A program made the position numbers and the translations under genes. Below, piece after piece: positions 1 through 58,538 of a stretch of 58,538 nucleotides of DNA. Numbering within the stretch: position 1 is the first letter of the stretch; each line of letters opens with the position of its first letter. Source of the stretch: Sphingorhabdus sp. EL138. Lineage in GTDB: Bacteria; Pseudomonadota; Alphaproteobacteria; Sphingomonadales; Sphingomonadaceae. The stretch is taken from contig NZ_CAMCWY010000019.1 of the NCBI RefSeq assembly GCF_945882965.1, positions 1 through 58,538 on the forward strand, given 5' to 3'. Under the pieces are notes generated by a model. The model did no database searches, was not told where the DNA came from, and was given only the letters and a program-made list of their open reading frames with translations.

Positions 1-285
1 GGACGGATAGTCCGCCAACAGATTTTCAGCCTGCTGAACCAGTTCATCGAAGAACCCCTCATCGTAGGCCGTGACCAAAAGGTCGAGCTTATCTTTAGGT
101 GGCACTTTAAGCGCCTCTCTGACGGAAGTTTGTGAAGCGATTTTGGCCAGGCCCTGCCTCGCACGGGGATTATTTGGAAATCTGGACAGCACCAACTCAT
201 AAAGTGGGCGCGCACTGGTGAACTCCCCCTTGCGCACGAGCGCATCTGCTCGGAATAAAGCCTGTTCAATGGATAGTTTGACCAC
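1..285 (-). CDS. TPR-repeat protein, N-terminal part (runs off the window)
   Basis: A GTG start at 285 is preceded by GGAGA about 8 nt upstream, and the frame is open to the window edge (95 codons). The N-terminus (VVKLSIEQALFRADALVRKG) followed by an alternating A/L/Y helical pattern, with RPLYELVLSRFPNNPRARQG, fits the first tetratricopeptide helices of a TPR protein. Such N-termini are common on TPR-sulfotransferases and TPR-glycosyltransferases, but the catalytic part is outside the window, so no enzyme activity is claimed. The gene has the same orientation as the methyltransferase at 607-1251 and the TPR remnant at 1255-1494, so these may be parts of one glycan or secondary-metabolite locus. 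Confidence 0.6.
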   Translation of the reverse strand, partial: MVKLSIEQALFRADALVRKGEFTSARPLYELVLSRFPNNPRARQGLAKIASQTSVREALKVPPKDKLDLLVTAYDEGFFDELVQQAENLLADYPS

Positions 286-371
286 TGGGGTGTCTCCAAG
301 ATGTCATCATACACGTAAGGTTTGACCGGCCCCTACTGAGTGGTTTGCTTTGAATGTTAGCGTAAAATTGT

Positions 372-617
372 CTAGAGTGGCCATGGCTGGCCGTAGGTAG
401 AGCGAAGCGGAACCGGAGGGCACTCGTCACGTCCGTATATTACTTCGGCGAACGGATCATCGCGATACTGAACACGGTTGCCAGTCCCAGCGCCTGGCGC
501 AGGCCAACTAATATGCTGCCAAACAGGAACTCGATATGATCGCGTGACACAAACCACACAGCCTCCGAAAACCCCGAGACGCGTCAAGTCGAAAATTTGT
601 CCAATTTCACGTATCAT
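372..617 (-). CDS. Small hypothetical ORF coupled to the methyltransferase
   Basis: An 81-codon frame whose ATG lies inside the last codons of the methyltransferase gene (11-nt overlap), an arrangement seen in translationally coupled operons. The product has no signal peptide, no obvious membrane segment and no motif I recognise; it is rich in Pro, Gly and Arg in its second half. It could equally be non-coding, or a remnant of a larger gene. It ends 86 bp before the start of the next TPR gene on the same strand. Confidence 0.25.
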   Translation of the reverse strand: MIREIGQIFDLTRLGVFGGCVVCVTRSYRVPVWQHISWPAPGAGTGNRVQYRDDPFAEVIYGRDECPPVPLRSTYGQPWPL

Positions 618-1251
618 CTACCGACCTGACGATAGACAATCCATGTTCAACATTGACATCCAGAACCTGGTACCGACCGGACGCCTTGAGCTCATCAACA
701 TACTCAAACACGGAAAAATTATACTGTTTATCTTCGCCATAGAGTGTTGAAAGATTGTTACTCAGGCTGTCATGGAAAAAAACAAGATGCCTAGGCGATA
801 ACTTTGGAATAAATGCCTCATGGTCAAATCGCACCTGCTCTGCACTGTGAAAACCATCGATGAATAAAAAATCAATAGATCCAAGGTTTGCAAAGTGCTG
901 AGAGGCAACAAATTTTTGAGTTGTCAGGCAATGATGTTCAATTTCCCCGGCATCGAATTTGTCAAAATGCGACCAAACTTCCGCCTGATCCTTCCAGAAA
1001 TCATCAACAAAGGACGGATCAATAAACAAAACATGTCCATCATCCGAGTTGTCCTTGAGCGCACGAGCAAACAGGATTGGCACGAACCCCCTATATGATC
1101 CAATACAAACAATTCGTTGTGGTCGCAGAGCTCGGCAGAGCCCGTAGTAGACCCATCCCAGACCAAGGTTCAGATCTGAAAGAGACTGTCCATGCCCCAT
1201 GCCTTGAAAGTCTGGACAACCAAGAAAAGATTCCAGCCAACCCCTATCCAT
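607..1251 (-). CDS. Class I SAM-dependent methyltransferase (Methyltransf_24-like)
   Basis: 214 residues. A Rossmann-type first motif (RIVCIGSYRGFVPILFARAL, about residues 46-65) is followed by an acidic strand end (HVLFIDPSF) and the IDFLFIDGFHSAEQVRFDHE segment. This pattern is typical of small class I methyltransferases that act on sugars or small molecules. The acceptor cannot be read from sequence. The ATG at 1251 lies 3 nt after the stop of the upstream TPR remnant, so the two once formed an operon. Now that IS21 has removed the 5' part of that gene, any expression must come from the IS or from a cryptic promoter. Confidence 0.65.
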   Translation of the reverse strand: MDRGWLESFLGCPDFQGMGHGQSLSDLNLGLGWVYYGLCRALRPQRIVCIGSYRGFVPILFARALKDNSDDGHVLFIDPSFVDDFWKDQAEVWSHFDKFDAGEIEHHCLTTQKFVASQHFANLGSIDFLFIDGFHSAEQVRFDHEAFIPKLSPRHLVFFHDSLSNNLSTLYGEDKQYNFSVFEYVDELKASGRYQVLDVNVEHGLSIVRSVDDT

Positions 1252-1254
1252 CGA

Positions 1255-1494
1255 TCACGCGTCCAAGTACTTTATTTCGGCCGCATAGGGGCGCGCAAGC
1301 GCTTCCAATTGGTTGATGAACGCCTCAGCATAATCAGGTTTAAGGGCGATTGCCTTGTCATAGCTCGCCAGCGCATCGTCGAGACGCTTGAGATCCTGCA
1401 GCGCATTGCCACGGTTGTAGAACGCATCGGCATAATCAGGTTTAAGGACGATTGCCTTGTCGTAGCTCGCCAGCGCATCGTCGAGACGCTTGAG
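1255..1494 (-). pseudogene. TPR gene, 5' end removed by IS21
   Basis: 79 in-frame codons end in TGA at 1255-1257. They encode two near-identical canonical TPR units (repeated LKRLDDALASYDKAI, then LKPDYADAFYNRGNAL) and a short C-terminal tail. The frame meets the IS21 end exactly at 1494/1495 and stops within the IS terminal repeat. No start codon with a ribosome site is available, so this is the 3' remnant of a longer TPR gene. The missing 5' part is not found on the other side of the IS, which points to loss by rearrangement rather than simple insertion. Confidence 0.7.
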
Positions 1495-1524
1495 TGTTGA
1501 TTGTCGTTGAGAAGTGACCCGTTA
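1495..1524 (+). repeat. IS21 left terminal inverted repeat
   Basis: 30 bp identical to the complement of 3970-3999. An internal direct copy of the TGAGAAGTGACCC unit follows about 20 bp further in. Confidence 0.9.
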
Positions 1525-1579
1525 TTTTCACTGAGAAGTGACCCGGGTGGTTGGTATATCCCGCGTTGCGGGTTTTGGG

Positions 1580-2359
1580 TCAAGAGGTTGGTTTTTCCTT
1601 TCTGTTTTTGGGCGCTGCGGCACTGGCGCGGAAGCGGAAGCTGTCATTCCCGGTCTCAAGGATGTGGCAGTGGTGCGTAAGTCGATCGAGCAAAGCGGTC
1701 GTCATCTTGGCATCACCGAACACACCGCCCCATTCGCTGAACGATAGATTGGTGGTGATGATGACGCTGGTCTGCTCATAAAGCTTGGAGAGCAGATGGA
1801 ACAGCAGCGCGCCGCCTGATGGACTGAACGGCAGATAGCCTAACTCGTCGAGAATGACGAGATCAAGGCGCAGCAGGCGCTCGGCAACCTGGCCAGCTTT
1901 ATTCATAGCCTTTTCCTGTTCCAGCGCATTGACCAGATCAACCGTGGAGAAGAAGCGGACCTTTTTGCGGTGATGCTCAACAGCCTGCACGCCAAGCGCT
2001 GTAGCCATGTGGCTTTTACCTGTCCCGGGACCGCCGATCAGTACGATATTGTCGGCACCGTCTATAAAATCTCCACGATGGAGTTGACGGATGAGGGCTT
2101 CATTCACCTCGCTGGCTGCAAAGTCGAACCCGGCCAGATCCTTGTAGGCCGGGAACCGGGCTGCCTTAATGTGGTAAGCGATGGATCTGACCTCACGTTC
2201 GGTCATCTCCGCCTTGAGCAGCTGCGAGAGGATCGGCACAGCCGCTTCGAACGCAGGGGCACCCTGTTCGATCAGGTCGCTGACGGCGCCAGCCATGCCG
2301 TACATCTTGAGGCCGCGTAGCATGACCACGATCGCGGCGCTGGCGGGATCATGACGCAT
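1580..2359 (-). CDS. istB: IstB, IS21 transposition helper ATPase
   Basis: 259 residues from the ATG at 2359, which overlaps the 3' end of istA by 11 nt, the usual IS21 layout. It is an AAA+ ATPase of the DnaC/IstB type, with Walker [15 protein letters not shown] and Walker [14 protein letters not shown], then the [10 protein letters not shown] sensor region. It assists the IstA transposase in target selection and strand transfer. A longer in-frame start (2401) exists but lies deep in istA, so the start at 2359 is preferred. There are no frameshifts or stops, so the element could still be mobile. Confidence 0.9.
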
Positions 2360-3887
2360 GACGCGCCTCCTTGTTCCGGAGGGCATCGTAGCGCCCGACA
2401 TTGGCTAGAGGCTCGCGCGCAAGGCGCAAAGCCTGTGGTGCATCTATAGGGGTTGGCGGGATAGCTTTGCCATCGGTCAAACGATGCAGGATATTGAGAA
2501 CATGGGTCTTGGTCGCCACCCCAGCATCAAGGGCAAGCTCGACCGCGCATAGCACTGCCTGCTCATCATGATGCAGCACAAGCGCCAGTATCTCGGCCAT
2601 CTCCCTGTCGCCGCCAGGCCGCTTGAGGATCAGCCCTTGCAACTGCCGGAACGCTTGCGGCAGTTCGGTGAAGGGTGCCCCGTTACGCAAGGCACCGGGC
2701 TTGCGTTGGATTACTGCCAGATAGTGGCGCCAGTCATACACCGTTTGGCCGGGCATATGGTGCGAGCGCTCAATAATCCGAACATGCTCGCACACGATCT
2801 GCCCTTCGGCAACAACAACGACCCGGTTCGGGTATATCCGCAGGCTCACCCGCTGGTTCGCAAACGATGCCGGCACGCTATAACGGTTACGGTCAAAGTT
2901 CACGAGGCAGGTCGGGGATACCCGCTTGCTGTGTTCGACAAAGCCGTCGAAGATACGGCCCTGCGGCATCAAGCTGGCGACTTCCTCGGCATGCACATCA
3001 GCCACGGTACCAGGCAGGCTACCGTGCTTGATATGCCCCCATTGCGCAATGCAATGTTCCTCCAGCCAAGCGTTCAGGGCATCGATATCGGGGAAGCTGG
3101 GCCCAGAGGCACTAAGGGGCTGCCACAGCCGCCGCCGCGCATCCTGCACGTTCTTCTCGACCTGTCCTTTCTCCCACCCCGAGGCCGGGTTACAGAAGTC
3201 TGCTTCGAACAGGTAATGGCTCGCCATAGCGGCAAAGCGCGCATTGACCTGTCTGACTTTGCCCCGGCCAATGCGATCGACCGCCGTCCTCATATTATCA
3301 AAAATACCCCGCTGGGGAACACCGCCCAGCACCCTGAACGCCTCAGCAAGCGCGTCGAACAGCATCTCGTGGGTCTGAAGTGGATATGCCCGAACAATGA
3401 ACGCTCGGCTGTATGATAGCTTGGTATGCGCTACCTGCAACTTGGTCTGCCTGCCACCTATAATGGCCCAGTCTTCGCTCCAGTCGAACTGGAAGGCTTC
3501 ACCCGCCGCAAACACCAAGGGCACAAAAGTGCCGCGTCCGCTGGTCTGCTGCTCGCGTTGGCGTTCAGCCTTCCAAGCGCGCACAAAGGCTGCAACCCGC
3601 TCGTAGGAACCGTCATAGCCCAATACCACAAGATCAGCGTGCATCTGCTTGGCTGTGCGCTTCTGCTTTCGCGACTTGCCAACCTCAATCCGCAGCCACC
3701 CCGACAGCTTCTCTGCAAACGGATCAAGCTTGCTCGGCCGAACAGAGGCCCTGAATACCGGTTCTAACGTGTCTGCACGTAAATACTTGCGGATCGTGTT
3801 CCGCGACAATCCTGTCCGCCGTACAATCTCACGGATCGGCATCCCTTGCCGAAAACGCCAGCGACGTATCACACTCAATAAATCCAT
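2349..3887 (-). CDS. istA: IstA, IS21 transposase
   Basis: 512 residues. An N-terminal helix-turn-helix ([20 protein letters not shown]) is followed by an rve/DDE integrase core with D in FQFDWSED, D in [10 protein letters not shown] and E in [10 protein letters not shown], then a C-terminal beta-barrel-like region. The start at 3887 is chosen because AGGAG sits 8 nt upstream; a GTG three codons earlier is too close to that site. It cuts and joins the 30-bp ends at 1495 and 3999. It is intact and full length for the family. Confidence 0.92.
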
Positions 3888-3969
3888 GTTGATCACTCCT
3901 CATCCCCCCAACCGGTCGGTCAGGGTGTGGTTCAAACATGGGTCAAATCTCAGTGAAAACTTATGCCCC

Positions 3970-3999
3970 TAACGGGTCACTTCTCAACGACAATCAACA
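3970..3999 (-). repeat. IS21 right terminal inverted repeat
   Basis: Perfect 30-bp match, inverted, to 1495-1524. A degenerate second copy (GAGATTTGACCC on the minus strand) lies about 20 bp further in. Confidence 0.9.
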
Positions 4000-4232
4000 G
4001 TTGTAGGCATCCGCTCCATTGGCTCACCGAGATTAATTCTGGTCCACTCACCGTTAGCCGAAACATAATCACCGGCATCATATATGGAGACGGTACCACT
4101 GGTATTCGGAGTTGGCGTCGAACCGGCTTCAATAACTAGAATTTCTCGGGTGAATTCAAAGGCGATTGCCATAATAAAAAAGGCAATCATCCACTTATTT
4201 AAGCCTTTAGCGTAGTCCCACAACCTAGCCAT
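3984..4232 (-). pseudogene. Small membrane protein gene, 3' end replaced by IS21
   Basis: 82 codons encoding a short cytoplasmic start, one clear transmembrane helix (WMIAFFIMAIAFEFT, residues 14-28) and a polar extracytoplasmic part. The last four residues (VDCR) and the stop are read from the IS21 end, so the original C-terminus is lost. The family is unknown. What remains is a bitopic inner-membrane protein with a periplasmic tail rich in Thr, Ser and Gly. Confidence 0.5.
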
Positions 4233-4432
4233 AACTGTCTGCCCTTATTCTAGCCCGCTTATGCTCTAAGCGTTCCCCATAGATCCGCACTCAGCACCCT
4301 CACCGCCCCAAAATCAAGCTGGTAGTTCCAAATGTTCTGTCTGCGAGATTAATCTAGAAAGATCTCACGACCCTATCTTCTCACTGCGTGGCTCTAACCA
4401 CAACTAGACTATAGCTGAGGTTTTCTCTCGCA
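4233..4432. other. Intergenic, no feature recognised
   Basis: A 200-bp AT-rich spacer between two minus-strand genes. I see no terminator with a T-run, no RNA gene and no repeat. Confidence 0.4.
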
Positions 4433-5677
4433 TCATATGGCATTGTAGCATTTATCGATCACTACCGAGCCTACCTTTTCACCATTTTTATCAACATACA
4501 AATATGAATAGCTAGCGCCTGATTTCACCATCAGGTGGGTCACAGCATTGCGACATATCGCTGCATTGGCATCATATTTCGCCATCACGACCATACCATC
4601 CCAATCAACTTCGTCAGCTCGAGCGGCAATGACGTATGTGTATGTAAGAGCGGTATTGTCGATCTTTGCGCTAATGACCTTTGTCCGATCGTCTATTTTC
4701 AAAGGACCCTCAGTCCGAAAATATTCCACTTGCTGCTCGTGTTCATATTTAATGCGAGCTTGCGTGAATAAATGTACGGCTCCTTGCCTGATCAGGATAT
4801 CATCGCTGGGATACCACATTGAGGCGGAGGGAGTTGCCAACGCCTGACTGATGAAAGCATCTGATAATCCAGCAGCCTCATACGCCTCTGTCACTTCAGG
4901 AGATTCGGACTGCGACTCAAGGTCACTAAGCCCTAGAATCTTTGGGCTGTGAAAACCCAATGCCGCATTGATATCAAACATCCTAATTTTGCCCGAGAGG
5001 AAGATAAACGTACACGCTGAGGAACATTCTCCGGCAGCCACAGTGTTAAGTTTTCGTTTGGAAATAATTGAAGCTATCGCAACCCCAGCGTTAGTTCGAC
5101 CACCAAACGATGATATCGATACTTGATCAATATCAGGATGTTGATCAATCAGGGCTTGAAACCGTTCGGTGACCTTATGCGTTATAGTCCCGTCGATATG
5201 TAATGTACGACCAGTGACCTTTAGCGTAGCTGGCGGCCCAAGAGTTTCAATTCCTGCTCGTACTATCAAGGTTTGAAAGACGGGAAGTGTTGCTCGGCTA
5301 ACTTCGGAAGCAAAGCCCAATGCACTAAGCAGCACCAAGAGTCTTGCCGTAAGCGACCACTTCAACGCACCACCTTTCTTCTGGTAGCTTGTTGCAGACC
5401 GCCAGATGCCTAAGATGCTCCAAACGAAGATGATTATCGACACACAGTATAGTGTCAGTGTGGCAAACATCCACGAATTCTCAGACAGGTCGCTGTAATC
5501 AAGCTCGTCCGTTACATAGACGGTCATTACGGCAACGACGAGCGCAGTTAGCAAGCCGTTTACCCAGAATGATATGGGAAGTGACAGGCTTCCTCGCCAG
5601 TGTCCTCGGACATATCCGGCGATGCACATTGGCGCTTGGCGGTAACTGTTGATCATCGACAAGCTTATTTCAGTCAC
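4433..5677 (-). CDS. Membrane protein with ClpP/crotonase-like periplasmic domain (COG3904 type)
   Basis: 414 residues from a GTG. Three hydrophobic helices occupy roughly residues 35-55, 70-95 and 108-125. They are followed by a soluble domain with the pattern VSISSFGGRTNAGVAIASII, then GECSSACTFIFLSG, then ALGFHSP. This is the layout of the COG3904 'predicted periplasmic protein' group, which has a ClpP-like fold with a candidate nucleophile Ser in the CSSAC motif and a His in GFHSP. Protease activity is inferred, not shown. The start overlaps by 8 nt the stop of a short upstream frame (5670-5774), suggesting former translational coupling. A decayed second copy of its 3' region occurs at 8010-8085. 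Confidence 0.65.
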   Translation of the reverse strand: MTEISLSMINSYRQAPMCIAGYVRGHWRGSLSLPISFWVNGLLTALVVAVMTVYVTDELDYSDLSENSWMFATLTLYCVSIIIFVWSILGIWRSATSYQKKGGALKWSLTARLLVLLSALGFASEVSRATLPVFQTLIVRAGIETLGPPATLKVTGRTLHIDGTITHKVTERFQALIDQHPDIDQVSISSFGGRTNAGVAIASIISKRKLNTVAAGECSSACTFIFLSGKIRMFDINAALGFHSPKILGLSDLESQSESPEVTEAYEAAGLSDAFISQALATPSASMWYPSDDILIRQGAVHLFTQARIKYEHEQQVEYFRTEGPLKIDDRTKVISAKIDNTALTYTYVIAARADEVDWDGMVVMAKYDANAAICRNAVTHLMVKSGASYSYLYVDKNGEKVGSVVIDKCYNAI

Positions 5678-5774
5678 CCTTGTAATTTAACTGTTCCCAA
5701 TCACGAGCCAGCTCTTGTGCTTTAAAAATCTCTGCTGTTGTCATTTTTCTAGCAGCAATGTCTAGGATCTTCAC
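5670..5774 (-). pseudogene. C-terminal fragment resembling a Sel1/TPR-repeat protein
   Basis: 34 codons before a TGA at 5670-5672 encode KILDIAARKMTTAEIFKAQE followed by LARDW. This resembles the usual ending of Sel1-like repeat proteins (AA..KMT..QI..AQ.LAR.W). The frame is closed by a stop a few codons upstream of its GTG and overlaps the end of the 5771-6241 gene. It is therefore best read as the leftover 3' end of a gene that once preceded the COG3904-like gene. Confidence 0.35.
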
Positions 5775-6241
5775 TGCATCATCCTTCTCACTACAAATTC
5801 AAGACTTTGCACGTCACTACTGCAATCGAAAATAGCGTTTGCTAGGTCGCTGACTTCAACAGATGAAATGGCTCGTTCTCCGGTTTTCTTACTGTTGAGG
5901 ATAGCAACATCGGCGGCTCCTCCGTAAATGGCTGAGTGAATTATCTCGTTTCGATCTTTTGCCAAATCTTGACAGCGGAGAAGAAGTTTACGGACACGGT
6001 GCTTCTCATAAGTCGAGGGGCAATCGGGGGTAAATGCCTGTACAAGCTGCTTCCTAAGGTGCTTTGCTTTGTCAGAAAAGCGAAGGTGTTTCTTGTCGTT
6101 GAGCTCCGGGTGATGCTCCGCCACGATTTCAAAAAGGTTATCCAGACTTTCCTCCAGATACCCATAGTAGATAGTCATAAATCCGATAGCTTTGACGATA
6201 TCACCTTTGTCGTGCAGCGGCATAAATGACTCCCGGTTCAC
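5771..6241 (-). CDS. Hypothetical helical protein
   Basis: 156 residues with no signal peptide or membrane segment. It is mostly amphipathic helix, with a central DLAKDRNEIIHSAIYG motif. This resembles helix bundles of HEPN/abortive-infection-associated proteins (an R-N...H-type pattern, RNEIIH), but the match is only by eye. AT content is higher than in the right half of the window, consistent with the accessory region. No partner toxin or antitoxin gene is obvious next to it. Confidence 0.5.
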   Translation of the reverse strand: MNRESFMPLHDKGDIVKAIGFMTIYYGYLEESLDNLFEIVAEHHPELNDKKHLRFSDKAKHLRKQLVQAFTPDCPSTYEKHRVRKLLLRCQDLAKDRNEIIHSAIYGGAADVAILNSKKTGERAISSVEVSDLANAIFDCSSDVQSLEFVVRRMMQ

Positions 6242-6528
6242 GCCGAAATTCAGGCGAATAACGCACTTGTATCCGCTTTAACATCGTTAACGCTAAAAAG
6301 CAGAAGAGACAGTCGGCGCAACCAATGATCACCTTGATGGATGTCGGTCATCGTGTATCATTCTTTTTTTCGCCAGAGAAGGGTAAGACAAGGCGGAAAA
6401 TGCAGGACAGCGAAGACGCTTGCTGTGGAATGGCGGAATGATTTGCTGAAAAAAATTGCCTGCCTGTTTTATAATTGAAAACGAGTTGAGTAACGCATTT
6501 AATGGTATTTCTGCCCAATAGGTGAAAA
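6242..6528. promoter_or_regulatory. AT-rich intergenic with probable promoter for the 6529 gene
   Basis: A perfect -10 hexamer TATAAT lies at 6470-6475. No good -35 box sits at the right spacing (TTGCTG is 21 bp upstream). AGGTGA precedes the ATG at 6529. Nothing else is recognised in the 287 bp. Confidence 0.35.
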
Positions 6529-7428
6529 ATGACCGAATTTCCTAAATCTAAGCAATACGAGCGGACCAGTCCTTGGTCGATTAATGCAAACGGACGTGCC
6601 TACTCGATTGATCCGTGGTCTTTTCAATCTACGAACATCACGATCCTAGACCTACGTTTAAATACTAAGGGTCCAAATAAGTGGGGCTGGGATAATGATC
6701 AAGTTTCGCAAATTGTTGGAATGGCGAAGTTTCCCGACTTCGGATTTATTGGCGGAGAGGACTATCCGAATAGATTGCTAGAAATGGGCGAATACGTCAT
6801 TTTTCCTATTGATGACGAGGCAATAGAAACTGAGTTTCAGAAAGGATTACAACACTTTAAGTCTGCCCTTGGTGATTATAGAGATGAATTTGACCAATTG
6901 AGTCCGATTGAAATCAGTGAAAAATTTGGAGATCCGCATAAATGTGGCGTTTGTAGAATAACGGGAGGTCTATGGAGCGATGGTTTTTTTAGAATATATG
7001 TCGGAAGAGATATCTTTGATCAAATATCATCAGAAATATTAAGGACTGGTGTTTCAGAAATAAGCATAAGATTTAGATTATGGAACGCTTATGTTGATGG
7101 AGAATTTTACCCGCATTATGCATATGGAAATAAGGCGCACTTATATACGAGATTATTTCTGCAGAAAGAACAAAAAATTGGACTATCTGATTATGTAAGC
7201 CACGGAATTATTGATGAGATAAACATAAATTACTCGTATGATAAAATTTTAACTAATTCTGGATTAAATTATGAGAAAGATAAAATTATAGAGTTAAGCA
7301 AAAATATTATAAAATTAAAACAAAACTTAGATTCATTAAATGAATCTATTTCTAAGATTTATTTAGTATTAAAATCTATCTTCATATTTGCATTAATTAT
7401 TTCAGTTATATTTGCAATCTGGCGCTGA
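6529..7428 (+). CDS. AT-rich hypothetical protein with C-terminal membrane anchor
   Basis: 299 residues. The start has AGGTGA with short spacing. Residues 1-220 are soluble and rich in aromatic residues (SIDPWSFQSTNITILDLRLN, MAKFPDFGFIGGEDYPNR). A coiled-coil-like stretch follows (about 240-275, LSKNIIKLKQNLDSLNESIS), then a single C-terminal helix (LKSIFIFALIISVIFAIW). The likely topology is tail-anchored, with a cytoplasmic head. Base composition is strikingly AT-rich, with many AAT/AAA/ATA codons unlike the rest of the window, so recent transfer is likely. No family is recognised. Confidence 0.6.
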   Translation: MTEFPKSKQYERTSPWSINANGRAYSIDPWSFQSTNITILDLRLNTKGPNKWGWDNDQVSQIVGMAKFPDFGFIGGEDYPNRLLEMGEYVIFPIDDEAIETEFQKGLQHFKSALGDYRDEFDQLSPIEISEKFGDPHKCGVCRITGGLWSDGFFRIYVGRDIFDQISSEILRTGVSEISIRFRLWNAYVDGEFYPHYAYGNKAHLYTRLFLQKEQKIGLSDYVSHGIIDEININYSYDKILTNSGLNYEKDKIIELSKNIIKLKQNLDSLNESISKIYLVLKSIFIFALIISVIFAIWR

Positions 7429-7500
7429 GAAAGACCCAGTGGTTGTGATTGACATTTTCTGCTGCTCGTAGACACTGAGGACCACTCAGGGGAGTAAGTT

Positions 7501-8004
7501 ATGAAGAAGATTGGCTACCTGAATTTTATTCTGATCGCCTCATTGGCATTGTCCGGATGTCAAAGTCCCGAAGACGTAGCCGTAGAAGCTTGTTCAAATA
7601 GCATAAAAAGGGATCTCAAAGCTCCGTCAACGTTTAGCATAGCTGACCAAAGCGTTTACTATTCCCCCGCTGCTCCGCTTGGAGGTGATGCCAAAACGTC
7701 AAAGTATCAATATTTGCACCTCACAATATCGTATGATGCAGAAAATTCGTATGGGGCACCGCTGCGTTCGGAACAGAAGTGTGACTTCTTGGTAAAGGAC
7801 GGGGAGATACCAGACGTTTCGAAGCTGAATTTTCAGAGGGCTCTCAACAGCGGCGTAAACGCTTTGACTTGTTCAGAAAAAACTAAGGCATCGCAATCGT
7901 CTGACCAACCAGTGGTTTGCATTGCTCCACCAGAATTGAAAAAAGAATGCTGCCTACCTTCGGAGCATTACAAAACACAAACTGGGGCTATACTCTGGAA
8001 GTAG
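7501..8004 (+). CDS. Hypothetical lipoprotein
   Basis: 167 residues with a clear GGGGAG ribosome site. A type II signal peptide ends in the lipobox LSGC (Cys20). The mature part has CSNSIKRDLKAPSTFSIADQ, a motif shared by small lipoproteins and 'DUF'-type proteins of mobile islands, and several further Cys pairs (CDF, TCSE, ECC). It is predicted to be anchored in the membrane facing the periplasm. Function unknown. Confidence 0.6.
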   Translation: MKKIGYLNFILIASLALSGCQSPEDVAVEACSNSIKRDLKAPSTFSIADQSVYYSPAAPLGGDAKTSKYQYLHLTISYDAENSYGAPLRSEQKCDFLVKDGEIPDVSKLNFQRALNSGVNALTCSEKTKASQSSDQPVVCIAPPELKKECCLPSEHYKTQTGAILWK

Positions 8005-8009
8005 GTTAG

Positions 8010-8085
8010 GAGCACCTGACTTCACCATCAGGTGGGTCATAGGTTTCCGGCATATCGGAGTATTGCCATTACGACGAGCTTATCC
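8010..8085 (-). pseudogene. Decayed fragment homologous to the 3' part of the 4433-5677 gene
   Basis: A stretch containing TTCACCATCAGGTGGGTCA followed by CATATCG repeats, with scattered mismatches and indels, the stretch at about 4520-4590 (CTGATTTCACCATCAGGTGG). Read on the minus strand it aligns with the MVVMAKYDANAAICRNAVTH and LMVKSGA region of the COG3904-like protein but is frameshifted and stopped. It is a relic of a second copy. Confidence 0.5.
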
Positions 8086-8182
8086 CTCTTGCCTCTCAGT
8101 TTCTAAATTTTATTTTGGTAATTTGGCTTAGCGATAATATGCCCGTAAGGCAGCTTAAAAGCTCATTTTCGAGGAACAAACT

Positions 8183-8524
8183 ATGGAGCGGGGACCTAAA
8201 ATATTCTTTGGCGCTACTGCTGTTGCCGCCATCTTTGTAGGCATTATCAGCGCCGTCAGCGTCACTAAGGATGACCAGTCAAAGTGTGACGATGCCATTC
8301 ATAGCTGGAAGATGGCGCTTATCGATAAAGACCTCGGCATCGCAGAATTGAGAGTGGCCACGGCGCTTGGAAAGGAGCCAACCAAAGCTATCATCACACG
8401 GGCAGCCAGCAACGATATTAGCGAGCGCAGTGAGATGATGAGGAGCTGCGATCCTGAGAGATATCTGAATGCGCTTGAGACCCAAGCTGCAGAAGAGCAA
8501 ATTGACCGAATGACTGCTTTTTAA
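8183..8524 (+). CDS. Hypothetical single-pass secreted or membrane protein
   Basis: 113 residues. GAGGAA precedes the ATG by a normal distance. An N-terminal hydrophobic helix (IFFGATAVAAIFVGIISAVS) acts as an uncleaved anchor or signal, and the remainder is charged and helical with two Cys (CDDAIHSWK; MRSCDPERY). No known family is recognised. It lies directly before the first att-like repeat of the island. Confidence 0.5.
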   Translation: MERGPKIFFGATAVAAIFVGIISAVSVTKDDQSKCDDAIHSWKMALIDKDLGIAELRVATALGKEPTKAIITRAASNDISERSEMMRSCDPERYLNALETQAAEEQIDRMTAF

Positions 8525-8594
8525 GCTACTTAAGCTACCCATCAATCCACCTTCCAAAGTGAAACATCGGTCCCATCTCTATCCAGAAACTAGC

Positions 8595-8744
8595 CCAAAA
8601 ATCATCTTAACTATCTGTAAAACCAGTAGAATATGACGAATTTTACACAGCTAAAAAATGCACAAATCGTGCACACGACCCAGAAACATACCATAAGTTA
8701 TTGATTTACAACGATTATTTTAATCGTTGTATGCCCTCCGAAGG
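8595..8744. repeat. 150-bp direct repeat, copy 1 (att-like)
   Basis: 150 bp, about 89% identical by eye and without net gaps to 9985-10134. It contains a short TGCAC/GTGCA inverted repeat and ends in GCCCTCCGAAGG (8733-8744), the anticodon-arm sequence of tRNA-Arg(CCG). It is interpreted as an attachment site left by an integrative element. Confidence 0.75.
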
Positions 8745-8837
8745 GCGGCGGCAGAAACCCCGAATTCGCTCACTGCCTCGTTTCTGTCCGTCGGGGTTAA
8801 GGTCATACCAATCTTGGTAACCGCATCTTCAATCGCT

Positions 8838-8948
8838 GATCACGGCAGCTGTGCGATTCTGCTCGGACACGCAAACATCACAACGACTGCGCTTTACTGC
8901 GATGTGACGGATGAGCAATTACTCACAGCAGCGAATGCTAAATTCTAA
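8838..8948 (+). pseudogene. Tyrosine recombinase (integrase) C-terminal remnant
   Basis: 36 codons ending at 8948 encode AILLGHANITTTALYCDVTD. This carries the LGH histidine motif and the catalytic Tyr context (TTALY) of phage-type integrases, followed by a short tail. Everything upstream (R and K motifs, DNA-binding domain) is missing, and the frame before it is unrelated. It lies about 100 bp after the first att-like repeat, as expected for an integrase gene at an element end. Confidence 0.6.
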
Positions 8949-9358
8949 TTATCCAAACAAACAAATTTATAGGCAGCGTACCCATTAGACAAAGTGTCAT
9001 TCTTTACAGGTTCCCAAGCTCCATACTCAGTATCATAGTCAACCTTACCATTACTGTGATAAATATCAGCCCTCTTAACCCTGCTGGTATTTTGCTTACA
9101 GTCCGTTTCGATAGAGCTAATGATCTCCTTCACCCCATCCGCATCGTTACTCATAATAACCTTATCTTTATAGGAATATACATCGCCATTTTTTTCGAGG
9201 GAGTGTTTGTCGATGAACATTTTCACCTCTCCCATCCCCTCTACATTTGAAGAACCCCCAACCAGAACCCAATCCGATTGAATGTCTTCAACAACAGAGC
9301 CAGAGCATCCCTGTAAAACCACGAAAAAAGCACAAATGCCGAAACAACGATTTCCCAT
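8945..9358 (-). CDS. Hypothetical lipoprotein
   Basis: 137 residues from the ATG at 9358, preceded by a GGGGGGG run acting as ribosome site. The lipobox is VLQGC after a short hydrophobic segment (FGICAFFVVLQGC). The mature part is small, acidic and beta-rich, with WVLVGGSSNVEG and a C-terminal YAAYKFVCLDN; the two distal Cys could form a disulfide. A longer in-frame start at 9460 would bury the signal peptide and is rejected. Its 3' end overlaps that of the integrase remnant by 4 nt, tail to tail. Confidence 0.55.
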   Translation of the reverse strand: MGNRCFGICAFFVVLQGCSGSVVEDIQSDWVLVGGSSNVEGMGEVKMFIDKHSLEKNGDVYSYKDKVIMSNDADGVKEIISSIETDCKQNTSRVKRADIYHSNGKVDYDTEYGAWEPVKNDTLSNGYAAYKFVCLDN

Positions 9359-9383
9359 ATACCCCCCCCACGCATAGAGCGCA

Positions 9384-9812
9384 TCAATCCCACAAAGATT
9401 CCCAGACTGCCCGAAATCCCACAAAGCCACATTTTCTACATTTTGACTGATAAAGACCATCAGAATTCAAATGCGAACTACGATCCTCTATATCTATTTG
9501 AAGGCTTACTTTGCTTCGACAACTTACGCACCTGTGCTGCCGAACATACGATGATCCATCTTCAAATACTACACTGACCGCCGATTTCTGCTGCCACACA
9601 CCGCACTTTTCACACTCGTAGATCTTGTAGCCAAGATCGCTCAACTCACCACTTTTACCTAATAGCAAAGCTCTGAATTTTCTTGCCTCCGCACTACCAC
9701 AATATGCTCTGACAGCATCTTCATCACTATCAAACCCGCACATCCCAACGCCTTCAGATAGCGCCATTTCAAAGCCGCATTTATCACAAGCCAGTCCAAC
9801 GCCTGTACCCAT
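9384..9812 (-). CDS. Zinc-ribbon-type hypothetical protein
   Basis: 142 residues with three CxxC pairs: CDKC near the N-terminus, CEKC in the middle and CRKC near the C-terminus, plus HRCVSCRSK. This pattern implies several zinc-binding knuckles. No signal peptide, so cytoplasmic. It sits between the two 150-bp att-like repeats and is probable island cargo. Function unknown. Confidence 0.55.
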   Translation of the reverse strand: MGTGVGLACDKCGFEMALSEGVGMCGFDSDEDAVRAYCGSAEARKFRALLLGKSGELSDLGYKIYECEKCGVWQQKSAVSVVFEDGSSYVRQHRCVSCRSKVSLQIDIEDRSSHLNSDGLYQSKCRKCGFVGFRAVWESLWD

Positions 9813-9984
9813 CGAGCTTTACTCACTGAATTTACACCAAAATATAGTCGCTAAAATCGCATTGAACAATAGCACTGGGACGACAGTGTACAAGCTGCGA
9901 ATTAGTCACACCAAAGATACGCTCAGACTTCTGCCGTTATCCGATCCGGCATATTCGAATGACACAAGACAACTAAAGCGACCA

Positions 9985-10134
9985 CCAAAAATCACCTTAA
10001 CTATCTGTAAAACAAGTAGAATATTGAGAATTTTGCACAGCTAAAAAATGCACAAAACGTGCACACGACCCATAAATGCATCATAAGTTACTGATTTATA
10101 ACGATTATTTTAATCATTAAGCGCCCTCCGAAGG
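9985..10134. repeat. 150-bp direct repeat, copy 2 (att-like)
   Basis: Second copy of the 8595-8744 repeat, ending in the same 12-bp core (10123-10134). Here the core continues into a true tRNA 3' half. Confidence 0.75.
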
Positions 10135-10170
10135 CAGAGGCCAGAGGTTCGAATCCTCTTGGGTGCGCCA
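10121..10170 (+). tRNA. tRNA-Arg(CCG), 3' half only (attachment site)
   Basis: It reads from the anticodon arm (GCCCTCCGAAGGC, anticodon CCG) through a proper T arm (AGAGG-TTCGAAT-CCTCT) to the acceptor 3' strand and encoded CCA (TGGGTGCGCCA). The D arm and 5' acceptor strand are absent; the repeat sequence lies there instead. This is the typical right junction of an element integrated into a tRNA gene at the anticodon loop. The complete tRNA is expected at the far left junction, outside the window. Confidence 0.7.
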
Positions 10171-10400
10171 TTTTTTCAATGATTTGGCAACTTAACGACA
10201 TTAATCGCAACAGAAAAATAAGCCTGTAGCAAGCAATAAGGCTGCTTTAGTATGGCTAGACAAGATTACGGAAAGATGCCGTGAAGGTAAGGCACGCTAT
10301 CGGCAACCTTCACCCAAAGCGGACGTGCCGGTAACGACCCGATAGCGGCTTATTAGCCCGTTTGTATCGCCTCGCTGATCAGCGCCGCATTGATGGCAAT
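10171..10400. other. Intergenic, no feature recognised
   Basis: 230 bp between the tRNA fragment and the converging channel gene. No ORF, terminator or repeat is convincing. Confidence 0.4.
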
Positions 10401-11345
10401 TTAGAGGCCGGTGCCTACGAAGAAGAACCGCCTATCCGACTTGAGCACCCGTGCCGCGTCCCAACCGTTCCGAATCAGGAAGGTCCAGGCCGTGGCGGCT
10501 GCGGTAGCCGGGACCGCCAGGGCCAGGCTCAAGAGGTGGGTTTTATCCATCAGGCTGAGCCCATTGGTTTCGCCCAACATCTCCTGAACCGAGCGCATGT
10601 TAAGCACAATGGCGAACAGGACGCCGCCCAAAACGCCCAGCCGCGGGGTGAGGTACTCGTTATCTTTGTCGTCCATCAGAAAGCTCAGGAGTGTAAGTAT
10701 CGAAGCGATGTAGACGGGTCCGACCAGCTTTAAGAAAGTCCAGACGTCCGATCGTTCGATGTCGATAACGATCTCTAGGTGTGGATAAAGCGTTTGCTGG
10801 GCATCGGGCCGAGCCGGGTCTCCGAACGCGGTGCCAAAGGCCTCCTCGCGCGTCTGGACGACAAAGCGCTTAATGTCCCAGCCTTCGACCTGCAAATTGG
10901 GCGACACTCTCGAACCCCGGTCATCGGCGACATATTTGAGCGTGCTGGCTTCGTCGATGGAATCTTCTACGACTATGCGCAAGGTGTGGCGGTCGAACGG
11001 ATAGTTTCGGATGTCGAAGGGCTGGCGATAGTGGCCTGTGATCTTCTGGTTTGACCAGAGGCCGAAGTCTGTCGCAGAATTAAATTCCAAGGACTGGACC
11101 TGATCTTGGGCATTGATCCAGTCGGCGGCCTTGAGCGCGTTCTTTCCGTTGTTGCAGACGCTCCAAGCCCAGATGTCGGCCCCAAACCGGCGGGCACGGG
11201 TGTCGATATCGTAGAGATCCGCCAGGTAGACACCGACCTTGCAGACGGTCTGGGTCTGACTATTGGAGGGGGTGGTCTCCTGCGCTTGGACTGGTACGGC
11301 AACTGACCATAGCAGTATCGCCAGAAAAAACACGCCGATACGCAT
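10401..11345 (-). CDS. Pentameric ligand-gated ion channel family protein
   Basis: 314 residues from the ATG at 11345, chosen because GGGGGGA precedes it and a signal peptide follows at once (MRIGVFFLAILLWSVAVPVQ, then AQA). The extracellular beta domain has the family hallmark YPFDRHTLRIVVEDS (compare FPFD in bacterial pLGICs). Four hydrophobic helices follow: VGPVYIASILTLLSFLM, LGVLGGVLFAIVLNMRSVQE (M2-like), LALAVPATAAATAWTFLI and a final short one. Prokaryotic members are ligand- or proton-gated channels of the inner membrane; the ligand is unknown here. Many of them lack the Cys-loop disulfide, and I cannot assign one. Confidence 0.7.
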   Translation of the reverse strand: MRIGVFFLAILLWSVAVPVQAQETTPSNSQTQTVCKVGVYLADLYDIDTRARRFGADIWAWSVCNNGKNALKAADWINAQDQVQSLEFNSATDFGLWSNQKITGHYRQPFDIRNYPFDRHTLRIVVEDSIDEASTLKYVADDRGSRVSPNLQVEGWDIKRFVVQTREEAFGTAFGDPARPDAQQTLYPHLEIVIDIERSDVWTFLKLVGPVYIASILTLLSFLMDDKDNEYLTPRLGVLGGVLFAIVLNMRSVQEMLGETNGLSLMDKTHLLSLALAVPATAAATAWTFLIRNGWDAARVLKSDRRFFFVGTGL

Positions 11346-11613
11346 ACAAAATCCCCCCAACCGAACGGGTGGCTCAGCAACCGCCACGGGCGGGATAGGC
11401 AAGCCTCAGGCCGAATGGGTTCGCCCAAGGGCCTTGCCGCCGCCCTTTATTCGTCTTGTGCGTCTTTTGGCGGCTCAAGGAACAAAGTTGGAAGCGCTCT
11501 AAAGACGGACAAAGGGGTCGATCTTCGAAGGTGTCTGGACGCCGCCTTCAAGAATTAGTTCATCGGCCACATCACCCTGTCCGCTTTGCGTCCACAAGCA
11601 GACAGGCAAGTTT
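11346..11613. other. Intergenic, upstream part of a possible small RNA
   Basis: No protein-coding sequence is recognised between the channel gene and the DUF4345-type gene. On the plus strand an imperfect 11-bp hairpin (CCTGTC...GACAGG, 11576-11606) stands just before an intrinsic terminator at 11614. No convincing promoter was found. Confidence 0.4.
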
Positions 11614-11642
11614 CCAACCACTTTCGGTGGTTGGGTCTTTTT
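11614..11642 (+). terminator. Intrinsic terminator with no annotated upstream gene
   Basis: Perfect 8-bp stem CCAACCAC / GTGGTTGG with a 5-nt loop, followed by GTCTTTTT. The T-run is only on the plus strand, but the nearest upstream gene lies on the minus strand, so it probably ends an unannotated small RNA. Confidence 0.6.
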
Positions 11643-11804
11643 GTAAAATTGTGTCTGCTATTGTGCGATCCGCAAGCGCGGGAATGCCCGACGTTGAGCG
11701 CAAAGCGGATATTGACATCGCTTCTTAATCCTATCGCCTATGTGATCGGCGTCGCATCTCCGGCGCACCCCCGCCCCCTCCACAAAAAAGCCATATGCGG
11801 CGAC

Positions 11805-12194
11805 CTAGCTGCGCTGCGTCGGCTTTCCAAAGGCATTATATGCTACACCAAGCAGCGCGATCATGACTGCTTCAGCTATAATCGGCGGGACTGTCGTCGG
11901 TGCAGTCCCATCGAGCGCGATGCTGACGAAACGCCCGAGAAGCGCAAATGTGAGAAGCGTCAGTGGCACCATTAGGGGGGCCCGCTCTGCGCGCCACGCA
12001 CCGATCAGCGAAAAGATAGCCCCTGTCAGAAAGAAGGCGGGGAAGTCGGCGCGCATCGTCGCCATTCCCTGCGTCCCTAGCGGAGAAAGCGCAAATTCAG
12101 CTGCCATTTTCGTCGGATTGAACAGGAAACTCAAACCAATAACGATATTCAAAAGACCAACGAGGCCAATGACAAACTGCATTATTCTTTTCAT
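11805..12194 (-). CDS. DUF4345-like four-helix membrane protein
   Basis: 129 residues from the ATG at 12194, which has GAGGA upstream; an earlier ATG at 12227 lacks one. Four hydrophobic segments: VIGLVGLLNIVIGLSFLFNP, ADFPAFFLTGAIFSLIGAW, LMVPLTLLTFALLGRFVS and IIAEAVMIALLGVAYNAFG. Short proteins with this layout are annotated as DUF4345 in proteobacteria; function unknown. It is divergent from the MBL hydrolase gene and shares with it the palindromic operator at 12252-12270, so it may belong to the same regulon. Confidence 0.6.
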   Translation of the reverse strand: MKRIMQFVIGLVGLLNIVIGLSFLFNPTKMAAEFALSPLGTQGMATMRADFPAFFLTGAIFSLIGAWRAERAPLMVPLTLLTFALLGRFVSIALDGTAPTTVPPIIAEAVMIALLGVAYNAFGKPTQRS

Positions 12195-12251
12195 GTTTTC
12201 CGTCCTCAAAAATGGGCAAAGGTGCACAGATGTCGTCCTTCGCCTGGCAAT

Positions 12252-12270
12252 ATGGCATTGATAATGTCAT
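12252..12270. promoter_or_regulatory. Operator site 1 of the sulfatase/dehalogenase regulon
   Basis: Near-palindrome ATGGCATTGATAATGTCAT between divergent genes. It matches 15 of 19 positions of the complement of site 2 (19624-19642) and shares the arms of site 3 (21255-21273). Confidence 0.6.
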
Positions 12271-12316
12271 TAGATTGCGTCAAACAGGATGACAAGACAA
12301 ATAGGGGAGGATATTT

Positions 12317-13405
12317 ATGCGCACGCGCACCAAGATAGTGTTGGGGGTTGCCGCGCTGGCATTGATAGCGGGCATCACTGTCAAAACGCAGCAAGCGGCT
12401 ATAGCCACTGCTCTGTTCGAGCGCGCCGTGGGCGAACGCGTTGGCCGCGATACGACCGCAGCCTTACCCGATGGCCTCCACATCGCGCTGTGCGGAACTG
12501 GCTCGCCCCTCCCCAGCCCCAGCCGTGCCGGTCCATGTAATGTTGTGATCGCGGGCAAGCAAATCTTCGTCGTTGATATTGGCGAGGGCGGCGGGCGCAA
12601 CATCAACATGATAGGCATCCCTACAGGAAAGATCGCGGGCGTTTTGCTCACCCATTTCCATTCGGACCATATTGACGGCATGGGTCCATTGATGATGACC
12701 CGATGGGTAAGTGGCACGAACATAAGCCCGCTGCCCGTGCATGGGCCAAAGGGCGTAGAAGCTGTGGTCGCTGGCTTCAACGCCGCTTACACCATGGATA
12801 ATGGCTATCGCACTGGCCACCATGGTGTCGCTATCGCCCCGCCAGGCGGCGCAGGTGGCATAGCCATGCCCTTCACCGTTCCCCAAGCGGGCAACAGCAA
12901 CAATGTGGTCGTGCTGGACAAAGACGGACTTAGAATCACCGCGTTCCGCGTCGATCATGGCCCGGTTGAACCGTCGGTTGGCTACCGCTTCGACTATAAG
13001 GGCCGTTCTATCGTGATCAGCGGCGATACCAAAAAATCCGCATCGCTCATCGCCGCGTCAAAGGACGCAGACCTGTTGGTGCATGAAGCGTTGCAGCCAA
13101 AGCTGGTCAAGATGATAACCGCAGGACTGGAGAAAAAGGGCCTCAAGAATCTGGCGCAGATCACCCACGATATCCTCAATTATCATGCCAGCCCCGAAGA
13201 AGCCGCCAAGTCCGCAAAGGAAGCGGGCGTCAAGCAACTGGTGCTCAGCCATATTGTCCCTGCAATCCCGTCCAAATTCTTCTACCCCGCTTTTCTGGGC
13301 GACGCAGCCAAGCTTTATGGTGGGCCGATTGTGGTGGGCGAAGACGGCATGATCTTCACATTACCAGCAGGCAAAAGCGGGATTACCCAAGACAATTTAA
13401 TGTAA
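12317..13405 (+). CDS. MBL-fold hydrolase, RNase Z / type II arylsulfatase-like
   Basis: 362 residues with GGGAGG 7 nt upstream. An N-terminal signal or anchor (TKIVLGVAALALIAGITV) puts it outside the cytoplasm, which argues against a tRNA-processing role. The metallo-beta-lactamase motif is THFHSDHIDG (about 113-122). Further ligands are likely in ISGDTKKS (the Asp), VHEALQ and LSHIVP (the final His). The overall layout follows the RNase Z-like branch, which includes the secreted alkyl/aryl sulfatases typified by Pseudoalteromonas AtsA. Its position before a GST, two classical sulfatases and an FGE supports a sulfatase or phosphodiesterase role, but this remains inference. Confidence 0.7.
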   Translation: MRTRTKIVLGVAALALIAGITVKTQQAAIATALFERAVGERVGRDTTAALPDGLHIALCGTGSPLPSPSRAGPCNVVIAGKQIFVVDIGEGGGRNINMIGIPTGKIAGVLLTHFHSDHIDGMGPLMMTRWVSGTNISPLPVHGPKGVEAVVAGFNAAYTMDNGYRTGHHGVAIAPPGGAGGIAMPFTVPQAGNSNNVVVLDKDGLRITAFRVDHGPVEPSVGYRFDYKGRSIVISGDTKKSASLIAASKDADLLVHEALQPKLVKMITAGLEKKGLKNLAQITHDILNYHASPEEAAKSAKEAGVKQLVLSHIVPAIPSKFFYPAFLGDAAKLYGGPIVVGEDGMIFTLPAGKSGITQDNLM

Positions 13406-13417
13406 GGCGCCCCCCGA

Positions 13418-14425
13418 ATGTACGCAATTAACGGAGCGCTGGGCTCACCCTATTCAATGAAGATGCGCGCGCTCATGCGGTATCGGCGCATTCCGCATAT
13501 GTGGGTGCACGGCGCAGAATCGCGGGATGCACTCAGCAAGGTCAAGGCACCTGTCATTCCCGTGCTGGAATATCCCGACGGGACATTTCACAATGATTCA
13601 ACCCCGCTCATCTATGATCTGGAGGCGCGGCACACCGAACGCTCAGTTATCCCGTCCGATCCGGCACACGCATTCATCGCGCATCTGATTGAGGATTTCG
13701 CGGACGAGTGGGTGACAAAGGCAATGTTTGGCTATCGCTGGCTGGAGGAAGTGGACCAGATCCAAATGAGCCGCTGGCTCGCTTTTGACGCGATGAAGGG
13801 CGGCGGGCTGGCGATCAGCCAAGGCTTTGCCGAACATTTCCGCGCGCGTCAGGTCGGCCGCATGGCGATTGTCGGCTGCACGGCTGAAAACTTCCCGCTG
13901 ATTGAGGCCTCGACCCGCGCGATCCTAAGTGCGCTGGAGGCGCATGTAGTGGATAAACACTGCCTATTCGGCACACGGCCCAGCATAGCGGAATTCGGGA
14001 TGTATGGGCAATTGTCCCAGCTTGGCGTTGATCCAACTGCACAGGCGATGATGCGCAAAGATTTTCCCTATAGTTTCCGATGGCTGCTCCATATTGACGA
14101 CATGTCGGGAATCACCGGGGAATGGGATACCGAGATCGCAGGTGCCGATGCGCCCTTTGCGCCGATTATCACCGCGTGGCTGAAACAGGTGGGCAAAATC
14201 TATATGCCCTTCCTCCTTGCCAACGCCGCCGGGATAGAAGCGGGAGATGAAACATTCAGCATCACGGCCATGGGCCTGCCCTACACGCAAGGCGTGTTCA
14301 AATATCAGGTAAAGTGCCTCGCCGATTTGCGCGCGCGCTATGCCACTTTGGATAATGCCGCGCGGGCGAAGGTCGATCCGCTGCTGGCAGAGGCGGGCTG
14401 CCTTGATGCTTTGCTGAGCCAATGA
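13418..14425 (+). CDS. Glutathione S-transferase family protein
   Basis: 335 residues, longer than a usual bacterial GST (200-230). The N-terminal thioredoxin-like domain starts MYAINGALGSPYSMKMRAL and contains the APVIPVLEYPDG cis-Pro element and DSTPLIYDLEARH. The C-terminal helical domain is extended by about 100 residues. The gene starts 12 nt after the MBL gene and its TGA overlaps the sulfatase ATG, so it is operonic. GSTs can dehalogenate or open epoxides, which would suit the neighbouring haloalkane dehalogenases. The catalytic residue is not certain (Ser11 or Tyr12 in GSPYS). Confidence 0.7.
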   Translation: MYAINGALGSPYSMKMRALMRYRRIPHMWVHGAESRDALSKVKAPVIPVLEYPDGTFHNDSTPLIYDLEARHTERSVIPSDPAHAFIAHLIEDFADEWVTKAMFGYRWLEEVDQIQMSRWLAFDAMKGGGLAISQGFAEHFRARQVGRMAIVGCTAENFPLIEASTRAILSALEAHVVDKHCLFGTRPSIAEFGMYGQLSQLGVDPTAQAMMRKDFPYSFRWLLHIDDMSGITGEWDTEIAGADAPFAPIITAWLKQVGKIYMPFLLANAAGIEAGDETFSITAMGLPYTQGVFKYQVKCLADLRARYATLDNAARAKVDPLLAEAGCLDALLSQ

Positions 14426-16212
14426 CCCTGAAGGGACTGGCAACTTTATGGATAGCGTTGGCGTTGCTCGGCCCGGCAACGCCGGGCGCGCAAGCGGCAC
14501 CAAAGAAGCGCCCCAATATTGTCATCCTCCTTGCCGATGATTGGGGCTTTAGCGATGTCGGGGCATTCGGCGGCGAAATTGCGACACCCAATATCGACGC
14601 GCTTGCCGCCAAGGGTGTGCGTTTTTCAAACTTCCATGTGGCTGGATCCTGCTCACCAACGCGCGCGATGCTGCAAACGGGCGTGATCAACCACCGCGCT
14701 GGTCTGGGCAATATGCCCGAGACAATTCCACCGGAACATCTGGGCAAACCTGGCTATGAAGCGCAACTCAACAACCGCGTGGTAACCATTGCTGACCAGC
14801 TACGCGCGGGTGGCTATCGCACCTATCTGACGGGGAAATGGCATCTGGGGCACACGCCCGATACCGTGCCGACGGCGCGCGGCTATGATCGGGCGCTGGC
14901 GCTAGCGCAATCGGGCGCGGACAATTTTGAAGATAAACCCAATCTGCTGATTTACGACAAGACCGAATGGAGTGAGGATGGAAAGCCCGCAAAACTGCCG
15001 AAGCGCTTTTACTCCTCAACCCTGATTATCGACAGGATGATCCGCTATATCGACAGCGACAGGGCAAGCGGAAAGCCTTTTTTGGCATCCGTCAATTTCA
15101 TCGCTAACCATATTCCGGTGCAGGCACGCGATGCTGATATTGCGGCTTATGCCGGGCGCTACACAGATGGCTGGAGTGCACTGCGCACCCAACGCCGCGC
15201 CGCTGCGGTCGCCAAAGGCGTAATGCCCGCAGGTGTTGCAATGGTAACCATGGACAGCAGCGGTGACTGGTCGAAATTGTCGGCACAGCAGCGCCAGCAA
15301 CGTGCAGGTGCAATGGCCGCTTATGCGGGCATGGGCACAGCGATGGACCGCGAAATCGGCCGATTAATTGCGCACCTAAAGGCCATCGGCGCATATGAAA
15401 ACACCATCTTTGTATTTCTGTCTGACAATGGCGCGGAAGCCACTGATCCCATGAACATGGGCGCATTCGCGCGCTGGAACGCCAATCAACTCTATGATCA
15501 AAGTATCGGCCAACAGGGACGCCCGGGTTCGCTGACCGCGCAAGGTGCAGGGTTTGCGAGCGCATCGGTCTCCCCGCTGCGTGGATATAAGTTTACAGCG
15601 AACGAAGGTGGCTTGCGTGTTCCGATGATTATAGCCTGGCCGGGCAACCCCGCGATCAAGGGTGGCAGCGTTGCAACAGGTTTTGCCCATGTCACCGATA
15701 TGCCGCTGACGTTGCTGAACCTCGTCGGGGTCACGCCGCAGCAAGGCAGCTTCTCCGGACGCCGCGTCGAGCCAATGACTGGGATGGACCTAACGCCTTT
15801 GCTCACCGGGTCTGCAGTGTCCGTCCATGCGGCAGACAAGCCTTTGGGGTATGAATTGTCCGGCAATGCGGTGTTGTTCAAAGGCGATTACAAGCTCGTC
15901 AAGAACCTGCCGCCTTATGGAGATGGCCGCTGGCGGCTGTACAACATCACCACCGACCCCGGCGAAACCAACGATCTGTCAGGTTCCGACCCGAAACGTT
16001 TTGTTGCCATGCAAGAGGATTATGCCGCGTTTGCCAAGGCAAATAACGTGCTGCCGATGCCAGACGGGTACACCGCGCCCAAACAGATTTTCGCCAACGC
16101 CCTGCGCACATTGCTGATCCCACGACTTATCGCGTTGTGGCCAGTGGGCGCGCTATTGGTTATGGCAACAGCCGCCGCAATCTGGTGGCGCAGACGGCGC
16201 GCTACACGGTGA
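14422..16212 (+). CDS. Arylsulfatase (type I, formylglycine), C-terminally anchored
   Basis: 596 residues. A Sec signal peptide ends near GAQA-AP (about residue 25). The alkaline-phosphatase-fold core begins with PNIVILLADDWGFSDVG (metal-binding DD) and carries the sulfatase signature CSPTRAMLQTG, where the Cys is converted to formylglycine. Later motifs are TGKWHLGH and FLSDNGAEATDP. The C-terminus has a hydrophobic helix (LIALWPVGALLVMATAAAIW) followed by RRRRATR, so the mature enzyme is probably held in the inner membrane facing the periplasm. Substrate unknown. It requires the FGE encoded at 19658-20572. Its ATG overlaps the GST stop (ATGA). Confidence 0.88.
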   Translation: MTLKGLATLWIALALLGPATPGAQAAPKKRPNIVILLADDWGFSDVGAFGGEIATPNIDALAAKGVRFSNFHVAGSCSPTRAMLQTGVINHRAGLGNMPETIPPEHLGKPGYEAQLNNRVVTIADQLRAGGYRTYLTGKWHLGHTPDTVPTARGYDRALALAQSGADNFEDKPNLLIYDKTEWSEDGKPAKLPKRFYSSTLIIDRMIRYIDSDRASGKPFLASVNFIANHIPVQARDADIAAYAGRYTDGWSALRTQRRAAAVAKGVMPAGVAMVTMDSSGDWSKLSAQQRQQRAGAMAAYAGMGTAMDREIGRLIAHLKAIGAYENTIFVFLSDNGAEATDPMNMGAFARWNANQLYDQSIGQQGRPGSLTAQGAGFASASVSPLRGYKFTANEGGLRVPMIIAWPGNPAIKGGSVATGFAHVTDMPLTLLNLVGVTPQQGSFSGRRVEPMTGMDLTPLLTGSAVSVHAADKPLGYELSGNAVLFKGDYKLVKNLPPYGDGRWRLYNITTDPGETNDLSGSDPKRFVAMQEDYAAFAKANNVLPMPDGYTAPKQIFANALRTLLIPRLIALWPVGALLVMATAAAIWWRRRRATR

Positions 16213-17450
16213 AGGGCTATTGGCCCAGTCCCTGGCCCTGCGAGGACGGCGGTCCTCGCCGGTTACAGTCAACGCCGGATCCCCTGGCCCTGGCAGAACC
16301 TTCCAGTCTGCGGCTCGCGGCGACCTCGCGGCGCCGATTGATGACGACGATGACCGTGCTAGGCGATCCGGGGGAGATTTTTCTGCTTACCCATCAGGCG
16401 CTGCGAGCACAGATCGGACTGCCTACCACCGCGCAGGTCGAGCGTATCGATCCGTTGACGCTGCGCCCTCTCGCACGCAGCCCGCGCCTCAACGGCGGCC
16501 CGATGTGGCCGGGCGGGATGGCCATTCACCGTAATGGCGATCTTTACACCGTCTATGGGCGCTACATCCATCGCCTAACCCGCGCAGATCTAACTGTCCG
16601 CGCAGCAGCCAGATTACCGGTCGATCAGCCCTACAACAGTTTCGTGATCCTCAATTCCGGGTTGATTGTAACGAAGAATCTCTCCCTTCACTCCACAGCG
16701 CAACTTTGCGTGATTGATCCGGACGATTTGACCATGGTCTGCCCGCCACTTGATTGCGCCGAGCCATCGGTGGCGCGGCTCACCTCCGTTGGCAATACCG
16801 TCTATGTCGTGGGTGTGCGTACAGTGACCCGCTATCATTGGGATGGCACTGCCCTGCGGCGTGACGATAGCTGGGTCTGCCCCTATATCGGCAACAGCCA
16901 GCGTAGCCACGGCTGGGATGCGGTGATCGGGGACCGTCACCTATGGCTGATGGACAATGGCCAGCATCGTTATCGCACAAGCATGGTCGGGCGCGGCGTT
17001 GCGCAGGCACCCAATCGGCTCATCCGCGTAGCACTTGCAGACGCTGACGACTGGCAGTGCATCGACGTCAGCGGTTTGCCGGGTGGCAGCATCACCAACC
17101 CGCCGATCTGGGACGAAGCAAGGCAGATCGTCATCGCATATGACAGCGCCAATCGCGTCATCTGCGGCTTCCGCTTCGAGGAAGAGAAGCGCGCGCTCGT
17201 ACCTCTGTGGAGGCAAGATGGTTTGGGCTGCGCCAGCCATATGCTGCATTTCCCTGAAAGTGGCCTAATTTGTACCAATGATTATCAGAGCCGCGAAGCA
17301 GTCGTCCTGCTCGATATCTCCAGCGGAGCGACGGTTGCGCGAGTCGAAACAAGTGGGCTCATGCAAGGCGTGGTGTTTCCGTCACCCGGCTGGAACCAAG
17401 ATTTCTATTGGTGCTCGATGGACCAAGTGACGCGGATCGCATTTACGTGA
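16209..17450 (+). CDS. Hypothetical beta-propeller-like protein coupled to the sulfatase
   Basis: 413 residues. The GTG at 16209 overlaps the sulfatase stop (GTGA), and the frame has no better start until an ATG about 45 codons later (MTTMTVLGDPGEIF). The protein is almost all short beta-strands with repeated GD/DD turns (GGMAIHRNGDLYTVYGRYIH; VGNTVYVVGVRTVTRYHWDG; SHGWDAVIGDRHLWLMDNGQ). This suggests a six- or seven-bladed propeller such as those of SMP-30-like or NHL proteins. No signal peptide is visible, so it is either cytoplasmic or its true start is misjudged. Function unknown; the tight coupling implies a role with the sulfatase, perhaps substrate binding or lactone hydrolysis. Confidence 0.6.
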   Translation: MKGYWPSPWPCEDGGPRRLQSTPDPLALAEPSSLRLAATSRRRLMTTMTVLGDPGEIFLLTHQALRAQIGLPTTAQVERIDPLTLRPLARSPRLNGGPMWPGGMAIHRNGDLYTVYGRYIHRLTRADLTVRAAARLPVDQPYNSFVILNSGLIVTKNLSLHSTAQLCVIDPDDLTMVCPPLDCAEPSVARLTSVGNTVYVVGVRTVTRYHWDGTALRRDDSWVCPYIGNSQRSHGWDAVIGDRHLWLMDNGQHRYRTSMVGRGVAQAPNRLIRVALADADDWQCIDVSGLPGGSITNPPIWDEARQIVIAYDSANRVICGFRFEEEKRALVPLWRQDGLGCASHMLHFPESGLICTNDYQSREAVVLLDISSGATVARVETSGLMQGVVFPSPGWNQDFYWCSMDQVTRIAFT

Positions 17451-17488
17451 TCCGCGCCGCTGAAGAATAGCCTGGCATGTTCGAGACT

Positions 17489-17755
17489 TAGGGTCAGGAC
17501 CTATTAAATCCACCTTCGCGGTTTGAGGCCATTTTGTCCAGTGCAAGGCGGCAAGCGCAGGACTTAGTGGTTCTAAGTCCAAGCTTGCCAACGTGGCCAT
17601 GGACAAAATGGGTCAAATCCGAAGGACGCCAAAATTGCTTTGATCTCGAAACAAAATACCCTTGCAGGCAGAATGACTGCCCGCAGCGGACATTTTGCTC
17701 CGATATCTTTGCCATTTTGACGCCGCGAAGGTGGATTTAATAGGTCCTGACCCTA
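17489..17755. repeat. MITE-like element with 33-bp perfect terminal repeats
   Basis: 267 bp bounded by a perfect 33-bp inverted repeat (17489-17521 and 17723-17755) starting TAGGGTCAGGACCTATTAAA. The outermost TA is present at both ends, as for TA-targeting IS630/Tc1-type elements. The inside has no gene but further inverted repeats (CCATTTTGTCCA...TGGACAAAATGG; GGACTTAG...CTAAGTCC), so a transcript would fold strongly. It lies between two convergent genes and may also serve as a bidirectional terminator. Single ends of the same repeat occur at 28331 and 30882. Confidence 0.8.
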
Positions 17756-17790
17756 GGCATATGACGGTAAAGCGCATCACTGTGCGAGGT

Positions 17791-18705
17791 TTACCCGCCG
17801 GTCATCACCTGCGCTGCGATGAAATTTTGGATCAGCTCGACAAGCTGTTCGGGCTGATCTTCCTGACAGAAATGGCTGGCGTCAATCCGGCAATGTGGCT
17901 GCCCCTTCGCGCCGGGAATGCGGCGTTGAATTTCCGCATCGAGATGACCCAGCACCTTATCCTGACTGCCAAAGCAGGTGAGCACTGGTTTTTCAAAACG
18001 TTCAAGCTGTGCCCAAGCGGCGACGTTTTCCGCAACCGAGAGATGGTCAGGGGTCACAGGCACGAGCAAAGGAAATTGGCGCGCGCCGGCCTTAAAACTC
18101 TCATCTGGGAATGGCGCATCATAGGCGGCGATCTCGGCGCTGGTCAGTGCGCGATTACAGCCACCATTAACAATCCGACCGCTCTTAAACTCGGGCGTGG
18201 CCTGGCTGAATGCGCACCAAGCATCGAAGCCTGGACCAATGTTGTCGCCAACGGGCAGATAGGTGTTTGAAATCACCAGCCGCGCAAAACGTTCTGGAAA
18301 GGCCGCCACCAGTCGCAGCCCAATCAACCCACCCCAATCCTGACAAAACAGCGTGATGTTGTGCAGATCAAGCTGCGTCAGCCAGTCGCTCATCCACGCA
18401 ACATGGCGTTCATAGCTATAATCGTCACCACTGGCAGGCTTGTCAGACTTGCCAAAGCCGATCAAATCAGGGGCCAGCACCCGATGGCCAGAGGCAGCGA
18501 GCGAGGGCACAAATTTGCGGTAGAGATAGGACCAAGTCGGCTCTCCATGAAGCAGCAGGATCGGCGCAGCGTCGCGGGGGCCTTCATCGACATAATGAAG
18601 CCGCAAGGGTTGCGTATTTTGTGCATCAACCTCAAGATAGTGTGCAGCGAAGGGATAGTCCGAAAGGTCGGCGAAAGCGGCTTCCGGGGTTCGCAAGACC
18701 TTCAT
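17791..18705 (-). CDS. Haloalkane dehalogenase (HLD-I-like)
   Basis: 304 residues, alpha/beta-hydrolase fold. Nucleophile Asp and halide-binding Trp are in LFCQDWGGLIG; oxyanion/halide residues in LLHGEPTWSYLYR; the third acid in CFGSQDKVLGH (aligned with the Asp of DhlA-type enzymes); catalytic His in DASHFCQED. The Asp nucleophile separates it from epoxide hydrolases with a Tyr-containing cap and from Ser esterases. It hydrolyses carbon-halogen bonds by family inference; some members act on unknown natural substrates. It starts 2 nt after the stop of the paralogue at 18708-19598, and both follow operator site 2. Confidence 0.8.
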   Translation of the reverse strand: MKVLRTPEAAFADLSDYPFAAHYLEVDAQNTQPLRLHYVDEGPRDAAPILLLHGEPTWSYLYRKFVPSLAASGHRVLAPDLIGFGKSDKPASGDDYSYERHVAWMSDWLTQLDLHNITLFCQDWGGLIGLRLVAAFPERFARLVISNTYLPVGDNIGPGFDAWCAFSQATPEFKSGRIVNGGCNRALTSAEIAAYDAPFPDESFKAGARQFPLLVPVTPDHLSVAENVAAWAQLERFEKPVLTCFGSQDKVLGHLDAEIQRRIPGAKGQPHCRIDASHFCQEDQPEQLVELIQNFIAAQVMTGG

Positions 18706-18707
18706 GG

Positions 18708-19598
18708 CTATCTCACTTTTAGGATGCAGTCGACGAAGCCTTGCGGGTCATTTTCCTGAATGAAGTGACCGCCTTTTAACGTGCAATGCGGCTGGCCCGC
18801 AGTGCCGGGAACACGGCCGATGAAACGGCTCTCGCCGCCGCGCGTGACGGGGTCACCATCGCTGAAGCAGCACAGGAATGGCTTTTCCCATTGCTCAAAC
18901 ACTTGCCATGCGCGCTTCTGATCGGGGATCGCGATATTATTTTCAAACGGAACGAAGCTGGGGAATATCCGCGCTCCGGCCTTATAGCTGCTGTCGGGGA
19001 ACGGCGCGTCATAAGCGGCGATCTCGGCAGCGCTGAGTGCGCGCTTTGCCCCGGCGTTGACGATTCTGCCGATCGGAAAAAACGGGCTCCATTGGGAAAA
19101 GGCGCGCCAAATGGCAAAAGCGCGCGGTGCCGGGCCGCCTTCGGGCAAGCCGCCATTGGACAGGACGACGCTGGCAAAGCGATCTGGCATTTCTGCGACA
19201 AGGCGCAGGCCGATTAGCGACCCCCAATCCTGACAGACGAGCGTCATGTTGCTCAGGTCAAGCGCCTCGATCCACTGACGCATCCAGCCAACATGGCGAG
19301 CATAGCTATAGTCGGTTTTTTTGGTTGGCTTGTCAGATTTACCAAAGCCAATCAGGTCAGGCGCGATAACGCGATAGCCTGCCGCAACGACCGGGCCAAT
19401 CATATGGCGATACAGATAGCTCCAGCTTGGCTCACCATGCATCATCAGCACCACCGGCGCATCGCGCGGCCCTTCATCCACATAATGCACGCGCAATGCT
19501 GTGCCGTCCGAGGGATCGGCAATCTCCACATAATTTGGCGCAAAAGGAAAATCGTGGATATCGGCAAAGGCGCTATCGGGTGTGCGAAGGACTTTCAA
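18708..19598 (-). CDS. Haloalkane dehalogenase paralogue (HLD-I-like)
   Basis: 296 residues and clearly homologous to the next gene (same start MKVLRTP, HGEPSWSYLYR, LIGFGKSDKP). Catalytic set: Asp-Trp in LVCQDWGSLIG, acid in CFSDGDPVTRG, His in LKGGHFIQEND. The cap differs (AIWRAFSQWSPFFPIGRIVN), so substrate range may differ from its tandem partner. No signal peptide, so cytoplasmic. The ATG lies about 20 nt from a -10 box (complement of 19618-19623) and the adjacent operator site 2, so this gene leads the two-gene operon. Confidence 0.8.
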   Translation of the reverse strand: MKVLRTPDSAFADIHDFPFAPNYVEIADPSDGTALRVHYVDEGPRDAPVVLMMHGEPSWSYLYRHMIGPVVAAGYRVIAPDLIGFGKSDKPTKKTDYSYARHVGWMRQWIEALDLSNMTLVCQDWGSLIGLRLVAEMPDRFASVVLSNGGLPEGGPAPRAFAIWRAFSQWSPFFPIGRIVNAGAKRALSAAEIAAYDAPFPDSSYKAGARIFPSFVPFENNIAIPDQKRAWQVFEQWEKPFLCCFSDGDPVTRGGESRFIGRVPGTAGQPHCTLKGGHFIQENDPQGFVDCILKVR

Positions 19599-19617
19599 AA
19601 ATTAACCCCTAAAACAA

Positions 19618-19642
19618 ATTATATTGACACTTTAAATGCCAT
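19618..19642 (-). promoter_or_regulatory. Dehalogenase promoter with operator site 2
   Basis: On the minus strand ATGGCATTTAAAGTGTCAA (19624-19642) is immediately followed by TATAAT (19618-19623). The 19-bp near-palindrome would cover the region just upstream of the -10 box, as expected for repression. It matches sites 1 and 3. Confidence 0.6.
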
Positions 19643-19657
19643 ATTATGAAAGGCGGG

Positions 19658-20572
19658 TCAAGGAGTCGGTCCAACCTTCTTCATATCCACCAGCCGGAAC
19701 CCGATATGGTCGGTCCCCAGCCCGCGTTCCTGAAACTGACGCGCGGCGGGACGATAACGCGCGCAATAATTGGCGGCGCAAAGGTAAGATCCGCCTTTGA
19801 TGACATTAACCTCCTCGCTGGCATCGGCGCGCGCGCCGCTGGCGCTCGTCCATTCCCACACATTACCGATCATATCGTACAGACCAAATCCGTTGGGTTT
19901 AAAACAGCCCACAGGGGCGCGTCCGACATAGCCGTCGGTGTTCAGGTTTTTCACCGGAAAGACGCCTTGATAATAATTAGCTTGCGGTCGGCCCTGCGCA
20001 TCAACTGGCTCCGGCAAAGCCGCCGCGCCGCCACGCGCGGCATATTCCCACTGCGCTTCACTCGGCAATTCTTTGCCCGCCCATGTCGCATAAGCCTCTG
20101 CATCCTGATAGGCGATCTGGACAACAGGTTCGCGGTCTCGCCCGACGATGCTCTCTTTCTGCCCGGAAGGATGTCGCCATTGCGCGCCCGGCACCCAGCG
20201 CCACCACCGCGGGTCAGCGTCCGACGGGACATTGAACACAGCAGAACCCGGAACCAGCATGTCTGGCGGTGCATTGGGCAGCTTGGGCGGATCGCGCTCC
20301 GCTATGGTCTTGTAACCAGTCGCCTGTACAAAGGCCGCAAATTCGGCGTTGGTGACCTCATTTGCATCGATCCAGAATCCCTTGACCTTCACGGTCTGCG
20401 GCGGGCCTTCCTCCGGGTAATGGGGATCATCACCCATCACGAAACTACCGCCGGGCACCCAGACCATATTGTTACCCGACAGGCCAGTGCATACTGTTTC
20501 GGGCGGCCCAGATGCATCGGTGCAGCCAGACAGCGCTAAAACCAGACCCAGAGCAAGACCGAAGCGTTGCAT
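19658..20572 (-). CDS. Formylglycine-generating enzyme (FGE/SUMF1 family), lipoprotein form
   Basis: 304 residues from the ATG at 20572, which shares bases with the TetR stop (TGATG). An N-terminal lipobox (LALSGC, Cys about 17) predicts export and lipid anchoring. The FGE-sulfatase domain has WVPGGSFVMG, LPSEAQWEYAARGG, GNVWEWTS and the active-site segment GGSYLCAANYCARYRPAARQ. That segment keeps both Cys residues of the copper-binding pair, which many 'SUMF1-domain' proteins lack. It should oxidise the Cys of CSPTR/CSPSR in the two nearby sulfatases. An exported FGE is unusual for bacteria. Confidence 0.82.
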   Translation of the reverse strand: MQRFGLALGLVLALSGCTDASGPPETVCTGLSGNNMVWVPGGSFVMGDDPHYPEEGPPQTVKVKGFWIDANEVTNAEFAAFVQATGYKTIAERDPPKLPNAPPDMLVPGSAVFNVPSDADPRWWRWVPGAQWRHPSGQKESIVGRDREPVVQIAYQDAEAYATWAGKELPSEAQWEYAARGGAAALPEPVDAQGRPQANYYQGVFPVKNLNTDGYVGRAPVGCFKPNGFGLYDMIGNVWEWTSASGARADASEEVNVIKGGSYLCAANYCARYRPAARQFQERGLGTDHIGFRLVDMKKVGPTP

Positions 20573-21192
20573 CAATCCTCCGGCATGGCGGCAATAGCAT
20601 CGCCCAGCAAACGCCGCACGACAGCCTTGGCATCGTCAACAGGCAGTTCCTGATCATGCCGTAACAGTCGCCAAGTCTGGAAACTCAATATGACATTAAG
20701 ACCATGGGCCCCCGCCACATCGGCCTTCACCATCGCGGGTAAATACGCCTCAATGGTATCAGTTTCGAGCCGCAGCATCCGGCGATAGTCTTGCATCAGA
20801 TAGGGCGACTGGAAACGTTTAAGATTGGCTGAAATCCGATAAGGCAAAATGGTTTCGAAAACCACCGCCCGACGATCCGCGATGTCGAACAGCTTTGCCT
20901 GCCAAGTAGCGCCCGTTGGCGGCTGCAGGATGATGGGCATCACCTGCGCCTCAATCACCTCGCCCATTTCACGGTACAACCCATCCATATCGTCAAAGTG
21001 TCGGAAAACCGAGCGGAGCCCGACGCCTGCCACCTCCGCAACACGCGCAGCGCTGGGGGCGACTTCGCCCTTGCCCACCAGGTCGAGCAAAGCAGCGACG
21101 ATCTTTGAGCGGCTAGACCGGCTGCGCTCGCGGCGACCATCGGCGTGCTGCGCTGTCAGGCGAGCTGTCATTTTGTGCGATACATTGGCCAT
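20572..21192 (-). CDS. TetR-family regulator, probable regulator of the cluster
   Basis: 206 residues from the ATG at 21192; longer in-frame extension upstream would run through the divergent promoter and is rejected. N-terminal helix-turn-helix: RSKIVAALLDLVGKGEVAPS then VAEVAGVGLRSVFRHFDDMD. The C-terminal ligand domain is all-helical (ILPYRISANLKRFQSPYLMQ). It forms an operon with FGE (TGATG overlap) and is divergent from the secreted Cys-rich gene; operator site 3 lies in between. Autoregulation and control of sites 1 and 2 are inferred from the shared motif. Confidence 0.8.
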   Translation of the reverse strand: MANVSHKMTARLTAQHADGRRERSRSSRSKIVAALLDLVGKGEVAPSAARVAEVAGVGLRSVFRHFDDMDGLYREMGEVIEAQVMPIILQPPTGATWQAKLFDIADRRAVVFETILPYRISANLKRFQSPYLMQDYRRMLRLETDTIEAYLPAMVKADVAGAHGLNVILSFQTWRLLRHDQELPVDDAKAVVRRLLGDAIAAMPED

Positions 21193-21254
21193 GCGTTCTA
21201 GCCTTGCGGCAAAAAGACCCGCGCGCAAGCCACAAAAGCGATTGCAAATATATT

Positions 21255-21273
21255 TTGGCACAATTAATGCCAA
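21255..21273. promoter_or_regulatory. Operator site 3 between TetR and divergent operon
   Basis: Near-perfect palindrome TTGGCACAATTAATGCCAA with 6-bp perfect outer arms and a 7-bp centre. It sits between the TetR gene and the 21314 operon, the classic TetR autoregulatory position, and matches sites 1 and 2. Confidence 0.65.
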
Positions 21274-21313
21274 TAAAGCTCCACTGCGGTGTTGGACGGG
21301 GATAAAGCTAAAA

Positions 21314-21565
21314 ATGTCGAAAAATATGCTCATTTTGACGGCGTCGGCACTGCTGCTGTCTGCTACACAGCTGTCAGCGCAAGACAATGTGCGCGAAGCG
21401 TGCATGCCGGATATCCGCAAATACTGCTCTGCAGAATTGGGCACTTTTAGCCGCGAAAAAGTCCGCGCCTGCCTCATCAAAAATATCAAAAAAACGTCAC
21501 CCGCCTGTCAAGCGGCAGCAAAGGCGCGGCGCGATGCCGAGCGCGCCACAAAGAAAGGCAGTTAG
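21314..21565 (+). CDS. Small secreted cysteine-rich-repeat protein
   Basis: 83 residues. A signal peptide (MLILTASALLLSATQLSAQ) is followed by one unit of the cysteine-rich repeat known from Golgi apparatus protein 1 and its bacterial relatives: C-MPDIRKYC-(17)-ACL-(11)-C. The tail is basic (ARRDAERATKKGS). It is exported to the periplasm, probably with two disulfides. It is the first gene of the plus-strand operon behind operator site 3. Function unknown; a copper or substrate-binding role beside the FGE is speculation. Confidence 0.7.
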   Translation: MSKNMLILTASALLLSATQLSAQDNVREACMPDIRKYCSAELGTFSREKVRACLIKNIKKTSPACQAAAKARRDAERATKKGS

Positions 21566-21569
21566 AGCC

Positions 21570-22199
21570 ATGACTATTTGGATAATCTGGGGCACGGCGC
21601 TGCTCGCTTATGGCGTATTTCGTCTCTGGTATGACAACTGGTCCGACCCACTCAAGCCTGCCGAAATTGATGCGTTTCTTGCGCAAATGGCAGGGCGTTT
21701 TAAGGGCACAGGAAATAGCGCCGATGTTATGCGTGCCTTCCTCGAAGCCGATGATGGCCGCGAGTTTGTCATGCTCAATCTGGTCAAAGCGCAGATGGAG
21801 CAGGTTGAGGACCCCAAAACGGGGCAAATGGTTCAAGGTTTTGATCTGCTCAAGCGCTATTCGAAACGCTTCATGCCGGTTCTGTTCCGCACTGGCGGTC
21901 ATCCCGGCATGGTCGGACGCAAGGTTGGCGGATATATCGATGCGTGGAACACCGAGGCGGACCCCGACTGGACGATCTTTGGCCTGATGCGGTACCGCAG
22001 CCGCCGCGACATGATGAAGCTGGTGATGAATCCTGCGTTTATGGAAGGCCATCCGGATAAGCTGCTTGGCACTTTGGCGACCTTCTCCTTCCCGACACAG
22101 CGGGTGGTGTCCTTTTATGTAAGCCCACGCGTGACGGTTGCGCTGGTGCTGGCGTTGATCGCAGCCCTCAGCCATATCGCCCTGCTGACATTTGGCTGA
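21570..22199 (+). CDS. Membrane-anchored DUF1330/ABM-like protein
   Basis: 209 residues, starting 4 nt after the previous stop. An N-terminal helix (IWIIWGTALLAYGVFRLW) and a C-terminal helix (VTVALVLALIAALSHIALLT) flank a soluble domain. That domain has GREFVMLNLVKAQ, GGHPGMVGRKVGG and WTIFGLMRYRSRRDMMKLVM, a pattern like DUF1330/dimeric alpha-beta-barrel proteins ('FVMLNLVKF...VGR...VRYPSR..F..M'). Such domains bind or isomerise small molecules. Function here is unknown. Confidence 0.6.
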   Translation: MTIWIIWGTALLAYGVFRLWYDNWSDPLKPAEIDAFLAQMAGRFKGTGNSADVMRAFLEADDGREFVMLNLVKAQMEQVEDPKTGQMVQGFDLLKRYSKRFMPVLFRTGGHPGMVGRKVGGYIDAWNTEADPDWTIFGLMRYRSRRDMMKLVMNPAFMEGHPDKLLGTLATFSFPTQRVVSFYVSPRVTVALVLALIAALSHIALLTFG

Positions 22200-22594
22200 T
22201 GACATTACGGACGCAGGAACGTCACTGGGCTCTCTGGACCCGGCAGCGTTGGATGCGGCTTGCCACGGTCAACGCGCTCCTCTCCACCATCGCGCTTATG
22301 CTCTCGGCCTATGCGCCTGAACCTGTGGCGCCAATCGTCCGGATCGGTGCCCAAGTCCAGTTCATGCACAGCATGGCTAGCATCGCTTGTGCCACATTCA
22401 TGAATGTCGGCGCAGACGCCGCGCGCCACGCGCCGGCCTTTCTCCTTGGCGGATCGCTTTTGTTTGCGGTGCATCATTATGGCGCAGCAGCCGGCCTTTG
22501 GGGGTTGGCCAATGGGTTGATCGGTTTTGCCGCGGTCATGATGGCAAGTGGCTGGATGATCATGCTCGCAGCCGGGCGGAATATCGATACGTAA
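22199..22594 (+). CDS. Hypothetical four-helix membrane protein (DUF423-like)
   Basis: 131 residues. The ATG shares one base with the upstream stop. Hydrophobic helices lie at about 20-40, 52-72, 78-95 and 100-125; the HSMASIACATFMN and FLLGGSLLFAVHHYGA segments resemble DUF423 small membrane proteins. No catalytic motif. It is operonic with the genes on both sides. Confidence 0.5.
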   Translation: MTLRTQERHWALWTRQRWMRLATVNALLSTIALMLSAYAPEPVAPIVRIGAQVQFMHSMASIACATFMNVGADAARHAPAFLLGGSLLFAVHHYGAAAGLWGLANGLIGFAAVMMASGWMIMLAAGRNIDT

Positions 22595-22619
22595 AGTAGA
22601 GATGGGGGAGACATTGGAG

Positions 22620-23078
22620 ATGCGCACCATTCTGCCGCCGAGCACAAATAACCAATATCGTGGTTCCCGCTACGCCGCGTGGTTTTTGGCCGCTTATGGC
22701 ATTGGCTGGATCATACCGGGGATGATCCACAGTTTCCTGCCCGATGGTGGTGCGGGTGTTATCGCAGGGCTTGATCTCAGCCATAATCCAACGTTGATCT
22801 TTAGCATGTTTGCCTGGGCTGGCGCGACACAGATTGCACATGGCATAGTCACGCTGGCGGTCGCGTTGCGTTACCGCGCGCTGGTGCCGCTGTTTCTTAT
22901 TGTGTCTTTCATCGAGCGCCTATTGCTTAGCTGGTCGGGCTGGATAAATCATGCGCCAGTCAGCGGCCATCACCCGCCCGAACACTATGTTAGCCTGATT
23001 TCGCTACCGATAATTCTGCTATTTCTGTGGCTGTCCGTGCGGCAATCACGTCAAACCCAACCGGAGAGCCCAGCATGA
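22620..23078 (+). CDS. Hypothetical four-helix membrane protein
   Basis: 152 residues from the ATG at 22620, which has GGGGGAG 9 nt upstream; the ATG at 22602 lacks a good site. Helices: AAWFLAAYGIGWIIPGMIHS, PTLIFSMFAWAGATQIAHGI, LVPLFLIVSFIERLLLSW and VSLISLPIILLFLWLSV. Its TGA overlaps the start of the second sulfatase (ATGA), so the two are translationally coupled. Family not recognised. Confidence 0.55.
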   Translation: MRTILPPSTNNQYRGSRYAAWFLAAYGIGWIIPGMIHSFLPDGGAGVIAGLDLSHNPTLIFSMFAWAGATQIAHGIVTLAVALRYRALVPLFLIVSFIERLLLSWSGWINHAPVSGHHPPEHYVSLISLPIILLFLWLSVRQSRQTQPESPA

Positions 23079-24703
23079 AAAAATGGATATGGATCGGGGC
23101 ATTAATGCTGTTGATCGGCGCGGGCTATTTGGGTTTTCAGCAGTATAAAATCTATCTGCCCGGCATCATTGGTGAATGGCGTGAACCCATTGCCGAAAAC
23201 CGTCCCGTTGCATGGGCGCAGGGTCCTGCGGTGGCACCATCGGGCGAACGTCCGCCTAATGTCATCCTGATTGTCGCCGATGATCTGGGGATGAACGACA
23301 TTTCGCTGTACGGTGGCGGCGTTGCCGGAGGCGCGGTGCCGACCCCCAATATCGATTCCATTGCCAAACAGGGCGTCAGCTTTGCCAATGGCTATGCCGC
23401 CAATGCCACCTGCTCGCCGTCGCGCGCGGCCTTAATGACCGGGCGTTATCCAACACGGTTCGGTTTTGAATTTACCGCTGTTCCAGCGGCTTTTGTTTCA
23501 AGCCTGGCGCACACGAATGGGAATTCACCTTATCCAACCATCTATCATAAAGAGCTTAACCACGACCTGCCGGCCTATGCCGATATGGGGGTGCCCAATG
23601 CGGAGATCATGTTGCCTGAGGTGCTGAAAGCCAAGGGGTATCATAACATCCACATCGGCAAATGGCATTTGGGTGAGGCCAAGCCATTGCGGCCAACGTC
23701 ACAGGGTTTTGACGAAAGCATTGGTATGCGTTCCGGCGGCGATTTGTTCATGGCCGAAGATGACCCGCAAGTCGTCAATGCAAAGCTGCCATGGGACCCG
23801 ATTGACCGCTTTTTATGGGCAAATCTGCCCTATGCCGTCTATTGGGGGAACAGTCAGCGTTTTCGCCCCAAAGGCCATCTGACCGACTATTTCACTGACA
23901 ATGCATTGGCCGCGATTGACGCGAACAAGAACCGGCCCTTCTTCATGTATCTCGCCTATAATGCCCCGCACACCCCGTTGCAGGCGCTGAAATCGGATTA
24001 TGACGCCCTGCCGCAGATCACGGATCATACGCAGCGCGTCTATGGCGCGATGATGCGCCAACTCGACCGGCGGATTGGCGATGTGTTGCAAAAACTGAAG
24101 GACACCGGCCTCGACAACAATACTTTGGTTATCTTTACCAGCGACAATGGCGGCGCGTGGTACACAGGTATAAAGGACCACAACACACCCTATCGCGGGT
24201 ATAAAGGCACCTTTTTTGAAGGCGGCATTCACGTGCCGATGCTGATGCGCTGGCCGGGCAGAATCGCGCCGGGTACCGTGCGCAATGACGTGGCCCAGCA
24301 TCTGGATATGTTTGCAACAATTGCAGCGGCAACGGGCGCAAGCCTGCCCACTGATCGCAAGATGGACAGCTTCAACCTGCTTGGCACTGGGCCAAAACGC
24401 GACATCACCTTCTGGCGTTCGGGCCATTACCGCGTTGTCCGCGCAGGGGACTGGAAATTGCAGATTTCTAAACGTCCCGAAAAGGCATGGCTGTTCAACC
24501 TTGCCACCGATCCAACCGAGCAAGTCAATTTGGCCGCTAAAGACCCCGCGCGCGTGGCGGAACTTCGCAAGTTAATCGAAGCCCAAAATGCCGGACTTCC
24601 CCAACCGCTATGGCCCGGCTTACTCGAAGGCGCGATCCGCATCGATGTGCCGCTCAATGCCCAATGGAAGAAGAATCAGGTATATGTCTATTGGGCCAAC
24701 TGA
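23075..24703 (+). CDS. Sulfatase (type I, formylglycine), N-terminally anchored
   Basis: 542 residues. An N-terminal hydrophobic segment (WIWIGALMLLIGAGYLGF) without a clear cleavage site acts as membrane anchor. Core motifs: PPNVILIVADDLGMNDIS, signature CSPSRAALMTGRYPTRFG (formylglycine Cys about residue 110), HIGKWHLGEA, VIFTSDNGGAWY. Sulfatases with this signature hydrolyse aryl, steroid or glycan sulfate esters in the periplasm; the substrate is not predictable. It is the last gene of the operon from 21314. It has different anchoring and only distant similarity to the sulfatase at 14422. Confidence 0.88.
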   Translation: MKKWIWIGALMLLIGAGYLGFQQYKIYLPGIIGEWREPIAENRPVAWAQGPAVAPSGERPPNVILIVADDLGMNDISLYGGGVAGGAVPTPNIDSIAKQGVSFANGYAANATCSPSRAALMTGRYPTRFGFEFTAVPAAFVSSLAHTNGNSPYPTIYHKELNHDLPAYADMGVPNAEIMLPEVLKAKGYHNIHIGKWHLGEAKPLRPTSQGFDESIGMRSGGDLFMAEDDPQVVNAKLPWDPIDRFLWANLPYAVYWGNSQRFRPKGHLTDYFTDNALAAIDANKNRPFFMYLAYNAPHTPLQALKSDYDALPQITDHTQRVYGAMMRQLDRRIGDVLQKLKDTGLDNNTLVIFTSDNGGAWYTGIKDHNTPYRGYKGTFFEGGIHVPMLMRWPGRIAPGTVRNDVAQHLDMFATIAAATGASLPTDRKMDSFNLLGTGPKRDITFWRSGHYRVVRAGDWKLQISKRPEKAWLFNLATDPTEQVNLAAKDPARVAELRKLIEAQNAGLPQPLWPGLLEGAIRIDVPLNAQWKKNQVYVYWAN

Positions 24704-25298
24704 TCGCGTAGGGATGCGCGGGCGCAAAGAACGGGTTGGGCGCGCCGGTTACCTTCATTCTTAATATGGTTCACGCAGGAGTCGAAGGCGGCCGGAGGCC
24801 AGCCCCGGAGGACGTAGAATATTGCCCTACCCGTCGTCCTAAAACACCGTCGCACCAGCGGAGGCTGGTCCCCATCACGTATGTCTGGGGAGACCGACGG
24901 GCGAGATAGGCCCCAGCCTGCGCTGGGGCGACGATGGCAACTATGGTGACAGGTGGGTTATGCCCTCAATAGCTTCACCTATCGCCTTTTTTCCCAAAAC
25001 TCTGCGTCATTCCCGCCTGTGCGGGAATGACGACGGGTGAAAAGTCAAGCTAAGCGAATTACAGCGGCACGTGCGTCAACCCCCAATAGGTATGCCGCAT
25101 TAGTTGGACGCAATTGCAACCACGAAAACCCCACCAACACGCCCACCAACACAGTCTCGACTTTGCCCCTACCCAACGGCTATGGTGTTGGCATGCTTAC
25201 ACACACCCAATCTGCAATCGTCCTTTTGTCCGGCGGTATTTTTACCAACAGTCTGACGCGCGCGCAGCGTGGGGTTGCGGCGGCACTGGAGCCCATAT
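24704..25298. repeat. Intergenic region with several short palindromic repeats
   Basis: 595 bp with no convincing gene. It holds three REP-like units: CGCACCAGCGGAGGCTGGTC (24851-24870), CCCCAGCCTGCGCTGGGGCG (24911-24930) and a perfect 11-bp hairpin GTCATTCCCGC-ctgt-GCGGGAATGAC (25006-25031). Such units are typical dispersed intergenic repeats and may terminate the sulfatase operon. Confidence 0.6.
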
Positions 25299-26966
25299 AT
25301 GCCCCTGATTGAGGCCGCAGATTATATCATCGTCGGCGCAGGGTCGGCTGGGTGCGTGTTGGCGGATCGGTTAAGTGCCGATGGCACGCATAACGTCCTG
25401 GTGCTGGAATATGGGGGCAGTGACCGCTCCGTGTTGATTCAGATGCCCGCCGCGCTTGCCTACCCCATGAACACCAAAAGGTGGAATTGGGGCTATGAAA
25501 GCGAGCCGGAGCCGCATTTGAACAACCGACGCCTGAACTGCCCACGCGGTAAGGGGTTGGGGGGTTCTTCCTCGATTAACGGCCTTGTCTATGTGCGCGG
25601 CAATGCGCTCGATTTTGAACATTGGAAAGAAGAGGAAGGCGCAACCGGATGGGGCTATGCCGATGTGCTGCCTTATTTCAAACGCGCCGAGGGCCGGGCC
25701 GAAGGTGGGGACGAATATCGCGGCGGCTATGGCCCGTTGTCGACCAGCTATGGCCCGCTCGACAATCCGCTGCATCACGCTTGGCTCGATGCGGCGCAGC
25801 AAGCGGGCTATAGCCTGACCGAGGATTATAACGGCTATGCCCAAGAAGGCTTTGGCCGGATGGACATGACGGTGCGGGACGGCACGCGCTGTTCGGCGGC
25901 GAAGGCCTATTTGTATGACGCCCGCAAACGCCCCAACCTCAAAGTCATACAAAAGGCATTGGCCACGCGCATCCTGTTTGACGGCACGCGCGCCATTGGG
26001 GTGGAGTATGAACGCGCAGGCCAAATGCATAAGGTGCACGCGGCCCGCGAAGTCATCCTGTCGGGCGGTCCCATCAATTCGGTTCAGCTGCTGAAGCTTT
26101 CCGGCATTGGCCCCGCCGAGGAGTTGAAAGCGCATGGCATAGACGTGCGCGCGGACAGGCCAGGTGTGGGCGCAAACCTGCAAGATCATCTGGAATTCTA
26201 TTTCCAAATGGCCTGTACGCAGCCAATAACTTTATACGGCAAGGCAAATCTTCTCGGTAAATTTATGGTCGGTGCCCAATGGCTATTGGGTCGGTCGGGC
26301 TTAGGGGCGTCAAACCAGTTTGAAAGCTGCGGCTTTATCCGCAGCCGCGCCGGTATAAAATATCCCGATATCCAATATCATTTCTTTCCCATGGCTATCA
26401 ATTATGATGGATCGTCGTTGGCGTCCGAACATGGTTTTCAGGCCCATGTTGGCCCCATGCGGTCCAAAAGCCGGGGCACCGTGACGCTCAAAAGCGCGGA
26501 CCCGCATGACAAGCCCAAAATCCTGTTCAATTATATGAGCCATCCCGACGATTGGGCAGACATGCGGGCCTGCGTGCGGCTGACGCGGGAGATTTTTCAA
26601 CAGCCCGCCTTTGCGCCCTTTCGCGGACGTGAAATTCAACCCGGCGCGGACATTGTCACCGATGCGCAGATTGACGCCTTCATTGCCGAACATGTCGAAA
26701 GCGCGCTGCACCCCAGTTGCACATGCAAGATGGGCAGTCCACGTGACCCGATGGCCGTGGTCGACCCCGAATTGCGTGTCATCAGTGTCCAAGGGCTGCG
26801 CGTCGTGGATAGCGGCGTGATGCCAACCATCACCACGGGCAACCTAAATGCGCCGACGATCATGATCGGTGAAAAGGCGGCCGATCATATCCTTGGTAAG
26901 CCTATGCTCGCCCCGTCTAATGCGCCATTTTACGTCGCGCCAAATTGGGATATTGCGCAAAGATGA
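25299..26966 (+). CDS. GMC-family FAD oxidoreductase (choline/alcohol dehydrogenase type)
   Basis: 555 residues from the ATG at 25299 (GGAG about 8 nt upstream), where the FAD motif [18 protein letters not shown] begins within 10 residues. GMC signature 1: [20 protein letters not shown]. Signature 2: [18 protein letters not shown]. Catalytic His in [10 protein letters not shown], and the C-terminal Asn in [16 protein letters not shown]. It resembles BetA/AlkJ-type dehydrogenases that oxidise primary alcohols to aldehydes with a membrane quinone acceptor. Context suggests it oxidises an alcohol released by desulfation or dehalogenation. Stop and start overlap the next gene (ATGA). Confidence 0.85.
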
Positions 26967-28327
26967 TACAAACAATAGTTGAGCCCGCCCGCAATATTGA
27001 TGTGATCCGCCAAACCGATGTGCTTGTCATTGGTTCTGGCCCCGGTGGCCTTGCCGCAGCTTTGGCATCGGCGCGGGCGGGCGTCGAAACAACCTTGCTC
27101 GAACGTTATGGCTGTTTCGGCGGAAACATCACGCAGGTCGGCGTGGAGGGTTTCGCATGGTATCGGCACCCGGCCACAATCGACAGCGAGGGTATCGGGC
27201 GAGAGTTTGAAGACCGCGCCAAATTAATGGGCGCGGCCATGCCAGAGCCGCAATCGATCAGCCACAGCCTGGATGCCGAAGCGTTTAAATTTGTCGCAGA
27301 TACGCTGGTTGAGGAAGCAGGCGTGATCCCGATGCTGCACCGATTATGTGTTGCGCCCATCATGGATGGCAACACGATCCGTGGCGTGATTGTGGAAAGC
27401 AAGGCGGGCCGCGAAGCGATCCTTGCAAAGCGGGTGATTGACGCAACAGGAGACGCCGACATTGCCCACCGGGCCGGTGCGCCAACGCATAAGCATCCCG
27501 TGGACGAAATGATGTCGGTATCGGTCATGTTTTCGATGTGCGGCGTGAACAAGACGCGGTTCATTGATGCGGTGAAGGCGGACCCGCAAACCTATGGCGA
27601 CTGGGCCATGGGCGGAGAGTGGGAAGTGATCACCAGTGGTAAAGAGGATGAAATGTTCTCGCCTTTTTTACGCAAGCCGTTTCAAAAGGCGTTGGAGGCT
27701 GGCCTGATACCCGACAGCGTTAAGACAATGGCCGGCACTTGGGGCACCGTTTCCGATCAGGGGGATCTCACCTATCTCAACATGTGTCATCTGTATCTGG
27801 ACGGCACGGATCCCGATGCCCTGACGCATGGGGAAATGGCAGGGCGTAAGCAGGCGATGTACGCCATATCAGCGTTGCAGGCGTTCATGCCTGGCTGCGA
27901 GGACGCCAAAATTCGTAACTTCGGCATGACATTAGGCATTCGCGATACCCGCAAGATTGATGCGCTGTATAATATGACCGCAGACGATGTGATGGAGCAA
28001 GGCCGTTTTGACGACAGCATTGGGATCTTCCCCGAATTTATCGACGGCTATGGCTATCTTATTTTGCCGACGACGGGCCGCTATTTTCAACTGCCTTACC
28101 GGTCGATGTTACCCAAAATTGTGCGGCATTTAATTACCGCTGGCCGCGTGATTGGCGGCGACAAGGTTAGCCATGCTGCGGTCCGGAACATGATGTGTTG
28201 CGCGGTTGCCGGACAAGGCGCGGGCGTTGCTGCGGCGTTGGCCGTCAAGTCGGATCGCGATTTTTGCGAGGTCGATATCAGCACCGTGCAACAAGAACTC
28301 CGCCGCCAAGGTGCGCGCATTTTCTAA
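26963..28327 (+). CDS. FAD-dependent oxidoreductase (FAD_oxidored, PF12831-like)
   Basis: 454 residues. FAD-binding motif [20 protein letters not shown] near the N-terminus, then [20 protein letters not shown], the usual start of this flavoprotein group. A second nucleotide strand [18 protein letters not shown] and a C-terminal [18 protein letters not shown] complete the fold. The group includes thiazole-biosynthesis-like and hydrocarbon-modifying flavoproteins; the reaction is unknown. Coupled to the GMC gene by ATGA. The 3' end is 4 bp from a fragment of the 33-bp repeat. Confidence 0.7.
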
Positions 28328-28330
28328 GGC

Positions 28331-28347
28331 TTAGGGTAAGGACCTTT
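28331..28347. repeat. Fragment of the MITE terminal repeat
   Basis: TAGGGTAAGGACCTTTA differs little from the first bases of the 17489 terminal repeat. It lies exactly between two convergent genes and overlaps the stop of the transporter. Confidence 0.45.
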
Positions 28348-29710
28348 ACGCCTCAACATCTGGGTCCAGCGCGGCTTGAAGGCGTTTGCGGAACAGCAAA
28401 ATGACCGTACAGCCGACAATAGCGATGCCAGCATCCATAGCCCAGAAAACCGACGGGCTCATTTGATCAAAATAGCTGCCAATCCATCCCGCCAGCACAT
28501 GCGCGACAAAGGGAGACAGAAACGCAACACCCATCAGGAAAGAGCCCATCCCTTCAGGTGCCGCGCGGCTGACAATGGCCAAAGTCGTTGGCCAATAATA
28601 CATCCAGGCAAGCCCCATGATCAGCCAGCCAGCGATTGCCCACCCCGCGTTCACACTGTCCGGCGCGCTTTGTCCTAAATTGCCATAAGCGAAAAGAAGT
28701 GCGGCAATGGCAATGATGGATGTTCCAATACCTACTTTGGTAACGCTGCTGGGTTCGCTGCCGCGCTTTGCCTGCCATGCCCAAAACATAACCAGCGCAG
28801 GGGCCGCCAATATCGCGCCGATCGAATCCATCGATGCAAACCAGCTTGATGGTACCTCGCCAAGCGATGTCGCCAAGTTAACATATTGATCGACCCACAA
28901 GATGCCGATGCTCCACACCATGGGGTAAGCGATTTCCGCCGGTATCGTCAGCGCAATCATCAACAAGAGGGCCGCTAAGCGTTTCTTCTCTTTGTGTGTC
29001 AAAGGCGGCTTTCTCTTCTGTTTGCGTGCCACAGGGCGGTCATCAGGCAAGTGCCGCTGGCCCAAAATATAAGCGACGAGCGCAATCAACATCAAAGCTG
29101 CGGCAACTGCAAACCCTGCATGCCACCCATAAAGCGTCGCAATCAGCCCAGTCACGAGCGGTCCGCTCGCTGCCCCAATGCAAATTCCGGTCGAAAAAAT
29201 GGTAAAGCCGCGTGACCGCATGGACTCATCCGACCGAGGGTATAGTGCGCCGACCTGCGCAGAGATATTACCCTTAAGAAACCCCGAACCAAGGATCAGC
29301 AGCAAAAGCGCGAACAGAAAGCTGGCGTAAAAGGACATCGCCAAATGCCCCGCACTCATCAGGACGACGCCGATCATCACGGTGCGCTTTGCCCCCAATA
29401 TCCGGTCGGCAACCCAACCGCCGACAATTGGCGTGAAATACACAAGGCCCGCATACCAACCATAAATGATCGCCGAAAAAGCCACGTCGCTCATCGGTCC
29501 GCGAAATTCGAACATATTGCGCAGCGCAGCTAGCCCAATGACCTGCGCCGCATTTTCAGGCAGCAGCAGCTCTTTGACCATGTAAAGCGTGAGCAACGCA
29601 GACATCCCATAAAAGGAAAAGCGTTCCCACATTTCGGTAAAGGATAAATAGAACAGGCCTTTGGGGTGACTAAACGCCTGGCTATCTGCGGTTTGTTCGA
29701 TCCTGCCCAT
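28346..29710 (-). CDS. POT-family (PTR2) proton-coupled transporter
   Basis: 454 residues, about 12-14 hydrophobic helices. The POT hallmark ExxERF is present in FTEMWERFSFYGM in the first helix, with PIVGGWVADRILGAKRTVMI in the first loop. It moves di/tripeptides or other small organic acids with protons across the inner membrane. Some sphingomonad relatives sit in catabolic clusters, so it could import the pathway substrate. It converges on the FAD oxidoreductase gene; its own promoter region carries an interrupted palindrome at 29750-29778. Confidence 0.85.
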   Translation of the reverse strand: MGRIEQTADSQAFSHPKGLFYLSFTEMWERFSFYGMSALLTLYMVKELLLPENAAQVIGLAALRNMFEFRGPMSDVAFSAIIYGWYAGLVYFTPIVGGWVADRILGAKRTVMIGVVLMSAGHLAMSFYASFLFALLLLILGSGFLKGNISAQVGALYPRSDESMRSRGFTIFSTGICIGAASGPLVTGLIATLYGWHAGFAVAAALMLIALVAYILGQRHLPDDRPVARKQKRKPPLTHKEKKRLAALLLMIALTIPAEIAYPMVWSIGILWVDQYVNLATSLGEVPSSWFASMDSIGAILAAPALVMFWAWQAKRGSEPSSVTKVGIGTSIIAIAALLFAYGNLGQSAPDSVNAGWAIAGWLIMGLAWMYYWPTTLAIVSRAAPEGMGSFLMGVAFLSPFVAHVLAGWIGSYFDQMSPSVFWAMDAGIAIVGCTVILLFRKRLQAALDPDVEA

Positions 29711-29749
29711 GCTTATTTCCCCCCGACAATCTGTGCGTCTCCCGCCGCG

Positions 29750-29778
29750 CCTGTATCTATGCTCGCTTAGATGACAGG
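29750..29778. promoter_or_regulatory. Interrupted palindrome upstream of the transporter
   Basis: CCTGT-ATCTA, an 8-nt centre, then TAGAT-g-ACAGG: ten-base arms with one bulge, 40-70 bp upstream of the transporter start. Possible operator or 5'-UTR hairpin; unrelated to the 19-bp operator. Confidence 0.4.
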
Positions 29779-29859
29779 TGCAAGGAAATGATGAGAGTTT
29801 GAGCGGATGAACGACGACGCAGCAAGCACATGTAAAGAATAATGGTGGTCGTCAAGCGG

Positions 29860-29888
29860 TTGACGCTAAACATAAAATAAGGGATAAA
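29860..29888 (+). promoter_or_regulatory. Sigma-70-like promoter for the response regulator
   Basis: TTGACG (29860-29865), 17-bp spacer, GATAAA (29883-29888), 55 bp upstream of the ATG at 29944. Confidence 0.4.
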
Positions 29889-29943
29889 GCGTTACGGCGG
29901 TCCAGGTCGATACGATCTTGAAATCACATTCAGGCGTGAGGAA

Positions 29944-30552
29944 ATGCCATGCACGTCATTGGCTCGGACAGTGAAATGGCCCAAAAAAAAGACATCCAAG
30001 GGTTGTACGGTTCTTGTGGTCGACGATGATCCGGCGTGTCTCGATGAATATTGCGATGCGATAGCCAATTTGGGTTACACCATGAGATCGGCCACCAGCG
30101 CACCCGACGCATTGAAACAAATCGCGGAATCACATGAAATCGGCGTTGTTATTACTGACCTTGAAATGCCCAGCATGAACGGCATTTCATTATTGTCTGA
30201 AATTTCCAACCGCTTCGCACTGAACCGACCCATTGTGACCTTGGTGCTGACGGGGCATTCGAGCTTGCAAGTCGCCACCAAGGCAATGCAATCGCAAGCT
30301 ATAGATTTGCTTAGTAAGCCAGTGTCGATGGAGCAATTGGCCGAAGCGCTTTGCCGGGCGTCCGCCCATCATTTTGCGACGGCCAACCGGTTCCAGATCA
30401 CGGCCCTGACCCAAAGGCTTGATCCACCCGTCGTGCGCGACCAGAACGCAAAACAGAACAATACACCAACGGAAGAAGAGCTTCAGGCATTCACCCGCAT
30501 GCTGTTAAAACTCCAGCATAATAAATCGAAATTTTTTGACCCGGCGTGCTAA
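29944..30552 (+). CDS. Response regulator receiver protein, no output domain recognised
   Basis: 202 residues. A receiver domain spans about 20-140: acidic pocket VLVVDDDPACLDEY, phospho-acceptor Asp in VVITDLEMPSMNG, switch Thr in LVLTGHSS, conserved Lys in LLSKPVS. The C-terminal 60 residues are polar (EEELQAFTRMLLKLQHNKSK) and contain no known DNA-binding or enzymatic domain. No histidine kinase is adjacent, so its partner is elsewhere. The start is uncertain because the ribosome site at 29944 is very close; a GTG at 29971 is the alternative. Confidence 0.75.
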   Translation: MPCTSLARTVKWPKKKTSKGCTVLVVDDDPACLDEYCDAIANLGYTMRSATSAPDALKQIAESHEIGVVITDLEMPSMNGISLLSEISNRFALNRPIVTLVLTGHSSLQVATKAMQSQAIDLLSKPVSMEQLAEALCRASAHHFATANRFQITALTQRLDPPVVRDQNAKQNNTPTEEELQAFTRMLLKLQHNKSKFFDPAC

Positions 30553-30881
30553 CGGGTCCGTCGTGGGAAATATGATCGGCTCCCAGTGGCACAAATTGCA
30601 GGCAACATGGGTACCTATGGTTACAATAGGTCCCTTGTTGCCGGATTATGCAAATTGAATGTGCGAAGTGTCGGTATGACCCGACACTTATAGCTCCCAT
30701 TCAAGCTGTTGCGTTGGGCGCGCATAAATGCACGGCATATCTCCGCCGGAACGGCAGCAAATACCGCCAATATGAAACCAAATCGCAAAACTTACCTAAA
30801 ACTGAGGCTTAGGCGCACATTGTAAGAGATGTAAACTTTTACAGTCCTGCATATAATGTCGGGAGTTGATGGTGTGCTCCC
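30553..30881. other. Intergenic region with two strong hairpins
   Basis: Hairpin A (30601-30642): GGCAACA-t-GGG/ACCTAT pairs with ATAGGT/CCC-t-TGTTGCC, 16 bp with one mismatch and one bulge. Hairpin B (30666-30689): perfect 9-bp AAGTGTCGG / CCGACACTT with a 6-nt loop. Neither is followed by a T-run. No gene is seen. Confidence 0.5.
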
Positions 30882-30914
30882 TAGGGTCAGGACCACTTAA
30901 ATTCACCTTCGCGG
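30882..30914. repeat. Single copy of the 33-bp MITE terminal repeat
   Basis: TAGGGTCAGGACCACTTAAA and onward matches the 17489 terminal repeat at about 30 of 33 positions, with no second end nearby. It is located just after the acyl-CoA dehydrogenase stop. Confidence 0.65.
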
Positions 30915-30938
30915 CGTCCTTGCATGGAGCAAATGGTC

Positions 30939-32057
30939 TCAACCCAGCAGCAAAGGGGCAAGCTTTGCGCGTTGCCACGCCGCATCGCCAAATTGCGACG
31001 CATGAAATATCGCGGCACGGCGGTGAAGGCCTGCGTCACAATCATGGGTAAAGCCAAAACCACCGTGAAACTGGATCGCCCGGTCGGCGGCAAAGCTATA
31101 TGTTGCATCCGCCGCCGCCTTTGCCATGCGCACGGCGATTTCGCCAACGCCTTGATCGCTAAAACTATTGGCAGCGCTGTATAAATGCGACCGCGCCTTT
31201 TCATAGTCGACATAGGCGTCGACCGTCGGGTGCTTCAGCGCCTGATATTCGCCGATGATTTTGCCGAATTGCTTGCGCGTTTGCAGATAGCTGACGGTGT
31301 AATCGATCACGCTTTGCGACCCACCGCACATTTCGGCACTTTGCAGCAGGTTTGCGGCCTGCTCAATATGCGACAGCGTCGATGCGGTGCGCCCAGTGTC
31401 AAGCAAGGCGGCGCGCGATACCACCAAGCCATCCAGCGACAACGCAAAGCTACGTTTGGTCTCGTCTATAATCACTTCGCGGCGAAGGCGACCCGCAACG
31501 TCCTGCGCGGTGAGCAAAACCAGAGCTGGCTTGCCATCCAACATCACCGACGCAATGACGATATCGGCGGTCTGTGCCCATGCGACAAAAAGCTTTTGTC
31601 CAGACAAATGCACCGAGCCACCCTCCAGCTTTGCCGTCGCTGTGATATTCTGAAGGTCCCAGTCGCCATGCGCTTCGGACAGCGCCAGCGTGCCAATTGC
31701 CCCTTCTGCAAGCCGAGGCAGCCATTCAGACGTTTGTGCGTCCGTGCCGCAGACATTAAGCGCCTGCGCGGCTAAGGTCGATGACACCAAAGGCGATGCC
31801 ATCAGGTGGCGGCCCATTTGTTCAACCACCGGCACGACTTCAGCGAGGCTTAAGCCAACGCCGCCATGCGCCTCGTTTATGGCGATTGCCGTCCAGCCCA
31901 GAGCGGCCATTTCGGCCCAGACATCCGCGTCATAGCCCAAATCGCTGTCCATAAGCTTGCGGACCCGGTCGATAGGCGATTTGTCGCGGCAAAAGCTTGT
32001 GGCCACATCCAAAAGCTCGATCTGTTCTTCGCTATATCCCAGCCCAGCCAATTGCAT
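30939..32057 (-). CDS. Acyl-CoA dehydrogenase family protein (short, orphan)
   Basis: 372 residues with the three ACAD regions: N-terminal helices (DADVWAEMAALGWTAIAINE), middle beta domain (GTLALSEAHGDWDLQNITAT) and C-terminal helices (LQTRKQFGKIIGEYQALKHP; AIQFHGGFGFTHDCDAGLHR). The ending (HGG.GFT....LHRRA) is that of small ACAD subunits which often work as hetero-oligomers with a second ACAD. None is adjacent, so the partner is elsewhere or it acts alone. Role: alpha,beta-desaturation of an acyl-CoA such as a steroid side chain or branched acid. A palindromic operator lies 64 bp upstream. Confidence 0.8.
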   Translation of the reverse strand: MQLAGLGYSEEQIELLDVATSFCRDKSPIDRVRKLMDSDLGYDADVWAEMAALGWTAIAINEAHGGVGLSLAEVVPVVEQMGRHLMASPLVSSTLAAQALNVCGTDAQTSEWLPRLAEGAIGTLALSEAHGDWDLQNITATAKLEGGSVHLSGQKLFVAWAQTADIVIASVMLDGKPALVLLTAQDVAGRLRREVIIDETKRSFALSLDGLVVSRAALLDTGRTASTLSHIEQAANLLQSAEMCGGSQSVIDYTVSYLQTRKQFGKIIGEYQALKHPTVDAYVDYEKARSHLYSAANSFSDQGVGEIAVRMAKAAADATYSFAADRAIQFHGGFGFTHDCDAGLHRRAAIFHASQFGDAAWQRAKLAPLLLG

Positions 32058-32120
32058 GTCATTCTCTCCTCACGCCAAGGTTCCCCTATGGCGCGAGGCG
32101 TGACACAAAATCAAGGCGAT

Positions 32121-32136
32121 TTAACTGACTAGTTAA
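32121..32136. promoter_or_regulatory. Palindrome upstream of the acyl-CoA dehydrogenase
   Basis: TTAACT-GACT-AGTTAA: six-base perfect arms with a 4-bp centre. TetR-type operators upstream of ACAD genes often look like this. It lies in the 101-bp gap between the PhoD and ACAD genes. Confidence 0.45.
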
Positions 32137-32158
32137 CAACGCAGTCTTGGATCAGGAC

Positions 32159-33784
32159 TTATGCCTGCTCCAATATTTTTCGACCTGGCCGCACTTTCAT
32201 TTTATGGCCCGTCTTGGTGGCAAGCGAGATGTCTTTCACCGTCTGCATGAACACCCATTCATTGGTTGCAGCCTGCGGCGTGAGCGACAAATGCATATAG
32301 CCACGGTTGGATGTATCCACCCAGCGCAATTCCTGTTTGCTGGCGCCAACCAAGGTGCGCGCAACAACGGCTGGGTCAGTCAACGGAATCGCGCTTTCAA
32401 AGCCTGGCGACGAGACGCTGTGGCCGCCAAATTCAACGCCGGCTGGCTTGCCGCCTTCTGGCAAGTCATACGCCCAGCCATTATGGCTATCGCCCGTGAC
32501 CACGACCAAGTTCGCGTCTGCGCGCTGCGCTGCCGCCAACAAGCGCGAACGCGCAGCGGGGTAACCGCCCCAATTGTCGAGATTATAAGGTAAGCCCGCC
32601 TTGGTCGCAGCAATGCCCTGACGTACATAGTTTTTAGCGCGTTCAGGGGCAAATTGGGGGACCCAATCCATCGCGCTCTCCGGCGTGTAGTTATAGCCCA
32701 TATTGGTACCCGAACCGAGCACCGCCCATGTGGAACGGCTGCGGCCAATTGCGCGTGACAACCACGCCTCTTGTTCGCTGCCCAGCATCGTCATCGATGG
32801 ATCGCGCCACGCGCCATCACGGTATTTAGATAGTGCCTTTGCCGGATCACCTGAGCGCAGAAGGTCACTATATTCATAGGGCTTGGTCCGCGCGATTGCG
32901 CGCGTGTCTGTGCGATAATATGTCGCAAGGTCGCCAATCGCATATTCCTTCCATGGCTGCTCACCGACGGGCAACCATTCGCGCCATACCTGCATCGCTG
33001 CGTTGCGCCGGGCGCTCCAGTCGCCTTCGTCAACGCTGTGGTTTTGCGCGCCACCTTCCCAACTGTCATTGGCAGTTTCATGATCGTCGGTATTAACGAT
33101 CATCGGGAAGTTCGCATGCAACGCCTGCAACTGCGCGTCCGAACGATAGCTGGCATAGCGCAGGCGGTAGTCCGCAAGCGTTAGGATTTCATCCGCCGGG
33201 AACATCCGTGCGGCAAACTTTGCGCCGCCATCATAACCACCAGGGCCATATTCATAAATATAATCGCCCATGTGCAGCACGAGATCAATGTCGTTGCGCG
33301 CAGCCGCATGGCCATATGCGTTGAATTCACCAAAGCCCAGATTGGAGCAGGAGAATATCGCGATGTTGAACTTCGCCGCCTTGCCAACGGGCAACGTCTT
33401 GGTGCGACCAACCGACGAAATGCTGCCATCGGGCGCGATGAAGCGGAACCAATGCCATTTGCCGGGCGCTAGATTATCGACGGTGATTTTGACCGTATGG
33501 TCGCGCCATGGCCCAGTGACCATTTCGCCACCGCCTGCAATCTTGATAAAATCCTGACTTTCGGAAATTTCAACGCGCACTTTGGATGCGCCGCCCGTTG
33601 GGTTCACATAGCGCGTCCATAACAGCACCGAGTCGGGTCCAGGCTCACCGCTTGCAACATTGTGCGTAAATCCAGTGAGACCAAGAAGCGTCTGCGCCAT
33701 GGCAGCGCCGCCCGGCAGCATCAGCCCGCCAAGACCAAAGCCAGCGGTCGCCAACAAATGACGGCGATTGATTATAAATGACAT
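32159..33784 (-). CDS. PhoD-type alkaline phosphatase/phosphodiesterase, Tat-exported
   Basis: 541 residues from the ATG at 33784 (GGGGAA upstream). A twin-arginine signal (INRRHLLATAGFGLGG) is followed by an N-terminal beta domain (FTHNVASGEPGPDSVLLWTR) and the PhoD metallophosphatase motifs VLHMGDYIYEYG, TDDHETANDSW and VTGDSHNGWAYDLP. It is a periplasmic Fe/Ca-dependent phosphomonoesterase or phosphodiesterase, full length for the family. No PhoB box was searched for exhaustively. A second, shorter PhoD-like protein is encoded at 51292. Confidence 0.85.
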   Translation of the reverse strand: MSFIINRRHLLATAGFGLGGLMLPGGAAMAQTLLGLTGFTHNVASGEPGPDSVLLWTRYVNPTGGASKVRVEISESQDFIKIAGGGEMVTGPWRDHTVKITVDNLAPGKWHWFRFIAPDGSISSVGRTKTLPVGKAAKFNIAIFSCSNLGFGEFNAYGHAAARNDIDLVLHMGDYIYEYGPGGYDGGAKFAARMFPADEILTLADYRLRYASYRSDAQLQALHANFPMIVNTDDHETANDSWEGGAQNHSVDEGDWSARRNAAMQVWREWLPVGEQPWKEYAIGDLATYYRTDTRAIARTKPYEYSDLLRSGDPAKALSKYRDGAWRDPSMTMLGSEQEAWLSRAIGRSRSTWAVLGSGTNMGYNYTPESAMDWVPQFAPERAKNYVRQGIAATKAGLPYNLDNWGGYPAARSRLLAAAQRADANLVVVTGDSHNGWAYDLPEGGKPAGVEFGGHSVSSPGFESAIPLTDPAVVARTLVGASKQELRWVDTSNRGYMHLSLTPQAATNEWVFMQTVKDISLATKTGHKMKVRPGRKILEQA

Positions 33785-33897
33785 TATCGGCTTCCCCTTT
33801 TGCGTTCCCAACTATCCATTGGGCGCACCGTAACGATGCTTCGGGGCCTGCGTTAATAAATAGCTATTGCATCCTTATGACAGGCGCAGGTGCCGTC

Positions 33898-34494
33898 TCA
33901 GATGAAACTATCCAGCCATTTTTCGGCCAAAGCCTCCGCCTCAGCCACGCTGAACGGCGCATTGCCAAGGCTTAATTCAAGCCATAGGCCATCGACCAAA
34001 GCCGTCAGCGCCACTGCCGCCAATCGGGCGTCTGCTGGAGCGTTGGGGCAGGCAAGGATGAGGCGCTCCATATCCTGCCGGTTTTCAGCGTAAATCTCAT
34101 CATGGATTTCGCCAATGGTGGGCACCGTGCGCGACAGGCTCCAAAACGCCAGCCATGTGGCGAGCAGCTCCGGATCTGCAATCGGCGCACGAAAACTTGC
34201 GTTCACAAAGGCCAACAACCGGCCGCGCGGGTTATCGCACGCAACAGCGTTAACCGCCGCGTGCATCGCATCGGAGACGCGCGCGCCAGTGGCACGATAG
34301 GTTGCGGCCACCAACGCATCAATTCCGCCGAAATAATGCCGCAGCAAACCCGCCGACACCCCGGCCTCCAGGCAAATGGCGCGCACCGACGTCCCATGCG
34401 CACCGCGCATGGATAGGCAGCGCGCCGTAGCCGCAATCAATGCGTCGCGGCGCGTGTCAGCGCTTTTTCGGGTGAAGACTTGTCGCGGTTGCAT
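33898..34494 (-). CDS. TetR-family regulator, BetI-like
   Basis: 198 residues from the ATG at 34494; an earlier in-frame start at 34509 lies inside the operator palindrome. HTH: RDALIAATARCLSMRGAHGT and VRAICLEAGVSAGLLRHYFG. C-terminal helices with LATWLAFWSLSRTVPTIGEI and ALVDGLWLELSLG match the BetI-like ligand domain. It is divergent from the Rieske oxygenase gene with the palindrome at 34500-34519 between, so it very likely represses both. Confidence 0.82.
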   Translation of the reverse strand: MQPRQVFTRKSADTRRDALIAATARCLSMRGAHGTSVRAICLEAGVSAGLLRHYFGGIDALVAATYRATGARVSDAMHAAVNAVACDNPRGRLLAFVNASFRAPIADPELLATWLAFWSLSRTVPTIGEIHDEIYAENRQDMERLILACPNAPADARLAAVALTALVDGLWLELSLGNAPFSVAEAEALAEKWLDSFI

Positions 34495-34499
34495 GCCGC

Positions 34500-34519
34500 T
34501 GTTATACACTCGTATAACA
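34500..34519. promoter_or_regulatory. Operator between BetI-like regulator and Rieske oxygenase
   Basis: TGTTATAC-ACTC-GTATAACA: perfect eight-base arms with a 4-bp centre, in a 36-bp divergent intergenic region. This is the likely binding site of the adjacent TetR protein. Confidence 0.75.
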
Positions 34520-34530
34520 AGGGGAGCAAG

Positions 34531-35706
34531 ATGTCCGAATCGGGCTTAGACATATCGCATGATCATTTGGAAGGTTGGAGCCTGCCGGCTTGGACCTATG
34601 ATGATCCCGAATTTGCCGCACTTGAGGTGGACCGCATCTTCCGCCCGTCGTGGCAGGTGGTGTGCCATGTTAGCGACGTCGTGGGTGCGGGTGACTGGCA
34701 CAGCCTCGATTATATCAATGAAAGCGTCATTGTCGTGCGCGGCGCGGACCACGTGCTTCGCGCGTTCACGAATGTCTGCCGTCACCGGGGCAGCCGCTTG
34801 GTCGATGGCTCCGGCGGCTGCGCCAAGAAATTGGTCTGCCCCTATCACGCATGGACCTATGACCTTGATGGCCGCTTGACTGGCGTACCCGACAGCGCAT
34901 CTTACCCGACGCTGGACAAGGATAAGGCCGGCCTTGTGCCCGTCGACATGGAAATCTGGCGCGGGTTCATCTTCGTCCGTCTGGAAAGCGGCGGGCCTTC
35001 GGTGGCCGAAATGATGGCCCCTTATGAAGCGCAAGTTGCGCCTTATCGTTTTGAGGAATTGACGGCGCTTGGCCGCGTCACCATGCGCCCGCGCGATGTA
35101 AACTGGAAAAATATCGGCGACAATTATTCCGACGGCTTGCATATCACCGTCGCGCATCCCGGCCTCACACGCCTGTTCGGCAAAAGCTATGGTGTTGAGG
35201 CGCAACCGCATGTCGACCGCATGTGGGGCGACCTTGTGGACCGGCCATCGGCCAATTGGTCGGAACGCGCCTATCAAAACATGCTGCCGCCAGTCCCGCA
35301 TTTGCCTGCCGCTAATCAGACGCGCTGGTTGTATTTCAAGCTATGGCCCTCAGTTGCTTTTGACATATATCCCGATCAAGTTGACTTCATGCAATGGCTG
35401 CCCACTGGGCCGAATAGCTGCGTCATCCGTGAGATCAGCTATATCCTTCCTGACGCCCCCGATTACCAATGGCGCCGCGAAATGCGCGCCGCGCGTTACC
35501 TCAACTGGCGGATCAACCGTCAAGTCAATGCCGAGGACACCGTCCTTGTCACCCGCGTGCAGCAAGGCATGGCGAGCCGCAGTTTTTCCATGGGTCCGCT
35601 GTCCGACAAGGAAGTGTGCCTGAAAAGCTTCTGCCGCCAAATCCGCAATATCATTCCTGAGGCCCGCCTCGAACAACGCCCCGCATCGGGCTGGAGCAGA
35701 AAATGA
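34531..35706 (+). CDS. Rieske non-heme iron oxygenase, alpha subunit
   Basis: 391 residues from the ATG at 34531 (GGGGAG upstream). Rieske [2Fe-2S] ligands: CRHRG then CPYHAW, about 17 residues apart. Mononuclear iron ligands: NIGDNYSDGLHITVAHPG (bridging Asp, two His). The length and RHRG/CPYH pattern fit the group that includes choline monooxygenase, GbcA, stachydrine demethylase and carnitine oxygenase. With the BetI-like regulator, a quaternary-amine or N-demethylating role is plausible, but the substrate is not proven. No ferredoxin reductase is adjacent. Overlaps the next gene by 4 nt. Confidence 0.85.
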   Translation: MSESGLDISHDHLEGWSLPAWTYDDPEFAALEVDRIFRPSWQVVCHVSDVVGAGDWHSLDYINESVIVVRGADHVLRAFTNVCRHRGSRLVDGSGGCAKKLVCPYHAWTYDLDGRLTGVPDSASYPTLDKDKAGLVPVDMEIWRGFIFVRLESGGPSVAEMMAPYEAQVAPYRFEELTALGRVTMRPRDVNWKNIGDNYSDGLHITVAHPGLTRLFGKSYGVEAQPHVDRMWGDLVDRPSANWSERAYQNMLPPVPHLPAANQTRWLYFKLWPSVAFDIYPDQVDFMQWLPTGPNSCVIREISYILPDAPDYQWRREMRAARYLNWRINRQVNAEDTVLVTRVQQGMASRSFSMGPLSDKEVCLKSFCRQIRNIIPEARLEQRPASGWSRK

Positions 35707-37322
35707 CCAAAAAATATGACGCCCTCATCATTGGTGCTGGCCATAATGGCTTGGTTTGCGCCTTTTATCTCGCCCGTGCCGGCTTAAAAGTCCGCATTGT
35801 CGAGCGCCGCGATGTCGTCGGCGGCGCGGCTGTCACTGAAGAATTCCACCCCGGTTTCCGCAACTCGGTCGCAAGCTACACCGTCAGCCTGCTTCAGCCG
35901 AAGGTGGTCGCCGATATGAAGCTGGTCGATCATGGCTACCGCGTCATTGAACGCCCCATTTCCAATTTCCTGCCTCAAGAAGATGGCGGCTATTTGAAAC
36001 TCGGTGGCGGGCTGAAACGCACACAGGCTGAATTCGCTCGCTTTTCAAAGCATGATGCGGCGGTCTTGCCGCAATATTATGACATGTTGGAGGGTGTCGC
36101 GGACGTGTTACGCGACCTTGCATTGCGCTCCCCGCCCAATGTCGGCGATGGCATAAAGACCCTTATCGATGCCGCCGTGCAGGGACGCGGGCTGATGAAG
36201 CTCAACCTATCGCAACAGCGTGATGTGTTGGAACTGTTCACCAAATCGGCGCGCAGCTTCTTGGATAGCTGGTTCGAAAGCGAAGCGGTAAAGGCCGCGT
36301 TTGGCTTTGACGCTGTTGTTGGCAATTACGCCAGCCCCGATACGCCGGGCAGCGCTTATGTCTTGCTGCACCATGTCTTTGGTGAAGTGAATGGCAATAA
36401 GGGCGCGTGGGGCCACAGCATTGGCGGCATGGGCACGATTACCCAGATCATGGCCAAGATATGCCGCGATCTGGGCGTCGAGATCACCCTAGAGGCACCT
36501 GTATCCCGCGTATTGGTTGATGGCGAAAAAGTTGCGGGCGTGCGCCTTGAAAGCGGCGAAGAAATCGTTGCCGACCGCGTGATTTCCAACGTCGGGCCAA
36601 AGCTGCTTTACGAACGCCTATTCGACGATGCCGACCTGAAACCCGAATTCAAACGCCGCGTAAAGGGTTTCAAGGCAGGTAGCGGCACGTTCCGTATGAA
36701 CGTCGCTTTGTCCGAGCTGCCCAAATTCACGTGCTTACCCGAAGTTGGCGAGCACCATCAATCGGGCATCATCATCGCGCCAACATTGGATTATATGGAC
36801 CGCGCGTTTTTGGATGCGAAGCGGGGTGGCTGGTCGCAAAAGCCCATCGTTGAAATCCTTATCCCGTCGACCGTCGACGACAGCCTCGCGCCCGCAGGAC
36901 AGCATGTCGCCAGCCTGTTCTGCCAACAATTTGCGCCTGAACTGCCCAACAACGCAGATGGCGCGCCGCGCGATTGGGACGCCGAAGAAGGCAAGGCTGC
37001 CGATGATATCATCAGCACGGTTGAGGCCTATGCCCCCGGCTTCCGCGCGTCGGTTTTGGGCCACCAAATCCTGAGCCCAAAGGGGCTGGAGCGGAAATTC
37101 GGACTGGTCAGCGGCGATATCATGCATGGCAATATGAGCCTTGACCAATTATGGTCCGCACGCCCGATTTTGGGCCATGGCGCATATCGCGGGCCGTTAA
37201 AGGGCCTGTATATGTGCGGCGCGGGTAGCCATCCCGGCGGCGGCGTAACCGGCGCTCCGGGCCATAATTGCGCCGCAGAGGTGTTAGCCGACCGCAGTGT
37301 GTTCAAACGCATATTTGCCTGA
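35703..37322 (+). CDS. CrtI/PYROXD2-like FAD-dependent oxidoreductase
   Basis: 539 residues. N-terminal dinucleotide motif YDALIIGAGHNGLVCAFYLA, then VERRDVVGGAAVTEEFHPGF as in phytoene-desaturase-type amine oxidoreductases. The C-terminal FAD segment is GLYMCGAGSHPGGGVTGAPG. The 'GAGHNGL' variant is that of PYROXD2-like proteins rather than carotenoid desaturases, and no other carotenoid gene is present. Translational coupling (ATGA) with the Rieske oxygenase implies a shared pathway. No signal peptide. Confidence 0.8.
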   Translation: MTKKYDALIIGAGHNGLVCAFYLARAGLKVRIVERRDVVGGAAVTEEFHPGFRNSVASYTVSLLQPKVVADMKLVDHGYRVIERPISNFLPQEDGGYLKLGGGLKRTQAEFARFSKHDAAVLPQYYDMLEGVADVLRDLALRSPPNVGDGIKTLIDAAVQGRGLMKLNLSQQRDVLELFTKSARSFLDSWFESEAVKAAFGFDAVVGNYASPDTPGSAYVLLHHVFGEVNGNKGAWGHSIGGMGTITQIMAKICRDLGVEITLEAPVSRVLVDGEKVAGVRLESGEEIVADRVISNVGPKLLYERLFDDADLKPEFKRRVKGFKAGSGTFRMNVALSELPKFTCLPEVGEHHQSGIIIAPTLDYMDRAFLDAKRGGWSQKPIVEILIPSTVDDSLAPAGQHVASLFCQQFAPELPNNADGAPRDWDAEEGKAADDIISTVEAYAPGFRASVLGHQILSPKGLERKFGLVSGDIMHGNMSLDQLWSARPILGHGAYRGPLKGLYMCGAGSHPGGGVTGAPGHNCAAEVLADRSVFKRIFA

Positions 37323-37340
37323 GGACCTTAGCTCATGACA

Positions 37341-37372
37341 ATAAAAAAGCCGGACCTTTTCAGATCCGGCTT
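37341..37372 (-). terminator. Intrinsic terminator of the TonB-dependent receptor gene
   Basis: Stem AAGCCGGA / TCCGGCTT with a 10-nt loop. On the minus strand it is followed by TTTTTTATT. It lies about 105 bp past the receptor stop. Confidence 0.75.
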
Positions 37373-37476
37373 CCTCCCCCTGTCGCTTTTAGCGACGAAC
37401 TCTATGTCATGCGTTACATGACATAACAATAATTTGCGCGCAACAAGTTTTATGCGCGACGAAAACGGAACAATCG

Positions 37477-39894
37477 TTAGAAATCCCGCGAGAATTTCAC
37501 ACCGATTATGCGGGGCTTGATGAGCACGTCGTAAAACGCACCGCCCGTTGGCGTGGTTGGCGTGACACCCGTTCCGCACGTTGTTTCAATACACTGCACA
37601 CCGGTATTCACCACGCCGCGTGTATCGAACAGGTTTGTGGCAAATGCCTCAATCGCCCATGTTTCATTCTTCACGCCAACGGAAAAGTCCGCCGTTGTAT
37701 AGGCATCCAGATTGCCCTTGATCGCATTCTGCACTGGCCGCAAATCGCTGCGGCGGCTGCCTGTATGATTGACGGCAAACTGCACATGACCATCCCAATC
37801 AGCGATGGGGAATTCATACCGCGCAATTGCATTGCCCTTAAATTTGGCGGTCACAGGCAAACGCGAGCCCGATGGCGCAAGCAATTCATTGCCCGCTGTG
37901 GTGCAATCAAAAGTTGCGTTGGCTATCTTACAAAAATCGCGTTGGCTTTTCGCATCATTATAGCTGAAACCAGTGTTGATGCTGAAACCGCCGGCACGAT
38001 AGCCAACGTCCATTTCGACACCACGAATACGGGCCACACCCGCATTGCGGATTTCGGTCAGGCCGTTTGCACCCAAGAATGAAAGCTGGATATTATTCCA
38101 ATCTTCCTGAAACACCGCGCCATTCCAGCGGAACGTACCGAAGGTGGTTTTCCAGCCCAATTCATAATTGTCGAGCTTGTCCGACCCATAAGGTGGCAAG
38201 GTGCCGCGACGGTTGATCCCGCCCGGACGGAAACCGCGCGACCATGTCGCATAGACCAACACATCGTCGGTGACTTTGTACGTTGCGTTCAACTTATGGA
38301 TGAAACCCTTGTCCGACGTTGATTTGTCAACATTGGTGCAAGGGCTGCCATCGACAATCGCTGGCCGTCCGTTGCATGCAGCTTCACCTGTTCCATCTTT
38401 AATGAACGCCCCAGTATCTTCATCAAATTTGTCGGAGCTATAACCAGCCGAATAGCCGAAGAAGCCCTGAAGCGAGTTATCGAACTTATAATAACGCAAG
38501 CCACCGGTCAGCGAGAGCTTCTCCGTCAAATCATAGGTTAATTCACCAAAGGCCGCATAATCGCGGTCAACCCGCTGTTGCTTGGTCAGCCAAATATTAC
38601 TGTCGGTACCCGTCACAGTGATGGAATCGGCAATATTGTCGATGATGTAATTCTGTTCGATATTATGCGACTGACGTTGCGCAAATAGACCGCCGATGAA
38701 CCGCAAGGGCGCATCCGCAGGGCTTGCAACCCGCAATTCGCCGAAGCTTTTGTTATACCGGTCAATGCCTTGAATATACTGGTTCGGGTTCACCAGATTT
38801 TCGGCATTGTCATAGAAATAATTGCCGTAACCAGACAGAGCGTCATAGAAATAGGCATAATCGGAATAGTCGGTCTGCGTTTCGGTCTTGCGGCGCAAAT
38901 AGCCGCCCGTCGCGGTCACATCCCAGCTGCCGATCTTGCCTTCTACCGTCATCGCCGCCTGAATCCACTTATCGCGGCTGCCTTCGGGATTGTACTGAAC
39001 GGTTTGCAGCTCGCCAGTGGTTTGCCCCGAACGTTCCTGCGCATAGCTCCCTTGCGTATTCTGAACCTGCCCCATCACGGTTGGCTTAATGGTCCAATTG
39101 TCATCAAGGTCGATGCCGAGCGCCAAACGCGCGCCATAGGTTTCGGCGTCGTTATAGTTTTTCTCAACCAACGCAGCGTTGCTCTGCCGGATACCAGACG
39201 AGGCATAGGTCCGCTCGCCCAACACATTGTCGATATAGCCGCCATCGTCTCGATACCAGCCAACCAAACGCGCTGCTGCACCTTCGGCAATCGGCACGTT
39301 GACAAAGCCTTCGTAAATCGATCCGAGGTCGCCATGCGCAATAGTGTTCAGTTCAACGCCAGCGCTGCCGTAGAAACCGGATGTATCAGGCGCGTTTGTC
39401 ACCAGCTTCAAAGTGCCAGCCATCGAACTTGCACCATATAATGTGCCCTGCGGTCCGGCGAGCGCCTCAACACGCGCAAGGTCATAAGCATGCAAATCCA
39501 AAGCGCCCTGAATGGTCGTGATCGGCATTTCGTCGAGATAGGTGCCAACCGTCGGCAGCGAAGCCGAGTGGTTTGCGTTTTCGCCGGAGGCTACGCCGCG
39601 GAAATAGACTTGCGCAAAGCCGGGTCCGCCTTGCTGGATAGTCACCGATGGCAGGAACTTCACAACATCCTGCAATTCGCTGACTTGCAATTGGTCCAGC
39701 TTTTCATTGCCAATGGCATTGATCGCGATTGGCACGTCTTGCAAATTCTGTTCCCGCTTTTGCGCGGTCACGACGATGACGTTGCTGTCTGTGTCCGCCG
39801 CTTCCTGCGCCATTGCAGGAACGGCAAAGGCGGTTGATGTTAACAACATAACCAATGCTGTGCGGACGTTAGATTTCTGATTTGTTCGGCGCAT
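37477..39894 (-). CDS. TonB-dependent outer-membrane receptor
   Basis: 805 residues from the ATG at 39894 (GGGAGA upstream). A signal peptide (VMLLTSTAFAVPAMAQ) is followed by a TonB-box-like VIVVTAQKRE, plug domain (LDQLQVSELQDVVKFLPSVT; LARVEALAGPQGTLYGASSM) and a 22-strand barrel region ending in GVKFSRDF with the terminal Phe needed for BamA. It belongs to the large sphingomonad receptor group for polymers, aromatics or siderophores; substrate unknown. A TPR-sulfotransferase is directly upstream, a pairing I recall as recurrent in sphingomonads. Confidence 0.88.
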   Translation of the reverse strand: MRRTNQKSNVRTALVMLLTSTAFAVPAMAQEAADTDSNVIVVTAQKREQNLQDVPIAINAIGNEKLDQLQVSELQDVVKFLPSVTIQQGGPGFAQVYFRGVASGENANHSASLPTVGTYLDEMPITTIQGALDLHAYDLARVEALAGPQGTLYGASSMAGTLKLVTNAPDTSGFYGSAGVELNTIAHGDLGSIYEGFVNVPIAEGAAARLVGWYRDDGGYIDNVLGERTYASSGIRQSNAALVEKNYNDAETYGARLALGIDLDDNWTIKPTVMGQVQNTQGSYAQERSGQTTGELQTVQYNPEGSRDKWIQAAMTVEGKIGSWDVTATGGYLRRKTETQTDYSDYAYFYDALSGYGNYFYDNAENLVNPNQYIQGIDRYNKSFGELRVASPADAPLRFIGGLFAQRQSHNIEQNYIIDNIADSITVTGTDSNIWLTKQQRVDRDYAAFGELTYDLTEKLSLTGGLRYYKFDNSLQGFFGYSAGYSSDKFDEDTGAFIKDGTGEAACNGRPAIVDGSPCTNVDKSTSDKGFIHKLNATYKVTDDVLVYATWSRGFRPGGINRRGTLPPYGSDKLDNYELGWKTTFGTFRWNGAVFQEDWNNIQLSFLGANGLTEIRNAGVARIRGVEMDVGYRAGGFSINTGFSYNDAKSQRDFCKIANATFDCTTAGNELLAPSGSRLPVTAKFKGNAIARYEFPIADWDGHVQFAVNHTGSRRSDLRPVQNAIKGNLDAYTTADFSVGVKNETWAIEAFATNLFDTRGVVNTGVQCIETTCGTGVTPTTPTGGAFYDVLIKPRIIGVKFSRDF

Positions 39895-40015
39895 GTAGCG
39901 ACTCTCCCTGTTTACCTTGTCAGAAATAGGCCCCCAATATGGCGTCCACGCAATATATTTTCGCAATTTGCGTCATTTATTTTTAATTTTAGATCACTGT
40001 GTTGTAATGCAGCAA

Positions 40016-41626
40016 CTATATTGTTGTGGCGGGATAGATTTCCCAAAGCGGCCCAAGCGCGCGCTTCAGCGGCTCCAGATGCGCCGCATAGGGCTTCCAT
40101 TGATCCACGCCGTCACGGTTGATGGGGCGGCGAACTTGCTCGCTTGATGCCGTACGCACGGCCCGCGTATTCTGATGAAAATTCAGGCAATTGTCTTCAA
40201 ACGGAAGGCCAAGGAAATCCAATAGCCCGCGAATTTCACGTTCTGGATTTTCCAACAATTCTTCATGAATGACGCGGTAGACATAACCCGACGTACCCGT
40301 GTCAAAATGCGCCATCAACCGCACATAATCCACATAATATTGCCCCATATGCGCAAGGTCGTAACTAAACGCCTGCCCCTTGGCGAAATGCTGCCGATAA
40401 TTGGAAAAACAGCAATCGAGCGGGTGCCGCCGCGCGTCGATGATTTTGGCGTTGGGCAAAATCAGACGGATGAACGCGACGTAATTCCAGTTATTGGGCA
40501 GCTTGTCGATGAAGAACGGTTTGGCGGTCTTACGCTGAATCCGCGTGCGTTCGATAAACTCCGCGCCAAGCCTGTCGGCATCATCGGCGGATAGCGCAAC
40601 GGTCGCATCAATCCAGTCCGACGCGCGCCCTTCACGTAGCGCCATCGCTGGAATGTCGGGCAACTCCATCGTGCCCTCCACCATCGAATGGCTGGCAAGG
40701 ATTTGTTCAATCAGCGTTGAACCCGCGCGCGGCATACCGATGATGAAAATCGGGTCGGGCGCATCATGCCCCTGCCCCGCCCGCGCGCGCCAAAATTCCG
40801 GCGTGCATATAGCGATGATTTTGTCGACCTGCATGCGCACCGCTTGCGGATCATAATGCAGCTCGGCACTGCGCAGCGCATTTGCTTTTGCATAATGCGC
40901 GAATGCCGCATCATGGTCAGCGCGCTCCTCCATCGCCTTGCCCAGTGCAAAATGCAGATGATATGCGTCCTCTGCGCCAAGACCGTCCGACGCCAGAGCC
41001 GCGTCCATCGCCGCGACGTCATCGTCGGAGAAGCTTACCGTCTTCAAATTGGCGAGGCTCCAATATACTTCACCCAAAGTGGGTTCCACCGCCAGAGCGC
41101 GGCGATAGGCGGCAACGCTTTCATCCTGATTGCCGACGGTCTTGAGCATATGGCCATAGCTCATCCACAATTTGGCATGGTCCGGAAAACGCGCGGTCAG
41201 CTCCTGATACAGCGCGATAGCCTCTGCATAGCCGCCAATCCGTCCAAGCGCTGCGGCTTTCAGGTTTTGCTGGACGGGGTTGTCACCCCCTTGAGCCAAA
41301 ACGGCGTTGAGATTTTCTAGCGCCTCTGGAAAGCGATTTTGCTTATACAACACAGTTGCCAAATTGGCCCGCGCCGCGCCGAAATCAGGCGTCAGTTCCA
41401 ATGCGCGGCGCAACAAAGCCTCGCTATCTTTCAACCGGCCAACGCGTGCGGCCAGCTCGGCCATCATACGGATCGCCGCGACATCAGTGGGCGCCGCACG
41501 CAAATGCCCGCGCAAAATCGGCTCTGCATCCTCCAACCTGTTTTCTGTCAAAGCCACCGCCGCCGCCATGAGGTTGGGGTTGCGCAAGGCGGCTTCAATC
41601 GCGGGGCGAGCGGAGGGCTGGTTCAT
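40016..41626 (-). CDS. TPR-repeat sulfotransferase
   Basis: 536 residues. Five to six TPR units in residues 20-260 (LKDSEALLRRALELTPDFGA; DESVAAYRRALAVEPTLGEV), then a PAPS-dependent sulfotransferase domain. That domain has the 5'-phosphosulfate loop PIFIIGMPRAGSTLIEQILA and the 3'-phosphate site IDARRHPLDCCFSNYRQHF. It transfers sulfate from PAPS to an unknown acceptor (lipid, glycan, peptide). The start overlaps the stop of the MocA-like gene by 4 nt, so it is translated with the molybdenum-cofactor genes. It is a cytoplasmic sulfate-adding counterpart to the periplasmic sulfatases 16-27 kb to the left. Confidence 0.85.
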   Translation of the reverse strand: MNQPSARPAIEAALRNPNLMAAAVALTENRLEDAEPILRGHLRAAPTDVAAIRMMAELAARVGRLKDSEALLRRALELTPDFGAARANLATVLYKQNRFPEALENLNAVLAQGGDNPVQQNLKAAALGRIGGYAEAIALYQELTARFPDHAKLWMSYGHMLKTVGNQDESVAAYRRALAVEPTLGEVYWSLANLKTVSFSDDDVAAMDAALASDGLGAEDAYHLHFALGKAMEERADHDAAFAHYAKANALRSAELHYDPQAVRMQVDKIIAICTPEFWRARAGQGHDAPDPIFIIGMPRAGSTLIEQILASHSMVEGTMELPDIPAMALREGRASDWIDATVALSADDADRLGAEFIERTRIQRKTAKPFFIDKLPNNWNYVAFIRLILPNAKIIDARRHPLDCCFSNYRQHFAKGQAFSYDLAHMGQYYVDYVRLMAHFDTGTSGYVYRVIHEELLENPEREIRGLLDFLGLPFEDNCLNFHQNTRAVRTASSEQVRRPINRDGVDQWKPYAAHLEPLKRALGPLWEIYPATTI

Positions 41627-42219
41627 ATGCTAAGGTCTATGCCAAGCGGCAGCGATTTTGAAGCGGCCAAATCATCGGGCGTGTCGATGTCGCGCAAACT
41701 GCCAATTGGTGCAGCTATTGTGCGGGCGGGCGCAAGGATTTGCCGCGCGCCCGCATCGCCTTTGGTCTCCAGCAAAAATGGCCAGCTTGATCGCGGAAAT
41801 ATGGCAGGTGGCATTGGTTGGTTGCCGTCCGATGACGCAAGGATGTCGCCGTCGCATGCCTGTATCAGCGCGTCGATGTGTGCGGCCATGATGAATGGCA
41901 TATCGGCCAGCGCAATCAGCAAGGCGTGCGCCTGCGTCTTTGCAACGGCCGCAACCGCAAGATGCAGCGACCCCGAAAGCCCAAGATTAACGTTCGAGTT
42001 TTCGACCACCGCATAACCCGCCCCTGCATAAAGCGACGAGATAACCGCCTTGGGCTGGCACACCGCAAAATGCGCCGCAGCGTCCATGCTGGCCAAAGTG
42101 CGCGCGGCCCGCAGACCGAGCGGCGCGCCATCCAAATCCGCCATCAACTTATCCGAACCAAAACGCCGCGCATTTCCAGCGGCAAGGACGGCAATTGCGA
42201 CCTGCTTGGCCTCCATCAT
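41623..42219 (-). CDS. MocA/MobA-like nucleotidyltransferase
   Basis: 198 residues. GTP/CTP-binding loop VAIAVLAAGNARRFGSDKLM, metal site ALLIALADMPFI. In molybdenum-hydroxylase operons this protein is usually the CTP:molybdopterin cytidylyltransferase, which makes the MCD form of the cofactor needed by IorAB-type enzymes. Overlaps xdhC (ATGA) on one side and the sulfotransferase on the other. Confidence 0.78.
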   Translation of the reverse strand: MMEAKQVAIAVLAAGNARRFGSDKLMADLDGAPLGLRAARTLASMDAAAHFAVCQPKAVISSLYAGAGYAVVENSNVNLGLSGSLHLAVAAVAKTQAHALLIALADMPFIMAAHIDALIQACDGDILASSDGNQPMPPAIFPRSSWPFLLETKGDAGARQILAPARTIAAPIGSLRDIDTPDDLAASKSLPLGIDLSI

Positions 42220-43154
42220 CGCAGGCCCATATTGAACGCACAGATCATGCCGCCCGCAATTGAAAGCGCGATTTCCGGTGCGCTGATCGCGTTAATCGCA
42301 ACGCCCGCTGGCCCCTCTATCCGCGCGCAATGTTCCGCACTGACGCCCGCCACAGACAGCCGCGACAGCCGCGCCTGATGTGACCGCGATGAGCCCAAAG
42401 CCGCCACATAAGCCGCGGGGCTTGCCAATGCGGCAATCAAAGCGGGATCGTCGATCTTGGGATCATGGCTTAAGGTGACAATCGCGCTGCGGCTATCGGG
42501 CGCGAAGGCCTTTACCGCGTCGTCGGGCCAGCGGTCATCCAAGCGCACGCCGGGGAAACGATCCGCCGTCAAAAACCGACCGCGCGGGTCGCACAACGTA
42601 ACATCAATGCCTTGCGAAACCGCAATCGCCGATAACGCCGCCGCAATCTCCACCGCGCCGACAATCAACAGGCGGCGGGGGGGATGATAGAGATTGATAA
42701 AGCCGTCCGCCTGCGCGCCTTGCATTACCCCAGTGCGGCCAGTGGCGAGGTCGGTCACAACGGACAATGTCGCGCCGCTGGCGCGGGCGCGTACGATATC
42801 GGCAAACAGGCTTTCTGGAAAGCCTTCCGCCGACACCGGCTGCACCAGCACCTGAATATCGCCGCCACATGGAAGGCCAACGTCCCACGCCGCATCATCG
42901 GCAACGCCGTAACGCCGCAATATTGCTAGCGCACCGGCCAAGACCATCTGCGCGCGTGCCAGAACGTCCGCCTCAACACATCCGCCAGAAACTGAACCCA
43001 CAAACCGCCCATCGGCATGGACCAGCATATGCGTGCCGGCTGGACAAGGCGCAGACTTCCACGTTTCAACCACCGTCGCAATCGCCATTGGCGCGCCAGC
43101 CCAATCACGCGCGGCGGCAAGGATACGATCATGGTTGGCACTGCCTGTTTTCAT
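42216..43154 (-). CDS. xdhC: XdhC-family molybdenum cofactor insertion protein
   Basis: 312 residues with both XdhC domains. N-terminal VGSVSGGCVEADVLARA carries the conserved Cys, and GLPCGGDIQVLVQP follows. The C-terminal Rossmann domain has RLLIVGAVEIAAALSAIA and AYVAALGSSRSHQARLSRL. It binds Moco, protects it during sulfuration and delivers it to the apo-hydroxylase. It is divergent from, and surely serves, the enzyme encoded at 43224-45949. Confidence 0.85.
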   Translation of the reverse strand: MKTGSANHDRILAAARDWAGAPMAIATVVETWKSAPCPAGTHMLVHADGRFVGSVSGGCVEADVLARAQMVLAGALAILRRYGVADDAAWDVGLPCGGDIQVLVQPVSAEGFPESLFADIVRARASGATLSVVTDLATGRTGVMQGAQADGFINLYHPPRRLLIVGAVEIAAALSAIAVSQGIDVTLCDPRGRFLTADRFPGVRLDDRWPDDAVKAFAPDSRSAIVTLSHDPKIDDPALIAALASPAAYVAALGSSRSHQARLSRLSVAGVSAEHCARIEGPAGVAINAISAPEIALSIAGGMICAFNMGLR

Positions 43155-43223
43155 GGCTACCCGCTAGCAAAGTGATTGAAGCGTTGCTATATGAAACGCG
43201 CTATAGGGTGGGAGCTACTTCAC

Positions 43224-43706
43224 ATGGCAATTCAGACGTCAATTAACGGCAAAGCAGTGAGGCTGTCCGCCGAACCGGATACGCCATTATTGTGGGTCAT
43301 TCGTGAAGAGCTTGGCCTGACGGGCACAAAATTTGGTTGCGGCATCGCGGCTTGCGGGGCGTGCACCGTCCATGTGGATGGCGAACCCGCCCGTTCGTGC
43401 AGCCTGCCCGTCAGCGAGGTCGCTGGCAAATCGATCACCACGATTGAAGGTCTGAAATCCGCCGATGGCACGCTGCATGCGGTGCAGAGGGCGTGGATTT
43501 CGGCGCAAGTGCCACAATGCGGATATTGCCAGTCAGGACAAATCATGGCCGCAGTTGCGCTCATCGAAAAAACCGGCCGCCCAAGCGATGCGCAAATTGA
43601 CGCAGCGATGACCAACCTGTGCCGCTGCGGCACCTATCCGCGTATTCGCAAGGCCATTCGCGCCGCCACCGGACAGGCCGCCCAAGCTGTTGAGGGAGCC
43701 GTCTGA
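43224..43706 (+). CDS. Molybdenum hydroxylase small subunit, 2x[2Fe-2S] (IorA type)
   Basis: 160 residues from the ATG at 43224 (GGGAG 9 nt upstream; an earlier start has none). First cluster: [17 protein letters not shown] with the distal Cys in RSCSLP. Second cluster: CGYCQSGQ and [11 protein letters not shown]. It passes electrons from the Mo centre of the large subunit to an acceptor. Overlaps the large-subunit gene (ATGA). Confidence 0.9.
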
Positions 43707-45949
43707 TGACCGATACTCTTTCGCCCGATCATGCACCCGAAACACCCGCCAAGCGCAAAGGCGTAAAGCGCCGCGCATTTTTAATCGGCGGCGTCGCCAT
43801 CGTCGGCGCTGGCTTGTTCGGCATCTCGATTGCCGACAGCAACGCGGTCAAAGACGCCAAGGCGCGCATAACAGGCAAAGGCGAACATAATTTTGCCACT
43901 TGGCTAAAAATCGGCGAAGATGACGCCATCACCATTTATTCGCCGCACACCGACATTGGTCAGGGGTCAAACACTGGCCTGGCGCAAATGCTCGCCGAAG
44001 AATTGGATGCGGCATGGGAACAGGTGCGCGTCGTTTCTGCGCCTGCGGAACCTTCCTTTGCCAATGTCGGCTTGGGTCGCGGATTTCTTGCCGACACCTC
44101 TGGGCAGCCAGCGATCATCAACGGCATTCCGCAATCCTTTCTGTCGTTCATCGCGCGGCAAATGAACCTTCAGATGACCGGCGGTTCAACCGCCTTGCGG
44201 TTCACGGGCCAAGTGACCTTTCAAAAGGTTGGTGCGGCCGCGCGGCTTGCACTGATGGAAATCGCATCCACGCGGTTAAATGTGCCGATCGGCCAACTAA
44301 CCACGCAGGACAGCCGCGTCATTCATGCAAAATCCAGCCAGTCGTTGCGTTATGGTGAACTGGCGGCCGAAGCTGCGACCTTATCGCTCGACAACGAACC
44401 AACGCTGAAAGACCCCACACAATATCGCCTGATGCGGCAATCGATGCAACGCCTCGACATTCCCGCTAAGGTCGACGGCAGCGCGCAATATGGCATGGAT
44501 TTTGCGATCCCCGGTATGCGCGTGGCAACGATTCAAGCCGCACCCGTGCGTGGCGGAAAGCTGAAATCGGTTGACACCGCGCCTGCCTTAGCGATCAAGG
44601 GCGTGGAGAAGGTCATCAAGCTCGATGATGCCGTTGCCGTGGTGGCCAAGGGCTATTGGCCCGCAATTTCCGGCCTGCGCACTTTGGCACCCAGCTTTAG
44701 CGACGGCGGCCAATCAGGCATTTCCACCGCATCGATTTTCAAGGCACAGGACGCCGCAATCGCAAAGGGCGAGGCCGACGGCGAAGCAGGCGAAGGCGAC
44801 GTGCAAGCCGGCCTTGGCGTCAAGCCCATTCAAGCCAAATATCAAGTGCCGTTTCTCCACCATGCGATGATGGAACCCTTTGCGCTGACCGCGCAATATA
44901 AGGACGGAAAGCTCGATATTTGGGGCGGGATGCAAGACCCGTTGGCAACCAAAATGATGGCGGTTGAGGTTTCGGGCCTTGATGCCGATAATGTTGCTTT
45001 CCACCCCATGATCATCGGTGGCAGCTTTGGCCGCCGCTTGCCCATGTATATGGAAATTGTTAGCCAAGTGACCCAGCTTGCCATGCAATTGCCCTATCCA
45101 GTCAAGCTGATCTGGAGCCGGGAGGAAGAAGTCGCGCAAGGCGCATATCGTCCGCAAAGCTCAGCTTTGCTGTCGGCGTCGTTGACCGACAAGAAACGCA
45201 TTGCCGCTTACCGCAATGATTATGCGCAACCCGAAAGCGCGGAGGACGAGACGGTATTCCCCTACACTCTGCCCGCTGTCTCGCGTCGGCATTTTGCGCA
45301 TGTTTCGAACCAGAATACAGGCGCGTGGCGGTCAGTGAACTCGACACAGCAGGGCTTTTACAATGAAAGCTTCATGGACGAGCTTGCTTATGCCGCAGGC
45401 GAAGATCCCGTCATTTTCCGCCGCAACCATTTGCGGTCGGATTCACGGCATTTGCGGGTATTGGATGAAGTTGCGGCGCGCAGCGGATGGAACACGCCTG
45501 TGCCTGCCGGACGCGGACGCGGCGTTGCTTTGGTCGAAAGCTTCAGAACCATCGTCGCTCAGGTCGTTGAAGCCTCTGTTGGCGAAGACGGCATGCCAAA
45601 GGTGCACAAGGTCACCACGGTCGTGGACGCAGGCAGCATCGTCAACCCGGACGCCGCCATGGCGCAGATTGAGGGCGGCACGATCATGGGCCTGTCCTCG
45701 GCCATTGGTGAGGCGATCACGCTTGAAAAAGGCAAAGTGCAGCAAAGCAACCTTAGCGATTATCTGTTGCTGACCATGGCGCAATCACCCTTAGTGCAGG
45801 ATATCCACTTCCTGAACAGCGGCGCACCGATGGGCGGCATTGGCGAACCCGGTGTTCCGCCAGCCGCGCCTGCATTGACCAATGCCTTGTTCGCAGCAAC
45901 GGGCAAGCGCATCCGCAATCTGCCGATCATGACGCAGGCAAAGGGATAA
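43706..45949 (+). CDS. Molybdenum hydroxylase large subunit (IorB type), Tat signal
   Basis: 747 residues. Tat-like N-terminus KRKGVKRRAFLIGGVAIVGA, so the complex is exported as in IorAB and membrane-associated aldehyde dehydrogenases. Moco-binding regions: SPHTDIGQGSNTGLAQMLAE, MIIGGSFGRRLPMYME, and the active-site Glu in GGIGEPGVPPAAPALTNAL. No FAD subunit is present, typical of this two-subunit class, which hands electrons to a cytochrome or the quinone pool. The substrate is a heteroaromatic or aldehyde; not determinable. Confidence 0.88.
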   Translation: MTDTLSPDHAPETPAKRKGVKRRAFLIGGVAIVGAGLFGISIADSNAVKDAKARITGKGEHNFATWLKIGEDDAITIYSPHTDIGQGSNTGLAQMLAEELDAAWEQVRVVSAPAEPSFANVGLGRGFLADTSGQPAIINGIPQSFLSFIARQMNLQMTGGSTALRFTGQVTFQKVGAAARLALMEIASTRLNVPIGQLTTQDSRVIHAKSSQSLRYGELAAEAATLSLDNEPTLKDPTQYRLMRQSMQRLDIPAKVDGSAQYGMDFAIPGMRVATIQAAPVRGGKLKSVDTAPALAIKGVEKVIKLDDAVAVVAKGYWPAISGLRTLAPSFSDGGQSGISTASIFKAQDAAIAKGEADGEAGEGDVQAGLGVKPIQAKYQVPFLHHAMMEPFALTAQYKDGKLDIWGGMQDPLATKMMAVEVSGLDADNVAFHPMIIGGSFGRRLPMYMEIVSQVTQLAMQLPYPVKLIWSREEEVAQGAYRPQSSALLSASLTDKKRIAAYRNDYAQPESAEDETVFPYTLPAVSRRHFAHVSNQNTGAWRSVNSTQQGFYNESFMDELAYAAGEDPVIFRRNHLRSDSRHLRVLDEVAARSGWNTPVPAGRGRGVALVESFRTIVAQVVEASVGEDGMPKVHKVTTVVDAGSIVNPDAAMAQIEGGTIMGLSSAIGEAITLEKGKVQQSNLSDYLLLTMAQSPLVQDIHFLNSGAPMGGIGEPGVPPAAPALTNALFAATGKRIRNLPIMTQAKG

Positions 45950-45954
45950 TTTTG

Positions 45955-46548
45955 GTGCACGCAAAATTGCTCAAGCCCACAGACAATCTTGAGATTGCCG
46001 AAACGCTGGCGCGCGCGTTCCAGAATGAATCGGGCTGGAGCTATGTCATCCCCGACCCCAAATTGCGTGCACGGCGGTTGGTGGGTGCATTTCATTTGTT
46101 CCTGCGCGACGAACATCGCAAAGGCGCAGTGTTCGGCACCGACGGCATAGAGGCCGTCACCTTATGGCGTGGCCCCGGCCAAGCGCACGATACCCTATTC
46201 GACACGGCGCGGTTGTTCATTCCCTTTGTGCAGCAATTGCGCTTCTCGATTTTGCGCGGGTTAGAAATATCCAATTTGATCGAAAAGCATTTGCCGCAGG
46301 AACCTGTCTGGTATTTGCATTTTGCCGGTTGCGACCCCGATTATCAGGGCAAGGGATTTGGCGGCGCAGCGATCCGCGCAGGGCTAGAGCGCGCAGATCA
46401 AGACGGCCTGCCCGTCTATCTGGAAACCGCCGACGAACATAATATCCCTTTGTACCAGAGCTTTGGCTTTGCCATCAAACATAGCTGGCAAGTGCCCGAA
46501 GGCCCCCAATTTTGGGGCATGCAACGCCCCGGCAAAACGCGGCATTAA
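45955..46548 (+). CDS. GNAT-family N-acetyltransferase
   Basis: 197 residues from the GTG at 45955, five nt after the large-subunit stop with AAGGG upstream; a TTG one codon earlier is possible. Acetyl-CoA loop: PDYQGKGFGGAAIRAGLERA, preceded by WYLHFAGCDP and followed by VYLETADEHNIPLYQSFGF. Cytoplasmic. Likely co-transcribed with the hydroxylase; acceptor unknown. Confidence 0.8.
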   Translation: MHAKLLKPTDNLEIAETLARAFQNESGWSYVIPDPKLRARRLVGAFHLFLRDEHRKGAVFGTDGIEAVTLWRGPGQAHDTLFDTARLFIPFVQQLRFSILRGLEISNLIEKHLPQEPVWYLHFAGCDPDYQGKGFGGAAIRAGLERADQDGLPVYLETADEHNIPLYQSFGFAIKHSWQVPEGPQFWGMQRPGKTRH

Positions 46549-46602
46549 GCGCATAATCGCGCGCACCCTTGCCCTCCATCCAAAATCCGCCTAACCCCTC
46601 CG

Positions 46603-46790
46603 CACGCATCTGGTCTGCGCGAGAGCGTGGATAATAGGGAAGCCGGCGGAAATCCGGCGCTGTTCCCGCAACTGTAACCGGCGAGCTTTTGCTCCATATG
46701 CCACTGGAAAAACGGGTGACCGTGAAACTGGGAAGGCGGAGCAAGCGCATTGACCCGGAAGCCAGGAGACCTGCCTGATTGCGGTTTGTC
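46603..46790 (+). ncRNA. Cobalamin riboswitch
   Basis: All core landmarks occur in order: GGGAAGCCGG..., CGCTGTTCCCGCAACTGTAA, GCCACTGG, ACTGGGAAGGCGG, GACCCGGAAGCCAGGAGACC and the closing CTGCCTG. It represses the downstream btuB operon when adenosylcobalamin is bound. Ends are approximate. The region from 46791 to 46876 would hold the expression platform. Confidence 0.93.
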
Positions 46791-46876
46791 CTTTGTGCTT
46801 GCGGGACACTGGCGCAATCGGGGTTTTCCTCCGCGTGACGACATATTGTTGGACGTCATGCGAAGGAGATATAACC

Positions 46877-48724
46877 ATGACAATGTTAAAAGTGACGGCA
46901 GCCGCGCTTGCGATGCTGCCAACGAGTGCCTTTGCACAAACGGCAGAGGATGAAATTGTCGTCACCGCCAGCGGCTTTGAACAGCCGCGATCCGAAACCG
47001 GTCAAGCCATTGAGATTGTCGATCGTGACCGGCTTGACCAATTACAAAGCGCCACAATCGCCGATGCCCTGCAGACCATTCCGGGGGTCCGCATTGCCAC
47101 CCGTGGCGGCCTTGGCGGCCAAAGCAGTGCCTTCATCCGCGGCGGCAGCAGCGCGCAGACATTGGTTCTCATCGACGGCGTGCGGATCAACGATCTCACC
47201 AGCCCCAATGGCGCGTTTGACTTTGGCGCATTGATGACGGGCAATATTGGCCGCGTGGAAATCTTGCGTGGGCCGAACTCAGTCATTTGGGGCAGCCAAG
47301 CCATTGGCGGCGTCGTCAACATCCAATCGATTGCGCCAGTGGATGGGTTTGAAGGCCGCATGGGCTCAGAATATGGGGCCTATGACACCAAGAGGATGAA
47401 CGCCAATCTTGCGGGCAGCAGCGGCCAGTTGGAAGGCAGCGTCGGCGGTTCTTTCGTCAACAGCGACGGCATCTCAGCACTGGCGGGCGGAACCGAACGC
47501 GATGGCTATGACAATCTGACGGGCAATGCGCGGTTGAAGGTGCATTTCGGCGACGGCTTCACCCTCGATTTTCGGTCTTATTATAACCGCGCAAGGGTTG
47601 AAGCGGACTCCGAGTTTGGCGTGGGTGCAAACGGCCTGCCAGTGTCGCGCAATCGCCAATTTGTTGGCTATGTCGGCGCGAATTTCGACCTGCTTGATGG
47701 ACGCCTGCAAAACCGCATTGCTTATACCCGCACCGACATAAAACGCATTGGCACCGACCCGGTTGTGTTTAGCTTCAACAATTTCAATGTGCGCGGCGCA
47801 ATCGACAGGGCCGAATATCATGCGGTCTTTGACCTGAACGATGCGCTGACTTTCGTGGCGGGCGCGGAATATGAACGCAGCTTCGCAAGCACCGCGTTTG
47901 AGGGCGCGGCCCCTGATGTCGCCCGCAACGAACTGGGTAGTGGCTTTGGTCAAATCATTATGCGCCCTGTCGCTGGCCTAACGCTGACAGGAGGCGTGCG
48001 GCATGATGTCTATGATGATTATGGCGGGCAGACGAGCTTTGGCGGCAATGCGGCCTTTTCCCCCAATGACGGGCGGACGATGTTCCGCGCGACCTATGCC
48101 GAAGGGTTTCGCGCACCCACCTTGACCGAAGGGCAGCCGCCTTATGGCAATCCGGACCTTAAACCGGAAACCGCCCGCAATTTTGATCTGGGCGTTGAAC
48201 ATCAATTTCTGGGCAACAAAGCCCAAATTTTTGCGACCTATTTCAATCGCCGTAGCAATGACCTGATTGCTTTTTCATCGATCAGTTCCCAATCGGAGAA
48301 TATCGACAAAGTGACGTCAAAGGGGCTTGAGGCCGGGCTAAACCTGAACCCCACGAACGACATTGATATCCGCGCAAGCTATACGCTGGTCGACGCCATC
48401 AACCGCAGCGCAGGGGCCAATTTTGGTAATCGCCAAGCCCTGCGCCCGCAGCATAGTGCCAGTGTGACCGCCGATTGGCAGACGCCGTTCGGTCTGTCCG
48501 TTGGCAGCAGCGTGCTAATCATCGGCGACAGCTTCGACAATGCCGCAAATAGTTTGCGCCTCAATGGCTATGCGTTGGTCGGGCTTGGGGCGTCGATGCC
48601 ACTGACCGACACGCTGCAGGTGTATAGCCGCATCGATAATCTGCTCAACGCTGATTACACATTGGTCGCTGGCTATAACAGCTTTGGGCGCAATGCGACG
48701 ATTGGCGTGCGGGCCAAATTCTGA
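46877..48724 (+). CDS. btuB: BtuB, TonB-dependent cobalamin receptor
   Basis: 615 residues from the ATG at 46877, preceded by AAGGAGATATAACC. Signal peptide, TonB box DEIVVTAS, plug (DALQTIPGVRIATRGGLGGQ; GRVEILRGPNSVIWGSQAIG) and a barrel ending in ATIGVRAKF. Identity as BtuB rests on its size (about 614 residues in E. coli), the riboswitch, and the downstream ABC importer. Imports vitamin B12 across the outer membrane. Confidence 0.9.
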   Translation: MTMLKVTAAALAMLPTSAFAQTAEDEIVVTASGFEQPRSETGQAIEIVDRDRLDQLQSATIADALQTIPGVRIATRGGLGGQSSAFIRGGSSAQTLVLIDGVRINDLTSPNGAFDFGALMTGNIGRVEILRGPNSVIWGSQAIGGVVNIQSIAPVDGFEGRMGSEYGAYDTKRMNANLAGSSGQLEGSVGGSFVNSDGISALAGGTERDGYDNLTGNARLKVHFGDGFTLDFRSYYNRARVEADSEFGVGANGLPVSRNRQFVGYVGANFDLLDGRLQNRIAYTRTDIKRIGTDPVVFSFNNFNVRGAIDRAEYHAVFDLNDALTFVAGAEYERSFASTAFEGAAPDVARNELGSGFGQIIMRPVAGLTLTGGVRHDVYDDYGGQTSFGGNAAFSPNDGRTMFRATYAEGFRAPTLTEGQPPYGNPDLKPETARNFDLGVEHQFLGNKAQIFATYFNRRSNDLIAFSSISSQSENIDKVTSKGLEAGLNLNPTNDIDIRASYTLVDAINRSAGANFGNRQALRPQHSASVTADWQTPFGLSVGSSVLIIGDSFDNAANSLRLNGYALVGLGASMPLTDTLQVYSRIDNLLNADYTLVAGYNSFGRNATIGVRAKF

Positions 48725-49560
48725 TGCGCTTTGGCTGGTGCCTCCTTTGGGTTTTTGCCTTGGCCGGATGCGCCAGCCAGCCCGTCATTGCGCCGCATGG
48801 CGTCGTGTCGAACAATCCGTGCATTGATGCCGTGTTGGCGCACATCGCAATACCCGGACAAGTCACCGCCGTCAGCATATACTCGCATGACCCCGATAGC
48901 GCGTCTGCACCACTGGCATGGGCGCGGCAATTGCCCGCCATTGGCATCAGCGCAGAGGAATTGTTGTTGGCGCGGCCCAAGATCGTGCTCACCGGAAATC
49001 TGGCCAGCTCTGGCACCAACGCGGTGCTTGCGCGGGCGGGCATTCAAACATTGGCATTGGGGGTTGCGCCTACGATCGCAGACGACATGCAACAGATCCG
49101 GACGATCGCTGCCGTACTCGGCAGGGGCGTTGCTGGAGAAGCCCTGATTTCCGCCATTCAGGAATCGCTACCCAGCACCCAATTTTCCGGGCCGTCTGTA
49201 TCGGCGATTATCTGGCAAAATGGTGGATTTGTGGCGGGTAAAGGCACGTTGCAGGACGAATTACTGGCGCGCCACGGCTTTCGCAACGCCAGCGCGCAAT
49301 ATGGCCTATCCTCATGGGGGATATTGTCGTTAGAGACCCTGATGCGCAACCCGCCACAGGTGATCTTTATGCCCACGCATCAGCGCGGTTCCGATGCCAG
49401 TGACATGCGCGCGCGGCAAAAGCTGCTGGCTTATTTGGGTGGTCGCACGCGCATCACAGAATTCCCCGACAGGCTGTTATTCTGCGGCGGTCCGACGATC
49501 ATCAAAGTGTCCGCGATACTAAAGAAAACCCGCGCTGCATTCGGAAAGGATATGCCATGA
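48724..49560 (+). CDS. btuF: BtuF-like periplasmic cobalamin-binding lipoprotein
   Basis: 278 residues with lipobox FALAGC (Cys16), so a lipoprotein rather than the soluble form of enterics. The two-lobed class III binding-protein pattern is present: PAIGISAEELLLARPKIVLT, LALGVAPTIADDMQQIRTIA, LSSWGILSLETLMRNPPQVI. The ATG shares one base with the btuB stop (TGATG). Hands B12 to BtuCD. Confidence 0.83.
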   Translation: MRFGWCLLWVFALAGCASQPVIAPHGVVSNNPCIDAVLAHIAIPGQVTAVSIYSHDPDSASAPLAWARQLPAIGISAEELLLARPKIVLTGNLASSGTNAVLARAGIQTLALGVAPTIADDMQQIRTIAAVLGRGVAGEALISAIQESLPSTQFSGPSVSAIIWQNGGFVAGKGTLQDELLARHGFRNASAQYGLSSWGILSLETLMRNPPQVIFMPTHQRGSDASDMRARQKLLAYLGGRTRITEFPDRLLFCGGPTIIKVSAILKKTRAAFGKDMP

Positions 49561-50522
49561 ATAAGCGCGCCGTAACATCGCTTCTGCTGCTCCTCACGGT
49601 CGCTGCGTTCCTGCTGTCGTTGATGGCAGGCAAGGTCTGGATTTGGCCGACCTCTTGGATGGCGGACAATGCCGATGGCTGGATTTTCTTGGAACTGCGC
49701 TTGCCCCGCGCGGTGCTTGGCCTGTGTATTGGCGCGGTGCTCGGGCTTTCGGGCGCAGTGATGCAGGGCTATCTGCGCAACTCACTGGCTGACCCTTCGG
49801 TGCTTGGGGTTTCGGCCAGCGCGGCGCTTGGCGGTGTTGTTGCGATTTATTTGGGGCTTAACCTGCTGCCCTTTGGCCTATTCGCCTGCGCGATGCTTGG
49901 CGCGGGGTCTAGCATATTGTTATTGCTGGTAATTTCTCGAGGCGGCGGACCAGTTGGCTTTATCTTGGGCGGCATGGTGCTGTCAACGCTGGCGGGCGCG
50001 CTCACCGCCTTTGTCATCAGCATTGCGCCAAACCCCTTTGCCGCCAATGAAATCATCAACTGGCTAATGGGCGCGCTGACTGACCGGTTGATGGCCGATG
50101 TCTTGACCGCTTTGCCCTTCATGGCGCTGGGCGTTGCTTTATTGCTCTCCACTGGCCGCGCGCTGGATGCGCTGACCTTGGGCGAAAATGGCGCAAAAAG
50201 CCTTGGTATCAATCTGCTGCGGCTGCAGTGGATTATCGTACTTGGCGTTGGCCTTGCCGTTGGCGGATCGGTCGCGGTGTCGGGTGTGGTCGGCTTTGTC
50301 GGGCTAGTCGTCCCGCATTTTATCCGCGCCATATATGGGGAACAGCCATCGGAGATATTGCTGCCGTCGGCCTTTGGCGGCGCGATCCTGACGCTGACCG
50401 CCGATAGCCTTGCCCGGCTGGTCCCCGGCCCCGGTGAAGTGCGGCTGGGCATTGCTATGGCAGTGCTTGGCGCGCCGTTTTTCTTGCTGCTGTTGCTGCG
50501 CTATCGCAAGGGTGCCGTATGA
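49557..50522 (+). CDS. btuC: BtuC-like permease (FecCD family)
   Basis: 321 residues, about ten helices. FecCD marks: LPRAVLGLCIGAVLGLSGAV, GFVGLVVPHFIRAIYG near the coupling region, and the final LGAPFFLLLLLRYR. Overlaps its neighbours by 4 nt on each side. Forms the membrane part of the B12 importer. Confidence 0.88.
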   Translation: MNKRAVTSLLLLLTVAAFLLSLMAGKVWIWPTSWMADNADGWIFLELRLPRAVLGLCIGAVLGLSGAVMQGYLRNSLADPSVLGVSASAALGGVVAIYLGLNLLPFGLFACAMLGAGSSILLLLVISRGGGPVGFILGGMVLSTLAGALTAFVISIAPNPFAANEIINWLMGALTDRLMADVLTALPFMALGVALLLSTGRALDALTLGENGAKSLGINLLRLQWIIVLGVGLAVGGSVAVSGVVGFVGLVVPHFIRAIYGEQPSEILLPSAFGGAILTLTADSLARLVPGPGEVRLGIAMAVLGAPFFLLLLLRYRKGAV

Positions 50523-51295
50523 CTTTGACCGTCCGCAATCTTGGGTTTTCGCATGTGCAACAGCCGAGTTTAATCGGGGTCGACGCGACATTTGAAGCTG
50601 GCAAGCTCATCGTCATTCTCGGCCCCAATGGCGCAGGCAAATCCACGCTGCTCGCCTGTCTCGCTGGTCTTTTGAAGCCCGATAGCGGGACCGCCTGCCT
50701 GCATGACGCAGACATCACCCACATGGCCCCGACCGCACGCGCCCGCCAAATCGGCCTTTTGCCGCAAGGCGCAGAAACGCATTGGGCGATCACATCACTG
50801 GCCTTGGTTGCGCTTGGCCGCATTCCCCATATGCGCGGCGCAGGGACATCCTCAGATGACCGCAAGGCGATAGCAATGGCGATGTCGGCGACCGCCACCG
50901 AAGGCTTCGCGCATCGGCCAGTCACGCAGCTTTCGGGCGGCGAACGCGCCCGCGTCCTGCTGGCGCGGGTGCTGGCGGGTGAACCTTCATGGATCTTGGC
51001 GGATGAACCACTGGCCAATCTCGACCCCGGCTTTCAACTCGACATATTGAATTTGCTGCGGCGGCAGGCCGAGGCCGGAAAAGGCGTCGTCGCGGTGCTG
51101 CATGATTTGCACCACGCCGTGCGCTTTGCCGACCATCTTGTGTTGCTGCATGAGGGCAGATTGTTCGCGCAAGGCAGCGTCGATGACGTCATCACGCCTG
51201 CCAATCTGGCGCATGTTTACGGGATTGACGCGAATCTCTTCAAGGACAAGGAAGGGGCAGTCCAGTTGTTCATCAAAGGCAAGGTCAGACCATGA
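50519..51295 (+). CDS. btuD: BtuD-like ABC ATPase
   Basis: 258 residues. Walker A LGPNGAGKSTLLACLAG, Q-loop LLPQGAETHW, signature QLSGGERARVLLARVLAG, Walker B WILADEPLANLD, switch His VLHDLHHAV. Powers BtuC. In the same overlapping operon. Confidence 0.9.
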   Translation: MTLTVRNLGFSHVQQPSLIGVDATFEAGKLIVILGPNGAGKSTLLACLAGLLKPDSGTACLHDADITHMAPTARARQIGLLPQGAETHWAITSLALVALGRIPHMRGAGTSSDDRKAIAMAMSATATEGFAHRPVTQLSGGERARVLLARVLAGEPSWILADEPLANLDPGFQLDILNLLRRQAEAGKGVVAVLHDLHHAVRFADHLVLLHEGRLFAQGSVDDVITPANLAHVYGIDANLFKDKEGAVQLFIKGKVRP

Positions 51296-52446
51296 AATAT
51301 GCCCTCCCGATTATCGCCCTCTTGCTCTCCGGCTGCGCCATGAGTGTCACGTCAACGTCCAATATGGCTCCAGTTGCCCCGCAAAGCGCGCAGGAGGCGC
51401 TTCGGCCTTTTTATGCGACCATGATCGTCAATTTGCCCAAGGCGCCCTCAAACCCCGCTTTATCGGCGGACACCGTGATCACGCGTTTCGCCTTTGGCAG
51501 TTGCGTGAATGAAAACCGCGACATGAAATTCTGGGACGTCATCGCCGCGCAGAACCCGCAGGCTTTCCTGCTGATTGGGGACAATGTCTATGGCGACACA
51601 AGGCCTACCAATGGCGCGGATATGCCGACATTGACCGCAAGCTATAAAAAGCTCAACAGCCGCGTTGAATTCGACCGCTTCCGCCGAAATATTCCCATGA
51701 TGACAACATGGGACGACCATGATTATGGCGCGAATGACGCGGGCGGCGCTTTTGCATTCAAGGAATGGGCGGAGAAAGCCTATGAAACTTATTGGGGCGC
51801 CTCCGACGAGGTAAAGTCCCGCCCGGGCGTGTATGAAAGCCGCATCGTCGGGCCAGAGGGCAAGCGCGTGCAGTTCATTATGCTGGATGGCCGCTTTTTC
51901 CGGTCAGACCTTGCATCCATGCCTTATCGCGACCCAAGCCCAACGCTGGGTTGGTATATTCCCAATATGGACCCCAACGCGACGATATTGGGCCAAGCGC
52001 AATGGGACTGGCTCGCACAGGAACTCGAAAAGCCAGCCGAACTGCGCTTCATCATTTCATCGACTCAAGTGATCACCGACGCGCATAATTTCGAAGGCTG
52101 GACCAATTTTCCCAAGGAACGCGAACGCCTATATGCGTTGCTCGGGCAAAAGGGCGTGAACAACGCCATTTTCCTGAGCGGCGACCGGCATAGCGGCGGT
52201 TTCTACAAGACCAACGCACCCGGCCTTTCCAAGCCCTTATGGGATTTCACATCCAGCTCGCTCAATTTCGCCTTTGGCAAGGGCGATGGCAGCGAGCGTG
52301 AACCCGATCCACGCCGGACCGGCGGATTTTGGGGCATACCCAACTTTGGTCAGATCGACATTGATTGGGCGACAAAAAAGGTTACGATGACACTGCGTAA
52401 GAATGATGGCAGCGTGATTGAAACGCAAACTAACGCGATTGATTGA
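51292..52446 (+). CDS. PhoD-like metallophosphatase lipoprotein at the end of the btu operon
   Basis: 384 residues. Lipobox LLLSGC (Cys15). PhoD-type motifs: FGSCVNENRDMKFW, LLIGDNVYGDTRP, TTWDDHDYGANDAGG, FLSGDRHSGGFYK. Shorter than the Tat-exported PhoD at 32159 and Sec/lipoprotein-exported. Starts in a 4-nt overlap with the ATPase gene, so it is under the cobalamin riboswitch. A role in releasing phosphate or processing nucleotide-loop precursors during B12 uptake is conceivable but unproven. Its 3' end overlaps the convergent PH-domain gene by 17 nt. Confidence 0.8.
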   Translation: MKYALPIIALLLSGCAMSVTSTSNMAPVAPQSAQEALRPFYATMIVNLPKAPSNPALSADTVITRFAFGSCVNENRDMKFWDVIAAQNPQAFLLIGDNVYGDTRPTNGADMPTLTASYKKLNSRVEFDRFRRNIPMMTTWDDHDYGANDAGGAFAFKEWAEKAYETYWGASDEVKSRPGVYESRIVGPEGKRVQFIMLDGRFFRSDLASMPYRDPSPTLGWYIPNMDPNATILGQAQWDWLAQELEKPAELRFIISSTQVITDAHNFEGWTNFPKERERLYALLGQKGVNNAIFLSGDRHSGGFYKTNAPGLSKPLWDFTSSSLNFAFGKGDGSEREPDPRRTGGFWGIPNFGQIDIDWATKKVTMTLRKNDGSVIETQTNAID

Positions 52447-53977
52447 TCGCTGAATAATCGACGGCGGCAACCTTTGCCATCACCGCAGCGCGGATAGCGA
52501 CAGCTGTGGCGAGCGGCAGGGCGATCATCTCCAGCGTCCCGCCGGCGATACCGAACTTGAGCGAAGCCAGACCTTGCCGCCGCGCGAGCGGACCCTGCGC
52601 AATTTCGATACTTTGCACCTTCACCTGAGGCGCGATGGTCAATTGCTGCTGCCACCAGCCGCGCTTGAGATATAACTGATGGTCATCAAGCCCGAAACGG
52701 TACTGCCGCCAGTCCAGCCAGAATAGCGCGCCGGGAAGCACCAGTAACAGCAGCAGGACCAACGTGCGGCCAACCGGGGCATCCGCGAAGACCACAAGCG
52801 CAGCCATGCCAGCCAACACCAAAGGCACGATGACCAAAAGCTGCGTGAGCCAATATTTGGCAGCGCCTCTCTGCAAGCGTTCGTCACCATCGGGCGCGGC
52901 AATTGTTGCGGCCTGTGCGATGCGCCAGACTTCGCTTAGTGTCGCAAAGGGCGCTGCGACATAGTTGCTTTCCTCCTTGCTATCCTGCGCAAGGCTCACA
53001 AATTTCAGGCTGTGCCAGCCGCGCCGTTTGCGGATGGGGCCAGTTTGCACCACGGCGGCTTGCACCCGGTGCGTGGGCATCACGACATCGGTGAGCGTCA
53101 GCAACCCGCGCTGCCGCCGGAAACCCTTTGACGTCTGGGTTAAGCGGAAACCATGCTCGCGTAACAGCGTGCGCACAACACCGGTTGCAAAGCCGATGAA
53201 TATTAGGCTGCCAACAGCTCCAAAGGCCAAAATTAGTTGTGCGAACAAGCCAACGCCGTTGATCTGTTTAACACTAACGCCCCGCTCTTCCGCCAAACCA
53301 ATCCAATGTTTGAAGTCCCAAAAATCGAACGGCAGCAGAAAATCAAATTGCTGTGCAAGACCGCCCAGCACCGCAAAAATCACAAGCGAAAAGGAATAGA
53401 GGCCAAAGACGAACACCCGCCTGCCATCCATCGCGAATATCGGATGCGCGTCTTCTTCAACATGCGCTGGCGCGTCTGCCGTAACAAAAACGGCCACTCC
53501 TGCCTTACGCGACCGGATTAACGCCCGCAGGCGGTTTGCTTCCTCCAGCGTCACAAAGCTGAGCATCGCATCATCACCATCGCCGCCACCGGTTTCAAAC
53601 TTCACCTCACCCAAACCCATCATGCGGGCGAGCGGCTTTTGTTCAATGCTGACATCCTGAATCCGCTCATAGGGTATCGAGCGCGCGGTCCGGTTCAATA
53701 TGCCCTTCTCGACGCGAATATCATGTTCGCCGACGAAATATTGAAACCGTAGCCATGCCAACCAGCGAAAAAACAGACTTAAAATCAGAACAGCCGCGAT
53801 GACGATTGGAATGAGAACTGGGTTCTCCGCCTTTCGCACACCGAAGATTGCGGCAACCATTGGAAACACCAACTGCGGAAGTCCCGAGACAAAACTGACT
53901 ATTAAGCCAGTAATATGCAGCCGGTAGCCCTCGACTGAAGGGGGCAGATCATCGATCACGTCAGCGGTTTCGCGCAT
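52430..53977 (-). CDS. PH-domain membrane protein (YdbT type)
   Basis: 515 residues. Repeated blocks of two hydrophobic helices plus a bacterial PH (bPH2) domain: first PH near FQYFVGEHDIRVEKGILNRT with ERIQDVSIEQKPLARMMGLG; a second around VMPTHRVQAAVVQTGPIRKR; a third near LKRGWWQQQLTIAPQVKVQS with IEIAQGPLARRQGLASLKFG. YdbT-like proteins pair with YdbS; in Bacillus this pair protects from some antimicrobials. Function here unknown. The ATG overlaps the ydbS-like stop by one base. Confidence 0.82.
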   Translation of the reverse strand: MRETADVIDDLPPSVEGYRLHITGLIVSFVSGLPQLVFPMVAAIFGVRKAENPVLIPIVIAAVLILSLFFRWLAWLRFQYFVGEHDIRVEKGILNRTARSIPYERIQDVSIEQKPLARMMGLGEVKFETGGGDGDDAMLSFVTLEEANRLRALIRSRKAGVAVFVTADAPAHVEEDAHPIFAMDGRRVFVFGLYSFSLVIFAVLGGLAQQFDFLLPFDFWDFKHWIGLAEERGVSVKQINGVGLFAQLILAFGAVGSLIFIGFATGVVRTLLREHGFRLTQTSKGFRRQRGLLTLTDVVMPTHRVQAAVVQTGPIRKRRGWHSLKFVSLAQDSKEESNYVAAPFATLSEVWRIAQAATIAAPDGDERLQRGAAKYWLTQLLVIVPLVLAGMAALVVFADAPVGRTLVLLLLLVLPGALFWLDWRQYRFGLDDHQLYLKRGWWQQQLTIAPQVKVQSIEIAQGPLARRQGLASLKFGIAGGTLEMIALPLATAVAIRAAVMAKVAAVDYSAINQSR

Positions 53978-54447
53978 TATGTGTCTTGCCGAATGGCGGC
54001 GCGAATGGCCTCCCGCATTGCCAGCGCGTCGGCATGCGCCAAGCCCGGCAGCGCCACAGTGCTGTTGTGGTTGCCTGCCGTGTGGACCGTCAGCGTCGCG
54101 AGGCCATAACGTCGGTCAATTGGCCCTTGGTCCACATCAATATGCTGGATGCGCCCAAAGGGCACAATCGTGTCGCTGTAGAACATATATCCACGCACGA
54201 CGCGCAGCCGGTCCGTTCCCATATCATAGCCCCAATGCCGATATTTGCGCGCTGGCACCGTGTATGCGACGAACGCATAGGCCAAAAGCACGGGCACAAG
54301 AAATGTGCCGGGCGGAAGCAACTGTGCAAACTCCAACACCCCTGCCCCAACGACAAATGGCAGCAAACCAAGCGCGGTGGCTATCCGGCTTGTCGTTATG
54401 AATGCTGGATCAAGTGGCGTCAGTTCCGGCGGGGCGTCATCGGTCAT
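53977..54447 (-). CDS. PH-domain membrane protein (YdbS type)
   Basis: 156 residues. Two helices (ALGLLPFVVGAGVLEFAQLL; LVPVLLAYAFVAYTVPARKY) precede one bPH2 domain (MGTDRLRVVRGYMFYSDTIV; RIQHIDVDQGPIDRRYGLAT). Coupled to the YdbT-type gene; together they form the usual two-gene unit. Confidence 0.82.
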   Translation of the reverse strand: MTDDAPPELTPLDPAFITTSRIATALGLLPFVVGAGVLEFAQLLPPGTFLVPVLLAYAFVAYTVPARKYRHWGYDMGTDRLRVVRGYMFYSDTIVPFGRIQHIDVDQGPIDRRYGLATLTVHTAGNHNSTVALPGLAHADALAMREAIRAAIRQDT

Positions 54448-54492
54448 GCGGTTGATATGCGCACACTGTGTTGTGTTGGCAAGACGGTTTAT

Positions 54493-54517
54493 CTCCCCAT
54501 CGACTTGCGATGGGGAG
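54493..54517. terminator. Perfect 10-bp hairpin downstream of the nitronate monooxygenase gene
   Basis: CTCCCCATCG-acttg-CGATGGGGAG, 10 bp beyond the stop at 54527 on the minus strand. No T-run follows, so it may be a Rho-type end, a mRNA 3' stabiliser or a REP unit. Confidence 0.45.
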
Positions 54518-54526
54518 GATTATCCG

Positions 54527-55525
54527 TTACCTAGCCAAAGCGGCGTTGGCCTCATTCACTAGCTTCGCGATGATATCGACGACAGGCCGCTCCACATGGA
54601 CCATGCCAACCGACTGCCCGGCCATGACGGAGCCATATTCGACATCGCCGTCAATCACCGCGCGGCGCAGCGCCCCTGCCCAATATTTCTCGATCTCAAG
54701 CTGCGCGGTGTCCATGTCGATTTCGCCGCGATCCAGCATGGCTGCGACTTCGACCTGTTTCTTGGTGAACTCTTCGGTGCCCTTGTTCTTCAACGCCCGC
54801 ACGGGAATGACGGGCAAGCGCGGGTCAATCTGCACACTTGCGACCGCATCGCGGGCATTGGCACGCAGGAATGCAGCCTTAAAACTGGGGTGCGCGATGC
54901 TTTCATGCGCGCAAACGAACCGCGTTCCCAATTGCACCCCTGCTGCGCCCATTTCCAGATAGCTTGCCACTGCGCCGCCACGAGCAATACCGCCCGCCAC
55001 GAAAATCGGCAGTTGCTCGCCAAGCTCTGGCAAGATTTCCTGGGCAAGTACGGATGTTGACACAGGCCCAATATGCCCACCCGCCTCACTGCCCTCAATC
55101 ACCAGCGCATCGACGCCAGAGCGCGCAAATTTCTTCGCCAGCGTGAGCGCGGGCGCAAAGCAAATAACCTTCGCGCCAGAATCCTTAATCGCCTCAATAC
55201 TGCCTTTTGGCGGCAGTCCCCCCGCCAGAACCACATGGCTGACATGATGCCGCGCGCATATCGCAATCAGGTCCATGATCTGCGGATGCATAGTGATCAG
55301 GTTTACGCCAAAGGGCTTGGACGTAAGCGCCTTCGTCGCGGCAATCTCCGTATCAAGCAACGCAGGTGTCATCGCCCCGCACGCAATCACGCCAAAGCCC
55401 CCAGCATTGGAGATTGCCGACACAAGATTGCGCTCCGACACCCAAGACATGGCCCCACACATAATCGCGACGTCGCAGCCCAAAAAGTCCGTACCGCGTT
55501 GCATGAGATGTTGGAGTTTAGTCAT
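54527..55525 (-). CDS. Nitronate monooxygenase-like flavoenzyme (2-nitropropane dioxygenase family)
   Basis: 332 residues, TIM-barrel flavoprotein. Motifs: CDVAIMCGAMSWVSERNLVS and NAGGFGVIACGAM at the start, KPFGVNLITMHPQ, then VIEGSEAGGHIGPVSTSVLA and FVAGGIARGGAVASYLEMGA with AGVQLGTRFV, which bind FMN phosphate. Family members oxidise alkyl nitronates or act as FabK-like enoyl reductases; the class cannot be settled from sequence alone. The start overlaps a GxxExxY gene remnant. Confidence 0.82.
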   Translation of the reverse strand: MTKLQHLMQRGTDFLGCDVAIMCGAMSWVSERNLVSAISNAGGFGVIACGAMTPALLDTEIAATKALTSKPFGVNLITMHPQIMDLIAICARHHVSHVVLAGGLPPKGSIEAIKDSGAKVICFAPALTLAKKFARSGVDALVIEGSEAGGHIGPVSTSVLAQEILPELGEQLPIFVAGGIARGGAVASYLEMGAAGVQLGTRFVCAHESIAHPSFKAAFLRANARDAVASVQIDPRLPVIPVRALKNKGTEEFTKKQVEVAAMLDRGEIDMDTAQLEIEKYWAGALRRAVIDGDVEYGSVMAGQSVGMVHVERPVVDIIAKLVNEANAALAR

Positions 55526-55682
55526 ATGTTAGTACCAATTTTTGTTCACGCAGAGGCGCGGAGGTCGCAGAGGAATAGAGTGAAAAAGCTTTTAAGTCCT
55601 CATGGTTATTGACGACGCGTTTAACGCCTTCTTTCAAAGTATCGCATCCGAAGTGAACGAGCAAACCGACAGGCAATTTCAT
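55518..55682 (-). pseudogene. GxxExxY protein, C-terminal remnant
   Basis: 54 codons encode LMKLPVGLLVHFGCDTLKEG followed by VKRVVNNHEDL, matching the conserved end of GxxExxY proteins (PVGLLINFG...GVKR.V). The N-terminal part with the GxxExxY motif is missing, and a stop lies four codons upstream of its first Met. A 14-bp inverted repeat TTCACGCAGAGGCG (55545-55558 and 55718-55731) brackets the core of the fragment. Confidence 0.6.
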
Positions 55683-55739
55683 CAATTGGCTTCACTCAAA
55701 GAACTCCGTGTTCTCTGCGCCTCTGCGTGAAAAATTTCT

Positions 55740-56996
55740 TCACGCCGCATCCAACCCATAAGCGGTATGCAACACGCGCACGGCGAGCTCGGTTTCATCC
55801 TCATCAATCAACACGCTAACCTTGATTTCGGACGTTGAAATCGCCTGAATGTTGATTTTGCGGTCGGCAAGGCTGCTGAACATCGTTGCGGCAACGCCTG
55901 CATGGCTTTTCATACCAACGCCCACGACCGATATTTTGGCAACCTTGGTATCCGGAATAAGCCGGTTATAGCCAATGGCATCGCGGCGGTTTTCCAAAAT
56001 GTCGGTGCAGCGCGCAAGGTCGGCTTGCGGGCATGTGAAGGTCACGTCGGTTTCGCCCTTATCACGGCCAATATTTTGAATAATCATATCAACATTGATG
56101 TTGGCATCGGCCAATGGCGCGAAGATATTGGCCACTGCGCCGGGACGGTCGGGGACGCGGGTGAGCGTGATTTTCGCTTCATTCTTGTCATGCGCGATAC
56201 CGGTGATCAGTTGGCGTTCCACTTGGCTATTCTCCAATTCTGCGTCGGTCACGATCATCGTGCCGGGGATACTATCGGCGTCGGGGGCACTGTCGTCGAC
56301 GAATGAGGACAGCACTTGAATGCGCACGCCCTCCTTCATCGCAAGGCCGACGGAGCGGGTTTGCAATACTTTCGAACCGACCGAGGCCAGCTCAAGCATT
56401 TCTTCGTAGGTGACCGCCTTCAACTTTCGCGCGCGGGCCACAATGCGCGGGTCCGTCGTGTATACACCATCTACATCGGTGAAGATATCGCAGCGGTCCG
56501 CTTTCACAGCGGCAGCCACAGCGACGGCAGAGGTATCCGACCCGCCACGTCCAAGGGTAGTAATGCGATTGTCATCGGTTAGGCCCTGAAATCCGGGGAT
56601 GACCGCGATATTCCCTGCCTTCATAGATGCGAGCAATTCTTGCGAGTCAATTGACCCGACCCGCGCCTTGGCATGTGCATTATCGGTGTGGATTGGCATC
56701 TGCCAACCCAACCAACTGCGCGCCTCGCAGCCGAGCGCCTGAAGCGTTATCGCCAAAAGGCCAGCGGTAATTTGCTCACCGGCGGCGACAACCACATCAT
56801 ATTCGGCAGGGTCATAAAGCGCATTTGCCTCACGACAGAAATTGACGAGGCGATCCGTGTCGCCTGCCATGGCCGAAACGACAACGGCAACCTCGTCCCC
56901 ACGCTCGGCCTGACGCTTGACCAGCTGGGCAACACGGCGGATGCGCTCGGTGCCGGCCATCGACGTGCCGCCAAATTTCATTACAATGCGCGCCAT
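55740..56996 (-). CDS. lysC: Aspartate kinase
   Basis: 418 residues from the ATG at 56996, where the conserved MARIVMKFGGTSMAG begins; a start four codons earlier is less likely. Kinase motifs: VVSAMAGDTDRLV, GRGGSDTSAVAVA, IFTDVDGVYTTDPRIV. Two C-terminal ACT domains (TRVPDRPGAVANIFAPLADA; ISVVGVGMKSHAGVAATMFS) give feedback control by Lys/Thr. First step of the aspartate family of amino acids. Divergent from ubiG. Confidence 0.95.
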   Translation of the reverse strand: MARIVMKFGGTSMAGTERIRRVAQLVKRQAERGDEVAVVVSAMAGDTDRLVNFCREANALYDPAEYDVVVAAGEQITAGLLAITLQALGCEARSWLGWQMPIHTDNAHAKARVGSIDSQELLASMKAGNIAVIPGFQGLTDDNRITTLGRGGSDTSAVAVAAAVKADRCDIFTDVDGVYTTDPRIVARARKLKAVTYEEMLELASVGSKVLQTRSVGLAMKEGVRIQVLSSFVDDSAPDADSIPGTMIVTDAELENSQVERQLITGIAHDKNEAKITLTRVPDRPGAVANIFAPLADANINVDMIIQNIGRDKGETDVTFTCPQADLARCTDILENRRDAIGYNRLIPDTKVAKISVVGVGMKSHAGVAATMFSSLADRKINIQAISTSEIKVSVLIDEDETELAVRVLHTAYGLDAA

Positions 56997-57050
56997 GAAA
57001 ACCTTCAATATTCGCTATATTACAATCGCGCGCCCTGATAGGGACAGGAT

Positions 57051-57788
57051 ATGACAAACGCAAGCTTACCCACGACAATTAACGCCGCGGAAGCCGCGCA
57101 TTTTGGATCCCTCGCCGCCGAATGGTGGGATCCAAAAGGCAGCTCTGCCATGCTGCACAAGCTTAATCCCGTGCGGTTGAGTTTCATCCGGTCCGCGATC
57201 GATGCGCATTTTGGTGGCGATGGTAAGGCGCGCCATCCGCTGGCGGGCAAAACTGCGCTCGATGTAGGTTGTGGCGCTGGATTACTGTGTGAACCCCTTG
57301 CGCGGCTTGGCGGCGCAGTCACCGGTGTGGACGCCGCCCCGGAAAATATCGAGGCCGCAAAGGCACATGCGGCGTTATCCGGCCTAGCGATAGACTATCG
57401 TGCTGGCGAAATCGCTGCGCAGGGCCTTGGTAAGTTCGACGTCGTGACCTGCATGGAAGTTATCGAACATGTCATGGACCCCGGGGCGTTTGTTGCAGAG
57501 CTTTTCCGCCATCTAAAGCCCGATGGTCTATTGTTGCTCTCTACGCCTAATCGGACAGCAGCATCGCGCATATTCTTAGTCGAGGCCGCGGAGCGTTTGG
57601 GTCAAGTCCCACGAGGCACACATGATTGGCACAAATTCCTGACGCCAGAGGAGGCGACCGTTTTGCTTGAGGATTCCGCCCTTGAGGTTGTAGACATGAA
57701 GGGCATCGCCTTTTCGCCGATGTCCGGATTGCACTTGAGCAGCAATATGGCGCTGAATTACATCCTCAGTGCGCGGTTGCGGAGGTAA
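57051..57788 (+). CDS. ubiG: UbiG, ubiquinone 3-O-methyltransferase
   Basis: 245 residues. N-terminal AAEWWDPKGSSAMLHKLNPV is typical of UbiG. SAM-binding LDVGCGAGLLCEPLARLGG and VTGVDAAPENIEAAKAHA follow, then VVTCMEVIEHVMDP and the C-terminal DWHKFLTPEE. Carries out both O-methylations in ubiquinone synthesis. Starts 54 bp from lysC on the opposite strand. Confidence 0.95.
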   Translation: MTNASLPTTINAAEAAHFGSLAAEWWDPKGSSAMLHKLNPVRLSFIRSAIDAHFGGDGKARHPLAGKTALDVGCGAGLLCEPLARLGGAVTGVDAAPENIEAAKAHAALSGLAIDYRAGEIAAQGLGKFDVVTCMEVIEHVMDPGAFVAELFRHLKPDGLLLLSTPNRTAASRIFLVEAAERLGQVPRGTHDWHKFLTPEEATVLLEDSALEVVDMKGIAFSPMSGLHLSSNMALNYILSARLRR

Positions 57789-57854
57789 AGTTCGTTTCGA
57801 AGGTGGTCGGCATAACCTCCACTTCACTCCTGCCCTCAGCTCTGACCCGCCGTC

Positions 57855-58538
57855 TCAATCATATCGCGCATCGGCATATTGGTCATCGGCAAGATCGCTA
57901 AAGCGCGTGATTTTTGCTTCGAACTTCATCCGCACGCGCCCTGTCGAACCGTGCCTTTGTTTGGAAATGATAAGTTCTGCAACGCCATGGATTCTCTCCA
58001 TTTTTTCGTTCCAAGCGTCAAATGCGGGCGTGCCTTCATCGGGTTTTTTCATCAGCTCGTAATAATCTTCGCGGTAAACGAACCACACCATATCGGCGTC
58101 CTGCTCGATTGAACCTGATTCACGCAAATCGGACAACATCGGCGTCTTGTCTTCGCGCTGTTCGACGGCACGGCTAAGCTGCGACAGTGCAACGACAGGA
58201 ATACTCAGTTCCTTCGCCAATGTTTTCAGGCCCCGGCTGATCTCTGAAATTTCATTCACGCGGTTGTCGTTCGCACGGCTTGAACCTTGAAGCAGCTGCA
58301 AATAGTCAACAACGATTAGTCCAATCCCATGCCGACGCTGTAGGCGCCGCGCGCGGGTGCGCAAGGCTGCGATCGTCAGCGCCGGCGTGTCGTCAATGTA
58401 GAGCGGCAATTCCTGCAATTCGCGGGACGCGCGCGAAAGCTCCCGGAAGTCGTCACGGGAAATTTTGCCCATACGCAGCAATTCGGAACTGATCCCCGAT
58501 TGTTCGGCCAAGATACGGGTAGCAAGCTGGTCTGCGGA
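57855..58538 (-). CDS. dnaB: Replicative DNA helicase, C-terminal part (runs off the window)
   Basis: 227 codons of the RecA-like ATPase domain, open to the window end. The reading begins SADQLATRILAEQSGISSEL and includes LIVVDYLQLLQGSSRANDNR (Walker B), VVALSQLSRAVEQREDKTPM, LSDLRESGSIEQDADMVWFV and ISKQRHGSTGRVRMKFEAKI. These are standard DnaB motifs H2-H4. The N-terminal domain and Walker A lie outside the window. No intein in the visible part. Confidence 0.95.
   Translation of the reverse strand, partial: SADQLATRILAEQSGISSELLRMGKISRDDFRELSRASRELQELPLYIDDTPALTIAALRTRARRLQRRHGIGLIVVDYLQLLQGSSRANDNRVNEISEISRGLKTLAKELSIPVVALSQLSRAVEQREDKTPMLSDLRESGSIEQDADMVWFVYREDYYELMKKPDEGTPAFDAWNEKMERIHGVAELIISKQRHGSTGRVRMKFEAKITRFSDLADDQYADARYD

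Follow-up and report, generated by a model that had tools for sequence, protein, structure and literature searches.

Do the sulfatase and haloalkane dehalogenase genes of the window (the whole stretch of 58,538 nucleotides of Sphingorhabdus DNA analysed here) form a single regulon, and if so, under which protein? The original prediction described a 19-bp operator shared by three promoters, and tied desulfation, dehalogenation and formylglycine-generating enzyme (FGE) genes to the TetR gene beside one of the copies. All three predicted sequences are present as near-identical copies of the dyad WTGRCAY-N5-RTGYCAW (sites 1–3; Table 1). Site 1 does lie in the divergent DUF4345/MBL region, and a TATAAT (19618-19623, minus strand) directly abuts site 2 of the dehalogenase operon, as had been noted. 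Site 3 adjoins tetR, which overlaps the FGE gene by 1 base, in line with the operon proposed for the pair. We consider it very probable from the sequence comparisons below that the three dyads are operators of an autoregulated TetR repressor, with sulfatases, FGE, haloalkane dehalogenases (HLDs), a glutathione S-transferase (GST) and an MBL-fold hydrolase under common control.

Table 1. Genes and putative operator sites of the cluster (positions in the window)
Feature	Position	Strand	Basis or context
DUF4345 protein	11805..12194	-	PF14248, 32.8 bits
Operator site 1 (putative)	12252..12270	.	Between DUF4345 (-) and MBL-GST-SulfA (+)
MBL-fold hydrolase	12317..13405	+	PF12706, 63 bits; nearest solved structure by sequence 8gyg (89 bits), labelled arylsulfatase
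GST-like protein	13418..14425	+	PF13417, 42 bits
Sulfatase A (SulfA)	14422..16212	+	CSPTR formylglycine motif; PF00884, 184 bits; 1hdh arylsulfatase, 359 bits
p437, conserved	16137..17450	+	No Pfam match; 88-94% identical copies in L069, L070, L073, L076, L080
HLD2	17791..18705	-	NCBIfam PRK00870, 458 bits; PDB 5esr, 397 bits
HLD1 (subfamily-I type)	18708..19598	-	NCBIfam PRK00870, 437 bits; PDB 5esr, 389 bits
Operator site 2 (putative)	19624..19642	.	5' of HLD1-HLD2 (-)
FGE	19658..20572	-	PF03781, 244 bits; PDB FGEs; lipoprotein-like N-terminus; active-site Cys pair
TetR-type regulator, 206 aa	20572..21192	-	HTH VGLRSVFRHFDD; TetR_N profile, AlphaFold2, Foldseek, 62 relatives
Operator site 3 (putative)	21255..21273	.	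Between tetR-FGE (-) and the Cys-rich/p209/p131/p158/SulfB run (+)
Small Cys-rich protein (CysR)	21314..21565	+	PF00839, 23.8 bits (cut-off 22)
p209	21570..22199	+	No Pfam match; also adjoins TetR of the same type in Hyphomonadaceae-type loci
p131, small protein	22199..22594	+	Sub-threshold DUF423 match only
p158, small conserved protein	22602..23078	+	No Pfam match; relatives in related loci
Sulfatase B (SulfB)	23027..24703	+	CSPSR formylglycine motif; PF00884, 196 bits; 6prm S1 sulfatase, 258 bits

The symmetric pattern WTGRCAYNNNNNRTGYCAW, which was shaped on the three sites and on related sites and is not independent of them, has three matches in the window at no more than one mismatch, all of them exact. 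Shuffled windows gave a mean of 0.74 matches at the same setting, and at least three matches were reached in 4 of 100 shuffles; because of this frequency, which speaks for chance palindromes, the evidence within the window alone is moderate. The consensus of the original prediction, itself derived from the three sites, recovered exactly those three in a whole-genome scan at 0 mismatches. A check for many unrelated matches genome-wide likewise returned little: across the 2.36-Mb genome, WTGRCAYNNNNNRTGYCAW occurs exactly in six places, three in the window and three outside it (C6, C11 and C20), the latter all within ORFs from a mechanical listing (405, 315 and 335 codons). Since these three and a near-match at C26:5381 overlap ORFs, we do not extend the proposed regulon to other parts of the genome.

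Comparison with related loci revealed that the sites are kept in both position and sequence. With at most one mismatch of the half-sites, a site stands 5' of tetR in 24/24 related loci (in 19, its centre is 72 bp away from the gene), 5' of HLD1, the first dehalogenase gene, in 22/22, and 5' of GST, in the site-1 operon, in 11 of 14, L080, L083 and L084 being the loci that lack it. Locus L079, from S. rigui DSM 29050, carries the full set of three. By the same criterion, the internal operon gene HLD2 has a site in 0/9 loci, and random 250-bp windows have one in 113 of 2400 cases. The exact dyad occurs 40 times in the 56 more distant loci, which were picked by their TetR, whereas 60 permuted dyads average about 0.25 occurrences. 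These copies are spread over 27 of the 56 loci, mostly from Alphaproteobacteria, with looser copies in gammaproteobacterial and actinobacterial loci. Twenty-eight of the 40 lie within 300 bp of the start of a gene from a family of the window cluster (tetR, HLD, sulfatase, FGE, GST, MBL or Cys-rich), and the remaining 12 neighbour only families that recur in the distant loci, such as TonB-type receptor, DSBA-like, DUF2855 and DUF1330-like genes. Ten of the 40 fall inside ORFs of a crude gene caller, and none inside a gene recognised by tblastn.

It is thus hardly conceivable that the dyads are chance palindromes or transcription terminators. A chance origin was rejected on the excess in distant loci together with the conservation in related ones, and sites 1 and 3 both lie between divergent genes. 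Site 3 is listed as terminator-like, but such elements are not above shuffles in the region (9 versus 11.8), and its conservation upstream of tetR speaks against a terminator there. On comparative sequence evidence, the dyads are confirmed as a real feature.

Because the distant loci had been picked by their TetR, the link between site and regulator called for family-wide site counts and for a comparison of HLD1 relatives with and without TetR. Among HLD1 relatives in the genus, the site accompanies 22/22 copies in genomes with TetR and 1/8 in genomes without it (Fisher p 3.9e-6), or 22/22 versus 1/4 with the comparison restricted to copies sharing at least 77% identity (Fisher p 0.0015); these p-values and those that follow overstate independence, since the compared genomes share kinship. 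Four of the seven siteless relatives share just 66-69% identity and are perhaps not orthologues. In two genomes, G029 and G033, one half-site at HLD1 is intact and the other departs at 2 of 6 positions, in the same place in both. The single TetR-less genome with an intact HLD1 site, G036, is a 580-contig assembly, 7% contaminated, in which 244 bp separate the HLD1 start from one end of its contig. Site counts per genome followed the same trend, with a genus mean of 5.1 with TetR (22 genomes) versus 2.2 without (23 genomes; p 9.6e-7). Among 199 genomes of the family, the mean was 4.1 with a TetR at least 45% identical (n=16; a cut chosen after the identities were seen) versus 1.0 without (n=166; p 1.9e-9), an excess that persists after removal of the own genus (p 9e-8). 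Sites were not in excess (mean 1.2, p 0.24) in the 17 family genomes with only a 34-43% identical TetR relative; all 33 TetR family genomes pooled have a mean of 2.6 sites (p 5e-6).

Several lines of evidence bear on the identity of the regulator itself. Its TetR_N match (PF00440; E 0.0014, 18.8 bits) lies under the Pfam cut-off of 24, no NCBIfam model matched at E 0.001, and a PDB sequence search found no relative better than E 0.0011. The AlphaFold2 model (pLDDT 91.7), on the other hand, is all-helical with 10 helices, and the 50 Foldseek matches listed (prob 1.00, E 6.9e-4 to 0.016, TM-score 0.46-0.65) all hit transcriptional regulators; many bear TetR in their titles, and those not so titled presumably also belong to the TetR family. 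The product is accordingly modelled with an all-helical TetR fold, and a palindromic operator to which it is predicted to bind lies in its own promoter region. Residues R60, V62, F63, R64 and F66 of the recognition helix, which fall in the third predicted helix, are unchanged across 62 TetRs with identities as low as 26%.

Binding of this TetR to the dyads is something we infer, and the dyads could be genuine operators for another transcription factor encoded elsewhere. The TetR-less genome G036 fits such a factor, as do the many distant TetR loci that have no exact site beside tetR (10/56 have one within 250 bp upstream). Nevertheless, we judge it very unlikely: site counts follow TetR orthologues in genus and family, HLD1 relatives in TetR-less genomes mostly lack the site, and a nearly invariant recognition helix accompanies the conserved site. 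The link between TetR and site, first drawn from adjacency, is thereby supported, as is the single regulon, with TetR binding predicted.

In the regulon proposed here, a TetR dimer would most likely occupy DNA overlapping or flanking the promoters that drive three transcription units, repressing them all, its own included. The putative units are DUF4345 divergent from MBL-GST-SulfA-p437 (site 1), HLD1-HLD2 (site 2), and tetR-FGE divergent from CysR-p209-p131-p158-SulfB (site 3). A small ligand, probably a substrate or early product, is expected to release TetR, and the sulfatases, the FGE that matures them, the dehalogenases and the GST would then be made together. A promoter scan found no promoter at the three sites (7 in the region versus a shuffle mean of 5.9), so that repression, itself putative, is argued from position alone. 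Exact -35/-10 boxes were abandoned as well; a TTGACC that is conserved close to HLD1 shares bases with the stop codon of FGE. The lack of a recognisable -35/-10 pair might be expected of activator-dependent promoters, and TetR could bind the dyads as an activator or dual regulator. This is unlikely, given that the sites adjoin AT-rich, -10-like sequence and are about 35 bp away from the start of HLD1, positions at which an attached dimer would be expected to obstruct RNA polymerase, and that most TetR proteins are repressors.

The enzymes match known types. HLD1 and HLD2 align to 5esr over almost their entire length; we take 5esr, 4mj3, 6f9o, 2xt0 and 1b6g to be haloalkane dehalogenases of subfamily-I type (the subfamily partly by assumption). 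Both carry an Asp-Trp nucleophile motif and a His (D124-W125 and H278 in HLD1, D123-W124 and H278 in HLD2), whose catalytic roles we presume. Candidates for the second halide-stabilising Trp, a cap-domain residue, are W164 in HLD1 and W163 in HLD2, where the HLD2 alignment to 1b6g is gapped. Both sulfatases have the S1 CxPxR motif and the FGE its active-site Cys pair (GGSYLCAANYCARYR), as in S1 formylglycine sulfatase systems, whereas here they apparently share one TetR switch with dehalogenases. The HLDs resemble other subfamily-I enzymes but sit in a proposed sulfatase/FGE regulon.

Local autoregulated regulons are well known in the TetR family (TetR, AcrR, QacR, FadR and KstR types). The present system shares with them the predicted all-helical fold and the palindrome in the own divergent promoter region and at neighbouring operons, and differs in having no close PDB or NCBIfam relative and in an operator and target set absent from the literature found. 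Our literature search, judged by titles and abstract openings and with subscription journals mostly outside its scope, returned nothing linking haloalkane dehalogenases with sulfatases and TetR or describing the dyad operator, and no paper on the 8gyg structure. The regulator type is already known; what is of interest is the combination of enzymes.

The biological role of haloalkane dehalogenases is called poorly understood in the abstract of one article (PMC10619424), and natural 1-chloro-n-alkanes are a likely substrate in the view of a review. A conserved operator that would place dehalogenases, sulfatases and FGE under one switch offers a testable route to the natural substrate via the TetR inducer, and the motif is a handle for seeking more regulon members. 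A dedicated pathway for natural molecules with both sulfate esters and carbon-halogen bonds, such as algal chlorosulfolipids, is a speculative and rather improbable reading. It would comprise desulfation by the two formylglycine sulfatases and perhaps the MBL-fold enzyme, hydrolytic dehalogenation by the two HLDs, with the GST, and, in some other sphingomonads, co-induced TonB-dependent uptake; if true, it would supply a natural role for the haloalkane dehalogenases of subfamily I. As to the gene models of the cluster, the real start of p437 is probably downstream of the annotated one.

The three near-palindromes that the original prediction placed in the sulfatase/dehalogenase cluster are present with exactly the sequences and positions proposed, and a symmetric 19-bp dyad, WTGRCAY-N5-RTGYCAW, fits all of them. 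Judged on the 58.5-kb window alone, the trio is only moderately unusual; with up to one mismatch allowed, the dyad has three matches, compared with a mean of 0.74 after shuffling, and 4 of 100 shuffled versions reached three or more. Across the whole genome (2.36 Mb), the predicted consensus, which was derived from these same sites, matches exactly at the three sites only, while the symmetric pattern occurs exactly at six places; those beyond the cluster (C6, C11, and C20) fall within open reading frames of 405, 315, and 335 codons.

Dyads and associated features (HLD, haloalkane dehalogenase; Sulf, formylglycine sulfatase; FGE, formylglycine-generating enzyme; MBL, MBL-fold hydrolase; GST, glutathione S-transferase-like protein; CysR, small Cys-rich protein; p437, p209, p131, and p158, proteins without a Pfam name; L, compared loci)
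Feature	Coordinates	Strand	Context
Site 1	12252-12270		Flanked by DUF4345 (-) and MBL-GST-SulfA-p437 (+)
MBL gene	12317-13405	+
p437 gene	16137-17450	+	437 aa; overlaps end of SulfA
Site 2	19624-19642		5' of HLD1-HLD2 (-)
tetR	20572-21192	-
Site 3	21255-21273		Flanked by tetR-FGE (-) and CysR-p209-p131-p158-SulfB (+)
GMC and FAD-dependent oxidoreductase genes	25269-28327		After SulfB, across a 565-bp gap
Paired sites, L106	3455-3498		5' of TonB-dependent receptor gene
Paired sites, L107	3455-3498		5' of TonB-dependent receptor gene
Paired sites, L112	3564-3607		5' of TonB-dependent receptor gene
Paired sites, L131	3359-3402		5' of TonB-dependent receptor gene

Since neighbouring genes within each run overlap or are separated by no more than 12 bases, the three sites head runs spanning genes from 11.8 to 24.7 kb, which we infer to be transcription units. 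The two sulfatases carry the formylglycine motifs CSPTR and CSPSR and the FGE its cysteine pair, with Pfam and PDB matches in addition. Both dehalogenases score above the cut-off of NCBIfam PRK00870, and their closest solved chain is 5esr, presumably DccA of Caulobacter. For the MBL protein, the closest solved chain (8gyg, 89 bits) is labelled arylsulfatase, a lead only, by which this protein may be an additional sulfatase unrelated to the others. The conserved p437 has neither a Pfam match nor a significant PDB relative.

Our comparison covered 80 loci, the closest being labelled Sphingorhabdus or Sphingomonadales. In the 24 nearest loci (L066-L087, L098, and L124), we counted sites with no more than one mismatch in the half-sites. 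Every tetR (24/24) is preceded by one, in 19 cases with its centre 72 bp away, as is every HLD1 (22/22, at 34-38 bp), and GST has one in 11/14 (exceptions L080, L083, and L084). These counts are not independent, since the loci are all related and some are probably the same genomes as in the genus comparison below. The corresponding controls were 0/9 for the internal operon gene HLD2 and 113/2400 for random 250-bp windows. The half-sites average 1.8-1.9 bits at tetR, compared with 0.5 (left) and 1.4 (right) in the flanks, and 1.8 bits at HLD1, compared with 1.3 and 0.8; thus, one flank per site is also fairly conserved.

Of 45 genomes from the genus, 22, our own included, encode a TetR orthologue (E <1e-80), and these average 5.1 exact sites, about 3 more than the 23 genomes without one (2.2; p = 9.6e-7). 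Among 199 genomes of the family, the mean is 4.1 in the 16 whose TetR is at least 45% identical, a cut set post hoc with the identities already seen, versus 1.0 in the 166 without TetR (p = 1.9e-9; p = 9e-8 with our genus left out). The 17 family genomes with only a 34-43% relative show no site excess (mean 1.2, p = 0.24), and pooling all 33 TetR genomes gives a mean of 2.6 (p = 5e-6). Upstream of HLD1 relatives in the genus (n = 30), both half-sites are exact, at 29-38 bp, in 22/22 genomes with TetR, while the site occurs in 1/8 without it (Fisher p = 3.9e-6); in this sole exception (G036), 244 bp separate the start of HLD1 from the end of its contig. Of the seven copies lacking the site, four share just 66-69% identity and are possibly not orthologous; for copies of at least 77% identity, the counts are 22/22 and 1/4 (p = 0.0015). 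Two TetR-less genomes (G029 and G033; loci L204 and L205) retain an intact ATGACAC upstream of the HLD1 relative, with the other half off at two of six positions in the same place, which we read as a putative decayed operator. The predicted TetR structure is a confident all-helical fold, with Foldseek matches to TetR-type regulators at modest TM-scores (0.46-0.65); the Pfam HTH model scores below its cut-off. Across 62 TetRs, the most divergent at 26% identity, the invariant residues include R60, V62, F63, R64, and F66, which fall in the third predicted helix.

Site conservation and TetR co-occurrence essentially bear out the proposal of a TetR-linked regulon of desulfation, dehalogenation, and FGE genes. 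The dyads are very probably operators of this TetR, a predicted repressor of the three gene runs, although our confidence is slightly lower because the identity cut was chosen post hoc and some HLD1 copies are of doubtful orthology. TATAAT abuts site 2, and the operator stands beside AT-rich -10-like sequence near start codons, an arrangement that fits a self-regulating repressor: bound TetR would block RNA polymerase and also repress its own gene. A promoter scan recognised no promoter at the sites. The system is an ordinary TetR regulon, and its interest lies in its membership and breadth.

The remaining 56 loci (0.91 Mb) contain 40 exact dyads, compared with means of 0.22 genic and 0.03 intergenic for dyads with permuted half-sites (n = 60). 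Ten fall within an open reading frame of a crude gene caller and none within a gene that tblastn identified from the window proteins. For 28, a window-cluster family gene (tetR, HLD, sulfatase, FGE, GST, MBL, or Cys-rich) starts within 300 bp; the other 12 adjoin only families recurring there (DSBA-like, TonB-dependent receptor with tandem sites, DUF1330-like, and DUF2855). Exact sites occur in 27 of the 56 loci, in 10 of them within 250 bp upstream of tetR, and their bearers are, by label, Hyphomonadaceae (including Henriciella and Aquidulcibacter), Parvibaculum, Phenylobacterium, further sphingomonads, other Alphaproteobacteria, and a locus labelled Comamonadaceae (L120). Gammaproteobacterial and actinobacterial loci have looser sites at GST/MBL or tetR. 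Neighbours in the 56 loci, on contigs of unequal length, include sulfatase in 25, FGE in 19, HLD in 13, GST in 31, and MBL in 20, with none of the five in 13.

Their placement under a common switch suggests that the cell needs desulfation, dehalogenation, sulfatase maturation, and glutathione chemistry simultaneously. A single substrate with both a sulfate ester and an alkyl halide would explain this, with chlorosulfolipids as candidates; these are reported to have been found first in a freshwater chrysophyte and lately in the Pacific (PMC13413282). We consider such a substrate improbable: carrageenan sulfatases are among the closest solved relatives of SulfB, HLD is found in just 13 of the 56 distant loci, our literature search, judged by titles and opening lines of abstracts, found no bacterial degradation of chlorosulfolipids, and a review regards natural chloroalkanes as the likelier HLD substrates (PMC6299022). 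A looser regulon, for detoxification or for mixed exudates, is no less likely.

In four distant sphingomonads, a TonB-dependent receptor gene is preceded by a pair of operator-like sites with a spacing of 25 bp, one or both of them exact, which suggests that the regulon of these bacteria includes uptake. The MBL gene has no tblastn match in 23/24 nearest loci (some on short contigs), where GST lies directly 3' of the operator; L084 has a 28% match elsewhere, and copies 60-63% identical stand at operators in the more distant sphingomonads L106, L107, and L109. GMC and FAD-dependent oxidoreductase genes are also found close to the cluster in L066, L068, and L070; in the window, a scan with up to one mismatch found no such operator ahead of them. 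In Hyphomonadaceae-type loci (L089-L093 and L095-L097), the tetR unit, which includes p209 in most of them, lies near PUCC- and DUF3623-family genes, and most also have a nearby GH92 gene.
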